DNA of 54,067 nt from an uncultured delta proteobacterium (GTDB taxonomy: Bacteria; Myxococcota_A; Polyangia; Polyangiales; Polyangiaceae): NCBI GenBank assembly GCA_903906315.1, contig CAIVJW010000313.1:1-54067 (forward strand), written 5' to 3'. Positions 1 through 54,067 of the stretch are shown here, in pieces. The notes beneath the pieces were generated by a model. The model saw only the letters and a program-made list of their open reading frames with translations. It did no database searches and was not told where the DNA came from. The position numbers were made by a program, and so were the translations under genes. The number at the start of each line of letters is the position of its first letter. The stretch's first letter is position 1.

Positions 1-387
1 GCTCGATCGACGCTCGATCCAGCGGAGCGCGGCGTCGTAGATGAGATCGAGCGACACGCTGGCGTTCGCGTCGGGCTCGAGGCCGAGCAGGAGGGTCGCC
101 GCCGCAGCCCGGACCGCCACCTCGCGCTGCTCGGCGGGCGGCAGCGAGTAGCCAGGGCCCTGCCTCGCTGCCACCTCGTTCATGGCCAGGCGCAGGGCCG
201 CTTCCACCCGACGGCGCAGGGACTCGACGACCTTCGGCGCGTCGACCGACGAGGTGATCGCGAGGTCGAGCTGAGCGGCCGCGAGGTCGGTCGGCGGGTC
301 GTTCGGCGCCACGCGCACACGACGGTAGCTCACCGACCGGACGGGCGCGACCGGCGCGCGAGCGACCAGGTCGACTCCTCTGCGCAT
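1..387 (-). CDS. hypothetical protein, C-terminally cut by window edge
   Basis: An open minus-strand frame runs from an ATG at 387 to the window edge, 129 codons without a stop. It has the GC-third-position codon bias of the other genes. The protein is soluble-looking, with an Arg/Val-rich start and then a probably helical middle (ESLRRRVEAALRLAMNEV). I recognise no family. A GTG at 420 in the same frame is an alternative start, and neither start has a strong ribosome site. No function is proposed. Confidence 0.5.
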   Translation of the reverse strand, partial: MRRGVDLVARAPVAPVRSVSYRRVRVAPNDPPTDLAAAQLDLAITSSVDAPKVVESLRRRVEAALRLAMNEVAARQGPGYSLPPAEQREVAVRAAAATLLLGLEPDANASVSLDLIYDAALRWIERRSS

Positions 388-508
388 CCGGCGCGTCCGC
401 CACGGACCTCGCGCCGTCACGGCCGAGGCGGGCGGGCGCGGCCCCTCGCCGGCCACGGGGGCCGAGCGGGCGTTGCGAGTGGTGCGATCATGCGCATGCT
501 CGCACCAC

Positions 509-955
509 ATGGCGAAGCCCAAGCGAGTCCGGTCCCAGGTGGGTGAGCGGCGTGCCTACGACGTCGCGTCCTCGGCCCCGAAGGCGACGACGTACTGCGT
601 GCTGTGCGGGTGCGGCGTCCCGCTCGAGCGCTTCCTCGAGGGGCACACCTACGGAGTGCCATCGGTGCCCGCCGCCGACGGCTCGTGGCCGCCGTGGGCG
701 CCCTACCCCCCGATCGTGCTCGCGAAGCGCCGGTGGCCGCGGAAGCCGACCGGCGAGCGCGGGTTCTACTGGGAGCCGCTGACGAAGCGCGAGGCGGCCG
801 AGGCGTTCCCCGACGCGCCGACGGCGCTGCGCGTGACGACGACTGCGCGGATGATCGAGTGGCTGGAGCGCTTCGGGATGATGCCGGATGGGCGCGGGGT
901 GCGGGCGGTGGCGGTGGCGGCGGCCGATGGGGCGGCTGCGGGGCGGCCGAGATAG
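509..955 (+). CDS. hypothetical protein with Cys-rich N-terminal motif
   Basis: The frame encodes about 148 residues from the ATG at 509; it stays open upstream to a TTG at 473. The protein begins MAKPKRVRSQ and has a C-x2-C-x-C cluster near residue 35, possibly metal-binding. A Pro/Trp-rich middle follows (SWPPWAPYPP), then a basic segment and a helical C-terminus ending in an Ala/Gly-rich tail. I recognise no family. It lies head-to-head with the edge gene, and the region downstream carries the TGTCAC array. Confidence is moderate because this stretch also has long frames on the other strand. Confidence 0.45.
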   Translation: MAKPKRVRSQVGERRAYDVASSAPKATTYCVLCGCGVPLERFLEGHTYGVPSVPAADGSWPPWAPYPPIVLAKRRWPRKPTGERGFYWEPLTKREAAEAFPDAPTALRVTTTARMIEWLERFGMMPDGRGVRAVAVAAADGAAAGRPR

Positions 956-996
956 CGGCAGGTCACACGGAGCATGGCCGGGGGGAGCCGCCTGCC

Positions 997-1027
997 GCGA
1001 GCGCTCGACCCGTCCTCGGCTCCCGCC
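997..1027. repeat. 31-bp direct repeat, copy 1
   Basis: This 31-bp segment recurs at 2095-2125 with 28 of 31 bases identical. A second shared word of about 16 bases (1052-1067 and 2277-2292) lies about 25 bp after this copy, but about 150 bp after the other. Both copies are outside confident genes, so this looks like an interspersed non-coding repeat of the host genome. Confidence 0.5.
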
Positions 1028-1086
1028 ACCGCGCGGAAGAAGACGCCGCGCGCTACGCACGGCCCCTGCGAGGTGGTGCTCGCCCC

Positions 1087-1134
1087 CGATGTCACGCCCG
1101 ATGTCACACCCGATGTCACGCCCGATGTCACGCC
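1087..1134. repeat. four tandem 12-bp repeats containing TGTCAC
   Basis: Four exact-length 12-bp units sit head to tail, each with the core CGATGTCAC; only the second unit has one base different. They are the densest part of a wider TGTCAC array. The 12-bp period is a multiple of three, so one frame reads a Pro-Asp-Val-Thr repeat, but the outlying copies of the motif fall in other frames. The signal therefore looks nucleotide-level. Confidence 0.85.
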
Positions 1135-1312
1135 CTGGTTGGCCGTGACAACGGTGCACGCGGACGAGGTGTGCGTCGCTCGCGAGAACGTCGAACGATG
1201 TCACGGCGGTTGTCACGGGGCTCTGGCCGAATCCGACAGCCATTCAGGGGCTTACGGAGCGGGTCCCTCTGCGGATGTCACGCCGGATGTCACACGGTCC
1301 TCCCGCGTGACA
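1087..1312. promoter_or_regulatory. array of ten TGTCAC/GTGACA sites (iteron-like)
   Basis: TGTCAC occurs at 1090, 1102, 1114, 1126, 1199, 1211, 1276 and 1288, and the reverse complement GTGACA at 1145 and 1307. Chance would give far less than one in 226 bp. Two sites form inverted pairs: TGTCACG at 1126 with CGTGACA at 1144, and 1288 with 1307. The array lies between two genes that both point towards it (509-955 plus, 1542-2015 minus), so it is not an obvious promoter. It may bind a sequence-specific protein, such as an iteron-type or partition-type factor. The function is inferred only from the pattern. The rest of 956-1541 holds no gene I trust. Confidence 0.55.
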
Positions 1313-1541
1313 ACGTGGCGCCCGACGCGGCGGCGGGGCTCCGCCGGGCAGGCTGCGTGGGTGGCGACATCGGTCGGTTGAAGGCGCGCGGCGCGGCGGG
1401 CGACGCGCGCCCGGTGAGGGACGCAGCGCGAGACCGCCGGACACGGCGGCGATCGCGCACCGCGCGGGCGCGCGCCGAGGGAGGACGCGCCACGACAGCC
1501 GCTGTCGACGGTTCGGTCGACCGCAACCGGAGCAGGAGCGG

Positions 1542-2015
1542 TCACACGAGGTCGAGCCGCCGGACGAGGACGTACGCCTCGAGCACGGCGCAGCCGCCGG
1601 CCACCGCCAGCCACATTGCGGCGTCGCGCGGCCGCTTCAGCGGGACGCAGGTGCCGCAGATCGGACACTGGAGACGCGGACCGCGCGGGTTGGTGAGGGC
1701 GAACACCACCTCCATGAAGACGGTGTAGTAGCCGGCGCTCGACGGCTCGTGCACCGTCATCGTCGACGCGCACCTCGGACACCGACGGTTCCACCAGGCG
1801 ACGAGGGCGAGGAGCGACGCGAGGCCGGCCGCCGCGCCCCACGCGACCGTGAACGCGTCCCAGAGCCGCTCGCGCGGGACGGGGACCGCGGAGTCGACCG
1901 TGGCGCGGAGGAACCCGCAGCCCGACGCGGCGACGAGCGGCCCCACGACGAGCGGAGCCACGGCCAACAGGAGGAAGCCCAACAGGTCGCTGTGCTTTCC
2001 GTTCGACGACGACAT
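1542..2015 (-). CDS. small membrane protein with zinc-ribbon
   Basis: 157 residues. The start at 2015 is chosen because AAGGAGGTGAG lies just upstream; the frame runs further but without that signal. The N-terminal half has two hydrophobic stretches (about residues 12-32 and 55-75). Between the second and a last hydrophobic helix lie CPRC and CPIC pairs, probably one zinc ribbon (about residues 80-122). A third hydrophobic segment near the C-terminus ends in a basic tail. It is probably an inner-membrane protein with a cytoplasmic metal-binding loop. I do not recognise the family. The next gene upstream (2703) points the same way, 260 bp away. Confidence 0.7.
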   Translation of the reverse strand: MSSSNGKHSDLLGFLLLAVAPLVVGPLVAASGCGFLRATVDSAVPVPRERLWDAFTVAWGAAAGLASLLALVAWWNRRCPRCASTMTVHEPSSAGYYTVFMEVVFALTNPRGPRLQCPICGTCVPLKRPRDAAMWLAVAGGCAVLEAYVLVRRLDLV

Positions 2016-2094
2016 GACCCTCACCTCCTTGGCTCGTCGAGCGCCGTGCCGCGGCCGACGCGAGCGGCGTCGACGGCGGCTCCAGCTGCGTGGC

Positions 2095-2125
2095 GCGAGC
2101 GTTCGACCCGTCCTCAGCTCGCGCC
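2095..2125. repeat. 31-bp direct repeat, copy 2
   Basis: Partner of the 997-1027 copy (28 of 31 identical). It lies in the gap between the starts/stops of two minus-strand genes. The rest of 2016-2277 holds no gene I can support. Confidence 0.5.
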
Positions 2126-2277
2126 GAACGCCGAGTAGCGAGCGAGGACACGCTCGCTCGCGACGTTCAGGCTCCCCGCCCCGTCCAGCACCGGGACGAC
2201 CATCACCTCCGAGAGCGCCTTGCGATGACGACCCGACGCCGGGCGAACTGACGCCCGCCCGGCGTTCTGTGTGGTGG

Positions 2278-2703
2278 CTACGCACGGCCCCTCGACGCCG
2301 AGAGGCGCGACGGGTCGGGGAAGCTCGACCGCAGCGCCGCCGGCCCACCGCAGCGCGCGTCGCGGATGCGGTGGCGGCGCTCCCGCGGCGCGACGCAGGC
2401 GGACTCGAACAGCACCCGGCTGGTCACCGGACCGTTCGCGACCACGACGACGGCACCGCCGACGAGCGCGCCGAACTGCACGAACGGCCCGTCGTCCCGA
2501 CCACTCCGCGGCTTCTCGGCCAGCCGCGGCCACGCCGGGGCGACGAGCGCCGAGGCGCGGTCGAAGGACGGGATGTACAGCTTGCCGACACGGCGGACCG
2601 TGCCGACGCGGTGCCACGGGTTCACTCCCCCGTCGCGGAGCCGCGCCATGAGCGGAACGTCCCCGAGCGCCGGCACCGCCGAACGAACGACCTTGATTTT
2701 CAT
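2278..2703 (-). CDS. hypothetical protein
   Basis: 141 residues from the ATG at 2703 (MKIKVVRSAVPAL). The frame extends to 2841, but the upstream part is Pro/Arg-rich and unlike a natural N-terminus. The protein is a mix of short strands and turns, with a hydrophobic run (VQFGALVGGAVVVVANGP) near residue 80 and a basic, Cys-containing C-terminus. I recognise no domain. It is followed on the same strand by the membrane zinc-ribbon gene and preceded by a small zinc-ribbon gene, so a loose cluster is possible. Confidence 0.45.
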   Translation of the reverse strand: MKIKVVRSAVPALGDVPLMARLRDGGVNPWHRVGTVRRVGKLYIPSFDRASALVAPAWPRLAEKPRSGRDDGPFVQFGALVGGAVVVVANGPVTSRVLFESACVAPRERRHRIRDARCGGPAALRSSFPDPSRLSASRGRA

Positions 2704-2837
2704 AGAACCACCGACCGTCGCCGCCGAGGTCGCACAGCACGCACGAGCGAAGCATTCGCTCACGAGCGCCAGGCAGATCGCACCTGGCGGGCGACGGGAC
2801 GGGGGATTGGGAGGGTGGGTCAGCCGCTCATGGTCAG

Positions 2838-3140
2838 TCACTCCATAGGCCCGGATTCGAGGCCTGTCTCGTCGGATTCCGGTTCACGTGGCTCGCCGCT
2901 TCCGTCGCCGCTACGTCGCGCCGCGCGCCACCGCTGGGCGTACTCGCGATGCCAGACGCGGTAGCGCTCCGAGTCGACCTCGGACAGCTCGTTGCGACCG
3001 CCGTTCTCGCGGCGGAACACGCGTTTCCACGCGGCGCTGGGGTTGTCGAGACAGACGGCGCAGTACCGCCGACCTGACACGACCGGCTTCCGCGGCTCGC
3101 CGGCGCGGCACGCGGGGCACAGCTCGAGCTCCATCGACAT
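2838..3140 (-). CDS. small zinc-ribbon protein
   Basis: 100 residues from the ATG at 3140 (MSMELELCPACRAG). CPAC at residues 8-11 and CAVC at about 27-30 look like a zinc ribbon. A charged, probably helical middle (SERYRVWHREYAQRWRAARR) leads to an acidic tail. The family is unknown. Short one-ribbon proteins often support nucleic-acid or protein contacts, but nothing here says which. It is divergent from the gene at 3450. Confidence 0.6.
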   Translation of the reverse strand: MSMELELCPACRAGEPRKPVVSGRRYCAVCLDNPSAAWKRVFRRENGGRNELSEVDSERYRVWHREYAQRWRAARRSGDGSGEPREPESDETGLESGPME

Positions 3141-3449
3141 CGTCGCACCCTCGTCACGCGCGGCGGGCGGACGTCGCCCGGCGAGCAGTGACCGACGAGT
3201 GCGAGGGGACGGGGCGCTACATGGGGCGACGAACGTGCGTCGCCCGGTGGCGACGTGCAAGGGGGCGCAAGCGACGCGGCTCCCATCTCGCCGACAGCGC
3301 TCCAGCGCTGCACGTCCTCCGCGAGCGTCTGGTCGAGCTCGCGCCGGCCGTGGGGAGGCGACCGTCCCCGATCTCTCGCTCGAGGTCAGACACGCCGGCG
3401 ACGAGCGTCCAAGCAGCGGGCGCCCCCGGCGCCGAGAAGGGACGAGGAG
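3141..3449. other. divergent intergenic region
   Basis: These 309 bases separate the divergent genes starting at 3140 and 3450 and should hold their promoters. I see no convincing -35/-10 pair, hairpin or repeat. The only clear signal is the purine-rich ribosome site (GAAGGGACGAGGAG) before 3450. Confidence 0.5.
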
Positions 3450-4301
3450 ATGGACTGGAAGAAGCTCGCCACGTCGGCGATCACGAACCCCGCCGTGCAG
3501 GAGGCCGCGTTGCGTGTGGCCGACGAGGTCGTCAGGCTCCGCGCCCCCGGGGAGCCCGGCGCCGACGCGCCCCCCGGGCTCGACGCCCCCGCGCGCCCGA
3601 GCTTGGCCATCGCGCTCCGCGACGCCGTGAAGAGCGTGGCGGCCGACGCCGTGGCGAAGAAGGCGGCCGAGTGGATGCCCGGCCACGAGGACGACGCGAT
3701 GGCGACGTGGGTCGAGACCCTGCACCGCGGCGAGCTGCTCGTCCCGTACGCCGCCCTGCGGGGTGCGATCGAGGCGACGACGCCCGAGGAGCTCCACATC
3801 GAGGGCGTCCGCCGCGACGGAGCGCTGCTGGTCGTCGACGCGAGAGCCCGCCGAGCCGGCGCCGACCTCCGGGTCGACGTGCGTGTCGAGCCCCGTGGGG
3901 TCGCGATCGGCGAGCGCATCGAGATCGGGTTGCGAGTCACCGACGCGACCCTCTCGGGCGACGGTGTCTACGACCGCGTGGTCGCCGCCGTGGCCGCGAC
4001 CATCTGCCAGTTCGCGTGGGGCGGCGTCGCCGGCGCGGTCGACCGGACGCTGATCACGGCGTGCTCGCTCCGGAAGGAAGGAGACGTGGTCTGGGTCGAC
4101 GTCACGTCGGCCCCCGCGCCGGCGCGCGCGCTCTCGCTCGTGAAGGCGGCGACGGGCCTCGCCCCCAACTTCGGCGCGCTGATGACGTGCAGCGAAGCGC
4201 GGGTCACGGACGATGGCGTGGTGCTCACCCTGAGCGCGGGGGCGGTGGGCGAGGTGGTGCTCGCCGGCGCGGCCAAGCTGCGGGCGTTGCGGGCGCGGTG
4301 A
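3450..4301 (+). CDS. hypothetical protein, lipid-binding-like beta/alpha
   Basis: 283 residues. The ATG at 3450 is preceded by AGGAG at a short distance. An amphipathic N-terminal helix (MDWKKLATSAITNPAVQEAAL) is followed by a Pro/Ala-rich linker (about residues 30-50), a helical segment, and a C-terminal half of alternating beta strands. Examples are the repeated GALLVVDARA and DLRVDVRVEP type segments and the hydrophobic run VAAVAATICQFAWGGVAGAV. I cannot assign a family. It has no signal peptide and no clear transmembrane helix. It stands alone, with a 500-bp gap after it. Confidence 0.65.
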   Translation: MDWKKLATSAITNPAVQEAALRVADEVVRLRAPGEPGADAPPGLDAPARPSLAIALRDAVKSVAADAVAKKAAEWMPGHEDDAMATWVETLHRGELLVPYAALRGAIEATTPEELHIEGVRRDGALLVVDARARRAGADLRVDVRVEPRGVAIGERIEIGLRVTDATLSGDGVYDRVVAAVAATICQFAWGGVAGAVDRTLITACSLRKEGDVVWVDVTSAPAPARALSLVKAATGLAPNFGALMTCSEARVTDDGVVLTLSAGAVGEVVLAGAAKLRALRAR

Positions 4302-4800
4302 CTGGACGAGGAGGAGCTTGCGAGAGCGGACGCCACGAAGGCTCAGCGCCTACCTTGACAGTCGCTTCTTGGCCAACCCGACGAGGTCAGTGGACGCTTT
4401 GGCCCAGAACAGCCCCAAAACGACGCTCCTGTCATGAGGGCGGGAGCGCGGCCGTCGACCTGGCTTGTTTGCCAGCGACGATCCCGCGGGAGTTGGACCG
4501 AACCGCGCCAAGCAGAAGGAGCGGGTTCCGATCCGCACCCGTGCGCTCGGCATCGACGACGACGACAGGCGCCTGGTGGAGCGAAGGGTCGACGACGGGC
4601 TCGTCGAGATGACCGATCGCCTGTCGACCTTGACGGCGCGGGCGAGCGGCTAACTCCACGCCCTTGGCTTCGTCAGGCAGAAAACCTGTCTCTGCGTTGA
4701 GGCGCCTGCGTGGGACAGGAGTTCCGCGGGCACGAGCACGGCAACGCATGCCGGTGTCGGCACACCGCGATCCCCTTCGCGCGCCTCGCCCTGGCGCCCG
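4302..4800. other. gene-poor gap
   Basis: About 500 bases without a confident gene and with somewhat lower GC than the neighbours. Short frames exist on both strands. The only one with protein-like content is the plus-strand fragment at 4465-4653, listed separately. Confidence 0.4.
4465..4653 (+). pseudogene. possible fragment of a ribosome-hibernation (HPF/S30AE) type protein
   Basis: A short frame contains RVPIRTRALGIDDDDRRLVE then RRVDDGL, and ends TARASG. The order (beta strand with I-R-T-R, acidic turn, helix with V-E-R-R, then a D-R-L step) resembles the first strand-helix-strand unit of YfiA/HPF-like proteins as I remember them. It stops about 45 residues in, where the family should continue. 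No start codon with a ribosome site is visible. This is a hand comparison and weak; it could be a chance frame. Confidence 0.25.
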
Positions 4801-5166
4801 GTGGGACGGCTGTGGTACTCTGCCTTCGTGATCCTCCGTGACCCTGAAGTGAAGCTCTCGCCCGAAGAGACCGCGCTCTGGAACGCCATCCTCGAGATCT
4901 CGCGCGAGTTCAACGGCTACGATCACTTTGGAGGCCTCGAGGCGTGCGCTGCCGTCGCCCGCCGCGTCGGTGGCCTCACCGACGACGGGCGCCTCGACTC
5001 CGTGACGGACGACGAGCTTCGAGGCTCGCTGTTCTTCGCGGCGCGCGCTGCGCACCACCACGGGTATCCACCGGAGGGGGCTGCGCTCCAGCGGCTCGGC
5101 AGGCAGCTCGCGCAGTTGCGGCAGCGTGATCCGGGCGGCACGCCATCGCGCCACGGGGGGGTTTGA
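4801..5166 (+). CDS. hypothetical protein, coupled to UDG-fold gene
   Basis: Up to 121 residues. The frame opens with GTG at 4801, but a second GTG at 4828 (VILRDPEVKLSPEE) begins a more natural protein of 112 residues. Neither start has a strong ribosome site. It is helical, with an acidic middle (GGLTDDGRLDSVTDDELRGS) and a C-terminal helix rich in Gln/Leu/Arg. Its stop overlaps the next start as TGATG, so the two genes are translationally coupled and probably work together. I recognise no family. Confidence 0.6.
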   Translation: MGRLWYSAFVILRDPEVKLSPEETALWNAILEISREFNGYDHFGGLEACAAVARRVGGLTDDGRLDSVTDDELRGSLFFAARAAHHHGYPPEGAALQRLGRQLAQLRQRDPGGTPSRHGGV

Positions 5167-6260
5167 TGCCGATGCAACTCCGCCTCGACATCCTCGGCTG
5201 CAACCGCTGCTTCGAGCCGCAGGGGCGCTCCTGCACGCACCACGAGGATCTCGTCGGCGGCTACAGCCCCGGGCGCGTTCTCTTCGTGGGCGTCAACCCC
5301 CAAACCCACGACGTCCCCTTCTACCGGTCTCTCCCAGCCGCAGATTCGGCCACGAAGATGCTGCTCGGCGATCACCTGTTCAGGATCTTCGCTGGCGCGC
5401 AAGCGCCTCCGACCCTTGCATCGATGCGGCTCGACCAGCACCCCGGGCGCGCCTGGGCCAAGCGGCTCGCGGCCTGCCTCGGGATTTCCATGAGGCAGCT
5501 TGCAGAGGGCGTCAGCGCGGTCGACGCGTACAAGCACGCGACCCCCAACCAGGCGACGCTGGAGAACGATCGAGCTTGGCCGGGCATCCAGGCAGAGTGC
5601 CCGACCTGGCTCGAGAGACAGATTGCGGCGGTTCGACCGCCGCTCGTCGTGATCTCGGGTCACCGGGGGCGGCAGTTCGCCCGCGACAGGCTGTCGCTGC
5701 CGAATGCACGACAACTCGCGCGGAGAAGCATGGGCAACCTGCATGGCCGGGTCGTCCGAGCATCCCTCGGGGGCATGCCATTCGACGTGCTCTTCACCTA
5801 CGCCGTTTCGGGCCACACCGTGCAAGCGTGGGCAAGCCATCCCCGCACGAACGAGGTCCGGGCTCGTGTCCGAAGAGCGGTCGACGGAGGCGCGGTTCTG
5901 GACCCGGTCACGGCCGGCGCCAATCCGCCCTTGCTCTACCTCGTGGAGTCGGAGCACGACGTCTTTGAGCATGACGGAGCACCGTCGTTCGGCGTGGGCG
6001 CGAAGGGATGCCGGCCGGGGATCTACCTCCACCGCCTTGCGCTTCGCGATGAGGTGGTCGAACTCGTGAACCGCTCGCCCTTCGGCGGTCGCGGCGGTCG
6101 CAAGTACGGCCCCGACCGTGCCTGGTACGTTGCCACCTCACCCCGAGCGCACTGGGCCGGGACGACCCCGCGGGCAAGCGCGGCCCTGCGGGACGGTCGC
6201 ATGCAGCCGATGAGCGCCGACGCGGTTGAACAGACTCGCGCGGGAGGGCGGACGGCATGA
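5166..6260 (+). CDS. uracil-DNA glycosylase superfamily-like protein
   Basis: 364 residues from the ATG at 5166, which overlaps the preceding stop. An N-terminal C-x2-C pair (LGCNRC) and a CTHH segment are followed by VLFVGVNPQTHDVPFY at about residues 37-52. This matches motif 1 of the UDG fold (G-x-N/D-P then an aromatic). A central LVVISGHRG strand and ASHPR at about residue 223 resemble the later HP motif. The C-terminal 110 residues form an extra domain. By fold it could excise a damaged base or act as a non-catalytic relative, since some UDG-like proteins sit in defence loci. The substrate cannot be read from sequence. Confidence rests on two motifs. Confidence 0.55.
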   Translation: MPMQLRLDILGCNRCFEPQGRSCTHHEDLVGGYSPGRVLFVGVNPQTHDVPFYRSLPAADSATKMLLGDHLFRIFAGAQAPPTLASMRLDQHPGRAWAKRLAACLGISMRQLAEGVSAVDAYKHATPNQATLENDRAWPGIQAECPTWLERQIAAVRPPLVVISGHRGRQFARDRLSLPNARQLARRSMGNLHGRVVRASLGGMPFDVLFTYAVSGHTVQAWASHPRTNEVRARVRRAVDGGAVLDPVTAGANPPLLYLVESEHDVFEHDGAPSFGVGAKGCRPGIYLHRLALRDEVVELVNRSPFGGRGGRKYGPDRAWYVATSPRAHWAGTTPRASAALRDGRMQPMSADAVEQTRAGGRTA

Positions 6261-6457
6261 TTGGTCCTCCGCGGAGGGGCGTCCCCGCTGCTATCTCGAG
6301 GTCGCGCCGATTCACCGATGCCTGTCACCATCGCGAAGAGGAAATGGCTTGCCAGATTGGCTCGCCTGGGGCCGGCAAGAGCCGCGTTCTTGGGAGCGCG
6401 ACTCGACGCTTCATCATCGTACCTTAGAGCAACGGCGGCTCGTCCAAGGAGGCATAC

Positions 6458-7048
6458 ATGGGCTTGTTCGGATTTGGGTCGAAGAAGATTGAAGGGATAG
6501 ACACCCCTCACACTGCGATCATGGTTGCCGGCCACATGATACTGTACGCGCTGCCGTACCCTAAGACTGGTGCACCGAGGGCCGAGCAAGAACGCTTCCA
6601 GCGGGCGTCGTCGTATTCGAAGATCCTGATCGGCGAACTCGCGTCAAGAGGCGCGTATGTCCTTGACGACGATGCCGACTGCTATCGGGACGCACAGGGT
6701 CGGAATGTGCCCGAGTCCGCCGTCGCCGCAAGCGTCAGTGCAGCAATGCGCGTTCTGCGAGATCACGGCGGCTCACCTGCCGAACCGATGGATGTCAAGG
6801 CGTTGGCCAAGTCGATTGCGGCCGTTGTGAACGATGAAGACAATCATCGCAAGGCGACCCTCGCCTGCGCGCTTGCCGTGGCGAGGGTAACCCGACCCAA
6901 CAGTCCAGCCCAAGAAGAACGGTTGAGTGCCCTCTGCCGCGCTCTCCGAGTCGAGGAAAGTGATCGCGACTGGGTCGAGCGAGAGCTTGAGAAGCACTGG
7001 GACGAGATCGACGAAATCGTGTCGACGCGCTTGCGCGATGGCGACTAG
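6458..7048 (+). CDS. TerB-like helical protein, lower-GC gene
   Basis: 196 residues. AAGGAGGCATAC precedes the ATG at 6458. The start MGLFGFGSKK is followed by a largely helical protein. The C-terminal half (KATLACALAVARV, then EERLSALCRALRVEESDRDW) resembles the TerB/DUF533-type acidic helical repeat found with tellurite and stress-response loci. No membrane segment is visible. Codon use is clearly less GC-biased than in the neighbours, which suggests recent acquisition. It is monocistronic: 197 bp from the gene before it and convergent with the target-like gene after it. The TerB match is by pattern only. Confidence 0.6.
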   Translation: MGLFGFGSKKIEGIDTPHTAIMVAGHMILYALPYPKTGAPRAEQERFQRASSYSKILIGELASRGAYVLDDDADCYRDAQGRNVPESAVAASVSAAMRVLRDHGGSPAEPMDVKALAKSIAAVVNDEDNHRKATLACALAVARVTRPNSPAQEERLSALCRALRVEESDRDWVERELEKHWDEIDEIVSTRLRDGD

Positions 7049-7173
7049 CTGTCAGGGTAGCCTCTCCACGCCCCTTCCATGCTCGGCGTTGGCAGCCGCC
7101 TCTTAGCCGCCGTAGCAGTCATGCACTACTCGGACGAGCACAGAAGCTGTTGCCCACACCGCACCTTGTCCGC

Positions 7174-9261
7174 CTACGGAAGCGACCTCGCCGGACGAAA
7201 GCCGAGCGCGAAGTGCTGATACCACGGGACGACGGCACTCCTGAGCGTAACTGCGGCCCGGGCTTCTTCTGCATTCTCGATGCAGGTGTTCCCGCGCACG
7301 ATGCGCCAAGTGTCCTCCGGGGGATCCCGCGGGCCCGTCGGGTCGTGCTGGTGCCCCGAGACGTAGTCCGCCTTCCAGTCCCAAACCCACTCGCAAACGT
7401 TGCCGAGCATGTCGCGGAGGCCCCATGCGTTTGGCTTCTTCTTCGCCACGGGTTGGATGGCTAGGTTACCGTAAAAGGCGATATCGTCGAACTCGCCGTC
7501 CCGGGCCCCCGTCGCCCCGGCGCGGCATGCGTACTCCCACTCGGCCTCCGTCGGCAGGCGAAATCCAAGGCACGCGAGCCCGTTCCACTTGACCGTCGCG
7601 CTGAACTCCTCTCCTCCGGGCTCACCATTCACGTCCGTCAGAAGGTAAGCCTCCTCCAGCCCGAGCGCACGCGAGAGGGCGTTGCAATAGGCGATCGCGT
7701 CGAACCACCGCACATTGTGGACGGGGTACGCATCGCGACCGTAGGTGGAGGGGTTGTTCCCCATCAGCGCCTTCCATTGCGCCTGGGTTACCGGCGTTTC
7801 CTGGAGTTCGAAGGCCCGCGAGATCGTGACCCTGTGCGCAGGGCCCGCGCCGTCATGTTCGGCCGATCCCATCAGGAAATTGCCCGCCGGAACCCGCACG
7901 AGCGACGCCCCCGGCGCCACGGTCGCGATCCGCGCGCCGACCGGCTCCGCCGCACGCGGCTTCGCCTCCGCTTCAGCCCGCGCCCGTTGCCGTGCCTCCG
8001 CCTCGGCCCGCCCGCGCGCCTCGTCCTCGGCCCTCGCTCGCGCGCGGGCTTGTGCTTCCCAGCGCGCCTCCCGCTCGCGCTGCGCGCGCTCATATTCTTC
8101 GGCTTCCGCCCTCTCCCGGTCGCGCGCTTCCGCTTCGCGCTGCGCGCGCGCCTTGGCCTCCGCCTCCGCTTCCGCTTCGCGCTGCGCGCGCGCCTTGGCC
8201 TCCGCTTCCGCTTCGCGCTGCGCGCGCGCCTTGGCTTCCGCATCCGCTTCGCGCTGCGCGCGCGCCTCGGCCTCCGTCTTGCAACGAGCGAGGGCTGCCG
8301 CTTCGCGCCGTTGTCGCTCGGCAGCCGCGGCTGCCTCCGCGCGCGCCTCGGCCTCCGCTCGCGCCTTGGCCTCCGCCTCCGCTCGCGCCTTGGCCTCCGC
8401 CTCGTCACGCGCCTTGGCCTCCGCCTCCGCTCGCGCCTTGGCCTCCACCTCCGCGCGCGCCGCCTGCTCGAGCGCCGCGCGGTTGCCGCCATCGTGGGAT
8501 CGCTCCCACGCCGACCACTCGGCGTCGGCCATCGGTCGCAGGCGGAGGGCAAGCCACTTCGTTTCGGCGAGCAGGCCGCCCTGCACGCTGGCAGGGCCCG
8601 ACGCGACGTTCACGAGCGGGTCCCCGGCGACGCGCATCGAGGAGGCGTCGACGTGCGTGACGACCGTCTGCGGCCCGCCGCTCGCGCGGTCGCCAACGCG
8701 GTAGGGCAGAGGATCGGCGCGGAAGTGGGCGCCCTTGCCGAGCATGTCCTCCGCACGGACCACCAGGCCGAGCGCGAACTGCCCCGGCCGAGACAGCTCG
8801 AGCGGCACGAGGAAGACGTCGTCGCCGCGCGGACGAACGACGCGCGCGACGTGCTCGCCCATCAGCGCGACGCCCGGGATGGCGGAGCGCACGCGCACGT
8901 TCTTGAGCGGGCGGGCACCGCCGTTGACCACGCGAACGCGGATGACCCCGTGCGTTCCGACGACGAACTCCGTCACCGTGGCAGCGTCCACCTCGAGCGC
9001 GACGGGCAGCAGCTCCTTCGCGAGCTGGTACTTCGCCAGGAGCGAATCGTGCACGGCGGCGGCGATCCGAAGTTCGGCGCGCAGGCGGGCGAGCTCCTCC
9101 TCCTCCCAATCCTCGAGCACGCCGTCCGCCGCGAACTCGGCGAACACCTCTTCGTACTGGGCGATCGCGATCGGGTCCTCCTCGCGCCGCGCCCCGCACT
9201 CGCCGCACACCGAATCCCCGTCGTCGTTCGGCGGGCCGCCGCAGCCACACGTCCAGCTCAT
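7174..9261 (-). CDS. FGE/SUMF1-fold protein, paralogue of the DGR targets without a VR
   Basis: 695 residues from the ATG at 9261. Order: zinc ribbon (CGCGG and CGECG, residues 5-23); acidic helical segment (QYEEVFAEFAADGVLEDWEE, about 34-75); beta-rich segment (about 90-215); a very long Ala/Glu/Arg/Lys coiled linker (about 265-430); and an FGE/SUMF1 domain from VRVPAGNFLMG (about 452) to LGFRPARSLP. It is clearly paralogous to the proteins at 14731-16590 and 19148-20830. Its C-terminus does not follow the adenine-only pattern, and its stop-codon hairpin is broken. The Cys pair of true formylglycine-generating enzymes is absent, so a binding role is likely. It closes an operon with a C25-like peptidase and an SPFH-like protein, and may be the fixed, non-diversified sensor of that module. 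Confidence 0.85.
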   Translation of the reverse strand: MSWTCGCGGPPNDDGDSVCGECGARREEDPIAIAQYEEVFAEFAADGVLEDWEEEELARLRAELRIAAAVHDSLLAKYQLAKELLPVALEVDAATVTEFVVGTHGVIRVRVVNGGARPLKNVRVRSAIPGVALMGEHVARVVRPRGDDVFLVPLELSRPGQFALGLVVRAEDMLGKGAHFRADPLPYRVGDRASGGPQTVVTHVDASSMRVAGDPLVNVASGPASVQGGLLAETKWLALRLRPMADAEWSAWERSHDGGNRAALEQAARAEVEAKARAEAEAKARDEAEAKARAEAEAKARAEAEARAEAAAAAERQRREAAALARCKTEAEARAQREADAEAKARAQREAEAEAKARAQREAEAEAEAKARAQREAEARDRERAEAEEYERAQREREARWEAQARARARAEDEARGRAEAEARQRARAEAEAKPRAAEPVGARIATVAPGASLVRVPAGNFLMGSAEHDGAGPAHRVTISRAFELQETPVTQAQWKALMGNNPSTYGRDAYPVHNVRWFDAIAYCNALSRALGLEEAYLLTDVNGEPGGEEFSATVKWNGLACLGFRLPTEAEWEYACRAGATGARDGEFDDIAFYGNLAIQPVAKKKPNAWGLRDMLGNVCEWVWDWKADYVSGHQHDPTGPRDPPEDTWRIVRGNTCIENAEEARAAVTLRSAVVPWYQHFALGFRPARSLP
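8131..8280 (-). repeat. nearly tandem 36/42-bp repeats in the coiled linker
   Basis: The word CGCTTCGCGCTGCGCGCGCG begins at 8131, 8173, 8209 and 8245 (plus-strand reading), with spacings of 42, 36 and 36 bp. It encodes repeated AQREAEAEAKAR-type blocks of the coiled-coil linker. Spacings are multiples of three, so unit gain or loss keeps the frame. The three paralogues differ strongly in linker length, consistent with expansion here. Confidence 0.8.
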
Positions 9262-9298
9262 CTCGTCGTCCTCACGTGCCTTCTGCCGCGCCCCGCGA

Positions 9299-9463
9299 TC
9301 AGTGAAGCTTCACTTCGTACAGCTGCCCCTGGCGCAGGTACACGCGGAACGACTTGTGGCAGTGCTTGCACTGCGCGGAGAAGCTCCCCGTGGCGCTGCC
9401 GAGGCCGTGATTGAACGTACCGGTCGACGAGCAGTGCGGGCACACGACGGTCACCTGGGCCAT
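9299..9463 (-). CDS. 54-residue zinc-ribbon protein
   Basis: A short gene with AAGGAGTGAAGAC just before the ATG at 9463. The protein (MAQVTVVCPHCSS...) has CPHC at residues 8-11 and CKHC at about 33-36, a classic two-pair zinc ribbon, then a basic strand ending VKLH. It sits 37 bp before the start of the FGE-like gene and 47 bp after the stop of the peptidase gene, on the same strand, so it is one member of the operon. The role is unknown; it may be a nucleic-acid or protein adaptor. Confidence 0.75.
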   Translation of the reverse strand: MAQVTVVCPHCSSTGTFNHGLGSATGSFSAQCKHCHKSFRVYLRQGQLYEVKLH

Positions 9464-9510
9464 GTCTTCACTCCTTCAGTTCATGCTTCCACGACGAACC
9501 ACGCGCGGGC

Positions 9511-11304
9511 TCACCTCGAGACCCACGCGTCGATCTCCTCGCCATCGTCGTCGACGACGATCGCGACGTGCTTCGTTCCCCACGGCGTCTTCTCGGCCGC
9601 CGAGATCGATGCGCGCCCGACCGTGCTCGCCCGGTAGCGGAAGACCTCGACGCCCTTCGGTGCGACGCCGAGCAGGTGCTGGATCCGCTGCTCCAGCTGC
9701 GCTCCGGATCGGAACTGGGTCGACAGCTCGGCCAGCTGCAGCCGGCCGCGCGAGAGCGCCTGCCAGTCCCCGGGGGCGAGGCGACCGCGCAGGCGCTCCC
9801 TTGCGTCCCCGACCGTCGACCGCCCGATCCCGGCGAGCCGCGCGCGCGTCTGATCGAGCACCGAGCCCCCGGCACCGACGGCTCCTGCCTTCGCGGACCC
9901 GCGCCGCCCCCCGGGCATCGCCAGCTTCGCGCCGCTCGAGCGCGCCACCCCCTCAACACGGGCGTTGGGAGAGCCGTAGAGCACGAACGACAGCAAGGTG
10001 TTGTGCAGCTGGGGCGAAAGGGGCTCCCCGTCCTCCTCGGCAGCCTCGAGGAGTGCTCGCTTGGCGGCGAGGAGAGCCTCGCCGGCGGACATCCCCATGT
10101 CGAGCCCTCGATACAGGCCGACCACGATCAGATCGGCGAGGCTCGGTGGGGCAGCCGCCGGCCCCCACGCGATGATGGTCGACCCCACGAAGCACCCGGC
10201 CCCGCCCGCGAGGAACGCCGTGCTGATGGCCTCCTCGCCCTCGAAGAGGGCGGCGCCGTAGCACGCCTCGCTCGCGACGATCGCGCGGGACGCGACGCGG
10301 ACGTGCTTCGGGCGGACGACCGCCGGGTACGCACCGCGCCCGTCGTCGCCGACCCACATCGGCTCCTGATCGGTGCCGTGGACGTTGAAGTACAGGCGGC
10401 CCGGCTGCTCGCCCATCGACTCGGCGACGTCTCCTTCGTGTCGAGGAGGTGCGAGCATCAGCCGTGGACCTCCGCGAGGAGCGATGCACTCGAGGACCGC
10501 CTCGCTGGCGCCCCGCCAGGTCGACGCCGACACGGCGATACCGGGCGTCCACCGCGGCACGAGAGCGCTCTCCGCCGCCAAGATCTGCCGAAGGAGGTTC
10601 GCGTCGGTCGTGGGGACCCGGCCCACGGGCACCTCGGGCAGGATGCGCCCGACGAAGCGCTCGTCCTCGCTCGGCGTCGACGTCATCCCGTAGAAGTTGT
10701 CGGTGGGGACTCCTTCGTCTTTGCCGGTCGGGTCGGCCACGCCGGGCATGGGAAGGTCCCACGGCGCGCCGACGAGGCACACCGCCGACGGACGCGACTT
10801 CGCGATGGATCGCTGCACCGATTCGAGCGCGTCGTCGGGGGAGACCTCGAGCACCACCCCGAAGGACCCGGCGACGCGAGCGAGCTCGCGCTGTCCCCTC
10901 GGAACGACGACGAGCGTCGTGGTCGCGTCGTGCGAGACGGCGGGGCCGCCGGTCGGCCGCGTCCCGCCCCGAGCCGGTGGCGGGAGCGCGCCGGCGCCCG
11001 CACCCGAAGGGTGCCCGCCGGACGCCCGCGCGGGCACGACGGCGGCCGGCGTCGACACGCGGGCGGCGGTGGTCGCCGGTGCAGGCCGCGCCACCGCCGC
11101 CTGGCCCGTCGGCGCGTTCGCGACGGGCGCTCCCAGCCGAGCCCCACACCCGCAGCAGAACACGTCGTCCGCGTGGTTTCGCACGCCGCACGCCGTGCAC
11201 GTCGGATCGCTCGTCGTCCCCCGGTCTCCCAGCCGTCGACCGCAGGCGTCGCAGAACACATCCCCGGGCGAGCAAGAAGCCAGGCAGCTCGGACAGGCCG
11301 TCAT
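9511..11304 (-). CDS. C25-like caspase-fold cysteine peptidase with two zinc ribbons
   Basis: 597 residues. Start at 11304 follows GAGGAG and overlaps the stop of the upstream gene (ATGA). Two zinc ribbons occupy residues 4-54 (CPSC/CDAC, CTAC/CGCG). A Pro/Ala-rich linker runs to about 125. The peptidase domain follows: TDNFYGM (201-207) and VPVGRVPTTD (226-235) resemble the gingipain-family C25 pattern of a D-x-x-Y strand and a G-R-x-P strand. The His of YFNVHG (H309) and the Cys of SEACYG (C348) fit the clan CD His-Cys dyad. A C-terminal 120-residue segment has no recognised domain. Clan CD peptidases often act as executioners in bacterial conflict or cell-death systems. The substrate is unknown; the neighbouring zinc-ribbon proteins are candidate partners. 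Confidence 0.75.
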   Translation of the reverse strand: MTACPSCLASCSPGDVFCDACGRRLGDRGTTSDPTCTACGVRNHADDVFCCGCGARLGAPVANAPTGQAAVARPAPATTAARVSTPAAVVPARASGGHPSGAGAGALPPPARGGTRPTGGPAVSHDATTTLVVVPRGQRELARVAGSFGVVLEVSPDDALESVQRSIAKSRPSAVCLVGAPWDLPMPGVADPTGKDEGVPTDNFYGMTSTPSEDERFVGRILPEVPVGRVPTTDANLLRQILAAESALVPRWTPGIAVSASTWRGASEAVLECIAPRGGPRLMLAPPRHEGDVAESMGEQPGRLYFNVHGTDQEPMWVGDDGRGAYPAVVRPKHVRVASRAIVASEACYGAALFEGEEAISTAFLAGGAGCFVGSTIIAWGPAAAPPSLADLIVVGLYRGLDMGMSAGEALLAAKRALLEAAEEDGEPLSPQLHNTLLSFVLYGSPNARVEGVARSSGAKLAMPGGRRGSAKAGAVGAGGSVLDQTRARLAGIGRSTVGDARERLRGRLAPGDWQALSRGRLQLAELSTQFRSGAQLEQRIQHLLGVAPKGVEVFRYRASTVGRASISAAEKTPWGTKHVAIVVDDDGEEIDAWVSR

Positions 11305-11633
11305 GGCTCCTCGCCCTTGCCCGCGGCGCCTTCGACGGCGGGGCTGCTCGTCGACGCGCCCTCGACGACGACGAGATCCTCGGGGCGCACCCGCAGGACC
11401 CCGTTGCGCCACGTGCCCGCGGCACGGACCCGAGCCCCGACGAGCCTCGAGAGCGTCGGCTCCTCGAACGGAGGGTCCTCGAGCACGTGGACCCGCGTCA
11501 CGAGCTCGTCTCCGGACTCCGACCGCGTGACCAGCACCGGCGCCTCGTGTTCCGAACGCGTGCCGACGAGCACGCGACGCAGCTCGATGACGCCCTCGAT
11601 CTCGGATCGTCCGTCTGGCTTGCCCATCGGCAT
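11301..11633 (-). CDS. small beta-barrel-like protein in the SPFH/peptidase operon
   Basis: 110 residues. The start at 11633 overlaps the stop of the SPFH-like gene (ATGA), and its own stop overlaps the peptidase start in the same way, so three genes are tightly coupled. An in-frame ATG at 11627 is an alternative. Successive short beta strands (GVIELRRVLV, APVLVTRS, LVTRVHVLED, ARVRAAGTWRNGVLRV) would suit an OB-fold-like or similar small barrel. The tail is Ala/Gly/Glu-rich. The fold is inferred by eye; the function is unknown. Confidence 0.6.
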   Translation of the reverse strand: MPMGKPDGRSEIEGVIELRRVLVGTRSEHEAPVLVTRSESGDELVTRVHVLEDPPFEEPTLSRLVGARVRAAGTWRNGVLRVRPEDLVVVEGASTSSPAVEGAAGKGEEP

Positions 11634-14473
11634 CAGACGACCCTGTGCCCATTGCCGCAGAAGTTGTCGCCGGGGTCGAGCGCGACGCCGCACACCGGGC
11701 ACGGGGGAGCGCTGGCGCGAGGATCTGCCGTCCCTTTCGGCTCGCTCGCGGCGACCGCAGGGACGGGCGCCGGCGCCGCCCCCGGGACGACGGGCGCCGC
11801 CACGAAGCCGGGCGGGGCGCCCGCTGGCACCGCGTACACGGGAACGCCTGCGCCGGCCGTCGCCACCTGCGCCATCCCGCCCATCGCCCTCTCCGCCATC
11901 GCCACCGCCCCGAGAGCCCCCTGCGTCTGAGCCGCCTGCCGCGCGAGGTCGGCCTCGCGCTGTCCCCCGACGGCGGCCGTCGTCACGCTCCCGAGCACCT
12001 GCATCTGGTGCGCTGCCTGCGCACTCTGCATTCGCATCGCCTCGAGCAGCTGGGCCTGCGAAGCCCCGGCCGTCGTGGCCTGGATCGCGAGCATCCGCTC
12101 GAAGAGCTCCTTTTCGATCGCCGCCTCCCGGGCGTTCGCCGCGGCCTCCGCCTCGTGCTTCTTCGCGATGGCCATCGCCTCGGCCTCGTACTTCTTGCCC
12201 ATGGCCTCGGCCATCTTGTCGGAGCTCTTCATCGCGAGCATCTGCTCGACCGTGAGCCCTGAAAGCTGCTGCTGGATGCGCTCCTGGTGTTCGAGGGCCG
12301 CGCGCTCCTTTTCGGCCTCGAGCTGTCGAGCCCGGAGCTCGTTGTCGGCGGCTTGCTGCGCACTCCGAGCGGCGGCCTCGGCGTCTCGCTGGGCGATCTC
12401 CGCGTCCATCGCGAGCAAAGCGCGCATCTTCTCGATCTTGATCTGCTCGCGCCTCGCCTCGCCGTCGAGCTCGAGCTCCTGTTCCGACCGCTTCACCTCG
12501 ACGTTCGCCGAGCCGCGGGCGCGAGTGCCATACGCGTCGGCGTCGACGTGAGTCCTCGCCACATGCCCCGCCGTCTCGGCGTCCGCCCGCTGGATCACGG
12601 TCCGGTCGTCGAGCTCTCGCCGCTTCCGCTCCGAGTCGAGCGCCATCGCATCTCGCGCGATCGCGGCGTCGTGCTGCGAGACCTGACGCTCGAGCTGCAT
12701 CTCGTGGGTCGCCTTGACGTTCTGCAGGCCCAGCTCGTGGTGCGTCCGCTCGACCTCCTCGACCCGCTGGTGCTGCACCTCTTCCGTGCCGCGGCCGCGC
12801 TCGTACCGGAGACGCTCCGCCTCGCGCTCCCGCTCGTACCGCTGCTGGTCGGTCTCGTTCGTCCGCTGAAAGCCGACGGTCTGCTGGAGCGCCTGCTGCT
12901 CGAGCGCACCGACGGTCAGGCTGTCGGCGTGGTCCTCGGCGCGCCCCGCCCGTTCTCCTTGCCGGCGAGCCGCATCCAGACCGATCGCCGTGCCCACCGT
13001 GCGCTGCGCGTCGGCGACGTCGAGCTGCGCGCCTCGATCGAGGAGCTCCTGCCGACGCGCGCGGTCGTCGAGCACGTCCCGGTCCTGCGCGAAGGCCTGG
13101 TCGCGATCCATCCGCTGCGATCGCAGCACCAGCTCGAGCGTCATCGCCTGCACGTCGAGGTTCTGCGCCTCGACGCCGACCCACTCCTTCGCCAGCTCAG
13201 CCTCCGCAAGCGCCTTCTGCAGCTCCGCACGCGCGCCGAGGAGCCACTCGTGCCCCTTCGACCGGATGTCCACGAGCGTGACGTCGGTGATCTCGAGCCC
13301 GGCGGCCCGAAGGCCCACGCCGATCGTCTCCCGCAACGCGGCCTCGACGGCGGTGAACCCGGCCGCGCTCGCGATCTCGCCGTACTTCCTGCCGCGCACG
13401 TGCTGTGCGATGGCGCCCGCCACGAGCGGCGCGACGCGCTCCTCGAGCCCGGCCACGGCGGTGCCCTGGCAACGGACCACGACGTCGCACTCGACTTGCT
13501 GCCCGTCCGCGGTGTGGATGGGCATGTCTGCCGAAGCGCGGTCCGCGAACGGCTCTCCGCACTTGCTGCAGAACTTCTTGCCTTCGGCGACGAAGGCGCC
13601 GCACTTGCCGCAGCCGCGCGTCGGGTGCGTCATCACGGGCTGCGACGCCCCGCACTTGCCGCAGAACTTCTTCGACGCCTCGAGCTCGACGGCGCACTTC
13701 ACGCACTTCTTCGTCTGCGGCAGCGTCCCCCCGCCAACGCGCACGCTGGCGGACGCCGTCGACACGACCGGAACGATGCGAACGGAGAGGTCGACGCCGT
13801 ACCCCTCCCCGACGCGCTGCTGCACCTCGGCCTGGACCTCGGCCTCGACCGCCGCGCGCTGCGCCGGGTCGAGGCGCCGCGCGGTCAGGCGAGGCTCCAA
13901 GATGATCCCGATCTGCGGCCGGATCTGGTCGAGGAACGACTTCGAGTCGGCCGCGTCCCGATCGCCGACGACCTGCTCGATCATCCGGAGCAAGCTCGCG
14001 TCGTCCTTGCGGATGCGGAGCTCGACGACCACCTGGTACTTCGTCGCGGCCCCTGCCTCGGCGATGTCGATCGCGAACGGCAGCGCCATCGGCCGGAGCG
14101 CGACCAGGTAGACCGCCGCCCGATCGATCTTGCCAGTGAAGAGGTTCTTGAACCGGTCGAGCACGCCCTCGGTCGTCTGGAACCCGGGACGCAGGCGCTC
14201 CTTGATCTCGCCATCGAGGAGCACGAGCCCGAGCGTGCCGTGGGGGACCGTGACCCCGGCGGTGAACAGGCCCCCCTTCAGGTCGTTGCGGGCGACGCGC
14301 CGAACGAACTCGTGCGGCGGGCGACGCCAGATGCCCGCGGCGACGAAGCCCTCGTCGGCCGACGGCTCCTCCGCCCAGCTCGCACCGCCGAGGGGCTTGC
14401 CACAGTTGCGGCAGCAGGCGTTGCCGATGGGGTTGGTGGTGCGGCAGCTGGGGCAGGCGATGGCATCGGACAT
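11633..14473 (-). CDS. SPFH/Band-7-like zinc-ribbon coiled-coil protein
   Basis: 946 residues. GAGGTCACCC precedes the ATG at 14473. An N-terminal zinc ribbon (CPSC...CRNCG, residues 7-24) leads to a Band-7-like beta/alpha segment (TVPHGTLGLVLLDGEIKERL onward, about 75-250). Two central zinc ribbons follow (CVKC/CGKCG and CGKCG/CSKCG, about 265-335). A second SPFH-like stretch ends in ITDVTLVDI (about 420). A long Arg/Glu/Gln coiled coil follows (about 430-770), then a Met/Ala-rich region, a Pro/Ala linker and a C-terminal ribbon (CPVCG...CGNGH). There is no signal peptide. Such proteins assemble into rings or scaffolds, often at membranes. As first gene of the operon it may organise the peptidase and the FGE-fold sensor. 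Confidence 0.75.
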   Translation of the reverse strand: MSDAIACPSCRTTNPIGNACCRNCGKPLGGASWAEEPSADEGFVAAGIWRRPPHEFVRRVARNDLKGGLFTAGVTVPHGTLGLVLLDGEIKERLRPGFQTTEGVLDRFKNLFTGKIDRAAVYLVALRPMALPFAIDIAEAGAATKYQVVVELRIRKDDASLLRMIEQVVGDRDAADSKSFLDQIRPQIGIILEPRLTARRLDPAQRAAVEAEVQAEVQQRVGEGYGVDLSVRIVPVVSTASASVRVGGGTLPQTKKCVKCAVELEASKKFCGKCGASQPVMTHPTRGCGKCGAFVAEGKKFCSKCGEPFADRASADMPIHTADGQQVECDVVVRCQGTAVAGLEERVAPLVAGAIAQHVRGRKYGEIASAAGFTAVEAALRETIGVGLRAAGLEITDVTLVDIRSKGHEWLLGARAELQKALAEAELAKEWVGVEAQNLDVQAMTLELVLRSQRMDRDQAFAQDRDVLDDRARRQELLDRGAQLDVADAQRTVGTAIGLDAARRQGERAGRAEDHADSLTVGALEQQALQQTVGFQRTNETDQQRYEREREAERLRYERGRGTEEVQHQRVEEVERTHHELGLQNVKATHEMQLERQVSQHDAAIARDAMALDSERKRRELDDRTVIQRADAETAGHVARTHVDADAYGTRARGSANVEVKRSEQELELDGEARREQIKIEKMRALLAMDAEIAQRDAEAAARSAQQAADNELRARQLEAEKERAALEHQERIQQQLSGLTVEQMLAMKSSDKMAEAMGKKYEAEAMAIAKKHEAEAAANAREAAIEKELFERMLAIQATTAGASQAQLLEAMRMQSAQAAHQMQVLGSVTTAAVGGQREADLARQAAQTQGALGAVAMAERAMGGMAQVATAGAGVPVYAVPAGAPPGFVAAPVVPGAAPAPVPAVAASEPKGTADPRASAPPCPVCGVALDPGDNFCGNGHRVV

Positions 14474-14730
14474 GGGTGACCTCGCGTGAAGCCGAAAACG
14501 CAATCGGAACTCGCGCCGCCTCGCAGGGTTCGCGAGGCGTCGCGCGTAGGCGGGAACAGAGCGCCGAGGGCCTCGGGCCAGCGCCGGATGGTAGGGCACC
14601 CGATGCGGGCCTGTCACCCAGTCCACGTGCCTCATCCACTCGACGTCCGAACCCACGAGAGGGCGCGCCGGCGCTGACAGCGCGACGACAACTCGCTACC
14701 CTGCGTGGCCGACCCGGGAGCCCTAGTTCC
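14474..14730. promoter_or_regulatory. divergent control region between effector-like operon and DGR target 1
   Basis: These 257 bases separate the minus-strand operon starting at 14473 from the plus-strand DGR target starting at 14731. Shared placement suggests linked expression of the peptidase operon and the diversified sensor. I cannot pick out a convincing -35/-10 pair. A weak GGGAG lies before 14731. Confidence 0.45.
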
Positions 14731-16590
14731 ATGCCGAAGGTCTGCTCGAAGTGCAACGCCGCCGTGGCGCCCCAGAACGCCTTCTGCGACGAGTGCGGCG
14801 GGTCGCCGACGGAGGTCATCGAGTCTCCCGAGGCCATCGCGCAGTACGAAGAGATCCTCGGCGAGTTCGCTGCCGACGGCGTCCTCGACCAGGACGAGCT
14901 GGACGCGCTCGCGCACGCCCGGGCCGAGCTCGAGATCTCGCTCGCGACCCACGACGCCCTCGTCGCGAAAGACCCGCGGCTCGGGCAGGCGCTGCGGGTG
15001 ACGGTCGAGGTCGACGAGGCCACGCTCGTCGGGTTCCTCGCGGGGACGCAGGGCATGATGCGCGTCCGCGTGCGGAACGCAGGCAGCAAGATCCTCCGCA
15101 GCGCGCTGTTGCGCTACGCGGTGAGCGGCGAGGACCACGTGCGCGAGGAGTCGCTGCGGATGCTGAAGCCGACCGCTCCCGTGGTGGTCGGCGCCATGGT
15201 GCTCCTGCCGCGGCACGGGCAGTACATGCTCGAGCTGGTCGTGCGGGTGGAGGACCTGCTCGGGAAGGTGCAGCAGTTCTACCGCTCCGAGCCGATCGGG
15301 TTCCGCGTCGGGCAGGATTCGGCGAGCGGGCCGCAAAGCCTCGTAGTCAACCAGTTCGTCCAGGCCGACGCGATGCGGGTCGCAGGCGACAAACTCGCCG
15401 AAGTGAATGTCGGCGCCGCGACAGGAGGCACGCGGGGCGGTGCGCTATCCGACGAGCAGTGGAGGGCCATCAGCCTGCGACCGATCTCCCCGAGCGAGTG
15501 GGAGCACTGGGCACTGCGACGCGATGCCGGCGCGCGGCAGGCCGCGGCGGACGAGGCACGGCGAACGCAGGAGGCGGCGGAGGCGAAGCAGCGGGCCGAG
15601 GCGGAGGCGAGGGAGCGGGCCAAGGCGGAGGCCACGGAGCGCGCGCGGCGGGAGGCGGAGGCGAGGGCCCGTGCGGAGGCGGAGACCCGGGAGCGCGCTC
15701 GCGCGGAGGCGGCAGCGCGCGCGAAGGCCCAGACGGAGGCCGCGGAGCGCACCCGAGCCGAAGCGGCGGACCGCGAGCGTGCGGCGGCCGCCGCGGCGGC
15801 GAAGGCGCGCGAGGCGGCGTCGTTGGGCGCGCGGCTCGCGTCGGTGGCGCCGGGGGCCGCGATCGTCCGCGTGCCCGCGGGGACGTTCCGGATGGGGACG
15901 CCGTCGGGCGGGTACGACGACGAGCGCCCCGTGCACGCGGTGACGATCACGCGGCCGTTCGAGCTGTGGTCGACGCCGGTGACGCAGGCACAGTGGAAGG
16001 CGCTGATGGGCAACAGTCCGTCGAAGTTCAGCGGCGACGCGCGGCCGGTCGAGTGCGTGAGCTGGTACGACGCGGTGGCGTACTGCAACGCGCTGTCGCG
16101 GGCGCTGGGGCTCGACGAGGCGTACGTGCTGACGAGCGTGAAGGGCAAGCCCGGCGCCGAGGGGTTCGAGGCGAGCGTCGCGTGGAAGGGGCTCGGATGC
16201 GCGGGGTTCCGGCTGCCGACGGAGGCGGAGTGGGAGTACGCGTGCCGGGCGGGGACGACCGGGGAGCGGTACGGCGAGCTCGACGCGGTCGCCTGGTACG
16301 ACAAGAACTCGGGCGGCGAGACGCACCCGGTCGCGAAGAAGCAGCCGAATGCGTGGGGGCTCTACGACACGATCGGCAACGTGTGGGAGTGGGTCTGGGA
16401 CTGGAAGGGCGAGTATTCGCCGGGCGACCAGCGCGACCCGACGGGTCCCGATGCGGGCGCTGGCCGCGTCTATCGCGGTGGGGGCTGGAGCGTCGTCGCG
16501 GACGTCGCCCGGGCCGCGTACCGCCGCGGCGGCGGCCCAGGCACCCGCGGCGGCCGCCTCGGCTTCCGTCCCTCCAGGTCGCTGCCGTAG
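14731..16590 (+). CDS. DGR target protein 1: FGE/CLec-fold variable protein
   Basis: 619 residues from the ATG at 14731 (MPKVCSKCN). Order: zinc ribbon (CSKC...CDEC, residues 5-23); acidic helical segment (QYEEILGEFAADGVLDQDE, about 33-75); beta-rich segment (about 85-215); Ala/Glu/Arg coiled linker (about 265-370); FGE/SUMF1-type C-type-lectin domain from VRVPAGTFRMG (about 380) to the end. Conserved fold landmarks include GFRLPTEAEWEYACRAG and GNVWEWVWDW. The last 40 residues are VR1 (about 575-616) and differ from the TR-encoded residues at Asn, Asp and Ser positions. The catalytic Cys pair of formylglycine-generating enzymes is not present, so it should bind rather than oxidise. It is convergent with the DGR operon. 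The ligand is unknown. Confidence 0.92.
   Translation: MPKVCSKCNAAVAPQNAFCDECGGSPTEVIESPEAIAQYEEILGEFAADGVLDQDELDALAHARAELEISLATHDALVAKDPRLGQALRVTVEVDEATLVGFLAGTQGMMRVRVRNAGSKILRSALLRYAVSGEDHVREESLRMLKPTAPVVVGAMVLLPRHGQYMLELVVRVEDLLGKVQQFYRSEPIGFRVGQDSASGPQSLVVNQFVQADAMRVAGDKLAEVNVGAATGGTRGGALSDEQWRAISLRPISPSEWEHWALRRDAGARQAAADEARRTQEAAEAKQRAEAEARERAKAEATERARREAEARARAEAETRERARAEAAARAKAQTEAAERTRAEAADRERAAAAAAAKAREAASLGARLASVAPGAAIVRVPAGTFRMGTPSGGYDDERPVHAVTITRPFELWSTPVTQAQWKALMGNSPSKFSGDARPVECVSWYDAVAYCNALSRALGLDEAYVLTSVKGKPGAEGFEASVAWKGLGCAGFRLPTEAEWEYACRAGTTGERYGELDAVAWYDKNSGGETHPVAKKQPNAWGLYDTIGNVWEWVWDWKGEYSPGDQRDPTGPDAGAGRVYRGGGWSVVADVARAAYRRGGGPGTRGGRLGFRPSRSLP
16454..16577 (+). repeat. 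DGR variable repeat VR1
   Basis: 124 bp at the 3' end of the target gene, aligned without gaps to the TR at 16967-17090 (reverse strand). By hand count 101 of 124 bases match. All 23 differences lie at TR adenines: 16 to G, 4 to T and 3 to C. The last 20 bases, which contain a single adenine, are identical and would act as the initiation-of-mutagenic-homing end. The repeat ends 13 bp before the last base of the stop codon. Confidence 0.97.
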
Positions 16591-16597
16591 GCAGCGA
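16579..16597 (+). other. hairpin just downstream of VR1
   Basis: TCGCTGCC, a three-base loop GTA, and GGCAGCGA form a perfect 8-bp stem. The stop codon TAG spans loop and stem. The same hairpin lies at the same distance from VR2 and is absent after the TR. In the known Bordetella phage DGR an inverted repeat just after the VR promotes retrohoming, so this is probably the equivalent element. Confidence 0.85.
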
Positions 16598-16733
16598 GGC
16601 TCCCGCTCACCACCTGCCGCCTTTCGACCTTTCGACGTTCCGACGCCCGGCTCGGCAGGAGCGAGCGGGCGCGGTCGGACTCGGAGCGCTGCGAAGCCCG
16701 CGACGAGGAACGACTGCGCCTGCGAAGCGGGGG
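16598..16733 (+). repeat. conserved 3' flank of VR1
   Basis: About 135 bp after the hairpin match, with scattered differences, the flank of VR2 (19007-19140, reverse strand). Shared blocks include CTCGGCAGGAGCGAGCGGGC and GCTGCGAAGCCCGCGACGA. No reading frame explains the conservation. It may come from duplication of target gene plus flank, or be needed for target recognition. Between it and the terminator at 16788 I see nothing else but a G-run/C-run hairpin near 16753-16777. Confidence 0.75.
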
Positions 16734-16787
16734 TTGTGCGAAGCGACGGAGCGCGGGGGTGCGGGGGGAACCCCCGCCCGACAAACG

Positions 16788-16837
16788 CACAAAAACAGCC
16801 GCCGCTGGGGCGAGCGAGCTCGCAAGGCCAGCGGCGG
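16788..16837 (-). terminator. intrinsic terminator of the DGR operon/TR transcript
   Basis: CCGCCGCTGG (16799-16808) and CCAGCGGCGG (16828-16837) form a perfect 10-bp stem. Read on the minus strand it is followed by CTGTTTTTGTG. It lies about 130 bp beyond the 3' end of the TR, so it would end the HRDC-avd-RT-TR transcript after the template and its downstream spacer. Confidence 0.7.
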
Positions 16838-16966
16838 TCGACGTCTTCGTCCGGTCCTGCGTGCGACCGGCTCGGGCTCGGGGATGAATGGTCGGGAGGC
16901 AGGCGCGCTGACCGAGTCCGTGGACGCGGTCATTCTGGCCGACGGCAGAGCCGTTCGCTTCCCGGG

Positions 16967-17090
16967 CTGGAGGGACGGAAGCCGAGGTTGTCGTTGCGGT
17001 TGCCTGGGTCGTTGTCGTTGCGGTACGCGGCCCGGGCGTTGTCCGCGTCGTTGTTCCAGCTTCCACCGCGATTGACGCGGTTAGCGCCCG
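16967..17090 (-). repeat. DGR template repeat TR
   Basis: 124 bp on the RT strand containing 30 adenines, 29 of them clustered in or near AAC, GAC and similar codons. In the target frame it would encode ten Asn and five Asp in 40 residues, including WNND, YRNDND and NRNDN. This is the usual DGR design, because mutating AAC can reach many residues but no stop. Its 5' end overlaps the RT stop codon by eight bases. It differs from VR1 and VR2 only at adenines and lacks the hairpin found after both VRs. It is a non-coding RNA template, not a gene. Confidence 0.97.
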
Positions 17091-18112
17091 TCGTCCCCTC
17101 GCCCCGCCGCGCCGGACCTCGCGAACAAGGACCGGCGAAGGCCCCGCGTGTGGCCCCAGCGGGACCACGCGACGAGGCTTTGCAGCGACGCGAGCGCACT
17201 GGTGGCTGATTCGCCTCCGCGCGTCAACTCGCGTTCGAGCGCGCGCACCCGCCGGACGAGCCGTCGTCGCCTCGCACCGTCGAGGCGCACCACGGCGGGA
17301 AAGAGCCTGAAGCCGAGGAACGGCACGCCCTCCGTCACCGGCAGCACCTGCGTGACGCGCGCCTTCAGGCGCAGCGCGAGGCGGTCTCGGGTGAACGCAT
17401 CGATCGCGGCCGCGTGCGCCCAGAGCGCGTCCTTCGAGGGCGCGAAGACGAGCACGTCGTCCATGTAGCGCACGTACGCCCGAACCCCGCGGCCGCGCGT
17501 CACGAAGCGATCGAGCGCCCCGAGGTAGAAATTCGCGAAGTGCTGGCTCGTGAGATTGCCAATCGGCACGCCCCGGCCCGGCTCCGATCCCGGTGCCCCG
17601 GCCCGCACGAACACCTCGGCCAGCGCGAGCAGGGCTGGCTCACGGAGCCGCGCGCGCAGCATCGCGAGGAGGACGTCGTGCGAGAGCGTCTCGAAGAAGT
17701 GCTCCACGTCGAGCTTGAGCGCGAAGGGGTGCTGCCTCGCGAGCCCCGCCGCGAACCACACCGCGGCGAGCGTCCCCTTGCCCTTGCGGCACGCAAAGCT
17801 CGCGTGGCTCGCGCCGCGTTCGAGGTCCGCCTCGATCTCGGCGCAGAGCGCGTGGTGGACGACGCGGTCGCGAAACGCGGCGGCGCTGATCGTCCGCGGC
17901 TTCGGGTCCGAGATGGTGAACGTCCGGTACGCCGCGGGGCGGTACGCGCCGCGCCGAAGATCGTCCTGCAGCGCGAGCACCTGCGCTTCGCGCTCGATCA
18001 GGAACCGCAGCGCGTCGGACCCGCGCGCGCCGCGAGCGGCGAGCGAGGCGGCGCGGAGGAGCGACGCAAACGACGTCAGTCGGTCGAACCGCTGCGACTC
18101 AGCCATCGCCAT
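17081..18112 (-). CDS. DGR reverse transcriptase
   Basis: 343 residues from the ATG at 18112, which overlaps the Avd stop by 14 bp; a second ATG at 18106 is possible. RT motifs in order: [20 protein letters not shown] (71-90), catalytic Asp in LKLDVEHFF (D135), [17 protein letters not shown] (181-197) with the DGR-type I-G-x-x-x-S-Q, YMDD (216-219), and FLGFRL near 265. The thumb is short and basic. It lacks the maturase and endonuclease domains of group II intron RTs and the VTG-type motifs of retrons. It copies the TR RNA with errors opposite adenines so that cDNA replaces the VRs. The stop lies inside the TR. Confidence 0.96.
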
Positions 18113-18464
18113 CGAGCCCGCCCTGAAGCTGCTTCAACCAGGCCCCGATCCCGCGGCCGAACGCGTCAATCTCGCGCGAGCAGTGCTCGTACGCCCTGGG
18201 GTCGAGGCACCGCCGCGCGTGGGCGAGACGGACGAGCAGGCGGATGCGCGAGAGCCGCAGGTTGATCTCGCGGAGCGACCGCGCCCTCCGCTCGCCCCGC
18301 GTGTACTGCGCTTCGACCAGCTGCTCCGCGACGTCGAGCGCCGCCTCGTCGAGGCGCTGGCCGAGCACGTACCGGAGCGCCTTCGGGAACTTGCTCGTGC
18401 GGTCGAGCAGGTCGCCCACGAAGCGCTCCCAACCGACCGCGAGCTCGAGGCCCTCGCGGCTCAC
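18099..18464 (-). CDS. avd: Avd-like accessory variability determinant
   Basis: 121 residues from a GTG at 18464 that overlaps the HRDC stop (GTGA). It is all-helical and basic: FVGDLLDRTSKFPKALRYVL, ALDVAEQLVEAQYTR, LREINLRLSRIRLLVRLAHA and AFGRGIGAWLKQL fit the four-helix bundle of Avd/S23-like proteins. Avd forms a pentameric barrel that binds the RT and template RNA and is needed for mutagenic cDNA synthesis in known DGRs. Length and position directly before the RT are typical. Confidence 0.9.
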   Translation of the reverse strand: MSREGLELAVGWERFVGDLLDRTSKFPKALRYVLGQRLDEAALDVAEQLVEAQYTRGERRARSLREINLRLSRIRLLVRLAHARRCLDPRAYEHCSREIDAFGRGIGAWLKQLQGGLDGDG

Positions 18465-18955
18465 GGCGAGCCTGCGGGCGGCGCTGGGTCCGTCTCGGCG
18501 AGGACGCGCAGCACATCCTCGGCGAAGCTCCGCACCTTGCCGTCACCGACGCCGTCGATGCGGCCGAGGGCCTCGAGAGTCGTGGGGCGCGCCTTCGCGA
18601 TCGCGGCGAGCTGCCGGTTGGTGAGCACGAGGTAGACAGGCAGCCCGTCCGCCCGGGCGCGGGCGCCTCGCCACGCTCGGAGCGCCTCGAAGCGCGCGCG
18701 CTCCGCGGGGTCGAGCTCACGCTGGAGGCCCTCGCGGCGCTCAGCCCACGCCGGCCTCGCGCCGCTCGCCGCGGACGGGGCCTCGTCGATCGGCCGGTAG
18801 CTCACGACCAGGCTCATCCACGGCGCGCGCTCGTGCTCGAAGAAGAACGTCTCCGTCTCGACGACCTCGACCGAGTCCATCCACTCGCGGAGGGCGTCGT
18901 CATCGAACCCGCCACGCGCGGGATCGAACCGCAGCGTGAACACGCGGACTTTCAT
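18461..18955 (-). CDS. HRDC-domain DGR accessory protein
   Basis: 164 residues. GGAGAG lies 8 bases before the ATG at 18955. The N-terminal 75 residues (MKVRVFTLRFDPARGGFDDD, then EVVETETFFFEHERAPWMSL) are a small beta/alpha domain seen with DGR HRDC proteins. The C-terminal HRDC domain (about 85-155) has FEALRAWRGARARADGLPVY, then LTNRQLAAIAKARPTTLEAL and GVGDGKVRSFAEDVL. HRDC domains bind nucleic acids, and this class is a known DGR accessory. It begins the operon HRDC-avd-RT-TR. Confidence 0.88.
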   Translation of the reverse strand: MKVRVFTLRFDPARGGFDDDALREWMDSVEVVETETFFFEHERAPWMSLVVSYRPIDEAPSAASGARPAWAERREGLQRELDPAERARFEALRAWRGARARADGLPVYLVLTNRQLAAIAKARPTTLEALGRIDGVGDGKVRSFAEDVLRVLAETDPAPPAGSP

Positions 18956-19006
18956 GTGCCAATCTCTCCAAGACCGTCGAACCTCCCGCCCCGCTCGCTC
19001 GCCACC

Positions 19007-19140
19007 CCCGCTTCGCGGGCACGTCCGTTCGTCGTCGCGGGCTTCGCAGCGCGCCGACTCCGGCCGCGCCCGCTCGCTCCTGCCGAGACGGGCGTCGGAA
19101 AGTCGAAAGGTGGAAAAGCAGCAGGCAGCAAGCAGAAGCC
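19007..19140 (-). repeat. conserved 3' flank of VR2
   Basis: Partner of the VR1 flank at 16598-16733. It lies between the VR2 hairpin and the HRDC gene, so any promoter for the accessory operon that is separate from the target gene would have to sit in or next to it. Confidence 0.75.
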
Positions 19141-19159
19141 TCGCTGCCTACGGCAGCGA
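19141..19159 (-). other. hairpin just downstream of VR2
   Basis: The same 8-bp stem and three-base loop as after VR1, again spanning the stop codon (TAG at 19150-19148) and starting one base after the VR. Confidence 0.85.
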
Positions 19160-20830
19160 CCTGGAGGGACGGAAGCCGAGGTAGTCGTAGCGGCCGCCAG
19201 GGCCGCCGTCGTTGCGGCACGCGGCCCGGGCGAAGACCGCGACGAAGTCCCAGCTCCCACCGCGATTGACGCGGCCAGCGCCCGAGGCGGCACCCGTCGG
19301 GTCGCGCTGGTCACCGGCGAAGTAGTCGCCCTTCCAGTCCCAGACCCACTCCCACACGTTGCCGATCGTGTCGTAGAGCCCCCACGCGTTCGGCTGCTTC
19401 TTCGCGACCGGGTGCGTCTCGCTGCCCGAGTTGCCCTCGTGCCACGCGATCGCGTCGAGCTCGCCGTACAGCTCGCCCGTCGTCCCCGCCCGGCACGCGT
19501 ACTCCCACTCCGCCTCCGTCGGCAGGCGGAAGCCAGGACACGCGAGCCCTTTCCACGTGACCGTCGCCGCGAAGCCCTCCTCGCCCGGCTCTCCCTCCTC
19601 GTCGGTGAGCACGTACGCCTCCTCGAGCCCGACGGCGCGCGACAGCGCGTTGCAGTACGCGACCGCGTCGAACCAGCTCACTTGCTCCACGGGGCGCGCG
19701 TCCCCGCTGAAGCCCGACGGGTCGTTGCCCATCAGCGCCCGCCACTGCGCCTGCGTCACGGGCGTCGACCACAGCTCGAACGCGCGCGTGATCGTCACCG
19801 TGTGCACCGGGCGCTCATCGTCCTCGTCGCTCGACTCCTCCCCCATCTCGAAGGTGCCCGCGGGCACCCTCACGAGGGCGGCGCGCGGCGCGACGGCGGC
19901 GAGGCGCGCGGCGAACGACGCGGCCTCGCGCACCTTCGCCTCCGCCTCCGCCCGCGCGTGAGCCTCGGCCTCCGCCTTGGCGTGCGCCGCCTGCCGCGCG
20001 TGAGCCTCGGCCTCCGCCTTGGCGTGCGCCGCCTGCCGCGCGCCCGCGTCGCGCCGAACGGCCCACTGCCCCCACTCCTCGGCCGACATCGACCGCAGCC
20101 CGACCGCGCCCCACTGCCGCTCGGACAGCGCACCGCCGCGATCGCCGTCACGGACGCCTCCCACGTTCACGAGCGGGTCGCCCGCCACGCGCATCGCCGA
20201 CGCATCGAGGTGCACGCTCACGCTCTGCGGGCCGGCGGCCGACTCCCGGCCGACGCGGAAGCCGATCGGGTCCGCGCGGAAGTACTGCTGCACGGTGCCG
20301 CGCAGGTCCTCGACCCGCACGACGGCCTCGAGCATGAAGTGGCCATGGCGCGGCAAGAGCACGAGCGCGCCGAGCTCGACCGGGTCACCCGGCTTCAGCA
20401 TGCGGATCGGCTCCTCGCGAAGCGCGTCCTCGCCGCTCACGGCGTGGCGCACGGTCGCCGACCGCATCGTCTTCGACCCGAGGTTGCGCAGGCGCAGCCG
20501 GATGAAGCCGTGCGTGCCCGCCACGAAGCCGACGAGCGTCGCCTCGTCGACCTCGATCGCGACGCGCAGGCCCTGTGCGAGGCGCGGGTCGCGCGCGACG
20601 ATCGCGTCGTGCGTGGCCTGCGAGACGCCGAGCTCGAGGCGAAGGTCGGCGAGCTCGGCGAGCTCGGCCGCGTCGAGCACGCCGTCGGCCGCGAACTCGC
20701 CGAGGATCTCCTCGTACTCGGCGACGGCTTCGGGGGACTCGACGACCTCGGCCGCGGCGGCGCCGCAGCGGCCGCAGAAGACCTCGTCGGTCGCGACGGG
20801 GACATCGCACTTCGGGCAAACCTTGGGCAT
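19148..20830 (-). CDS. DGR target protein 2: FGE/CLec-fold variable protein
   Basis: 560 residues. Start MPKVCPKC at 20830 with GGAG 8 bases upstream. The architecture is that of target 1: zinc ribbon (CPKC...CGRC), EYEEILGEFAADGVLDAAEL helical segment, beta-rich segment, a short Ala/Glu/His linker (about 262-305, with a repeated HAKAEAEA unit), then the FGE/CLec domain from VRVPAGTFEMG (about 320). VR2 covers about residues 516-557. The linker is the shortest of the three paralogues. It lies upstream of HRDC-avd-RT on the same strand with a 192-bp gap, so target and mutagenic machinery may share a transcript. It would display a diversified binding surface; no signal peptide is visible, so it is probably cytoplasmic. 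Confidence 0.93.
   Translation of the reverse strand: MPKVCPKCDVPVATDEVFCGRCGAAAAEVVESPEAVAEYEEILGEFAADGVLDAAELAELADLRLELGVSQATHDAIVARDPRLAQGLRVAIEVDEATLVGFVAGTHGFIRLRLRNLGSKTMRSATVRHAVSGEDALREEPIRMLKPGDPVELGALVLLPRHGHFMLEAVVRVEDLRGTVQQYFRADPIGFRVGRESAAGPQSVSVHLDASAMRVAGDPLVNVGGVRDGDRGGALSERQWGAVGLRSMSAEEWGQWAVRRDAGARQAAHAKAEAEAHARQAAHAKAEAEAHARAEAEAKVREAASFAARLAAVAPRAALVRVPAGTFEMGEESSDEDDERPVHTVTITRAFELWSTPVTQAQWRALMGNDPSGFSGDARPVEQVSWFDAVAYCNALSRAVGLEEAYVLTDEEGEPGEEGFAATVTWKGLACPGFRLPTEAEWEYACRAGTTGELYGELDAIAWHEGNSGSETHPVAKKQPNAWGLYDTIGNVWEWVWDWKGDYFAGDQRDPTGAASGAGRVNRGGSWDFVAVFARAACRNDGGPGGRYDYLGFRPSRSLP
19161..19284 (-). repeat. DGR variable repeat VR2
   Basis: 124 bp aligned without gaps to the TR: 105 of 124 identical. 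All 19 differences lie at TR adenines (10 to G, 9 to T). VR2 and VR1 differ from each other at many of these sites, which shows independent mutagenesis. Encoded variable residues include GGSWDFVAVF and CRNDGGPGGRYDYL, where VR1 has GGGWSVVADV and YRRGGGPGTRGGRL. Confidence 0.97.
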
Positions 20831-20978
20831 CGTGAATCTCCGGCGGCGCGCGAGAGTAGCCGAGCGGCGCGGCGGGTGTCATGCGCCGGGCGGGGACGGG
20901 CGTCGGAGCAGCGCGCGGCCTCGGCGGGGGCGCGCGCGGGGTCCTCGCCAGGCCGCCGCGTCCGCCACCGCCCCACCG

Positions 20979-22208
20979 TCAGTCCGGCAGAGGCCCGCCG
21001 ACGCGCTCGCGGTGCACGGGCAGCAGCCACGTGCATGTTCGATGAACGAGGTCGACACCATCGAGCAGCCCGTGCCCGCGATCGAACCGACGCACCCACC
21101 GGCGACCGTCGAGGTCGGGCCACTCCTCGTCCAGCGCCTCGGGGCCGAAGAGGTGGTCGACGTCGCTCACGATGTCGGCAATCGGCCGCGGCTGGCGGAG
21201 GTGAGCTGCCTCGTTGCGGTCCTGAACGAGGCGGCCAATCGCCGCGAGCGACTCCGAGGATCGCAAGCGTTCGAGGCGCCCGGCCGCCCAGCGCGGGAGC
21301 ACGAGGTTCCTGCGCTGCAAGAGCGCCTCGAGGCGATTGCGCACCAGGCCGAACGTGAGGAAGACGCCGCGGTCGCCGCTCTGCGCCGCCGACGCGAGCT
21401 CGGCCACCGGCACGCGGCCGAGCTCGGACGCGACGGCGAAGTCCGCCGTGAGGGCGACCTCGGCGAACTGCAGCAGCGCGTGCTCCTGGAGGCGCTCGTC
21501 CGCGAGGGCGCGCGCGAGCGGCCGGAGCTCGCGCACGAGCGCGTGACCGCCCGCCTCGCGCAGCAGCGGAGCGCCCCCTCCCACGAGCGCCGCGAGCGCC
21601 TGGGTGCCGTGCCGTACGACCGGCTCGAGGTCCTCGTCACGCCACACGCACAGCGCGACACGCAGCGGGCGAGAGCGGCGGCGCGCGTGAACGCCGACCG
21701 CCGTGAAGAAGAGGTGCGCGAAGACCGGCACGGGCAGCTCGAACAGGCCGGTGCCGATGAGGGGAAAGGCCACGCCTTCGAGCCCGTCGCGGTCGACCCG
21801 GGCGAGCACGTCCTCGACGCAGCGACGGATGGTCTCGGCGTAGTAGGGCACGGCGTCGTCCTCGCCGAGGCCGAGCCAGCCGTCGGGCTCGTGAAAGCCG
21901 GCGTGGTAGATGCGCCGGCGCGCGGGGCCGGACGTCTCGAGCACGGTGCCGGCCGGGAGCACCTCGCCGCGAGTCTGCGACCACAGCTCCTCGCGGCACC
22001 TCGGCCAGGCGCGGCAGAGCAGCCCGGACACCGTATCGGGAAGACTCGCCGGGACGAAGTCGGACTGCTCGCTGCTCACCCAGGCGGGCTCGGGCGCGTC
22101 GAGCAGGCTCCCCTGGCGAACCTCGAGACGGACGGGGCCGACGGCCCACGACCACGGGGCCGGGGCGGCAGACGGCGCGGGCGCGGACGAGTCGACGAGG
22201 CGTTGCAT
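20979..22208 (-). CDS. Macro-domain protein with HEPN-like C-terminal domain
   Basis: 409 residues from the ATG at 22208; no strong ribosome site, so the start is tentative. Residues 25-200 look like a Macro (ADP-ribose-binding) domain: VRLEVRQGSLLDA, EVLPAGTVLETSG, RRRIYHAGF and the loop GVAFPLIGTGLFELP (145-159). The C-terminal half is helical and ends near LVQDRNEAAHLRQP; R331-N-E-A-A-H336 fits the R-[ND]-x3-H motif of HEPN ribonucleases. This suggests an ADP-ribose or related nucleotide sensor coupled to an RNase-like or inactive HEPN domain. It is next to the DGR target 2 promoter side on the same strand, 148 bp away. Confidence 0.65.
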   Translation of the reverse strand: MQRLVDSSAPAPSAAPAPWSWAVGPVRLEVRQGSLLDAPEPAWVSSEQSDFVPASLPDTVSGLLCRAWPRCREELWSQTRGEVLPAGTVLETSGPARRRIYHAGFHEPDGWLGLGEDDAVPYYAETIRRCVEDVLARVDRDGLEGVAFPLIGTGLFELPVPVFAHLFFTAVGVHARRRSRPLRVALCVWRDEDLEPVVRHGTQALAALVGGGAPLLREAGGHALVRELRPLARALADERLQEHALLQFAEVALTADFAVASELGRVPVAELASAAQSGDRGVFLTFGLVRNRLEALLQRRNLVLPRWAAGRLERLRSSESLAAIGRLVQDRNEAAHLRQPRPIADIVSDVDHLFGPEALDEEWPDLDGRRWVRRFDRGHGLLDGVDLVHRTCTWLLPVHRERVGGPLPD

Positions 22209-22283
22209 GCGGGCGCGGAGCGTACGCCGAGGACCGCCGCGCGACGATGCCCGGCGCCGGGCGGCACGCGGCGCGCCCGGCGT

Positions 22284-22377
22284 CGACCACGAGAGCGAAG
22301 GTCGAGTTGTGCGAGCCCGCTGATGTGTCTCGAAACACCTCGCGACACAACGCTCCGCCGTTCGGCACTGACGCCGT
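22284..22377 (+). repeat. interspersed intergenic repeat, copy A
   Basis: This segment resembles 36559-36643, sharing CGACCACGAG at one end, GTGTCTCGAA in the middle and GCCGTTCGGCA at the other; similarity continues weakly upstream. Both copies lie in gaps next to minus-strand gene starts. The gap also has an AT-richer stretch (GATATTCTCTTCGATTCCTG) near 22379-22398, the likeliest promoter zone before the kinase gene. Confidence 0.5.
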
Positions 22378-22720
22378 GATATTCTCTTCGATTCCTGTGG
22401 ATTCTGCCGTCTCCCCAACGAGCAAGCGCAGCTAGGTGCGCGACGGCCCTGCCGCGCCGGATGTGTCGCTTGTCATCCAGCAACACAACATCAAGCCGGT
22501 GACCCGACGGCGGGCCGCAACGCGAGGAGACGCGTCCGACCCCGCCATGCCGGGGCCGCGTGGCGAACGCAGCATGCCGCGCGATGAACGGCTGCGCGCG
22601 GCGCCTGCGCACCGCTCGACCGAGCCAACGCCGCGAGCAAGCCCGGCGCGCAGGCTCGCAGCGACGCGCCTCGCCACGCCCCCTGGACGGCCCGCGCACC
22701 CCGTCCTACTCGAGCTCGCG

Positions 22721-25700
22721 ATGACGACGCCGCCCTCGGTCCACGGATGCCGATCCGAGACTGAAGCGCCGCTGCTACGACTGCTGATGGATCGCGCGCG
22801 GAACGCAACGTCACCGCTGGAACGTCACAACGCCGCGTACTACTTGGCCGAGTGCACAATCAAGCTCGCGACGGCGCTCCGCGCGGCCCTCTGGATCGAG
22901 CACGCGCTCGCGCCCGAGAGCGAACCCGCCAAGCTGCTGGAACAGCTGCTCCACCCGTCCCTCGGTCACTGGACGCTCCTGTTCCAGCGCCTCGACCGCG
23001 AGCTCGCAGCGACCCGCGCGCTCGGCGAGCCCCTTCGCACGCGGCTCGAATCGCCGGGACGCACCCGCGTCGGCATGCCTGCCGTAGCGGCGTGGGCGAG
23101 AGAGGCGTTCCAGCGTCGGGCGCTGAGCGCACAGCAGTTCCGAGAAGCCTCGAGCGGGACCATCGCGGGGTTCGTGTCGGTGCTCGGACGCTATCGAAAT
23201 GACGTCATCGGCCACGGCGCGCAGCGCGACGCCGAGTTCTACGAAGCCCTGGGTGCCGCGCTGCTCGCGGCTTGCCTGGAGGTCGTCTCATCGCCGGCGA
23301 TGTTCTTGGGGATGACACTGGAGACTCGGACGTCGACCGACGACGACGAACCCCGAGCCGTCTTCGCAGACGGCAGCGTCGCGTTCGATCTGTCGCCCAT
23401 CGTGGCGGTCGAGCCCGGCTCGCTCGGCCCCCGCGTCGGCATCATCAATCGATCGACTTCGCGAAGTGCGCCCGACCGGGCGCGGCGCGAGCTGGTTCGG
23501 GTGCACTTCCTCGACTACCTGTCGGGGGACAGCTTCGAGGTTCCCTGGGCTGCGGCGCAGATGACGCGCATGCTGTCGCGGCTGCGCGGTCAATCCATCG
23601 GCCTGGAGGACATCGGCATCACGCCCCTTGGCGCGTCCCACGAAGGCGAGGTCAACGGGGCCTTCGCGGGCGAGGTATTCGGCGACTTCGAGCTGGTCAC
23701 CCAGATAGGCCGGGGCGGCATGGGCGTCGTCTTCGACGCGCGGCAGGCGACGCTCGGACGCCACGTTGCGCTCAAGATCCTCACGGCGGACCTCGCGCGA
23801 AACGAACTGACGGTGGATCGGTTCCGGCGCGAGATTGGCATCCTCGGTCGAAGCGAGCATCCGAACGTCATCAAGGTCTACACGTCCGGCGTGGAGGGTG
23901 ACCGGTACTACTACGCGATGGAGCTCGTCGACGGGCTCGACCTCGCGCGCCTGATCGAGCGCCTCCGCACAGGCGGAGCGTCCGTCGCCGCGCACTCCGA
24001 AGCGGCGCTCCGCAACGCAATCGGCACTGCCACGTCTGGCGGGGCAAGTACCGGTCCTGCTTGGCGGAAGGTTGCCGAGCTGTTCGCGGGCGCCGCCGAA
24101 GGCCTCGGGTACCTCCACCGCCGTGGAGTCGTCCATCGAGACGTCAAGCCCGCCAATCTCATGCTGACCGCGGACCTCGCGCGCCTCGTCGTCATGGACC
24201 TCGGGCTCGCCGCGACGGACGACGCGACCGCGCCGCTCACCCGCAGCGAGGCGTTCCTCGGCACCTACCAGTTCGCCGCACCCGAGCAGATCGCCGGAAA
24301 CAGCCATGCGGCGTTTCCGACGATGGACGTCTTCTCGCTGGGGAGGACGCTGCATGCGTTGCTCTCGGTCATGGCGAACGGCGCCACTGCCGCAGCCTCG
24401 AGCCATTCACCGACGTCATTGCCGACCGCGGTCCCGCGTGATCTCCGGGCAATCGTGACCCGAGCGATCGAGCCGATTCCGAACGATCGCTACGTCGCGA
24501 TGTCGGACTTCGCAGACGATCTCCACGCCTTCGTGCGCGGCGAACCGCCGAGCGGCGTGCGGTTTCGCCGCACGCGCAAGCTTCTCCGTACCGCGCGCGC
24601 GAACCCGATCCGTGCAGGGCTCGTGGCGATGTTGCAGCTCGCAGTGCTCGTGAGCGCAGGGCTGGCGGTGCGCTTTGTCCGCGAAGGCCACGCAGACTAC
24701 TGCACGATGGTCTGGCGCCGCGGCGTGCCGATGGGGGAGCTCGCGGTCGGCCGCGAGGCACCCGAGTTCCGGTATCGGGTCACCCGGGCGAAGGGGAAGG
24801 TCCGCAGGGTCGAGCGGCTCAACCCGCAGGGCGCGCTGGCCGAGGACGACGAGCGCCACGCAACGTGGGACGTCGCCTACGACGAGCAAGGCGAAGTGCG
24901 GCAGGTCGTCGTCGGCGATGCACTGCGGCACGTCACGTTGCGCTGGGTCTACAAGGACGGCATCGGCACGGTCTGGCGCGAAGACGCGACCGGCGCCTCG
25001 TATCCCGAACCGTCGTCGCTGGTCACCGGCTATCGGCAGCGCTGGGATCCCGACGGGCACCTCGCCGCGAGAGCGTCGATCACGCGCCACGGCCCGCGCC
25101 CGGACGCCGAACGCGTGCTCGGCTACGCGCTTCACGAGGAACGCGACGGAGACGTGCTCGCGCAGGTCGAGACGGCGGTCGACGAGGCGGGGCGTCCGGT
25201 GCGGCGCGCGTCGGGGTTCGCCACTGTCCGGCTCACGACGCACGCTGGCGAAGCGCTGCGTCGCCTGGAGTACCTCGGGATCGACGGCGCGCCAGCGGCC
25301 CCCGAGGACGGTATCGCCCGCGTCGAGAATCGCTGGGATCCAACGAATCTGGTCGCAACGGAACGCTACTTCGACGTGCACCTCGCACCAACGATGCGCG
25401 CCGGCTGTGCCGCCCGGGAGCGCGCGTGGTCCGCGGACGCGTTGCACGTGCGGTGCCTCGACCCGATGGGCGCGACGGTGGCAGGGAGCGACGGCTACGC
25501 GATCGAGGTGGTGAGCACGGTGCGAAACGGGGCCTCGCGCCGGACTTTCCTCGATGCGAATGGCCAGCCGACGCTCCGCGGGTTCCGGGGATGCGCTTCG
25601 CTGGCGGTGGAGGTGACGGCGGGCGCCGAGGCGGCTCCACGTGGCTGGACGACGACCGAGACCTGCCTCGGCATCGACGGGCGGCCACTCGTGAACGCCA

Positions 25701-26257
25701 ACAACTACTCGAAGCGGCTAGTCGTCCGCGACGAGCAAGGACGGCGCGTCGACGAGCGCTACCTGACGCCGACCGGGGACACCGCGCAACACGTCGAAGG
25801 CTACGCACGCTTCACCGCCGAATACACCGGCTCCGGCCGCGTCGTGCGCTACCTCGTCGCGGGGCAATGGTTCTCCTTCGAGGAGGCGCGCGATGCCGAC
25901 GGCAACGTGCTCGAGCGCGCCTGCTTCGACGGCGAGCACAAGCGCCGCTCCGACAGCGCAGCCGGCGGGTTCTGGCGCGTCGTGCGGACCTACGAGCGCG
26001 GGCTCCTGGCAGGCGAGCGCTACTACGACGTCAACGATGAGCCAACGCAGCACCTCTGCGGCTTCTTCTCCCGCGTGATGGAATACGACGCGCAGGGCCG
26101 ACGCGTCGGGCAGCGCTTCCTGGACCGGAGCGGCGCGACCTCGGCGAAGGTCGTCCGCTACACGGAGTCACCAAGCGACGAGGTCGGGACCACCGCGTGG
26201 CTGAAGGACGCGGAAGGTGCGGAGAAGGCCTGCGAGACGCGCGTGCGGGAGTGGTGA
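22721..26257 (+). CDS. membrane Ser/Thr protein kinase with HEPN-like N-domain
   Basis: 1178 residues from the ATG at 22721; the frame is open back to 22436, but that part looks non-native. The N-terminal helical domain (about 15-200) contains RYRNDVIGHG, an R-N-x4-H HEPN-like motif. The kinase domain (about 320-600) has GRGGMGVV, VALKIL, HRDVKPANLML, DLG instead of DFG, and AAPEQ. One transmembrane helix (about 630-650) leads to a 520-residue C-terminal region. That region has recurring short units such as YDEQGEVRQ, DEQGRRVDERY and DAQGRRVGQRF, resembling YD/toxin-type repeats. The repeats would face the periplasm. The whole suggests a transmembrane sensor kinase. DLG is common in active bacterial kinases. 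Confidence 0.85.
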   Translation: MTTPPSVHGCRSETEAPLLRLLMDRARNATSPLERHNAAYYLAECTIKLATALRAALWIEHALAPESEPAKLLEQLLHPSLGHWTLLFQRLDRELAATRALGEPLRTRLESPGRTRVGMPAVAAWAREAFQRRALSAQQFREASSGTIAGFVSVLGRYRNDVIGHGAQRDAEFYEALGAALLAACLEVVSSPAMFLGMTLETRTSTDDDEPRAVFADGSVAFDLSPIVAVEPGSLGPRVGIINRSTSRSAPDRARRELVRVHFLDYLSGDSFEVPWAAAQMTRMLSRLRGQSIGLEDIGITPLGASHEGEVNGAFAGEVFGDFELVTQIGRGGMGVVFDARQATLGRHVALKILTADLARNELTVDRFRREIGILGRSEHPNVIKVYTSGVEGDRYYYAMELVDGLDLARLIERLRTGGASVAAHSEAALRNAIGTATSGGASTGPAWRKVAELFAGAAEGLGYLHRRGVVHRDVKPANLMLTADLARLVVMDLGLAATDDATAPLTRSEAFLGTYQFAAPEQIAGNSHAAFPTMDVFSLGRTLHALLSVMANGATAAASSHSPTSLPTAVPRDLRAIVTRAIEPIPNDRYVAMSDFADDLHAFVRGEPPSGVRFRRTRKLLRTARANPIRAGLVAMLQLAVLVSAGLAVRFVREGHADYCTMVWRRGVPMGELAVGREAPEFRYRVTRAKGKVRRVERLNPQGALAEDDERHATWDVAYDEQGEVRQVVVGDALRHVTLRWVYKDGIGTVWREDATGASYPEPSSLVTGYRQRWDPDGHLAARASITRHGPRPDAERVLGYALHEERDGDVLAQVETAVDEAGRPVRRASGFATVRLTTHAGEALRRLEYLGIDGAPAAPEDGIARVENRWDPTNLVATERYFDVHLAPTMRAGCAARERAWSADALHVRCLDPMGATVAGSDGYAIEVVSTVRNGASRRTFLDANGQPTLRGFRGCASLAVEVTAGAEAAPRGWTTTETCLGIDGRPLVNANNYSKRLVVRDEQGRRVDERYLTPTGDTAQHVEGYARFTAEYTGSGRVVRYLVAGQWFSFEEARDADGNVLERACFDGEHKRRSDSAAGGFWRVVRTYERGLLAGERYYDVNDEPTQHLCGFFSRVMEYDAQGRRVGQRFLDRSGATSAKVVRYTESPSDEVGTTAWLKDAEGAEKACETRVREW

Positions 26258-26723
26258 GCTTGGGCGCGCGGAGACGTGGCCGGGCGCGTCGCTCGCGGGG
26301 ACCTGTGAAATGGGGGCCGGGACCCGATGGTCGGATCACGTCCGCACACGTGGGCAGGAGAGCCGCCACGCACGCCCCCACGGCCGCCGCGGCAACGCGC
26401 CCGGAGGAGCTGCCATCAGGGGGCGCGCTTCCCCCCACCCGCGGGCTTCGTCATCCCCCTCGGCCTCGACCGCGCATTCGCCCGCCGTCGCGATGGGCGG
26501 TGTCCCGGCACGCGGCGAGCGTCCCGCGCCCGCGCGGGCCGCGCGAGGCCCGGGCGAGCTGCGGGACGGCAGCACGATCAACGCCGAGGCGCTCACCCCC
26601 ACGTCGCGGCGTGCCCAGCCGACGACCCTCGCGGCCGACCGCGCGGCGACGTCGATGATGAACAGCGTGCCGGTGGGCGTCGGCGAGGCCGCGACGGGCG
26701 TCGACGAAGGAGGTCGCCCACCC
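26258..26723. other. convergent gap without a supported gene
   Basis: 466 bases between the kinase stop and the stop of the minus-strand gene at 26724. Frames here are Arg/Pro-rich on both strands and unconvincing. I see no hairpin followed by a T-run. Confidence 0.4.
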
Positions 26724-27425
26724 TCACACGCCCGCGCGTCGCGCGTACCGCGCGCCCCTGCGCGTCCCCACCTGGACGGCGTGCCCCGTGCACAAGAGGT
26801 ACGCGATCGCCTTCGCGCCCGCGCCCGCGTCGAGCCCTGTCGCGCGGCACAGGCTGTTTCGGTCCGTCGGCGTCGCGTCGAGAACGTCGAGGATCGCCGC
26901 CATTCCCATGGGCACCTCGCCCTTCATCGGCTCGATCGGGTGGGCGCGGCGTGGCGCGTGGCTCGCGAGATCCGGCCGCTCACGCGCAGCCAGCTCGCGG
27001 AGCATCCGGCGCATCGCGCCCTCGTCGATCGGCGTCGCCACGCTCGCCGCGACGATGGCTCGAGAGAGCGGCTCGGACCCGTGACAGGGGGCGACGTGAA
27101 CGACGTTCGAGTGGTCCTCGGCCGTCCGGAGCGCCTCATCGGCGATCTGCACGTTCCAGGCGCCATCCTTCGAGGTGGCGCGGTCGGCCGAGAAGAGCGC
27201 CTCGATCCGCGCGAACGGGACGACGTAGAAGTCCTCGTTGTCGACGAGCGTCTTGTAGAGGATGAGGGCGAAGTCTGGGCCGAAGCGCTCTCGATACTCC
27301 TTGAGCACCTGGGGCGTGGGCGCGACGTGGAGGCTCCCGAGGCGCGTCAGGTGCGCGCTCGCCAGCGCGTAGTGGCGGTCTCGAAGGCGCCCGAGGTTCT
27401 CGACGAGGAAGCGGCTGGTCACCAT
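26724..27425 (-). CDS. hypothetical protein with winged-helix-like C-terminus
   Basis: 233 residues. CGGAGAAC precedes the ATG at 27425. The N-terminal 110 residues (FLVENLGRLRDRHYALASAH, then VVPFARIEALFSADRATSKDG, then WNVQIADEAL) form an alpha/beta domain I cannot name. The last 60 residues (MGMAAILDVLDATPTDRNSL, then CRATGLDAGAGAKAIAYLLC) have the helix-turn-helix-wing layout of a small DNA- or protein-binding winged helix. It is divergent from the ECF sigma operon (243-bp shared region) and could regulate it or respond to it, but that is position only. Confidence 0.6.
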   Translation of the reverse strand: MVTSRFLVENLGRLRDRHYALASAHLTRLGSLHVAPTPQVLKEYRERFGPDFALILYKTLVDNEDFYVVPFARIEALFSADRATSKDGAWNVQIADEALRTAEDHSNVVHVAPCHGSEPLSRAIVAASVATPIDEGAMRRMLRELAARERPDLASHAPRRAHPIEPMKGEVPMGMAAILDVLDATPTDRNSLCRATGLDAGAGAKAIAYLLCTGHAVQVGTRRGARYARRAGV

Positions 27426-27668
27426 GTGGGTTCTCCGTTCGGGGTGGGCACCTGACGCGCCGCGCGCCCATTCCTGACGGCAGGGCTGCCGGGATGGCGA
27501 GCCAGGCCGCACCCACCTCCGCGACCGCCCAGGCAACGGTTCCCATCGTACGAGGCGGAGGTCTTCGGAGGCGTGAACACCGCCCCGCCCGCGTTCGCCT
27601 CCGCCGACACCGTGTGCTTCGGCACCTGTGGCCATGCACTCGAGGCGGCAGTAACCTCGCCGTCGCCG

Positions 27669-28238
27669 ATGCCACCGAGAGACCTTGAACACGCGCAGAT
27701 CCTCGACGATCTCCGGGCCGCCGGAAGCCCGACGCGCGGGCCGGAATTCGAGGCCTTCTACCGCCACCTCGAGACGGTGAAGGTCCGCGTGCTGGCGAAG
27801 TTCCGCCAGCTGTCGGAGGAGGACCGGGACGACCTCTTCCACGACACGCTGACGAACCTGAGGGAGATCCTCGGTGCGGACGACCCCGTCGCGTTCTTCG
27901 TCGTCGCCTTGAGGCGTCGAGCGATCAGCCACGTGCGGGCGCCCAAGAACCTCCCGAAGACGCCGATCGACGGCGACGCGGACCGCCCCGGCGGCGCCGT
28001 CGACGCGACCGCTCGGAAGCTCCTCGACGACTGGGCGGCGGGCGGTGGGCACGACCCCGGCTTCGTCCTCGACGCGCGTGGCTTCCTCGCCGGCCTTCCC
28101 GAGCGCAGCAGCGAGATCCTCTACGCGGTGGCGCTCGGCGAGGATCGCGAGGCGATCGGGCGGCGCTTCGGCACGAGCCGCGTGAACGTGGACCAGATCG
28201 TGTCGCGCGCGCGCAAGGCGTTCGAGGCCGACCGATGA
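27669..28238 (+). CDS. ECF-type RNA polymerase sigma factor
   Basis: 189 residues from the ATG at 27669; the frame is open to a GTG at 27573 whose extra residues look unnatural. Sigma region 2 is about residues 20-80 (FEAFYRHLETVKVRVLAKFR, then EEDRDDLFHDTLTNLREIL). Region 4 is about 130-185 (LPERSSEILYAVALGEDREA, then IGRRFGTSRVNVDQIVSRARK) with a clear helix-turn-helix. It would direct polymerase to its own promoter set. The next gene overlaps by four bases (ATGA) and two more follow with overlaps, so it heads a four-gene operon. No anti-sigma factor with a membrane helix is visible; one of the two unknown proteins may do that job. Confidence 0.85.
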   Translation: MPPRDLEHAQILDDLRAAGSPTRGPEFEAFYRHLETVKVRVLAKFRQLSEEDRDDLFHDTLTNLREILGADDPVAFFVVALRRRAISHVRAPKNLPKTPIDGDADRPGGAVDATARKLLDDWAAGGGHDPGFVLDARGFLAGLPERSSEILYAVALGEDREAIGRRFGTSRVNVDQIVSRARKAFEADR

Positions 28239-28978
28239 CCCTCCTGCCGACCACCGGGCTCTCGTTCGGAGGCCACGCGACGTGCCCGCCCTACGTCACC
28301 GACGCGCTCGTCCTCCACTGGCACGTGGTCAAGCACGTGCTCGGCGCGCGGGCCATCGCTGCCGGCGCGCCCTGGGACGCGGAGCGCTGGACGGACGCCC
28401 CCCTCGGCGTGACCACCGCGGGCGACCGCGACGGTCTCGTCGCGTCGATCCTCGCGCGCGCCGGCGGCCGTTGCGCCGTCGACGCGCTCACCGGCCAGAA
28501 GCCCCGCGCCAACGCGCCGGCACAGCCCTGCCTCGCGTGCGCGCCCGCGCTCGCGAAGGAGTGCAGCGCCGACGCGGCCGCGATCGCCGAACGCTACGCG
28601 CACGCCTCCGGCGCGGTGCTCACGAGCCTCGCGGATCCGCTCGGCACGGTGATCCGCCGCGACCACCTCGGGGCCTGGTTGCTCTCGTTCCTCCGCCGCG
28701 AGCGCGAGGCAAGGGAGCTCACCGTCGCCTCGTTCGGCCGCGGCCCCGAAGGGGGCCCGTTCGTCGCGCGCTTCACGCGGGGCGACGGCGTCCGTGTCGA
28801 GGCGTACGTCGACACCAAGGCGCGCCTGCGCTGGCGCACGACGTACCGGGACGCGCGAGCCGTCGCCACGCTCGCGCAGCTCCTGTCCTTCCTTTCCGAG
28901 ATGCCGAGGGCCACGGGCTCGAGCCCCTTGTCAGGTCTCTGCGTCGTGCCGCGTCCAGGAGCTCAGCATCATGCGTGA
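28235..28978 (+). CDS. hypothetical protein in the ECF/Lon-like operon
   Basis: 247 residues. The start ATG at 28235 overlaps the sigma factor stop, and the stop overlaps the next gene by eight bases. Cys residues at about 22, 80, 98, 101 and 111 include a CLAC pair (98-101), possibly metal-binding. The protein is a mixed helix/strand fold with a C-terminal part (ASFGRGPEGGPFVARFTRGD, then VRVEAYVDTKARLRW) that reads as a beta sheet. A resemblance to zinc-containing anti-sigma factors is possible but I cannot show it. No membrane segment. Confidence 0.65.
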   Translation: MTLLPTTGLSFGGHATCPPYVTDALVLHWHVVKHVLGARAIAAGAPWDAERWTDAPLGVTTAGDRDGLVASILARAGGRCAVDALTGQKPRANAPAQPCLACAPALAKECSADAAAIAERYAHASGAVLTSLADPLGTVIRRDHLGAWLLSFLRREREARELTVASFGRGPEGGPFVARFTRGDGVRVEAYVDTKARLRWRTTYRDARAVATLAQLLSFLSEMPRATGSSPLSGLCVVPRPGAQHHA

Positions 28979-30155
28979 CCGCACCCCCGCCCACGCCGAG
29001 GCGGCCGCCTCGATCGCGGCCCTCGCCGGTTCCACCCTCCTCGAAGGCCCGCTCGACGGCGCCGCGCTGCTCGTGCCGCTCGCACGCATCGGCGACGCCA
29101 TGCGCTCGTACGTGGAGGTGCCGCGTGCGCTCCGCGCGTGGTCGAACGGCTTGACCGTCGACGTGCTCGAGGCTGCGGTACGCGCGCTCGCGACCGAGGT
29201 CGAGACCTGGTCGCTCCCGCCGGTGCCGATAGCCGATCTCGACGACCCACACGTCGCGTTCTCCGTTCGGCGGCGGGACGAGGCCGAGAGCGTCGTCGCG
29301 CTCCTCAGGAGCGCGGAGCTCCGCCGGCACATCGCGATTCCCACCCTGCCATCGCTCGAGTCGGCGTTGAGGGTGTGGGACGAGCGCGCGGGCCAGGTGC
29401 TGTCGCGGGACGACGTCGGCGCGCTGCTCGCCGACCGGACGGCCCTCCAGCCCACGTGGGCTGAGGACTTCCCGGGCGCGCGCGCGGCGAGCGTCGGAGC
29501 CGATTCCCCGACGCTCGCGACCGACCAGGCGCGCGCCTTGCTCGAAGCAGCCGGCGTGCCGGGCGACGCGGTCGTCACCGGGTACGTCACGCGCGGCGTG
29601 CACCGCGCGCGCGTCGAGGCGTTCGCCGCTCGCGACGCCGCGTTCGCCGCCGAGCTCGCCGGCGCGATCGTCGCGGTGAGGGAGGCCGGGCGTGAGGTCT
29701 CGCTCGTCGCGTTCGGCTGGCACAGGCGGTACGTGGGCGCCCCGTCGACGCCGACCAGCGAGCAATCGGGCGCGCGCGCCGTCTCCGAGGTCGCTCCGCT
29801 CCGCGCGATGGCGGACGTCCCGCGCGCCCTCTTCCTGCGTGCGGCGGCGACGGAGGGCACCCCCGCAGTCGAGCCGGTGGCCATCGACCTCGGGCAGCTC
29901 GCGCCGGTTGCAGCCGAGGCGCGCGCCGTCGCCTCCGCCGGTCGGCTCACCGTTCAGGTCTACGCGGAAGCGGACGGCGACGTGACACGGGTGACGCTCG
30001 GCGAGACGCGGGTGGACGCGCCCGATGCCGACGACGCGCTCCGCTTCACGGCGAGCGTGGCGTGGTCCGGCGAGCCGGTCGCGCTGCTCGTGGAGGGCGC
30101 GAGGGGCGAGTCCTTCGAGGCCCCGATCGAGCTCGGTCCGAGCGAAACGCCGTGA
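28971..30155 (+). CDS. hypothetical protein in the ECF/Lon-like operon
   Basis: 394 residues. CCAGGAG precedes the ATG at 28971. Residues 1-300 are largely helical, with paired aspartate/arginine segments. The last 80 (AGRLTVQVYAEADGDVTRVT, then LRFTASVAWSGEPVALLVEG) are beta-rich, like a small immunoglobulin-like or carbohydrate-module sheet. No family is recognised. It is coupled to both neighbours by overlapping stop and start codons. Confidence 0.65.
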   Translation: MRDRTPAHAEAAASIAALAGSTLLEGPLDGAALLVPLARIGDAMRSYVEVPRALRAWSNGLTVDVLEAAVRALATEVETWSLPPVPIADLDDPHVAFSVRRRDEAESVVALLRSAELRRHIAIPTLPSLESALRVWDERAGQVLSRDDVGALLADRTALQPTWAEDFPGARAASVGADSPTLATDQARALLEAAGVPGDAVVTGYVTRGVHRARVEAFAARDAAFAAELAGAIVAVREAGREVSLVAFGWHRRYVGAPSTPTSEQSGARAVSEVAPLRAMADVPRALFLRAAATEGTPAVEPVAIDLGQLAPVAAEARAVASAGRLTVQVYAEADGDVTRVTLGETRVDAPDADDALRFTASVAWSGEPVALLVEGARGESFEAPIELGPSETP

Positions 30156-31891
30156 CCTCGACCGAGGCGCTCGCGGCCGAGCTCGAGGCCACGCGTTCGA
30201 GCGCGCGCAGGCGCCTGCTGCGCGACACGCTCCTCGACCGTGCTCCGCGATTGACGGCCGCGGAGCGGGCGACCGTCGCTCGCGCGCTCGAAGCCGCCGG
30301 GCTCGCGACCGTGCTCCCCGCGCCCGCGCTCGCGCCGGGCGAGACGTGGCTCCTAACCCATCGCGCGGGTCGCGGCGGCAGCGTGCACCGCGTCCGCGTG
30401 GCGCGCGGAGGCGTCGCGACCGGAGTCGCCCTCGATCGGGTCGAGATCGAGCGCGCGTATCGGGGCCTGCTCGCCGCGACGGGGCGCGCGATGCGCCGCG
30501 TGCCTCACGCCGTCGCGCCGACGCTGCGCGCAGATCTGGGCCCCGACGAGGTCGGCGTGGAGGGCAGCTCGCTCGGGCTCAGCGCGGCCGTCGCGGCGCT
30601 GTCGGCGCTGATCGGGCGGCCGCCCGCGCCGACGTGCTCCGGGTCCGCGCAGGTGCTCGAGGACGGGCGCCTTCGGCCGGTCGCCTTCCTCCGCGAGAAG
30701 GTGGCCGCCCTTCGCGCCGAGTTGCCGAACGTGACGACGCTCGTGGTCGCGGAGGGGCAGGACGTCGACGCCGACGCCATCGCCAATCTCGAGGTCGTGC
30801 GCGCGGCGCGGCTCGACGAGGCGCTGGCTGCCTTCGGCCTGGATCTGGCGCGGCTCGACGGCTTCGACCACGACGCGCACGCGCGCCGCATCGACGATGC
30901 CAAGCACGTGCACCAGGCGGCGAGCCCCGACGACTGGCTCCTTCGCGCCGACGAGCTCCTCGAGTCGGCGAGCGCGGTCGAAGGCCTCGACCCCGGACGT
31001 GCCATCCGGGCGCGCGTCACGGCCGCGCACTTCGCGCTGCACGGCGGTCGGGGCGACGTGGCCAGCTCCCGGGTGCGTGAGCTTCGCGGCCGTCTCGACG
31101 AGGCGCCGCCGGAGGTCGCGGCGATGGCCGAGATCGTCCACGCGAGCGCGCTCATCGACGCCGAGGATTTCGCCGAGGCGCTCGCGGTCTCCCGCCGGGC
31201 CGTGGCGGCCTGCGAGGCACTCGGCGCCTACGACCGCCGGCAGCTCCGCGGCATGGCGCTCGGCACCGAGGGCCGCGCTCTGCTCCACGCGGGCGATCGC
31301 GCGGGCGCGGAGCCGCTCCTGCGCGACGCGCTCCGGCACCACCAGCAACACGTCCCGATGGAGGCGCCCCGGTCGAGCTGCTACCTCGCGACGTGCCTGC
31401 GCCTCCTGGGGAGGCCCGACGACGCGCTCGCCGTGATCGACGAGGCGCTCGACCGCATGGACGCCCACGGGGCTCGACCGCGGCTGTTCGACACGACCGA
31501 GGCCTACGCCCGCCTCGAGCGCGCTCGCACGCTCATGGCCCTCGGCCGGCTCGACGAGGCGCGCGCCGATCTCGTCCGCGTCATGGACGCGCAGGAGTCC
31601 GACTTGGCCTATCCGCGCCTCGGCGCCCTGCGTGAGCTCGCGTGCGTCGACCTGATGCGCGGCGACACGGTCCGCGGCGACGAGGAGCTCGCGCGCTGCG
31701 TGCGCGTCGTAGAGACCGCGAGCGATCCGATCGACAGGCAGATCGCGGCGGTGGCCGCGGGGCGCGCGCTCGTCGAGGGGTGGACGACGAGCGTGCCGCC
31801 GAGTGAGCTCGAGGCCGCGTGGGGGCGGGCGTTCGGGGAGGTGGGCGAGGTGGAGGCGATGCGGGGGAGGATGGGGCGGGTGGTGTATTGA
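30152..31891 (+). CDS. Lon-like (S16) Ser-Lys protease fused to TPR repeats
   Basis: 579 residues from a GTG at 30152 that overlaps the previous stop (GTGA). The N-terminal 200 residues contain a Lon proteolytic-type domain: GVEGSSLGLSAAVAALSALI (from about 135), where S140 aligns with the catalytic Ser, and LRPVAFLREKVAAL, where K183 aligns with the catalytic Lys. The AAA+ unfoldase of Lon is absent. From about 250 to the end, helical pairs with A-x8-AL patterns (AEALAVSRRAVAACEALGAY, then AEPLLRDALRHHQQH) are TPR-like. This would be an ATP-independent regulated protease with a protein-binding tail; the sigma factor or an operon partner are candidate substrates. Confidence 0.75.
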   Translation: MTSTEALAAELEATRSSARRRLLRDTLLDRAPRLTAAERATVARALEAAGLATVLPAPALAPGETWLLTHRAGRGGSVHRVRVARGGVATGVALDRVEIERAYRGLLAATGRAMRRVPHAVAPTLRADLGPDEVGVEGSSLGLSAAVAALSALIGRPPAPTCSGSAQVLEDGRLRPVAFLREKVAALRAELPNVTTLVVAEGQDVDADAIANLEVVRAARLDEALAAFGLDLARLDGFDHDAHARRIDDAKHVHQAASPDDWLLRADELLESASAVEGLDPGRAIRARVTAAHFALHGGRGDVASSRVRELRGRLDEAPPEVAAMAEIVHASALIDAEDFAEALAVSRRAVAACEALGAYDRRQLRGMALGTEGRALLHAGDRAGAEPLLRDALRHHQQHVPMEAPRSSCYLATCLRLLGRPDDALAVIDEALDRMDAHGARPRLFDTTEAYARLERARTLMALGRLDEARADLVRVMDAQESDLAYPRLGALRELACVDLMRGDTVRGDEELARCVRVVETASDPIDRQIAAVAAGRALVEGWTTSVPPSELEAAWGRAFGEVGEVEAMRGRMGRVVY

Positions 31892-31980
31892 GTGACTACG
31901 ACGCCAGTGCAAGGGATGGGACGCGAATCCCATTCGCCGGCTCACGCCGTCCCTCGGCCCGCGCCATCGACGCGCCTTCC

Positions 31981-32280
31981 TCATCTCTGCGTTGTCGCCT
32001 GCGCGGAAGCGTCCGTGACCGTCGGCGCTTCGGGCACCGCACGCGCCCGTTCGCCGGCCTCCGCAACGATCGCGATCGACTCGGCCCCGCCTCCCCCGCC
32101 CCCGAACACCCGGACGATCACGGCGCCCTCCACGCCCGCGAGCAACCCTGCAACGCCGAACGCGAGCACCGCCACGACCACCGCCTCGCCCGACGACCGC
32201 GCCTCGAGCGCCACGTCGAGCTCGTGGTCCGCCACGAGCCGCGGCTCCACCGCCTGGCACACGCGCGCACGACGCTGCAC
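31981..32280 (-). CDS. small single-pass membrane protein
   Basis: 99 residues from a GTG at 32280, 17 bases after the stop of the upstream gene with GAGGAG between. A long hydrophobic helix (AVVVAVLAFGVAGLLAGVEG, about 40-62) is followed by a Gly-rich segment and a polar C-terminus. It lies last in the kinase/vWA/PP2C operon. Earlier starts overlapping the upstream gene are possible in this frame. The function is unknown; it may anchor or be modified by the triad. Confidence 0.5.
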   Translation of the reverse strand: MQRRARVCQAVEPRLVADHELDVALEARSSGEAVVVAVLAFGVAGLLAGVEGAVIVRVFGGGGGGAESIAIVAEAGERARAVPEAPTVTDASAQATTQR

Positions 32281-32297
32281 GACGACGCTCGACTCCT

Positions 32298-32861
32298 CTA
32301 CTCCGGGCGCCGATCGCCCCTCGTCGCCAGCGCCCCGATCACGCCCTCCACGAGCGCGACGTGCCGATGGACGCGCCCGCGCACGAACGACCGCCGGATG
32401 CGCAGGAGTTCGCCGAACGCCGCGGCGAGATCTGCGTCGGCGACCGCGCGCGCCTTGTCCACGGCCGCAGCCACCGCGCACGCGAGCGCTGCCGCCTCGC
32501 AGAGCGTCTCGCGGCTCGCCCGGCGAAGCGCGCAGAGCGTCCGGATCGCCCGGCGCACCGCAGCCCTCGCGATCGACGTCGCCTCGCTCGCCACATCGGG
32601 CTCGAGGGGGCGGCGACGTTCCCGGTCGACGTAGCAGAGCAAGAGGGCGCCGTGCTCGCCGAGGTCTTCGGTCCACACCTCGTAGCCGGCCGCGACGAGC
32701 GCGCGGCACGTGGCCTCGAGATCGCGAGCGAAGCCGGCATCGTCGAATCGCTGAACGCAGAGCGTGAGATCGGGAGTGGGTCGCACGCCCCGTGGACGTG
32801 GCGCCGGCGAGAACCTGACTCGCCGACCCACCGGCGCCTTCGCGAGTCGGAGCCGACTCAT
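32298..32861 (-). CDS. hypothetical protein in TerY-P-like operon
   Basis: 187 residues. The start at 32861 overlaps the PP2C stop (ATGA). The N-terminal third has strands around LTLCVQRFDDAGFARDLEAT and EVWTEDLGEHGALLLCYVDR. The rest is helical and rich in Ala/Arg with three Cys. I recognise no family. Tight coupling to the phosphatase suggests a dedicated partner. Confidence 0.65.
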   Translation of the reverse strand: MSRLRLAKAPVGRRVRFSPAPRPRGVRPTPDLTLCVQRFDDAGFARDLEATCRALVAAGYEVWTEDLGEHGALLLCYVDRERRRPLEPDVASEATSIARAAVRRAIRTLCALRRASRETLCEAAALACAVAAAVDKARAVADADLAAAFGELLRIRRSFVRGRVHRHVALVEGVIGALATRGDRRPE

Positions 32862-33817
32862 GTCCAGCCGAGCCTCTCGAGCTTCGCCAGGTGCTTCACG
32901 ACCGCGGTCACCGTCAGCCCCGCGCGCCGTGCGGTCGCCTGGATCGTCGTGTCCGGGCCACCTGCGCTCCACGCGCGCAGCACGCGCGACCGCGTCCGCG
33001 TCGCGCGCCGCCCGCACCGACCGAGCAGCTCGCGGCTCCTCGCCGCCCCGCCGCACCCGAAGGCGACGCGGCGCACGACGGCCACGCCGCAGTCGTCGCG
33101 CGTCACCTCGCGCACCGGGCCGCGGAGCCCCGCTTCGATGGCCGCTGCGACCTCCGACGGCGGGGCGGTGTCGAGCCCCGCCCACCAGCGCTCGAGGACC
33201 GGCGACGGCTCGCGCGCGGTCGAGCCGGGGCGCAGGCCCCACAGCCCGTCGGCCGCGCCGTCGGTCAGCAGGACGAAGCCGTCGACTCCGGTGGTCGCCC
33301 CGGCGTAGAGGCGCAGGTCGGAGTCCCCGGAGCGCGTCGGGACGAAGACCGTCTCGTTGGCATGCTCGCCGTTCGCGGGCGCCGAGAGCAGCTCGGCGCG
33401 ACCTGCCCGCCGCACCCCGATGAGGCCGTCGCCGAGGTGCCCGGCGAGGAAGCGGTCGCGGTCGACCGCGACGAAGAGCAGCGTGCTCGCCAGATCGCGC
33501 AGCGCGGCGCCGATCCGAGCGGCCTCCTCGTCGATGGCCGCGTCGACTGCCGAGAGGATCGCGTCGCGCGCGAAGCGCGGGCCACCGGCGACGAGATCGA
33601 CGAAACGAGCGCGGAGCAGGTCGACGACCGCAATCGTCGCGACCTCGGCCCCGCGACGCGCGTGACGGGCGCTCCCGGCGCCGTCGGCGAGCGCGGCGAC
33701 CGCGACCGGACCGCCAGCGGTCCGGACGACGTCCTCGCAAAGAGCCCCGCGGCGCTCGTGCGATCGGCCGCGCGCCGTCGCCCCGACCGCCACGCCGACG
33801 TGGAGGGGCGGCGCCAT
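32858..33817 (-). CDS. PP2C-family protein phosphatase with HTH-like tail
   Basis: 319 residues from the ATG at 33817, overlapping the vWA stop (ATGA). PP2C landmarks: AALADGAGSARHARRGAEVA (D45, metal ligand), FVAVDRDRFLAGHLGDGLIG, DGFVLLTDGAADGLWG and TRDDCGVAVV, which carry the conserved aspartates. The last 55 residues (TTIQATARRAGLTVTAVVKH) look like a helix-turn-helix. It would remove phosphate from targets of the neighbouring kinase. Together with vWA and kinase it matches the TerY-P triad arrangement. Confidence 0.85.
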   Translation of the reverse strand: MAPPLHVGVAVGATARGRSHERRGALCEDVVRTAGGPVAVAALADGAGSARHARRGAEVATIAVVDLLRARFVDLVAGGPRFARDAILSAVDAAIDEEAARIGAALRDLASTLLFVAVDRDRFLAGHLGDGLIGVRRAGRAELLSAPANGEHANETVFVPTRSGDSDLRLYAGATTGVDGFVLLTDGAADGLWGLRPGSTAREPSPVLERWWAGLDTAPPSEVAAAIEAGLRGPVREVTRDDCGVAVVRRVAFGCGGAARSRELLGRCGRRATRTRSRVLRAWSAGGPDTTIQATARRAGLTVTAVVKHLAKLERLGWT

Positions 33818-34494
33818 CAGGTCTCGATCCAGGCGAACGAGCTCGGAAGCGCCACGCCCGTACCCGCGCGCGATCGCGACACGACGCTCATGCTCGCGGA
33901 GAGCCAGCGGAACAGCTCGCGAAAGGCGAGCCCGGCGAGCCGCGCGGGCTTCACGCCGCCGGCGAGGGCCTCGAGTCGCGCGAGGTCCGCGTCCGGCCCC
34001 GTGGCGACCGGGAACACCGTCAGCTTGCGCGCCTTCACGAGCTCGGCGACGCGCGCCTCGGCCGCCGTCGTCGGGTCGGTCGGCTTGCCGTCCGTCAGGA
34101 TCACGAGCCACGGCTGGAAGTAGCGCAGCCCGCTGGCGCTGTAGTCGCGCTTTCGGCGCTCGAGCAGCTCGACGGCGAGCGTCACCCCCTCGCCCATGGG
34201 CGTGACGCCTCCAGCGTCCAGGCACACCCGCGCGCCATCGCGAGCCGGCGCGAAGCCGCGCACGACGCGCGCCTCGCCGCCCACCTCGACGATCGCGATC
34301 TCGCAGGCCTCGCGAGCGTCCTCGTCGGCGTCGACGTCCCGGAAGAACTGCTCGATTCCGGCCGCGAGCTCGCGGATCGGCGCCCCCTCCATGGAGCCGC
34401 TCGTGTCGACCACGACGACGACCGGCAGGAACGTCGTCGGAGAGGGCGTGAGGTCCGTGGGACGAACGGCGAGGTCCGGTCGAGGTGTCGGCAT
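33817..34494 (-). CDS. TerY-like vWA-domain protein
   Basis: 225 residues from the ATG at 34494. A von Willebrand A domain with an intact MIDAS: DTSGSM (30-35), the Thr of GGVTPMGEG, and the Asp of WLVILTDGKPTD. It is short, as in TerY. It would bind a metal ion and a partner protein, probably as an adaptor between kinase and phosphatase. It lies 28 bp after the kinase stop, and its own stop overlaps the phosphatase start. Confidence 0.88.
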   Translation of the reverse strand: MPTPRPDLAVRPTDLTPSPTTFLPVVVVVDTSGSMEGAPIRELAAGIEQFFRDVDADEDAREACEIAIVEVGGEARVVRGFAPARDGARVCLDAGGVTPMGEGVTLAVELLERRKRDYSASGLRYFQPWLVILTDGKPTDPTTAAEARVAELVKARKLTVFPVATGPDADLARLEALAGGVKPARLAGLAFRELFRWLSASMSVVSRSRAGTGVALPSSFAWIET

Positions 34495-34522
34495 CGGGAG
34501 CGGTCCTTTCGGAGTGTGGCAG

Positions 34523-35953
34523 TCAACTGGCGTGGGCCGCGATCCAGGCGGTACGCGGGAGAGTGGGGGCGACCTCGTGCGAGCAGCGCCCCGCCCGGAG
34601 GTCTTCCGCGTAGCCGTCGAGCAGCGCCGTCCACTCCGACGGTCCGGGGGGCGCGAGCCTGACGAAGGAGTCGACGAACGCCTCGCGGATCGCCGGGGCG
34701 AGGTGGCTCCAGAGGCGCGCCGCCGGGCCTCGCAGCCCGAGGGGGACGTCGGACAGCGCGCGCCGCGCGCCGTACGGGAAGAGCGCCTTGCGCTGGTTCT
34801 CGACGGGCGTGGTGCCGCCGCGGTGCGCGTACGGGTGCCAGCCGGCCATGACGACGTGGAACAGCACCGTCGCGAGGGCGAAGGCTTCGTGGACAGGCGA
34901 TCGCAGGACGGTCCGGAGGTCCCTGTCGACGAGGTGCGGATGCAGGTAGTCGACGACGCCGACGCCGCACGCGAAGCCCTCGAGCTGGAAGCTGTCGGCG
35001 TCGATGATCGTCACCTCCCGACGCAGGCCGACGATCGCGTTCGCCGGCTGTAGATCGCCGACGAGGGCGCCCACCGCGTGCACCGCCGCGACCCGCTCGA
35101 CGAAGCCACGCGCGACGGCGACGAGGTCGCGACGGTCGACGGAGGACGACGCGGAGCGCGCGCGGGCGATGAAGCGATCGAGCGACGTGCCCTCTGCGCG
35201 GGGCAGCGTGAAGCCGAGGAACGCGCCGGCCGCGTCGACGAGGACCGCACGAGGCCAGGCGATGCCCGGAGGCGCATGCACCTCGCACATGCGATCGATC
35301 TTGCGGCGCCGCGACGCGGTCGGTCGCCGCAGCACCTTGGCGACGAGGTCGCTCGATGCGGCCGCGGTGGAGGGCGCCCGCAGCTCGAACACCCACCCTT
35401 CTCCGCCCTCGCCGAGGAGCCCGCCGAGCCGGCTGCCCGCGAGATCGCCGCCGAGCAGGACACCGGGGTCCGGGCGCGGCTGGTCGGGCGTCGTCGCGTC
35501 GTCGAGTGGTTGGAGGGCGGTTGCGGGCGAGAACACCTCCGTCGGCCGACGTGCCGGAGCGAACCACGGCGCGACCGACGTGCCGACGAGCCTCTCGACG
35601 ACGACCGTGGGGTGGGCCGCGCGAAGCGCCTCGGCCCACGCGACGTCCTCGGTAACCACGCGCACCTCGAGCCCCTTCGCCACCGCCCTCGTGACGAGCC
35701 TCGCCAGCGCGACGCGCGCCGCTCCGACCTCGTGCTCTTCGACGAGGAACGCGCGGCCCTCGCGCCGAAGGGCGTCGACCCACGCCTCGAGCGTGGCCCG
35801 CGCGCGTGGGCCACGCGCCGACCTGACGAGCGTGGGCGAAGGCAGCACGAGCCGCATCGACGGCGCCACGGCGAGCTCGTGCTGCGCCCACTCGAGGAAG
35901 CGCGGCGTGGCAAGCGCGGAGGTGTCGACGAGCGTGCACGAGGGTTCTGGCAT
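34523..35953 (-). CDS. TerY-P-type protein kinase fused to a PIN-like domain
   Basis: 476 residues from the ATG at 35953. Residues 5-125 resemble a PIN nuclease fold: CTLVDTSALATPRFLEW with the first Asp, and LEVRVVTEDVAWAEAL with a later acidic pair. Residues 175-450 are a kinase: GEGGEG loop (181-186), VAKVL (K206), GDLQPAN (D300, N305) and IDADSF (318-322), the variant catalytic and metal motifs typical of TerY-P kinases. It is first gene of the five-gene operon. The PIN-kinase fusion suggests that phosphorylation controls an RNase, or the PIN part may be inactive. Confidence 0.75.
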   Translation of the reverse strand: MPEPSCTLVDTSALATPRFLEWAQHELAVAPSMRLVLPSPTLVRSARGPRARATLEAWVDALRREGRAFLVEEHEVGAARVALARLVTRAVAKGLEVRVVTEDVAWAEALRAAHPTVVVERLVGTSVAPWFAPARRPTEVFSPATALQPLDDATTPDQPRPDPGVLLGGDLAGSRLGGLLGEGGEGWVFELRAPSTAAASSDLVAKVLRRPTASRRRKIDRMCEVHAPPGIAWPRAVLVDAAGAFLGFTLPRAEGTSLDRFIARARSASSSVDRRDLVAVARGFVERVAAVHAVGALVGDLQPANAIVGLRREVTIIDADSFQLEGFACGVGVVDYLHPHLVDRDLRTVLRSPVHEAFALATVLFHVVMAGWHPYAHRGGTTPVENQRKALFPYGARRALSDVPLGLRGPAARLWSHLAPAIREAFVDSFVRLAPPGPSEWTALLDGYAEDLRAGRCSHEVAPTLPRTAWIAAHAS

Positions 35954-36191
35954 GGCGTGGTGTCCCGCGAAGTGGGTCAGACGAGGACGCGCGGGCCGGA
36001 GGTGTCTGACAGGCGAGAGCTCGTCGACGGCGAGGGCTCGCGAGGGCTCGACGAGCTGCTCCGCGCGCCGCCGACCTCGAGGCGTCGCCCGGCGCCGTGG
36101 TCGTCCGCGGACCTCGAGCGTGGATGCGTGTCAGCACTCGGTGGCGGTGCGCGTCTCCGTCGGCGAACCCGCCACCGAATCGGAGGACCTC
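35954..36191. other. upstream region of the kinase operon
   Basis: About 240 bases between the kinase start and the small plus-strand frame at 36192. It should hold the kinase operon promoter; no clear promoter sequence is visible. Confidence 0.35.
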
Positions 36192-36326
36192 GTGAACAAT
36201 CGCCGCCTGCTCTCGTTTCAGCGCCCGACGTTCTGGTCGATCCGCCCCGTCCGGCGCCTCTGCAGGGTTCCTGGCTGCCGGGACCTCGCCACCGTTTGGG
36301 GCACTTGCTTCGACCACGGCGGGTGA
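36192..36326 (+). CDS. possible 44-residue zinc-binding peptide
   Basis: GGAGG lies five bases before a GTG at 36192. The frame encodes VNNRRLLSFQ...RPVRRLCRVPGCRDLATVWG and ends TCFDHGG. C-x4-C followed by C-x2-H looks like a small zinc finger. It has a ribosome site but is very short, and lies antisense to nothing confident. It could be a chance frame. Confidence 0.35.
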   Translation: MNNRRLLSFQRPTFWSIRPVRRLCRVPGCRDLATVWGTCFDHGG

Positions 36327-36791
36327 CGCTGCCCCGTCGCAACCGGTCGCTCGCCCGGTGGAGTCGGCTGCGAGGTCGCGTCGCCAGCCGACTCGCGCCG
36401 CGTCAGCGAACCGAGTCCGCCACCCGGACTCCGCGGGGTCGAGCTCAGGCTGGAGCCCCCTCGGCGCTCGGCCCACGACGGCCTCGTGCCGCTCGCCGCA
36501 GCTACGCCCGGGAGCGCCCCGCGACGACGCCCGGCGTCGCTCGGCGCGCTCGCGATGGCGACCACGAGGCGGAACGTCGAGGTGTGCGAGACGGCCGGCG
36601 TGTCTCGAAGCAACCCGGAACCAAGACGATCTGCCGTTCGGCAGCGAAGCTGCGATCGCCCGTCGATTCGAGGCGGTTTCGGCCAGCTCCCTGAAGGAGC
36701 GAGGCTGGGTGCGCGAGTGCGCCGCCCGTCCAGTGTCTCGAATGCGATGATGCGACACAAAATGCGGGGCACGCGCCGCGAGCGGCTGCCG
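36327..36791. other. gap with interspersed repeat
   Basis: 465 bases without a supported gene. It contains the repeat copy at 36559-36643 and an AT-richer patch (GATGATGCGACACAAAATGCG) near 36745. Confidence 0.4.
36559..36643 (+). repeat. interspersed intergenic repeat, copy B
   Basis: Partner of 22284-22377, in the same orientation. The two copies share several 10-11-base blocks in order with small spacing changes, which fits an old dispersed element better than chance. Confidence 0.5.
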
Positions 36792-37394
36792 TCAGCCCGC
36801 CCCGCCCGCCGCCTCCCGCGCCTTCTTCCACTCCGCGTACTCCGCCCGCATGCAGTTCCCGCATGGCCGAAACCCGGCCGCCTTCGCCGTCGCCTCGTCG
36901 GCGAAGAACACGCGGTGTCGCGCGTACGCGTCTCCCCACCTCCGGATCGCGGAGACCGCCGAGCCGCACGTGAGCTTGCCGTAGATCATGTCCTTGCCAT
37001 TGCCGCCGAGGAGCCCCGGCGTCGGGCTCTCGCAAGTCCGACCGTCGGCACCGAGCAGGCGGTACGTCTTGCGGACGGCGACCGCCTCGCGCCACAGGTG
37101 GTTCACTGGATACGGCGCGGCTTCGATGGCGGCGCGAACGCGGTCGACGACGGCCGGGTGGACGGGCTTGGGGTAGAAGCGCAGCCACTGGTTGCGCGCG
37201 AGGGGGCCGGCGAGGAGCTCGTCCCAGGTCAGCGGCCCGCGCTCGGACGGCGGGCCGTCGCCGTCGGCCCCGTCGGCGAACGCGAAGCGGCTCGTCGACC
37301 ACACGAAGCGGTCCGCGACGCCGCTCTCGACGTCGGCCCACACGTACACACCGCCACCCTCGTATCCAATCTCGAGCACGAGCTCGCGAGCCAT
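36792..37394 (-). CDS. protein with Ada-type metal-binding C-terminal domain
   Basis: 200 residues. GGAGGTG lies before the ATG at 37394. The N-terminal 130 residues form a beta-rich domain with many Trp (YVWADVESGVADRFVWSTSR) that I cannot name. The C-terminus (CGSAVSAIRRWGDAYARHRV, then FFADEATAKAAGFRPCGNCM) matches the small Cys-rich metal-binding domain of Ada-like proteins: a first Cys, the F-F-x3-x-A-x-x-A-G-F/Y-R-P-C core, and the C-G-N-C pair. No methyltransferase PCHR motif is present, so it is not a full Ada repair protein. It may bind DNA or sense alkylation. Divergent from sbcD. Confidence 0.65.
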   Translation of the reverse strand: MARELVLEIGYEGGGVYVWADVESGVADRFVWSTSRFAFADGADGDGPPSERGPLTWDELLAGPLARNQWLRFYPKPVHPAVVDRVRAAIEAAPYPVNHLWREAVAVRKTYRLLGADGRTCESPTPGLLGGNGKDMIYGKLTCGSAVSAIRRWGDAYARHRVFFADEATAKAAGFRPCGNCMRAEYAEWKKAREAAGGAG

Positions 37395-37609
37395 GGGGCA
37401 CCTCCGTCGTCGCGCGGATCAGCGTCGCGCCGGCGCGCAGGGCCCGAGCGTACGCCCACGGGGCGGGTCCGTGGCGGCGCTCCTCGCGGTGCGGACATTG
37501 TCGCGCCAGCTCGACAGCAAGTTCGCCCTTCCACTCGCCCGGGCCGTGGCTAGACTCCGGCGCCGCACCGCGCGCGCCCGTCGCCGCGCCCGGAGCGCCG
37601 GAGGCTTCG

Positions 37610-38845
37610 ATGCCGCGCATCTTGCACACCTCGGACTGGCACCTCGGCGCGACGATCGAGGGATTCCTCGCCCGCGACGACGACCACCGCCGCTTCCTCG
37701 AGTGGCTCACCTCCGCGATCGACGAGCACGCGGTCGACGTGCTGGTCGTGGCCGGCGACGTGTTCGACCACGGTCAGCCCTCGGCCGAGGCGCAGCGCCT
37801 CTACTACGGCTTCCTCTCGCGGCTCTCGCAGACGAACCTTCGGAAAGCCGTCTTCGTCGGCGGAAACCACGACTCCGCCGCGCGCCTCGACGCCCCACGC
37901 GAGATCCTCGACGGCCTCTCCATCCACGTCGTCGGCGGCGTGGGCGCCGACGAGGCAGCGTGGGAGCGCGCCGTCTGCACCGTGCCGGGGCGCACCGGCG
38001 GCGTCGACGCCGTCCTCCTTGCGGTGCCGTTCGTGCACGAGTTCTGGCTCGGCGTGCGCTCCGGCGTCGAGGGCCCCACGGAGGTGGCCGCGACGCTCGC
38101 CGCGCGGCTGCGCGAGCGGTATTCGGCGCTGACCGACCGCGCCGTCGCCCTCGGCGGCGGGGCGCCGATCATCGCGACGGGGCACCTGACGTGCGTGGGG
38201 TACGAGCGCGACGACGCGCCCGTCGAGATCCACCGGATTGGCACGCTGAACGCCTTGCCTCCGACGGTGTTCGACCCGCGGATATCCTACGTCGCACTTG
38301 GCCACCTGCACAGGAGCTTCCGCGTCGCGGACAGCCGCGCACGCTACTCGGGCTCACCCATCCCGCTCAACATCAAGGAGTCCCGCTCGCGCCGCGTCGC
38401 GCTGCTCGTCGACGTCGAGCCCGGCGCCGAGCCCGTCGTGCTCCCGCTCGAAGTGCCCGTCACGCGCCACGTGATCGAGCTCGTGGGCACGCCGGCTGCG
38501 CTCCGCGAAGAGATCGCCGCGCTGACGTGGGACACGCCTCTGCCGCCGATCGTGCACGTGGCGGCGGTCGTCGATCGGCACGAGCCGGGGATCGAGGCCG
38601 AGATCCAGAAGGCGTTCGCCGCGCACGGAGGCGGCCCAACGCTCGCGCGCGTCGTGCAGCGCCCGAGTGCCGGGCTCGCGGGCGAGGACGCCGCCGGGCC
38701 CCAGGCGCTCGCGCTCTCCGAGCTGACACCCGAGGACGTCTTCCGGCGGCTCTGTCGCGCTCGCGGGGTCGAGCTCGACGACCGGCTGCTCTCGGCCTTT
38801 CAGAGCGTCTCTGCGGCAGCGATCGAAGGGGGGCGAGCGTCGTGA
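37610..38845 (+). CDS. sbcD: SbcD-like exonuclease subunit (Mre11 family)
   Basis: 411 residues with CCGGAGG before the ATG at 37610. Mre11/SbcD phosphoesterase motifs: DWHLG (D9, H11), VVAGDVFDHG (about 47-56), VGGNHDSAARL (about 83-93), ATGHLT and LGHLHRSF (the metal-binding His residues). The C-terminal capping and SbcC-binding part is typical in length. With SbcC it forms the Mn-dependent nuclease that cuts hairpins and protein-blocked DNA ends. The stop overlaps the sbcC start (GTGA). Confidence 0.95.
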   Translation: MPRILHTSDWHLGATIEGFLARDDDHRRFLEWLTSAIDEHAVDVLVVAGDVFDHGQPSAEAQRLYYGFLSRLSQTNLRKAVFVGGNHDSAARLDAPREILDGLSIHVVGGVGADEAAWERAVCTVPGRTGGVDAVLLAVPFVHEFWLGVRSGVEGPTEVAATLAARLRERYSALTDRAVALGGGAPIIATGHLTCVGYERDDAPVEIHRIGTLNALPPTVFDPRISYVALGHLHRSFRVADSRARYSGSPIPLNIKESRSRRVALLVDVEPGAEPVVLPLEVPVTRHVIELVGTPAALREEIAALTWDTPLPPIVHVAAVVDRHEPGIEAEIQKAFAAHGGGPTLARVVQRPSAGLAGEDAAGPQALALSELTPEDVFRRLCRARGVELDDRLLSAFQSVSAAAIEGGRAS

Positions 38846-41800
38846 GGTTCCTCCACCTGCGGATCGAGAACCTGGCCTCGCTCTACGGCACGAACGAGGT
38901 CGACTTCGAGCACGGCCTCGACGGCGCGCCCATCTTCCTCGTCACCGGGCCGACGGGCGCCGGCAAGTCCACGCTCATGGACGCCATCTCACTCGCGCTC
39001 TTCGGGCGCACGCCACGGCTGCGGGAGAAGAAGGGCGACGACGAGACGGACAGTCGCCTGGCGATGTCGCGCGGCACCGGCATGTCCTCCGTCGTGCTGA
39101 CGTTCAGCAAGATCGAGGGCGGCCGGGCGCGGCGCTACCGCGCGGGTTGGTCGTGCCACCGCGCGCACCAGAAGGCCGAAGGCAAGCTGCAGGACCCGCG
39201 GCGTTCCATCGAGCGGTCCGAGGACGACGGCACGTGGAAGCTGCTCGGGTCGGGGCAGCTCGTGAAGGAGTACGACGCGGCGTTCAAGGAGGTGCTCGAG
39301 GGGCTGACGGCCGAGGACTTCGAACGGTCCATCCTGCTCGCGCAGGGTGAGTTCACCGCGTTCCTGCGCGCGACCGAGAGCGATCGCGCGGCCATCCTCG
39401 AGCGGCTCACGAACACCGCCGTCTACAAGGAGATCGGGCGGCGCGCGGCGGAGCGGCGGCGCGACGCGCAGGAGGCGTACGACCGTGTCCACGGGCTCGT
39501 CGCAGGCGTCGAGCTCGCGCCGGAGGAGGACGAGAAGCGCTGGGGCGACGAGCTCGACGAGGCGGCAATGCGCGGCTTGGCGCTTCGCGCGCAGCACGCC
39601 GAGGCGGCGGCGGCGCGGCAGTGGGTCGAGACGCGCGCGACGCTCGCGCTGGCGCTCGTCCGCGCGAATGAGGCGGTCGCGGCGCGGCGCAGCGCGATCG
39701 ACGCGGAGCGCACCGAGCTCGAGCGGCTCGCGGAGGACGCGCGCTGCGGCGCGGCGGCGCCGCTCCTCGAGACGGCGATGCGGCTCGAAGGCGAGCGCGA
39801 CGCGCTGACGGCGGCGCTCCCGGACCTGCGCGACAAAGTAGGGAAGCTCGCGGCGGATCACGCTGGCGCGCTCGTGACCCACGCGGCGGCAGCCGAGGCT
39901 TCGCGCGCGGTGGACGCGCGGGTCGCGGCAGGGCAGCCGGAGCTGGTCGAGGCGCGCGCGCTGCGCCTGCGAAAGGCGGCGGCGGACACCGAGCTCGCGA
40001 AGGCGGCGGCCCTCGTCGCGGGCGCCGACGAGCAGGTCGCGGCGCTCGAGCGCGACCAGGGGCACAAGGAGCAGACCCGAAAGGACGCCACTGCCGCACT
40101 GGCCGAGGCAAGTCGCGAGCGCGCGAAGGTGGAGGCCGCGCGACCGCTCGTGGAGGAGGTCGCCGGGCTGCGCGTGAAGCTCGAGACGGTCGCGCGCGCG
40201 CGAAAGGAGCTCGATGCGCTCGGGGCGAAGCGCGCGAAGGACGCGGCGAAGCACGCGAAGGACGCAGAGGCCCTCGCCAAGCACGGCGAGGCGCTCGCCC
40301 GCGCCCAGGGCGAGGTCGCGCGACTCGCGACGGCGCGGGGCGAGGCCGAAGCGGCGCTCGGGGCGGCGCTCGAAGGCTCGGCCGATGCCCGCGCGCGGCG
40401 TGACGAGCTGCGACATCGCGCCGAAGCGCTCACCACGCGTGGCGAGGCGCTCCGCGAGGCGCGGCGGATCGACGCGGAGGTCGCGCGGCGGTCGACCGAG
40501 GCGACGAGCTTCGCGGAGGAGCTCGACGCCGCTGCCACTGGGGTTCGGAGGCACGAAGACGCGATCGCGGTCGCCTCGGACCAGGCGCGCGTCGCGCGCG
40601 AAACGCTCGGGATCCAGGACCAGCGGCTCGCCGATCTGCGCTGGGCGCTCGGCATCGCGGAGCACCGCTCGCGGCTGCGTCACGGCGAGGCGTGCGCGCT
40701 GTGCGGCAGCGAGGCGCACCCCTTCGTCGAGGACCGTCGGTTCGCGGATCACGACCGCGAGGTCGCGGCGCGCGTGGCCGAGCTGGAGGCCGCGCACGCC
40801 GAGGCGGCGCGGGAGCTCACGGAGGCCGAGGCGCGGCGATCGCGGAGCGAAGCCGATCGGGCGGCGCTCGCGGCGACGCGGGACGCGCTCGCGAATCGTC
40901 ACGCGGAGTCGACGCGCGCGCTCGAGCGGGCGCGGGCGGCGCTCGACGCGCCTCTCGGGGCGATCGGCCTCGGTGGCGCGGTCGTCGACGGCGCGGCCTT
41001 CGCCCGCGTCGAGGGCGAAATCCTCGCCGCGCGCGCCGAGCTTCAGGCCGCGACGACGCGACTCGATGACGTGGAGGCGGCGGTCGCGAGCGGTCGCGAT
41101 GCGCACGAGGCCGCGCTGCGGGCGGTCGCGGCGCTCGTCACGACGGTGGCCACCTCGCGCGCCGTGCTCGAGGCGCTCGCCGCGACCATCACCACGGAGA
41201 CGCTGGCGGAGGCCACCGCGAAGGCGGCCCTCGAGGCGGACGAAGGCGCGCTCGGCGACGCGCTCACCATGCGCGGCGTCGCGACCGCGCTTCGCGACGG
41301 GCATGCCAATCTCGCGGCCGGAGTGGCCGAAGCCGAGCGACTGGTCGCGGCCATCCGCGCGGCGGATCAAGCCTTCGAGAAGGCGACCAAGGGCGTGGCC
41401 GACGCGACCGGGGCGCTCGAGCTCGCCGCCGCCGCCCTCTCGACCAAGCGCGACGACGCGAAACAGCTCGCCACGCTGCGAGCCCAGCGAGCGGCGATCG
41501 TGGCCGAGCTCGCCCCCGCGGTCGCCGCGGCGCTCGGTGGCGCGGACCCGGACGAGGTCGAGCGCCACCGCAGCGCGGAGGTCGCGGCGGCGCGCAAGGC
41601 CGCCGAGCTCGCCGCCGGGCGCGCGGGCGAGATCGAGCGGGAGCTGGCCGCGGCTCGCACGCGGAGCGAAGGCGTGGAGACGCGCCTCGGCCTCGCGATG
41701 ACGGCCGCCATCGCAGCGGCGACTGCGCTCGATGCGGCCCTCCAGGTGCTCGGCCTCGCGGACCGCGCCGCGCTCCGTCTGCGTCTCCTGGACGACGCCG

Positions 41801-42615
41801 AGCGGCGGCGGCTCGCGGCGCGCGAGAAGGAGCTACAGGACGCGCTGACCGCGGATACCGCAAAGCGCGAGGCGGCGATGCAGAACGGCGCCGAGCACGA
41901 CGCGCGACGGCCCCCGGGGCTCGCCGACGGCCGCGACGCCGCGTCTCTCGCCGAGGAGCTCGCGACGCTCGCGGGCGAGCTCGCGCGCGCGGACGAGGTG
42001 GTCGCCGATCGGCGCGTGCGCATCGCGGCGCAGACGGCTGCGCGCGCGAAGCGGGCGGAGCACGAGGCCACGCTCGCGGCGGCCCGGGGCGAGCTCGACA
42101 TCTGGCAGCGGCTCCACGGCCTCATCGGCGTCAACGAGGGCGAAGAGTTCAAGCGGTACGCGCAGCTCCACAACCTCGACTTGCTACTGGCGAAGGCGAA
42201 CCACCACCTGCGCGAGCTGGCGCCGCGCTACGAGCTCGTCGGCGCCGAGGCCGCGGGCGTTCGCCGCCTCGCGTTCGCGATCCGCGACCGCTGGCAAGCC
42301 GGACGCGAGCGGCCGCTGACCACGCTGTCGGGCGGCGAATCGTTCCTCGTCTCGCTCGCCCTCGCGCTCGGCCTCGCCGACTTCCGCGCGGTACGCATGC
42401 CCATCGAGACGCTGCTGCTCGACGAGGGCTTCGGCACGCTCGACCGCGAGACGCTGGGCGCCGCGATGAACGCGCTGCAGGCGCTCAACGCGCGAGGGAC
42501 GCAGGTCGGGATCATCAGCCACGTCGAGGGGCTGCGCGACGCCATCCCCGCGCACGTCATCGTGGACCGGCAAGGCGGCGGGCGGTCGACGGTGCGGGTC
42601 GTCGGCGGGAGGTGA
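38842..42615 (+). CDS. sbcC: SbcC-like ATPase (Rad50 family)
   Basis: 1257 residues from a GTG at 38842. Walker A GPTGAGKST (36-44), Q-loop region LLAQGEFTAFL (about 167), two very long Ala/Glu/Arg coiled-coil arms, a zinc hook CALCGSEAHP near residue 617, the signature TLSGGESFLVSLALAL (about 1156) and Walker B TLLLDEGFGTLD (about 1190). It couples ATP-driven clamping of DNA to the SbcD nuclease. Extreme Ala/Glu/Arg bias in the arms produces long false frames on the opposite strand. Confidence 0.96.
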   Translation: MRFLHLRIENLASLYGTNEVDFEHGLDGAPIFLVTGPTGAGKSTLMDAISLALFGRTPRLREKKGDDETDSRLAMSRGTGMSSVVLTFSKIEGGRARRYRAGWSCHRAHQKAEGKLQDPRRSIERSEDDGTWKLLGSGQLVKEYDAAFKEVLEGLTAEDFERSILLAQGEFTAFLRATESDRAAILERLTNTAVYKEIGRRAAERRRDAQEAYDRVHGLVAGVELAPEEDEKRWGDELDEAAMRGLALRAQHAEAAAARQWVETRATLALALVRANEAVAARRSAIDAERTELERLAEDARCGAAAPLLETAMRLEGERDALTAALPDLRDKVGKLAADHAGALVTHAAAAEASRAVDARVAAGQPELVEARALRLRKAAADTELAKAAALVAGADEQVAALERDQGHKEQTRKDATAALAEASRERAKVEAARPLVEEVAGLRVKLETVARARKELDALGAKRAKDAAKHAKDAEALAKHGEALARAQGEVARLATARGEAEAALGAALEGSADARARRDELRHRAEALTTRGEALREARRIDAEVARRSTEATSFAEELDAAATGVRRHEDAIAVASDQARVARETLGIQDQRLADLRWALGIAEHRSRLRHGEACALCGSEAHPFVEDRRFADHDREVAARVAELEAAHAEAARELTEAEARRSRSEADRAALAATRDALANRHAESTRALERARAALDAPLGAIGLGGAVVDGAAFARVEGEILAARAELQAATTRLDDVEAAVASGRDAHEAALRAVAALVTTVATSRAVLEALAATITTETLAEATAKAALEADEGALGDALTMRGVATALRDGHANLAAGVAEAERLVAAIRAADQAFEKATKGVADATGALELAAAALSTKRDDAKQLATLRAQRAAIVAELAPAVAAALGGADPDEVERHRSAEVAAARKAAELAAGRAGEIERELAAARTRSEGVETRLGLAMTAAIAAATALDAALQVLGLADRAALRLRLLDDAERRRLAAREKELQDALTADTAKREAAMQNGAEHDARRPPGLADGRDAASLAEELATLAGELARADEVVADRRVRIAAQTAARAKRAEHEATLAAARGELDIWQRLHGLIGVNEGEEFKRYAQLHNLDLLLAKANHHLRELAPRYELVGAEAAGVRRLAFAIRDRWQAGRERPLTTLSGGESFLVSLALALGLADFRAVRMPIETLLLDEGFGTLDRETLGAAMNALQALNARGTQVGIISHVEGLRDAIPAHVIVDRQGGGRSTVRVVGGR

Positions 42616-42703
42616 GTGGCCGGAGGACATCGAGGCCGACACCCCGCGTTTCCGAGAGAATGCCACCAACGCTCGCGCGCCCGGCGCGTGAGGAGTGAGA
42701 ACG

Positions 42704-43714
42704 ATGCGACACCGACTGGACCTCATCGGCGACATCCACGGCGAGCTGCCCGCGCTCGAGAACCTCGGCCGGGAGCTCGGCTACGCCGTCGCCGACGGGT
42801 GGCGACACCCGGAGGGCCGACTGCCGATCTTCCTCGGCGACCTCGTTGACCGCGGCGCCCACAGCTTCGAGGTCGCCTCGCTGGTCCGCGAACTCGACCT
42901 GCGTGGGCGGGCCCTCTGCTTGATGGGGAACCACGAGTACAACCTCGTCGCCTGGTCGCTCGGCGTGCCCGGCTACGAGAGGCCCAAGAAGTCGAACAGC
43001 ACGACCATCGCGGAGATCGAGCGGCAGCGCGACGCGTGGCAGCCGCTGCTCGACTGGATGCGGGACCTCCCGCTGGCGCTCGACTTGCCGGACCTCCGCG
43101 TCATCCACGCGTGCTGGCACGTCCCGAGCCTCGACCTCGTCACGCCGCACCTGGAGGCGCCCCGGCGGCCGCCGACGGAAGGTGGCACCGCGGCGTGGGT
43201 GCGCTCCCACGTCGCCCTGCGATCGCCCTTCGAGGGCGGCTCGCTCGTGGCCGGGCTCCCGGGCGACACCGCCGACCACGACGCCATCATCCCCCACGAA
43301 GACCTCATCAAGGGCTTCGAGCTGCCGGCGGAGAAGCCGTTCCGCGACAACGACGGCAAGCTCCGCACGCGCGTCCGCGCGACGTGGTGGTCGAGCGCGC
43401 GGGAGCTCGTGCTCACCGACAAGCCGCAGGTGTTCGGGCACTACTGGAACGTTCCCCCCGTCGAAGGCCAGTTCGCGCCGCCCCACCCGTCCGGCCACCC
43501 GGACCTGCGCGCGTGGTGCGATCCGCTCGCGAAAGTCTGCCCGGAGACGGGCTCCGTCCCGCTCGAAGGCGACTTCGCATGCGTGGACTTCAACGGCGTC
43601 ACGAACGCTCGCGCGGACCTCGCCTGCGTGGGCGCGCTGCGCTGGCCCGAGCGCGAGGTGGTCTGGGCGATGGGCCCGAAGACCGCCACGACCACGCCCG
43701 GCGCGTCCGACTGA
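42704..43714 (+). CDS. calcineurin-like metallophosphoesterase (PrpE/bis-nucleotide hydrolase-like)
   Basis: 336 residues. AGGAG at 42691 fits the ATG at 42704 better than the in-frame GTG at 42695. Metallophosphoesterase motifs: GDIHGE (D10, H12), FLGDLVDRG, LMGNHEYN, and later VIHACWH and VFGHYW. The arrangement matches PrpE/diadenosine-tetraphosphatase-like proteins, which hydrolyse nucleotide or protein phosphoesters. A GSLVAGLPGDTADHDAIIPH insert is longer than in the smallest members. It lies 88 bp after sbcC on the same strand but with no coupling, and is convergent with the next gene. Confidence 0.85.
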   Translation: MRHRLDLIGDIHGELPALENLGRELGYAVADGWRHPEGRLPIFLGDLVDRGAHSFEVASLVRELDLRGRALCLMGNHEYNLVAWSLGVPGYERPKKSNSTTIAEIERQRDAWQPLLDWMRDLPLALDLPDLRVIHACWHVPSLDLVTPHLEAPRRPPTEGGTAAWVRSHVALRSPFEGGSLVAGLPGDTADHDAIIPHEDLIKGFELPAEKPFRDNDGKLRTRVRATWWSSARELVLTDKPQVFGHYWNVPPVEGQFAPPHPSGHPDLRAWCDPLAKVCPETGSVPLEGDFACVDFNGVTNARADLACVGALRWPEREVVWAMGPKTATTTPGASD

Positions 43715-43737
43715 CGCGCCCCCCGCACGCACACGCC

Positions 43738-43929
43738 TCAGGAGCGCCACTTCTGCGGATCCTCGGTGCGGAGCGGCTCCGGGTCCTCGCCGCGGCCCAT
43801 CGCGTCGAGCGCGTCGTGGACCCGCCGCAGGAAGTCGCGGCCACGCTCGGTGAGGTCCGCGAGCCGCACCGGATGCGCGAGCAGCAGCGCCTCGCGGTGA
43901 CCCGGGCCGATCAACCAATGCCACTTCAT
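43738..43929 (-). CDS. small hypothetical protein
   Basis: 63 residues from the ATG at 43929, with a GGGGACGGGA purine run upstream. The protein MKWHWLIGPGHREALLLAHP is followed by an amphipathic helix (RGRDFLRRVHDALDAMGR) and an acidic tail. It has the codon bias of a real gene. It lies 35 bp after the stop of the AddA-like gene on the same strand, so it may be the last gene of that operon. No family recognised. Confidence 0.6.
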   Translation of the reverse strand: MKWHWLIGPGHREALLLAHPVRLADLTERGRDFLRRVHDALDAMGRGEDPEPLRTEDPQKWRS

Positions 43930-43964
43930 GGTTCCCGTCCCCTTCGTCCCCGCTCGGAGCGGAC

Positions 43965-46900
43965 TCAGTTTGGCTGCGGAAACCGCACCCAGGTCGGGCC
44001 GCGCACGAACAGGAGCCCGACCTCCGCGACCCGCTTTCCGGCGCCTTCGAGCACACGCCGGTACGCGTCGAGCTGCAGCGCGTAGTCGCCGAAGTGAGGA
44101 ATGTCCTCGGGCGCGGCGCTCGTGGCGACGCGACTGCCCGCCTTGAAGTCGACGACGACGAAGCTCCCGTCGGGCCGCTCGATGGTGAGGTCGGTCCTCC
44201 CGGTCACGATGGCGCCTTCGGTGACGCCGAGCAGCGGCTGCTCGAAGTGGAGCCTCGCGCCCTCGAGCAGCGTTGCGAAGCCAGGCAGCTCGTCGCGAAC
44301 GCGGCGCCCGGTGTCGCAGAGCCAGAGCGCCGTCTCGTCCGCCTCCGCACCCGCGAGCCCGTACCGCTCGCCGAGGTACCTCGTCGCCGCCACGGGGCGC
44401 GGGTCGCCCTCGAACGCCCACGCTTCGAGCCAGCCGTGGCACAGCTCGCCGACCGTGCGCTCGAGCTCGCCATCGAGCGCATGGGGGCGGGCCGCCGCGC
44501 GCAGCGCCGCCTCGCAGAACGCGGCGCGTGACGCGAGGTCGCTGCGGATCGCCTCGCGCTGGTCGTGCGTGAGCTCGCGCGCGAGGGCCGAGGGCTGCGC
44601 GATGACGAGCCCCCGCGCCTCCTCCCAGCGCGAAGAGAACGGGCGGAGCCGTGTGAGACACGCACGCTGAACGGGCTCGGCGCGCCGCACGTCGGCGGGG
44701 TCCGCGGGTCGAGCGAGGACGAGTTTCGCGAGGTCTGCGCGCCTCGAATCCCCTAACGGCACGACGTGGCCCCGCAGCACCGCCGCGAACGTTCCTTCCT
44801 TCGGCTCCTTCGGGAGGGACAGAGTGACCGTGTCCCGAGCGCGGGTGAACGCCACGTAGAAGAGCCGCGCCGCCTCGTCGCGCGCCGCGAGGCCGTCGAC
44901 GATTCCCCACAGCTTGCCGACGGGGTCGACGACGGCGTCGAGCCCACCTCCCGGATCGCAGCGCACGCCGAAGGGTCCATCGGGGTGTTTCACGGTGGCG
45001 ACGAGCCCCTCGGAGTCGAGCCGGCTGAGCACGTTCTCGGCGCCGACGATCGCGACGTGCGCCCATTCGAGGCCCTTGGACGCATGGATCGTCGTGACGG
45101 TGACGATGTCCGCGCCCGGCCCGAGGCGAACGGGCGGCAGGTCGTCCTGCGATTCGTCGGCGTCCTCCAGCCGGCGACGCACCTCGTGCGGGTCGGTCCC
45201 CGCGCCGTCCTCGATGTTGCGGATGAGCTCGAGGACGACCTCGAGCTCGGCGAAGGCCTGGCCGTCGGCGCCCTCGGGTCCGTGCTCCAGCAACGGCCGC
45301 CACGAAAGCTCCGCGACAAGCCGCTCGAGCACGTCCGCCGTCGGCTCACGACCGAGGGCTCGCCGAGCCTCGCGGAGGGGCGAGCTCCCGCGCCGGTAGG
45401 CACCGATGTCGGCGTCGGGCCACGCCTCCTCCTGGGCCGGGCGGAACAGGGACGCCAAGCCCGGCCCGCCGCGCGAGCGCAGCGCGAGCAGCCCGGCATC
45501 CGAGACTCCGATCGACGGGTGCTTGAGCACGCCGACCATGGCCACGTCGTCGGTCGGATCGAGCAGCGCGCTCAGGAATAGCCTCACATCGGTCGCCACC
45601 CGCCCAGAGAGCAGCGCCTTGTCCCCGGTGAGCTGCGCGCGAAACCCATGAGCACGAAGCCAGTCGCGAGCGCGCGCCCCACGCGGCCACGACCGGACGA
45701 GCACGGCGGCCGCCCCGCGGTCCCCTGCGGCCCGCAGCGCCCGCAGACGGCTCGCGAAGCGATGCACGGCGAGCTCGTCGGGATCGTCGTCCTTGCCCGC
45801 ATCGACGACGTGAACCGGCTCGGCGGACGCATGGTGCGCCCGAGTCGCCTCGATCGCTCCCAGCGACTCAACGCCATCCATCCCGCCGAACAGGAGCTCT
45901 TGAGCCCGCACGAGCTCGGGCACCGACCGCCGGTTGACCTGGAGCGGCTCGGTCGCGATGCCGGGCGTCGCCGCGAGGCGCGCCCAGCCCTCCGGGTCGG
46001 CGTCGCGAAAGCGATAGATCGACTGCCGCACGTCTCCGACGAAGAACGATCGGATCGGCGCACCGGGACCTTCGTCGCGCAGGCTCGCGAACGCGCGGTA
46101 GAGCGCAAGCTGCGCCGCGCTCGTGTCCTGCACCTCGTCGACGAGCAAGGCGTCGTACCGCGCACGCAACGCGGGCGGGGCGGCCTCGCACAGGGCCGTC
46201 GCCGCATCGAGCAGCTCCGCGTAGCCGAGCGCGCCCGCCGACGCCATGTCCCGCAGCGCGATCGTCCGGGCGGCCGCGGCGAGCCGCTCGAGCGCCTCGG
46301 CGAGCGCGTCGGCCATCGCCAACGCCCCTTCCGTCCCCCAGGCGGTGTCGATCTCGAGGGTGTCGAACGCGCTCGCGTCCATGCGCGGCAGCCCGATGGC
46401 CTCGCTCGCCGTCGCGAAGATCTCGCTCGCCACCGCGCGCCGCTGTGCGCCCACGGCCCCGCCCTTCGCGATGGCAGCCAGCCAGGGGACGAGGCCGTCG
46501 GGCGCGGACTCGAGCGGCTCCGAGAGCCAGGCAGCCACCGCGCGATGATGGGCGCTTCCCGGCTTCTTCACGGCGCTCACGCCGAGGTCGCGGAAGAGCG
46601 GGTCCTGCGCCGCCACGCGCGACCGCAGATCGGCGGCAATCGCGTCGCGGAGCGCGACGGCCGAGACGCGCTTGATGGAAGAGCGGCCCGCGAGCGCCGC
46701 GATCGACCTCGTCACGTCGGCGACCGTCGCGTGGCGGAGCAGGCGCTCCGCGTCCTCTCCTCGAGCCTCCAGCACCTCACGCGCAGCTCGCTCGTACGCG
46801 GCGCCGTCCGCCGACAGCTCGACCCCATCGAGCCACGCGCGACCAGCGCCTGGGAGCGGGACGTACGCGTCGAGGATCTGCTCGCGCAGCATCCGCTGGA

Positions 46901-47198
46901 GGAACGCGTCGACGGTGCCAATCGGCGCGCCGGCGAGCTTCGAAAGCGCGAGTCGCGCCCGCTCCGGCGAGGGAGCCGCCGCGCGATAGATGTCCAGGTC
47001 GGCGAACACCTCGAGCCCGAGCACGCCGCGCAGGACCTGCGAGACGCGCTCGACGAGCTCGGCGGCGGCCTTGCGCGTGAACGTGATGGCGACGATGCGG
47101 TCCGCGTCGAAATCACCCAGGAGCTGCAGGTACTCCTTCACGAGGCGCGTGGTCTTGCCGGAGCCGGCCGGAGCGCTGACGAGTCGAGCGTGCTTCAC
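43965..47198 (-). CDS. addA: AddA-like UvrD/RecB-family helicase-nuclease
   Basis: 1077 residues from a GTG at 47198 that overlaps the upstream stop (GTGA). Walker A SAPAGSGKTTR (8-18), motif Ia ITFTRKAAAELVERV, Walker B LLVDEVQDTSAAQLAL, GDVRQSIYRFRDAD, motif V TIHASKGLEWAHVAIVG and motif VI LFYVAFTRARDTVTL cover a complete SF1A helicase. The C-terminal RecB-type nuclease has TGRTDLTIERPDGSFVVVDF, then KAG and QLDAYRRVL, the D...D-x-K and Q-x3-Y pattern. It would process double-strand breaks with the AddB-like partner. Confidence 0.9.
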   Translation of the reverse strand: MKHARLVSAPAGSGKTTRLVKEYLQLLGDFDADRIVAITFTRKAAAELVERVSQVLRGVLGLEVFADLDIYRAAAPSPERARLALSKLAGAPIGTVDAFLQRMLREQILDAYVPLPGAGRAWLDGVELSADGAAYERAAREVLEARGEDAERLLRHATVADVTRSIAALAGRSSIKRVSAVALRDAIAADLRSRVAAQDPLFRDLGVSAVKKPGSAHHRAVAAWLSEPLESAPDGLVPWLAAIAKGGAVGAQRRAVASEIFATASEAIGLPRMDASAFDTLEIDTAWGTEGALAMADALAEALERLAAAARTIALRDMASAGALGYAELLDAATALCEAAPPALRARYDALLVDEVQDTSAAQLALYRAFASLRDEGPGAPIRSFFVGDVRQSIYRFRDADPEGWARLAATPGIATEPLQVNRRSVPELVRAQELLFGGMDGVESLGAIEATRAHHASAEPVHVVDAGKDDDPDELAVHRFASRLRALRAAGDRGAAAVLVRSWPRGARARDWLRAHGFRAQLTGDKALLSGRVATDVRLFLSALLDPTDDVAMVGVLKHPSIGVSDAGLLALRSRGGPGLASLFRPAQEEAWPDADIGAYRRGSSPLREARRALGREPTADVLERLVAELSWRPLLEHGPEGADGQAFAELEVVLELIRNIEDGAGTDPHEVRRRLEDADESQDDLPPVRLGPGADIVTVTTIHASKGLEWAHVAIVGAENVLSRLDSEGLVATVKHPDGPFGVRCDPGGGLDAVVDPVGKLWGIVDGLAARDEAARLFYVAFTRARDTVTLSLPKEPKEGTFAAVLRGHVVPLGDSRRADLAKLVLARPADPADVRRAEPVQRACLTRLRPFSSRWEEARGLVIAQPSALARELTHDQREAIRSDLASRAAFCEAALRAAARPHALDGELERTVGELCHGWLEAWAFEGDPRPVAATRYLGERYGLAGAEADETALWLCDTGRRVRDELPGFATLLEGARLHFEQPLLGVTEGAIVTGRTDLTIERPDGSFVVVDFKAGSRVATSAAPEDIPHFGDYALQLDAYRRVLEGAGKRVAEVGLLFVRGPTWVRFPQPN

Positions 47199-50100
47199 AG
47201 CGTCACCCCCTGCGTGCCGCGATGGCGGCATACGTCGACGAAGTCGCAGTAGCTCCCCTCCTCTTTCGGACAAGCGGAGGGGTGCGGGCGCAACGTCCAG
47301 TCACCGTCTCGAGCGCGATCGAGAACCGCGCCGAGCGCCTGTCGCGCGCGCTCGAGCGACTCCCCCGTCGCCTCGACGCTGACGCGCCCCTCGCGCACGA
47401 AGTCGTACGTGAGGCGGGCGACCTGGCGGGCGGGGATCGACGACGCAGCGGGGTCGGCGCCGAGCTGCTGCAGCACGAGCCCGTAGAACGCGAGCTGCGG
47501 CGCCGTGAGCCGCTCCAGGAGATCCTGCGCCTTGTGGGGCACCTTGCCCGTCTTGTAGTCGACGACCTCGTACGTCGAGCCGTCACCCGCGCCGTGCTCG
47601 ATCACCGCGTCGATGCTGCCGCGCACTGCGATGGGCGCGCGCCCGAGCGCGATCGGCGCCACGGGCACGGGCTCCTTGTGCGTGTGGCGCTTGCTCATCG
47701 CGCCGAACGCCAGCTCGACGTGCGCCACGCGCGCGTCCGCGCCTGTGGGCGCCGCGAGCGACTCGCGTTCTCGCTCGACGCGCTCACGGAGCGCCCCCAC
47801 GGGCCCCTCGGCGGCCGGCGACGCGAGCCACGCAGCCACACCCGCTTGCTTGCCCTTCGCCACCTGATTCACGAGCAGCGCAGGATCCGCGAGCAGGGAC
47901 GCGCCGGCGAGCGCCGCGTCGACCGCCGCGCCGAGGCCCTTCGTCCGCGCGTCCTTCGCACATTGCCCTTCGAGCGCGCTCCACAGCGCCGCGTACTCGG
48001 GCCACTTCGCGGCGCCCCCGACGGCCTCCCTCCGAGCATCGCCGACGACCGTGGAGACCCGCGTCAGCCTCGCGTCGAGCCAGCGGCCCCAGTGCGCGCA
48101 CCACCGCTCGGCCTGCGCATCGAGCGCTGTCCGCACGGGGTCGCCCGGGCCGAGGTCGAGCTCGACCGCGAGCTCCGCGAAGGCCGCTCGCGTGCCGCGT
48201 CGGAGGCCCTCGAGCATCGCGGCGCGCTCGGCCTCGTAGACCGCGTCGGGCACGACGAACGACCGCCCGGCGAGCGCGTGCTCGAGCGCCGCGTGCGCTT
48301 TCGTCCCGACGTCGCGGGCGCTGGCCTCTTCCTCCACCTCGTCTCGCGAGCGCAGGCGCAGGCCCGTGACGCAGAACGCGCGGTACAGGCAGAGCGCGAA
48401 GTGCCCGAGCTCCGACGCCGAGAGCGTGAAGCCGTCCGGCAGGCCGTCCTCGCCAGCGGGGTGCTTGCCGACGCGCCCGAGCAGCGGGAGCACGTGCGAC
48501 GGACGGGCCGGGACCGCCTCGAGGTACGCAGACAGCGGGTCGCCCTTGCCGGGTACGGCCCTCGGGGTCTCGACCGGCGGCGCGGGAGCGTCCGTGAAGC
48601 CGGCGCCCGTCCTCGCCCACTCGGCGTCGAGCTGCGCCGCGAGCGGGTCGGCCTCGCCCCCCTCGCCGAAGGCGCGCAGATCGTCGAGCTCTGGGATCGC
48701 CGCACCGACCGCACCGTCGGCGCGCGGGAGGTCGCGGCCGTAGGCGCCGCCGAGCGAAGCCTCGTCGAAGAAGACCTCACCGGCCAGGTCCACGGGGAAC
48801 GCGACGCGTCGCCCGGACGCGTCGTGCTCGGCGAAGAGCGCGACCGCCTCGCCGGCCCGGGCGACCGCCCACCGCGCGAGCGCGAGCCGCTCCTGCTGCG
48901 CCGCGAGGCCCGATGCGACCCCGAGCACGCGCGCATCCTGCTCGCGGAGCAGTGGATCGGGTGGAGGCACACGCGCGAGGCCCTTGTCGTGCACGCCCGT
49001 GAGCACGACGAGCGAAGCGTCTCGCCCGTCGTACTCGCGGTACTCGAGGATTTGCGCGCCTTCGTGCACCGCGCGCCGCGACACCGATCGGTCGAGCACC
49101 TCCCGCACCGCGTCCTCGGTCGCGGGGACGGCGCCGGCCACCTTCAGCGACGCCAGCATCGCGCGCCCGACCGGATCGTCGCCCCAGAGCCCCACCTCGG
49201 ACAGGCATGTGGCGAGGGCGTGCAGCGTCCCGCGGTTCGCGGCGTGCGCCATCCGCTCGAGCCGCACGCGAAGGACCGCCGCGCTCTCCCGCCGAACGCG
49301 CGAGCCCTCGTCGCCTTGCGATTGCAGGCGCGCCTCGAGCTGACGCACACGAGCGACCCACCGAGCGAGCGGCGCACGGAGAATCCGAGTCTCGGCGACG
49401 AGCTCGTGAGCATGGCGCGCGCGAAGCCTCGCGGGTCGCACCGCTGCCGGTGACTCGGGCATCGCGGCGGCGCCCTCGTCGACCTCGCCGTCCGCCTCGT
49501 CCTCGGCCGGCTCTGCAGCGTCCGGCACGTCGTCGTCCGCGCCGGCGTCGCCGAACCGAGGCATGCGCGTCGAGAGCACCGGGCTCGTGAGCAATCGCAG
49601 GAGGTCGTCCGCGGTCAGGGGCGCCTCGCCGTTCGTCGCGAAGAGCGGGACGAGCACGGCAATCGCCGCCGCGAGCGCATGGCTGCGGAGCGGGACGGGC
49701 GCGTCGTCGGCGACGGCGATCCCGTTGCGAGCGAGCGCGGCACGAACGCGCCCTGCGGTGGCCGAGTCCGGTACCAGGACGACGGCGTCGTCGACCCGAG
49801 CGCGTCCCGCGAGCAGCCGCGCGACGGCGCGCGCCTCCGCGGTGACGTCGAGCACGCGGTGCACACGGAGAGCGCGGTCGCCGAGACGCGCCTCGCGATC
49901 GGGACCGCGGGTGCTCGTCAGCACGCTCGCGCCGAGCCGCGACAGCAGCACCCGCTCCGCGTGTCCGAGGGTGCCAGCGAAAGAGCAATCGCTCGCCAGC
50001 CCATCGCCGAAGCCGACGGCGACCACGTGCCCGCGAGCCCGGGACACGAGGCGGCGAGCCGCGATGGCGGGACCCGGGCGCCCGAACCCCGTACCCGCCA

Positions 50101-50482
50101 GCGAGGCGAGCTCCGGCGAGAGCCCATCGAGCGGCACGTCGAGCGCGCGCGCGACGTCGACCTGCTCGACGCGGTCACGCAGCTCCGCGCGGAGCCGCGG
50201 GCGATCCGCGAGAGTCGCGGCCCACGGGTGCGAGCTCGGCAGCGCATCGACCCCGGCCGCGGCCACGGCGGCCGCCACTCGGCCGAGCACCGGCGGCGCC
50301 GACTCCGCGAGGAGCCCCCCCAGCGTCGCGACCTGCAGCCCGAGCCAGCCTCGACGCCCACCCGAACGCGCTTCCGCGTCGAACGCGCGCAGAACCGCGC
50401 GCAGCGTCGCCTGCGTCCGACAGACCACGAGAACGTCATCGTGTGCGCCAGCGTGGGCGAGCAGGGGAGAGAGCCAGCGCAT
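47195..50482 (-). CDS. addB: AddB-like nuclease subunit with Fe-S-type cysteines
   Basis: 1095 residues. CGGAGG precedes the ATG at 50482. The first 600 residues are a diverged helicase-like body without a clear Walker A. An acidic insert (DDDVPDAAEPAEDEADGEVD) lies near 330. The C-terminal PD-(D/E)XK domain has LSASELGHFALCLYRAF, VRGSIDAVIEHG and VVDYKTGKVP. The final CPKEEGSYCDFVDVCRHRG with the Cys of ALCLYRAF gives the four-Cys pattern that holds a 4Fe-4S cluster in AddB. It would be the second nuclease of the AddAB break-processing complex. Gene order is addB then addA. Confidence 0.88.
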   Translation of the reverse strand: MRWLSPLLAHAGAHDDVLVVCRTQATLRAVLRAFDAEARSGGRRGWLGLQVATLGGLLAESAPPVLGRVAAAVAAAGVDALPSSHPWAATLADRPRLRAELRDRVEQVDVARALDVPLDGLSPELASLAGTGFGRPGPAIAARRLVSRARGHVVAVGFGDGLASDCSFAGTLGHAERVLLSRLGASVLTSTRGPDREARLGDRALRVHRVLDVTAEARAVARLLAGRARVDDAVVLVPDSATAGRVRAALARNGIAVADDAPVPLRSHALAAAIAVLVPLFATNGEAPLTADDLLRLLTSPVLSTRMPRFGDAGADDDVPDAAEPAEDEADGEVDEGAAAMPESPAAVRPARLRARHAHELVAETRILRAPLARWVARVRQLEARLQSQGDEGSRVRRESAAVLRVRLERMAHAANRGTLHALATCLSEVGLWGDDPVGRAMLASLKVAGAVPATEDAVREVLDRSVSRRAVHEGAQILEYREYDGRDASLVVLTGVHDKGLARVPPPDPLLREQDARVLGVASGLAAQQERLALARWAVARAGEAVALFAEHDASGRRVAFPVDLAGEVFFDEASLGGAYGRDLPRADGAVGAAIPELDDLRAFGEGGEADPLAAQLDAEWARTGAGFTDAPAPPVETPRAVPGKGDPLSAYLEAVPARPSHVLPLLGRVGKHPAGEDGLPDGFTLSASELGHFALCLYRAFCVTGLRLRSRDEVEEEASARDVGTKAHAALEHALAGRSFVVPDAVYEAERAAMLEGLRRGTRAAFAELAVELDLGPGDPVRTALDAQAERWCAHWGRWLDARLTRVSTVVGDARREAVGGAAKWPEYAALWSALEGQCAKDARTKGLGAAVDAALAGASLLADPALLVNQVAKGKQAGVAAWLASPAAEGPVGALRERVERERESLAAPTGADARVAHVELAFGAMSKRHTHKEPVPVAPIALGRAPIAVRGSIDAVIEHGAGDGSTYEVVDYKTGKVPHKAQDLLERLTAPQLAFYGLVLQQLGADPAASSIPARQVARLTYDFVREGRVSVEATGESLERARQALGAVLDRARDGDWTLRPHPSACPKEEGSYCDFVDVCRHRGTQGVTL

Positions 50483-50643
50483 GAGAGCCTCCGAGGGCGG
50501 CGTTGAGGAGCAGAGACGGCGGTGGGCCGCGCGCGGGAGCGAAGGTACGCCTCATCGGGCCGACGTGGCGCCGTCCGATTTCGCCGGCGGCGAGAACGAC
50601 AAGCCGGCCGGACGGCTCGTTGTTGCTCGCGAGGCGGCTCCCC

Positions 50644-51354
50644 TCACTCCTCCAGCGCGAACGGCACGCTCGGCAGCTGCACGAGGCCGCCGACGCCGCC
50701 GTGCACGACCGCCGCCCAACGCGGGTCGTCGGCGTCGACCGTGGGGTTCAGGCTCGCGATCCAGTCGCCGACGACGAGGAACTCGAACGCGAGCGAGCCG
50801 ATCCTCATCCGTGGCCGCAGGTCGAAGCCGATGAACGGCGCGAGCTGCCCGAGCTCGGCGTCGGCGCCGTCGACGAGCGCCGTCATGAACGCCGCGACGA
50901 TCGGCTCCGCGCCCGGCGCGATCGGCGTGACGAGCGCGCCAGTCCCCGACGCGGCCGGGACGGGTGGCGTCGTGCCGAGGTACATCGGGAAGAGCGCAAT
51001 GCCCGTCTCGTACCGGCCGGGCTTCCGCTCGCGGAAGTAGGTGCCGACGAGCAGCGACGCGTCGGTCGTCTTGCCGACGATGCGCGCCGCCGCCGCGGAA
51101 GCCCTCGCGCGGTTCGCGGCCATGTTGGCGTTCGCGACCGCGGGCGGCCCCTCGACCTGCTGGAGCTTGAGGCCCCAGACCTCCTGCTGGCCGCGCTGGA
51201 AGATGATGCCGTACGAGAGGGAGTCGTCAGGGTTCTTCAGGCGGACGACGCCGTTCGGCCACGCGTTCGCGAGACGAAGGAGGTCGTCGGGCGCGGGCTC
51301 GAGGTCGAGGCGGAGATCGCCGTAGCGGGTCGAGAGGACGCGGGATGCGGACAT
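50644..51354 (-). CDS. hypothetical protein
   Basis: 236 residues. AAGGAGTCG lies before the ATG at 51354 (MSASRVLSTRYGDLRLDLEP). Mixed strands and helices with a central Ala-rich helix (NMAANRARASAAAARIVG) and a hydrophobic C-terminal half. A segment (YGIIFQRGQQEVWGLKLQQV) reads as a beta hairpin. I recognise no family and no membrane helix. It is on the AddB strand, 160 bp upstream, and so could share regulation. Confidence 0.65.
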   Translation of the reverse strand: MSASRVLSTRYGDLRLDLEPAPDDLLRLANAWPNGVVRLKNPDDSLSYGIIFQRGQQEVWGLKLQQVEGPPAVANANMAANRARASAAAARIVGKTTDASLLVGTYFRERKPGRYETGIALFPMYLGTTPPVPAASGTGALVTPIAPGAEPIVAAFMTALVDGADAELGQLAPFIGFDLRPRMRIGSLAFEFLVVGDWIASLNPTVDADDPRWAAVVHGGVGGLVQLPSVPFALEE

Positions 51355-51465
51355 GGTCGACTCCTTGGTCACGGCTTGCGCCCGCGAACCCACGCCTCGT
51401 GCGCCGCGCGGTACTGCAGGATGCGGCGAGAATCCACGCGACGCGAGACGTCGTCCGCCGGACGG

Positions 51466-51624
51466 TTACGTCGCGTCGAGCCCAAGCGCGCGAGCGTCCG
51501 CGAACACCCCGGCGACGGTGCTCGGGCTGACGCCGAGCGCGCCCGCCACCTGGCTGCGGCCCAGCGCAAGCTTCTGCCTGAGAATCTCTCGGACATGCTG
51601 CATCGGGAGTCTCTCTGTGGGCAT
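51466..51624 (-). pseudogene. truncated IS21-family istA (N-terminal HTH only)
   Basis: 52 residues from the ATG at 51624, starting MPTERLPMQHVREILRQKLA and continuing LGRSQVAGALGVSPSTVAGV to a TAA. This is the N-terminal helix-turn-helix of IS21-type IstA transposases, including the P-M-x-x-V-R-E-I-L-R entry. The catalytic DDE region (about 400 residues) and istB are missing. The remnant is preceded by three short repeats that look like IS21 multiple terminal repeats. It could have been retained as a small DNA-binding protein, but decay is simpler. Confidence 0.65.
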
Positions 51625-51691
51625 GCCGACATGTTGACGGCGGTGGCAGAAGACCCCAGGAGCACGTCACCCGACGGGTGATCTCGAGCGC

Positions 51692-51754
51692 CGTCTTGTG
51701 CGATCGCGATGCCGCGTTCTGTGTTCGCGATGCGGCGTCTTGTGCGACCGCGAT
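51692..51754 (-). repeat. three 20-bp repeats, probable IS21 terminal repeats
   Basis: Related 20-bp units at 51692-51711, 51713-51732 and 51735-51754, read on the minus strand as variants of CATCGCGATCGCACAAGACG. IS21-family ends carry several such repeats as transposase binding sites, upstream of istA in the same orientation as here. It marks the left end of a decayed element. Confidence 0.6.
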
Positions 51755-51760
51755 CAGGCG

Positions 51761-52121
51761 TCGCGCGCCCGACCGCAAGGAGCGAGCAAGCTCTATCGAG
51801 ACGGGTGCGACCGACGCCCTGCATCGCACGATGGGCACATGCGACGCGCAAAGAGCGTAGATCCTGTAGCGCGCACACAGCACAATGCTCGCATTCCAGC
51901 GTGAGCGCGTGCCGCACTTCTCGGAAGCGCTGAGCGTGCTCGAGTCGGCGCTCGCGGCGGAGGAAGCGCACCTGGTGCGACGGGGCCACGACGCGGCCCA
52001 TGTGCTTCGCCGGTGGCGGCGGGCACGAGGGGCGAGGCCTCGAGGGGCTCGCCGACGCGAAGCGCACGCGAGCGCGGCGAGCATGCCGCCTACGAAGCGA
52101 GGCGAGCGCAGGACGAGGCCG
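51761..52121. other. decayed mobile-element zone
   Basis: About 360 bases between the IS21 repeats and the Cys-rich broken frame. Frames on both strands are fragmentary and I support no gene. Confidence 0.35.
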
Positions 52122-52385
52122 TCACAGAAGCGCGAAGTCGCGGCAACGCACCGCGCCATCCGCGCGCGAGCCGGCCTGCCGCGCGGCGAGGTACTCGGCC
52201 GGGTGGACGAGCGCGAAGTCCTCGAAGCGCGCGCACAGCGAGCCGCACGAGGCGTCGGTGCACGCGGCGCAGGGCAGCCTCGACGGTTGCTATCTCGCGC
52301 CTGCGAAGCTGTGACCCGCGGACACGACGATCGGGTCTTGGTTCGGGCGGGAAAGGCGCGTCGGCATAGAGCGGGCGATCGGCAT
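52122..52385 (-). pseudogene. Cys-rich reading frame interrupted by an in-frame TAG
   Basis: From the ATG at 52385 one frame reads MPIARSMPTRLSRPNQDPIV to GARfollowed by TAG at codon 32, then QPSRLPCAACTDASCGSLCA, RFEDFALVHPAEYLAARQAG and RCRDFALL before TGA. The downstream part has four closely spaced cysteines and looks like natural protein but has no start codon of its own. It may be one small gene killed by a nonsense mutation, or two unrelated frames. No family is recognised. Confidence 0.3.
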
Positions 52386-52729
52386 GCGTCAAAGCGGAGC
52401 AGCGCGCTTGTCGTCGAACCTGCACCCAAGCGACAAGAACGACCACCCCGTTCAAAAGCGTGAAAGCGCCACATCGGGACCTCTTGACTCGGACGCACAA
52501 CTGGCCCAACAGGCACGGGGGTGAATCGAGCAAGCCTTCGCCGGACGATGAGGAATCGCGCTCGCGCGCCCGGGCATCACCGCCCAGGAAGGTGGCCGGT
52601 CCGCTCTGTCCTGCCCTGAGACTGTCAGACCCCAACCGGACGTCCCCTCAGCAGACCGACCGCGCCGACCGAAATCACGTCGACCCGCGGAACGTACGAC
52701 AACCCACATATAACGTCCCCGGAGAACAC
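52386..52729. other. upstream region of the dynamin-like gene
   Basis: 344 bases without a supported gene. The last 30 bases are AT-richer and contain the TATAAC element listed separately. Confidence 0.4.
52709..52714 (+). promoter_or_regulatory. possible -10 element
   Basis: TATAAC stands out in an otherwise GC-rich region, 15 bases before the ATG at 52730. No good -35 match is visible about 17 bases upstream. If used, the leader would be very short, yet it still includes the GGAG ribosome site. Confidence 0.3.
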
Positions 52730-53947
52730 ATGCACGACTCGGAGCACCTCGTCGCTGAGCTCGAACGAATCGCAGCCGTCGACCTCGGCGACGACTGGGT
52801 CGCCACCCTCCGCGACCGCGTGCGCGCCACCCGCGACGGACACAAGGCCCGCATCGCCTTCATAGGCGCTTTCAATGCCGGCAAGTCCTCGCTCATCGAC
52901 GCTGTCCTCGGCGAGCCCGTGTTGCCCCGCGACGCCACGCCGACCACCGCAGCGATCGCCGAGGTGCTCCGTGGTCCCATGCTGCGATTCGTCCGCGTGG
53001 ACGAGATCGACGGGCGGGACATCGAGACCCCCATCGACGCACAGACGTTTGCCGCAGAAGCCCGGCGATCGTCCGCTGAGGTACGGCGACTGCGGGCCTA
53101 TTGCCCCGGCGTGAGCGTGCCGGACGACGTCATGCTCTGCGACACACCCGGCGTGGACTCGCTCGACGCCGCGCACGCGGAGGTCACGTACTCGTACTTG
53201 CCGACGGTCGACGGCGTGGTCGTCGTGGTCGATGGCGAGCGCGGTCTCACGCAGTCGGACGAGACGTTCCTGCGGTCGGCTCTGCTCGAGCACACCCGGG
53301 CGAGGATGGTCGTCGTGGTCACGCACCTCGACGCCAAGACACCGGCGGACCGGGCAACCATCGTCGACAGCGTGCGCGCCGCAGTCGAGCGTGCAGCAAT
53401 CGACGCACCCGTCATCGGCGCGAATCCGGCGGGCGCGCTCGAGTCGCCCCCGACGGCCAGCGTCGACGACGTCCGGGCGCTGCTCGACGAGCGCTTCTAC
53501 CGCAACGTCCGAGCCCTGCGCGAAGAGCAGGCGCATAGGATGGCACTCGCCGGGGCGACAGAAGCCTCGACGAAACTGCGCGAGCTCGCGCGCGCGCTCG
53601 CGCTCACCGATCCGGAGCTGGAACGACAAGCTGCCGCGGCGGAGGAGCTCCGGCGCACCGTGGTGGACGAGCGGTCCTCGCTGCACGTCGAACTCGGGAC
53701 ACGTCGAAGGCGGCTGCTGACGGACCTTGAGGCGAGGCTCAGCAAGCTTCGCGACCGCGCCACCGCTCGGGCGGAGGGGTACCTCGCCGCGGCGCGCGAC
53801 CTCGAGACGGAGGCGCCGCGGGTTGGCGCGCGCGTCACGGCCGACCTCGCTCGCGACGTCGAGGAACTCTACGCCGGCTGGCTCCGCCCGCAGCTCGCGA
53901 CGTACGCGAGCGACGTGCAAGCCGCGATGGGTGCAGATCGATCATAA
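52730..53947 (+). CDS. dynamin-like GTPase, 3' end probably lost to an insertion
   Basis: 405 residues with GGAG eight bases before the ATG at 52730. Bacterial dynamin-like G domain: FIGAFNAGKSSLIDAVLG (G1, 44-61), TPTTAAIAE (G2), LCDTPGVDSLD (G3), VVVTHLDAKT (G4). After it comes a helical stalk with long Arg/Glu/Leu coils (ELERQAAAAEELRRTVVDER). Such proteins bind and remodel membranes and often act in pairs. Family members are usually 550 residues or more. Here the frame stops at 53947 just where GC content collapses, and the last few codons may come from the inserted DNA. It is probably a broken gene; a shortened product is possible. Confidence 0.8.
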   Translation: MHDSEHLVAELERIAAVDLGDDWVATLRDRVRATRDGHKARIAFIGAFNAGKSSLIDAVLGEPVLPRDATPTTAAIAEVLRGPMLRFVRVDEIDGRDIETPIDAQTFAAEARRSSAEVRRLRAYCPGVSVPDDVMLCDTPGVDSLDAAHAEVTYSYLPTVDGVVVVVDGERGLTQSDETFLRSALLEHTRARMVVVVTHLDAKTPADRATIVDSVRAAVERAAIDAPVIGANPAGALESPPTASVDDVRALLDERFYRNVRALREEQAHRMALAGATEASTKLRELARALALTDPELERQAAAAEELRRTVVDERSSLHVELGTRRRRLLTDLEARLSKLRDRATARAEGYLAAARDLETEAPRVGARVTADLARDVEELYAGWLRPQLATYASDVQAAMGADRS

Positions 53948-54067
53948 CGGTAATGTTTACCGTCACTTGAACTGCTTTTCGTGAAGACAAACCGGGGCCC
54001 CATGGTTAGGTATTGGGTGTCAAAGTCCATACCTACCAAAAGGCCCCGATGAGCACAGCGTACCAGC
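53938..54067 (+). mobile_element. left end of an insertion sequence (probable)
   Basis: Composition shifts abruptly near 53938 to about half AT, unlike anything else in the window. An inverted repeat ACGGTAA-TGT-TTACCGT lies at 53947-53963. A long imperfect hairpin (CGGGGCC at 53993 with GGCCCCG at 54042, inner arms TTAGGTAT and ATACCTA) ends directly at an ATG. Such leader hairpins that limit transposase translation are common in insertion sequences. The exact left boundary and family cannot be fixed from 130 bases. Confidence 0.6.
54049..54067 (+). CDS. possible transposase start, cut by window edge
   Basis: The ATG at 54049 follows the hairpin and reads MSTAYQ to the edge. Only six codons are visible, so the call rests on context. 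Confidence 0.35.

Follow-up and report, generated by a model that had tools for sequence, protein, structure and literature searches.

In the diversity-generating retroelement (DGR) of Bordetella phage BPP-1 (mtd-avd-TR-brt), a template repeat (TR) and a variable repeat (VR) that differ at adenines only are accompanied by the reverse transcriptase (RT) brt and an Avd protein. A Treponema denticola DGR contains an HRDC accessory gene and an FGE-type variable protein (2y3c) (PMC4891356), and cyanobacterial DGRs combine C-terminal CLec/FGE-Ser/Thr kinase fusions with remote variable proteins (PMC7517822). In Thiohalocapsa PB-PSB1 and comparable multicellular bacteria, genomes with several DGRs, signalling proteins bearing FGE sensors and duplicated targets are described (PMC10907252), and the DiGReF survey lists multiple VRs, remote VRs and undiversified paralogs (PMC3521204). 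Each of these features is also found in the system analyzed here, which lies in a 54,067-nucleotide stretch of DNA (the window) from the draft genome of an uncultured delta proteobacterium. Its RT is homologous to BPP-1 brt (34% identity), and its Avd-family protein is recognized by profile. It differs from BPP-1 in that the TR lies 3' of the RT gene and overlaps its end, which corresponds to structural group 3 of the DiGReF survey (PMC3521204), in an extra HRDC gene, and in having three targets, one of them in trans, in which either a zinc-ribbon-like part or a kinase is joined to the FGE domain. In T. denticola the HRDC gene is placed between TR and RT (PMC4891356), whereas here HRDC and Avd together precede the RT gene, with the TR behind it. 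Compared with the cyanobacterial DGRs (PMC7517822), host and RT neighbors are different, and the FGE part was transferred together with its 3' flank and the inverted repeat in that flank (929 bp). Unlike the Thiohalocapsa PB-PSB1 type (PMC10907252), our system gave no match to NACHT, MoxR or vWA when 18 window ORFs were searched with Pfam, and from the multi-VR DGRs of the DiGReF survey (PMC3521204) it shows no difference in kind, being a further example. The DGR class itself is well known, and earlier work on it has already described HRDC and Avd as well as targets that are multiple, remote or fused to kinases. Within the literature searched, no paper covers both DGRs and Myxococcota, and a paper that names both DGRs and myxobacteria deals with retrons in its myxobacterial passages. 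We regard the locus as a clear but ordinary DGR with an unusually well-preserved mutation record, and almost certainly as a complete one, with one template and three targets.

The TR (16967-17090, minus strand) contains 30 adenines; at its 5' end it shares 10 bp with the end of the RT gene, whose TAA stop codon falls within the repeat. VR1 (16454-16577, plus strand) is located at the 3' end of the target gene VP1 and VR2 (19161-19284, minus strand) at the 3' end of the target gene VP2. The alignment of each with the TR spans 124 bp and is free of gaps; the differences number 23 and 19, respectively, always at TR adenines and never at the 94 other sites. These coordinates, lengths and counts had been given by a first-pass annotation of the window, and our re-alignment reproduced them exactly, with no non-adenine difference in either VR. 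The same annotation counted two targets; both stand, but the total is three, as a third repeat (VR3) on contig C236 differs from the TR at 22 positions, again all adenines (0/94 at other sites), bringing the record to 64 adenine sites among 64 differences. A scan of the window for adenine-specific repeat pairs returned TR/VR1 and TR/VR2 and no others, found none in five dinucleotide shuffles and, as a positive control, recovered the BPP-1 pair (119 bp, 17/23 adenines changed, 0 non-adenine changes). With T in place of A, the scan gives the same two pairs in opposite-strand reading; with C or G it gives four window hits each, and the three of these that were printed carry 1 to 8 other errors each and fall within repetitive parts of the VP1 and VP2 genes. 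The probability that randomly placed differences would all fall within 30 of 124 sites is 3e-19 for VR1 (23 differences) and 5e-15 for VR2 (19), which together with the shuffles rules out chance repeats. When the 8.79-Mb draft genome was searched with the adenine-masked TR, allowing up to 3 mismatches, exactly four matches were obtained (TR, VR1, VR2 and VR3), each with 0 mismatches, and the reversed pattern gave 0 matches. Three further adenine-only pairs were found in the other stretches of this genome that were scanned.

We compared the three mutation records with each other and with their surroundings. Same-base coincidences between VRs are not above chance (p 0.27, 0.79 and 0.78), and the three mutation sets look independent of each other, in agreement with the earlier proposal that mutagenesis acted separately on VR1 and VR2. 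The sequences flanking the VRs differ between targets by 10.0-15.4% on the 5' side (450 bp) and by 8.7-13.3% on the 3' side (150 bp), yet the non-adenine sites differ at 0/94 positions in every VR pair. The VRs have therefore been rewritten from the TR. The pattern was originally taken as direct evidence for mutagenic homing; it does show past homing, but the wording was slightly strong with regard to present activity. By base, the changes are A>G (40/64), A>T (19) and A>C (5). An excess of A>G is expected from adenine deamination and would fit deaminase-like hypermutation, which, like gene conversion between paralogs, would be a source of the pattern that involves no RT. The A>T and A>C changes, the fact that all changes sit in copies of a template whose neighbor is a DGR-type RT, and the constancy of the non-adenine sites despite diverged flanks reduce the probability of such a mutator to a negligible level.

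VR3 ends an 852-amino acid Ser/Thr kinase-FGE gene on C236. One template thus serves two targets in cis, VP2 and, on the opposite strand, VP1, as well as a kinase-FGE target in trans. The third VR depends on the binning of C236 in a 455-contig draft assembly with a contamination estimate of 1.34%, and were this contig derived from another strain or organism, the cassette would be left with two targets. We consider this very unlikely, as VR3 matches the TR at 94/94 non-adenine sites while carrying its own set of adenine changes, and its gene shares 88% identity with VP1 over 929 bp of the FGE part and 3' flank. This remote target points to a possible route to a new signalling output, in which an FGE domain is transplanted together with its 3' target site.

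The RT gene (17081-18112, minus strand) encodes 343 amino acids, with IGNLTSQ at residue 184 and YMDD at residue 216; the former corresponds to the DGR motif defined as (I/V/L)GxxxSQ (PMC3521204). Its best solved relative is 8ub7, whose sequence is matched over its full length by BPP-1 brt. In a quick tree, the enzyme falls inside a branch (SH-aLRT 99) to which each of the 42 rows with a TR/VR pair of its own belongs, and 16 other RTs, including two CRISPR-type RTs of this genome, are outside. Tree and motif scan together place the RT in the DGR clade, and grouping with retrons or group II introns, the outcome that would have spoken against the first-pass annotation, is not seen among these rows, which include no known retron and not the group II RT of this genome. 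A group II intron RT was rejected at 110 bits with the maturase-type model TIGR04416 (cut-off 300) and a retron RT at 43 bits with NF038233 (cut-off 235), and Rfam at gathering scores gave no match in the window, hence neither a ribozyme nor an msr-msd RNA of the Rfam families. Among mobile elements, viral contigs contain one distant RT relative (25% identity), 112 phage records have a match (best listed identity 39.7%), and all 603 matching plasmids are below 60% identity. The Avd protein (18099-18464, minus strand, 121 amino acids) scores above the cut-off of Pfam bAvd and matches the PHROG annotated as Avd protein of DGR; with the NCBIfam Avd model, the score of 77.6 bits narrowly misses the cut-off of 80, and BLASTP finds no match to BPP-1 Avd. 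Upstream of it, an HRDC-domain protein (18461-18955, minus strand, 164 amino acids) is encoded, and both accessory proteins reported beside the RT were recovered (by Pfam, and by PHROG for Avd). The order target-HRDC-Avd-RT is common to loci L130, L131, L113 and L135, with the TR after the RT in L131, L113 and L135. Adenine-only TR/VR pairs, a DGR-clade RT, Avd, HRDC and FGE targets are thus all present, bearing out the description of the DGR as complete.

By analogy with BPP-1, from which we infer the enzymatic steps of homing, the TR would be transcribed into RNA, and RT and Avd, presumably with the HRDC protein, would copy it into cDNA. Misincorporation would occur only opposite template adenines during this synthesis, and the cDNA would then replace those VRs that match the TR at non-adenine positions. 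From this one draft genome, the cassette is presumably still active. A DGR that worked until lately and no longer homes would leave the same record, since activity is not visible from a single genome. Indeed, the C55 DGR of this genome has an adenine-only pair (13/25 adenines, 0 non-adenine changes) beside an RT match covering only query residues 19-121, and so a clean pair is no proof of a working RT; clean pairs with such RTs have been reported elsewhere (PMC3521204). Here, however, the RT has its full length and its motifs are intact, the Avd and HRDC reading frames are open, and no non-adenine change has accumulated in any of the three VRs, all of which makes recent inactivation improbable.

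In all three target proteins, an FGE-sulfatase domain with the C-type lectin fold lies close to the C terminus; the VR occupies the 3' end of the ORF, and its frame stays open through to a common C terminus. VP1 (14731-16590, plus strand, 619 amino acids) consists of an N-terminal part homologous to that of VP2 (65% identity), an Ala/Glu/Arg-rich linker and an FGE domain ending in VR1. VP2 (19148-20830, minus strand, 560 amino acids) begins with a zinc-ribbon-like part, for which the Pfam match is below cut-off, followed by helices, a predicted beta sandwich, a linker and an FGE domain ending in VR2. The best solved relative, which matches the FGE part, is 2y3c (E 6e-43), the variable protein 1 of T. 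denticola. The structure model of the N-terminal part of VP2, which is matched in 3/59 genomes including its own, has a mean pLDDT of 72 from a 3-row alignment; a fold search with it gave weak matches, the best-ranked being unrelated large proteins and the CARDB chain 3idu ranking fourth (TM 0.65 by target, 0.31 by query). An undiversified paralog of VP1/VP2 (7174-9261, minus strand; amino acid identity to VP2 62% in the FGE part and 46% in the N-terminal part) has a VR-equivalent with neither a TR match nor an inverted repeat after it and provides a natural control. With three targets rewritten independently and an undiversified paralog in one genome, this very clean DGR thus allows template-directed rewriting to be separated from ordinary divergence (0/94 versus 9-15%).

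We estimate an even chance that the DGR serves to alter the ligand face of sensor domains of the FGE/C-type-lectin type, which are joined to different signalling parts, in which case it would be a tractable system for asking what cellular DGRs recognize. Tuning of internal kinase and signalling networks, rather than sensing of phage or other antigens, is a function suggested for the kinase fusions among cyanobacterial targets (PMC7517822), and here a Ser/Thr kinase is among the targets, with two more kinase-FGE targets in other DGRs of this genome. We hold internal tuning to be possible, if somewhat doubtful, given that the kinase target adjoins a candidate defense gene (PDC-S37, a candidate helicase-nuclease), that the target of the close relative L113 is a NACHT-FGE protein, and that multi-DGR genomes are tied to conflict systems (PMC10907252). 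Returning to the sensor function, we offer as a speculative and rather unlikely extension that one template diversifies sensors for two outputs, namely the VP, zinc-ribbon and C25 set and the trans kinase beside PDC-S37, in an immune or self/non-self sensing network. A single RNA would then keep the binding faces of separate pathways on one repertoire, in a DGR-diversified network of a make-up not met in the literature examined.

Within the first set of such a two-output arrangement, the zinc-ribbon/sandwich/FGE proteins would have as partners a divergently encoded zinc-ribbon protein and a C25-like peptidase of clan CD. The former, a double zinc-ribbon protein (11633-14473, minus strand; start placed at an internal ATG of a 1007-amino acid ORF), is encoded divergently from VP1 and is a possible partner of the target proteins. 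It has relatives in 9/59 genomes at E 1e-3, its own included, with strong matches only in its own and in G003. A single-sequence model of its middle region is unusable (mean pLDDT 49); by eye, this region may resemble SPFH/band-7 proteins. The Peptidase_C25-like gene (9511-11304, minus strand; start placed at an internal ATG of a 713-amino acid ORF) has HG and EAC motifs and a weak zinc-ribbon match below cut-off, and its product is a possible effector. Pfam was applied to 18 (8 + 10) of the 304 window ORFs of at least 60 amino acids, and 6/10 ORFs of the second set have no match, so some may be wrong frames. Among these 18 ORFs there is no NACHT/STAND, MoxR or vWA match, and a DGR-diversified STAND or MoxR/vWA/VMAP conflict system was rejected on this basis; eight window ORFs scanned with PHROGs contain no phage structural or packaging families.

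An inverted repeat with 8-bp arms, TCGCTGCC-GTA-GGCAGCGA, begins one base past VR1 and spans the stop codon (16579-16597, plus strand). The same 19 bp lie one base past VR2 (19141-19159, minus strand) and follow VR3, so that the repeat is found after 3/3 VRs and is absent after the TR, much like the 8-bp hairpin located shortly after the VR, but not after the TR, in BPP-1. These copies are not independent, because the three 3' flanks are homologous. As a candidate target-site element (IMH and hairpin), the inverted repeat after each VR may have a role in homing, as may the HRDC protein. It is no general mark of the RT clade: in a strict scan of relatives, a stem of 6 bp or more follows 11/67 VR rows (three of them from this system) and 13/67 TR rows, and about 6% of shuffled VR stretches have such a stem. 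Folding z-scores of the inverted repeat range from -1.7 to -1.9, and its GTA loop differs from the GAAA loop of BPP-1 and from the GRNA loop of phage DGRs.

We re-aligned the template repeat (TR; 16967-17090, minus strand, 124 bp with 30 adenines and 94 other bases) with the two variable repeats (VRs) that end the target genes VP1 (14731-16590, plus strand) and VP2 (19148-20830, minus strand). VR1 (16454-16577, plus strand) and VR2 (19161-19284, minus strand) are likewise 124 bp long and align to TR without gaps. VR1 differs at 23 sites (16 A>G, 4 A>T and 3 A>C) and VR2 at 19 (10 A>G and 9 A>T), all among the 30 TR adenines, and none of the 94 other bases is altered in either repeat. The coordinates, lengths and difference counts of the first-pass annotation are reproduced exactly, as is its statement that only adenines are changed. 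Under random differences, such a placement would have a probability of 3e-19 for VR1 and 5e-15 for VR2. Our scan for A-specific repeat pairs covered the window and part of the remaining draft genome (36 stretches: 15 contig stretches of at most 20 kb each and 21 shorter loci). It detected no further pair inside the window and none in five dinucleotide-shuffled windows, and it recovers 119 bp of the pair from the reference diversity-generating retroelement (DGR) of Bordetella phage BPP-1. A TR search of the whole draft genome returned another full-length match, VR3, on contig C236 (10609-10732). Here, all 22 differences again fall on adenine sites (14 A>G, 6 A>T and 2 A>C), with 0 of 94 other sites changed. 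An adenine-masked TR, with up to three mismatches allowed, matched exactly four sites in 8.79 Mb, each with zero mismatches, and a control pattern had no match in this genome. The two targets reported initially are real, and VR3 adds a third for this TR. The protein that ends in VR3 is 852 aa long and combines a Ser/Thr kinase domain (residues 347-585) with a C-type-lectin-type FGE domain (610-846). Its convergent neighbour (C236 5540-10417) encodes a DUF4011/AAA/REase_MTES_1575 protein scoring 1222 bits against the PADLOC candidate defence family PDC-S37.

We compared the target genes outside their VRs. VP1 and the C236 kinase gene share 88% identity across 929 bp comprising the FGE part, the VR and the 3' flank, with no blastn similarity found upstream of these; the similarity of VP1 to VP2 runs along the gene, at 72% for the N-terminal part and 82% for the remainder. 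Divergence between VR1-VR2, VR1-VR3 and VR2-VR3 amounts to 13.8, 10.0 and 15.4% in the 450 bp 5' of the VRs, and to 13.3, 9.3 and 8.7% in the 150 bp 3' of them, whereas 0 of 94 non-adenine VR sites differ in every pair. Copying from TR has therefore overwritten the VRs since the target paralogs diverged. The adenine-site changes in the three VRs show no sign of a common origin: identical bases occupy 11, 9 and 8 of the 30 sites in the pairs, where permutation expects 9.1, 10.4 and 9.4 (p = 0.27, 0.79 and 0.78). Sharing between VR1 and VR2 is not significantly above expectation, in line with the earlier view that they mutated independently. The window also holds a fourth paralog (7174-9261, minus strand), which has the architecture of VP1 and VP2 and is 62% (FGE part) and 46% (N-terminal part) identical to VP2. 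Its VR-equivalent is absent among the TR matches in the whole draft genome, and no inverted repeat of at least 6 bp was found behind it; this paralog is a natural control for what becomes of such a gene without homing.

A 19-bp element, TCGCTGCC-GTA-GGCAGCGA, starts one base 3' of each VR, spans the stop codon and is absent behind TR. It recalls the hairpin that passages of PMC3240598 describe as required in BPP-1, which our scan also recovers, but its loop differs. Caution is warranted in reading the element as a target site, because the 3' flanks carrying it are homologous, its z-scores for folding are modest (-1.7 to -1.9), it has a different loop, and VR-side stems are not more frequent than TR-side stems among relatives.

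The RT, Avd-like and HRDC genes indeed lie beside the repeats. The RT (343 aa, motifs IGNLTSQ and YMDD) has 8ub7 as its best solved relative (E 7e-43); the BPP-1 RT, brt, matches 8ub7 across its full length and is 34% identical to the window RT. The next gene upstream encodes Avd: its product scores 49.7 bits with Pfam bAvd (cut-off 40), reaches 5e-20 with PHROG 'Avd protein of DGR' and has 77.6 bits with NCBIfam Avd, below the cut-off of 80. BLASTP gave no significant match between it and BPP-1 Avd. The HRDC protein (4e-20) is encoded upstream of Avd, and the three frames overlap by a few bases. TR overlaps the final 10 bp of the RT gene, which corresponds to structural group 3 in the scheme outlined in PMC3521204. 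The order target-HRDC-Avd-RT recurs in four related loci (L130, L131, L113 and L135); TR lies downstream of RT in the latter three, and the pair scan found none behind RT in L130. A quick tree by maximum likelihood, covering 75 RTs after duplicate places and extracted stretches below 240 aa were excluded, places the window RT in a 59-row branch (SH-aLRT 99) that includes all 42 rows with a TR/VR pair detected at 60 bp or more. The other 15 of its 57 relatives there carry no TR/VR label, some being on short contigs. Outside the branch are 16 rows, among them both CRISPR-type RTs of the genome; the group II intron maturase on C197 (402 bits, cut-off 300) is not in the tree. The RTs on C375 and C185 are long, closely related sisters, and the former scores 142 bits against a CRISPR-associated primase-polymerase model (cut-off 200). 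By eye, a Cas1-like ORF follows the C375 RT.

RT matches were present in 28 of 59 genomes, our own included, and 8 of 17 stretches drawn around the stronger ones carry a TR/VR pair that is 100 bp or longer and has no more than one non-adenine difference. Such a pair is found in 30 of 56 named loci from 84,980 species genomes (41 under laxer limits), two of these loci duplicating two of the 17 stretches. Among the own-genome stretches scanned, C415, C55 and C223 contain pairs with 22 of 32, 13 of 25 and 14 of 28 adenines changed and no other difference; together with the window set, 113 of 113 differences are at adenines. On C415 and C55, the targets are again kinase-FGE proteins. In the C55 DGR (TR 5162-5288, VR 4845-4971), the RT match (6398-6712) spans query residues 19-121 only, and an ORF of GxxExxY-like appearance (5727-6203) is located between it and TR. 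The pair is still adenine-only, as would be expected for a recently broken element. A TR-like sequence near the start of C373 (164-273), for which no clean partner was found in the first 15 kb, is possibly a further DGR cut by assembly. FGE-sulfatase domain matches occur at 57 places in this genome, a possible large pool of variable-protein relatives.

Passages of PMC3521204 already describe DGRs with several VRs, with remote VRs located on different contigs, with undiversified paralogs and with a TR overlapping the RT end; kinase-fused and remote targets appear in parts of PMC7517822, and HRDC in parts of PMC4891356 and PMC10053308. The DGR therefore belongs to a known class, and its attraction is the complete record within one genome.

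A double zinc-ribbon gene (11633-14473, minus strand, with an inferred start) lies divergently to VP1. After it comes a gene whose product resembles Peptidase_C25 (Pfam 38.6 bits against a cut-off of 23) and contains HG and EAC motifs, which we take to be the clan-CD catalytic dyad. The start of VP2 resembles a zinc ribbon (Pfam 20.3 bits, under the cut-off of 25) and is predicted to be followed by helices and a beta sandwich (mean pLDDT 72, 3-row alignment) that weakly resembles CARDB domains (3idu). In another genome (G003), the relative of the zinc-ribbon gene likewise stands divergent to a gene for a kinase protein whose N-terminal part is distantly similar (E 5e-5), and the DGR target in the close relative L113 is a NACHT-FGE protein. 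These two arrangements and the defence-like gene next to the kinase target lead us to favour, tentatively, a role of the targets as variable sensors for conflict or recognition systems, which parts of PMC10907252 propose for multi-DGR multicellular bacteria, ahead of pure network tuning, a role proposed in parts of PMC7517822. PADLOC assigned no defence family to the VP1, zinc-ribbon, C25-like or macro-domain proteins. The last of these, with a short macro-domain match (20979-22418, minus strand), lies beyond VP2, as does a 1273-aa Ser/Thr kinase protein (22436-26257, plus strand); a Dynamin-family GTPase is encoded near the contig end (52460-53947, plus strand).
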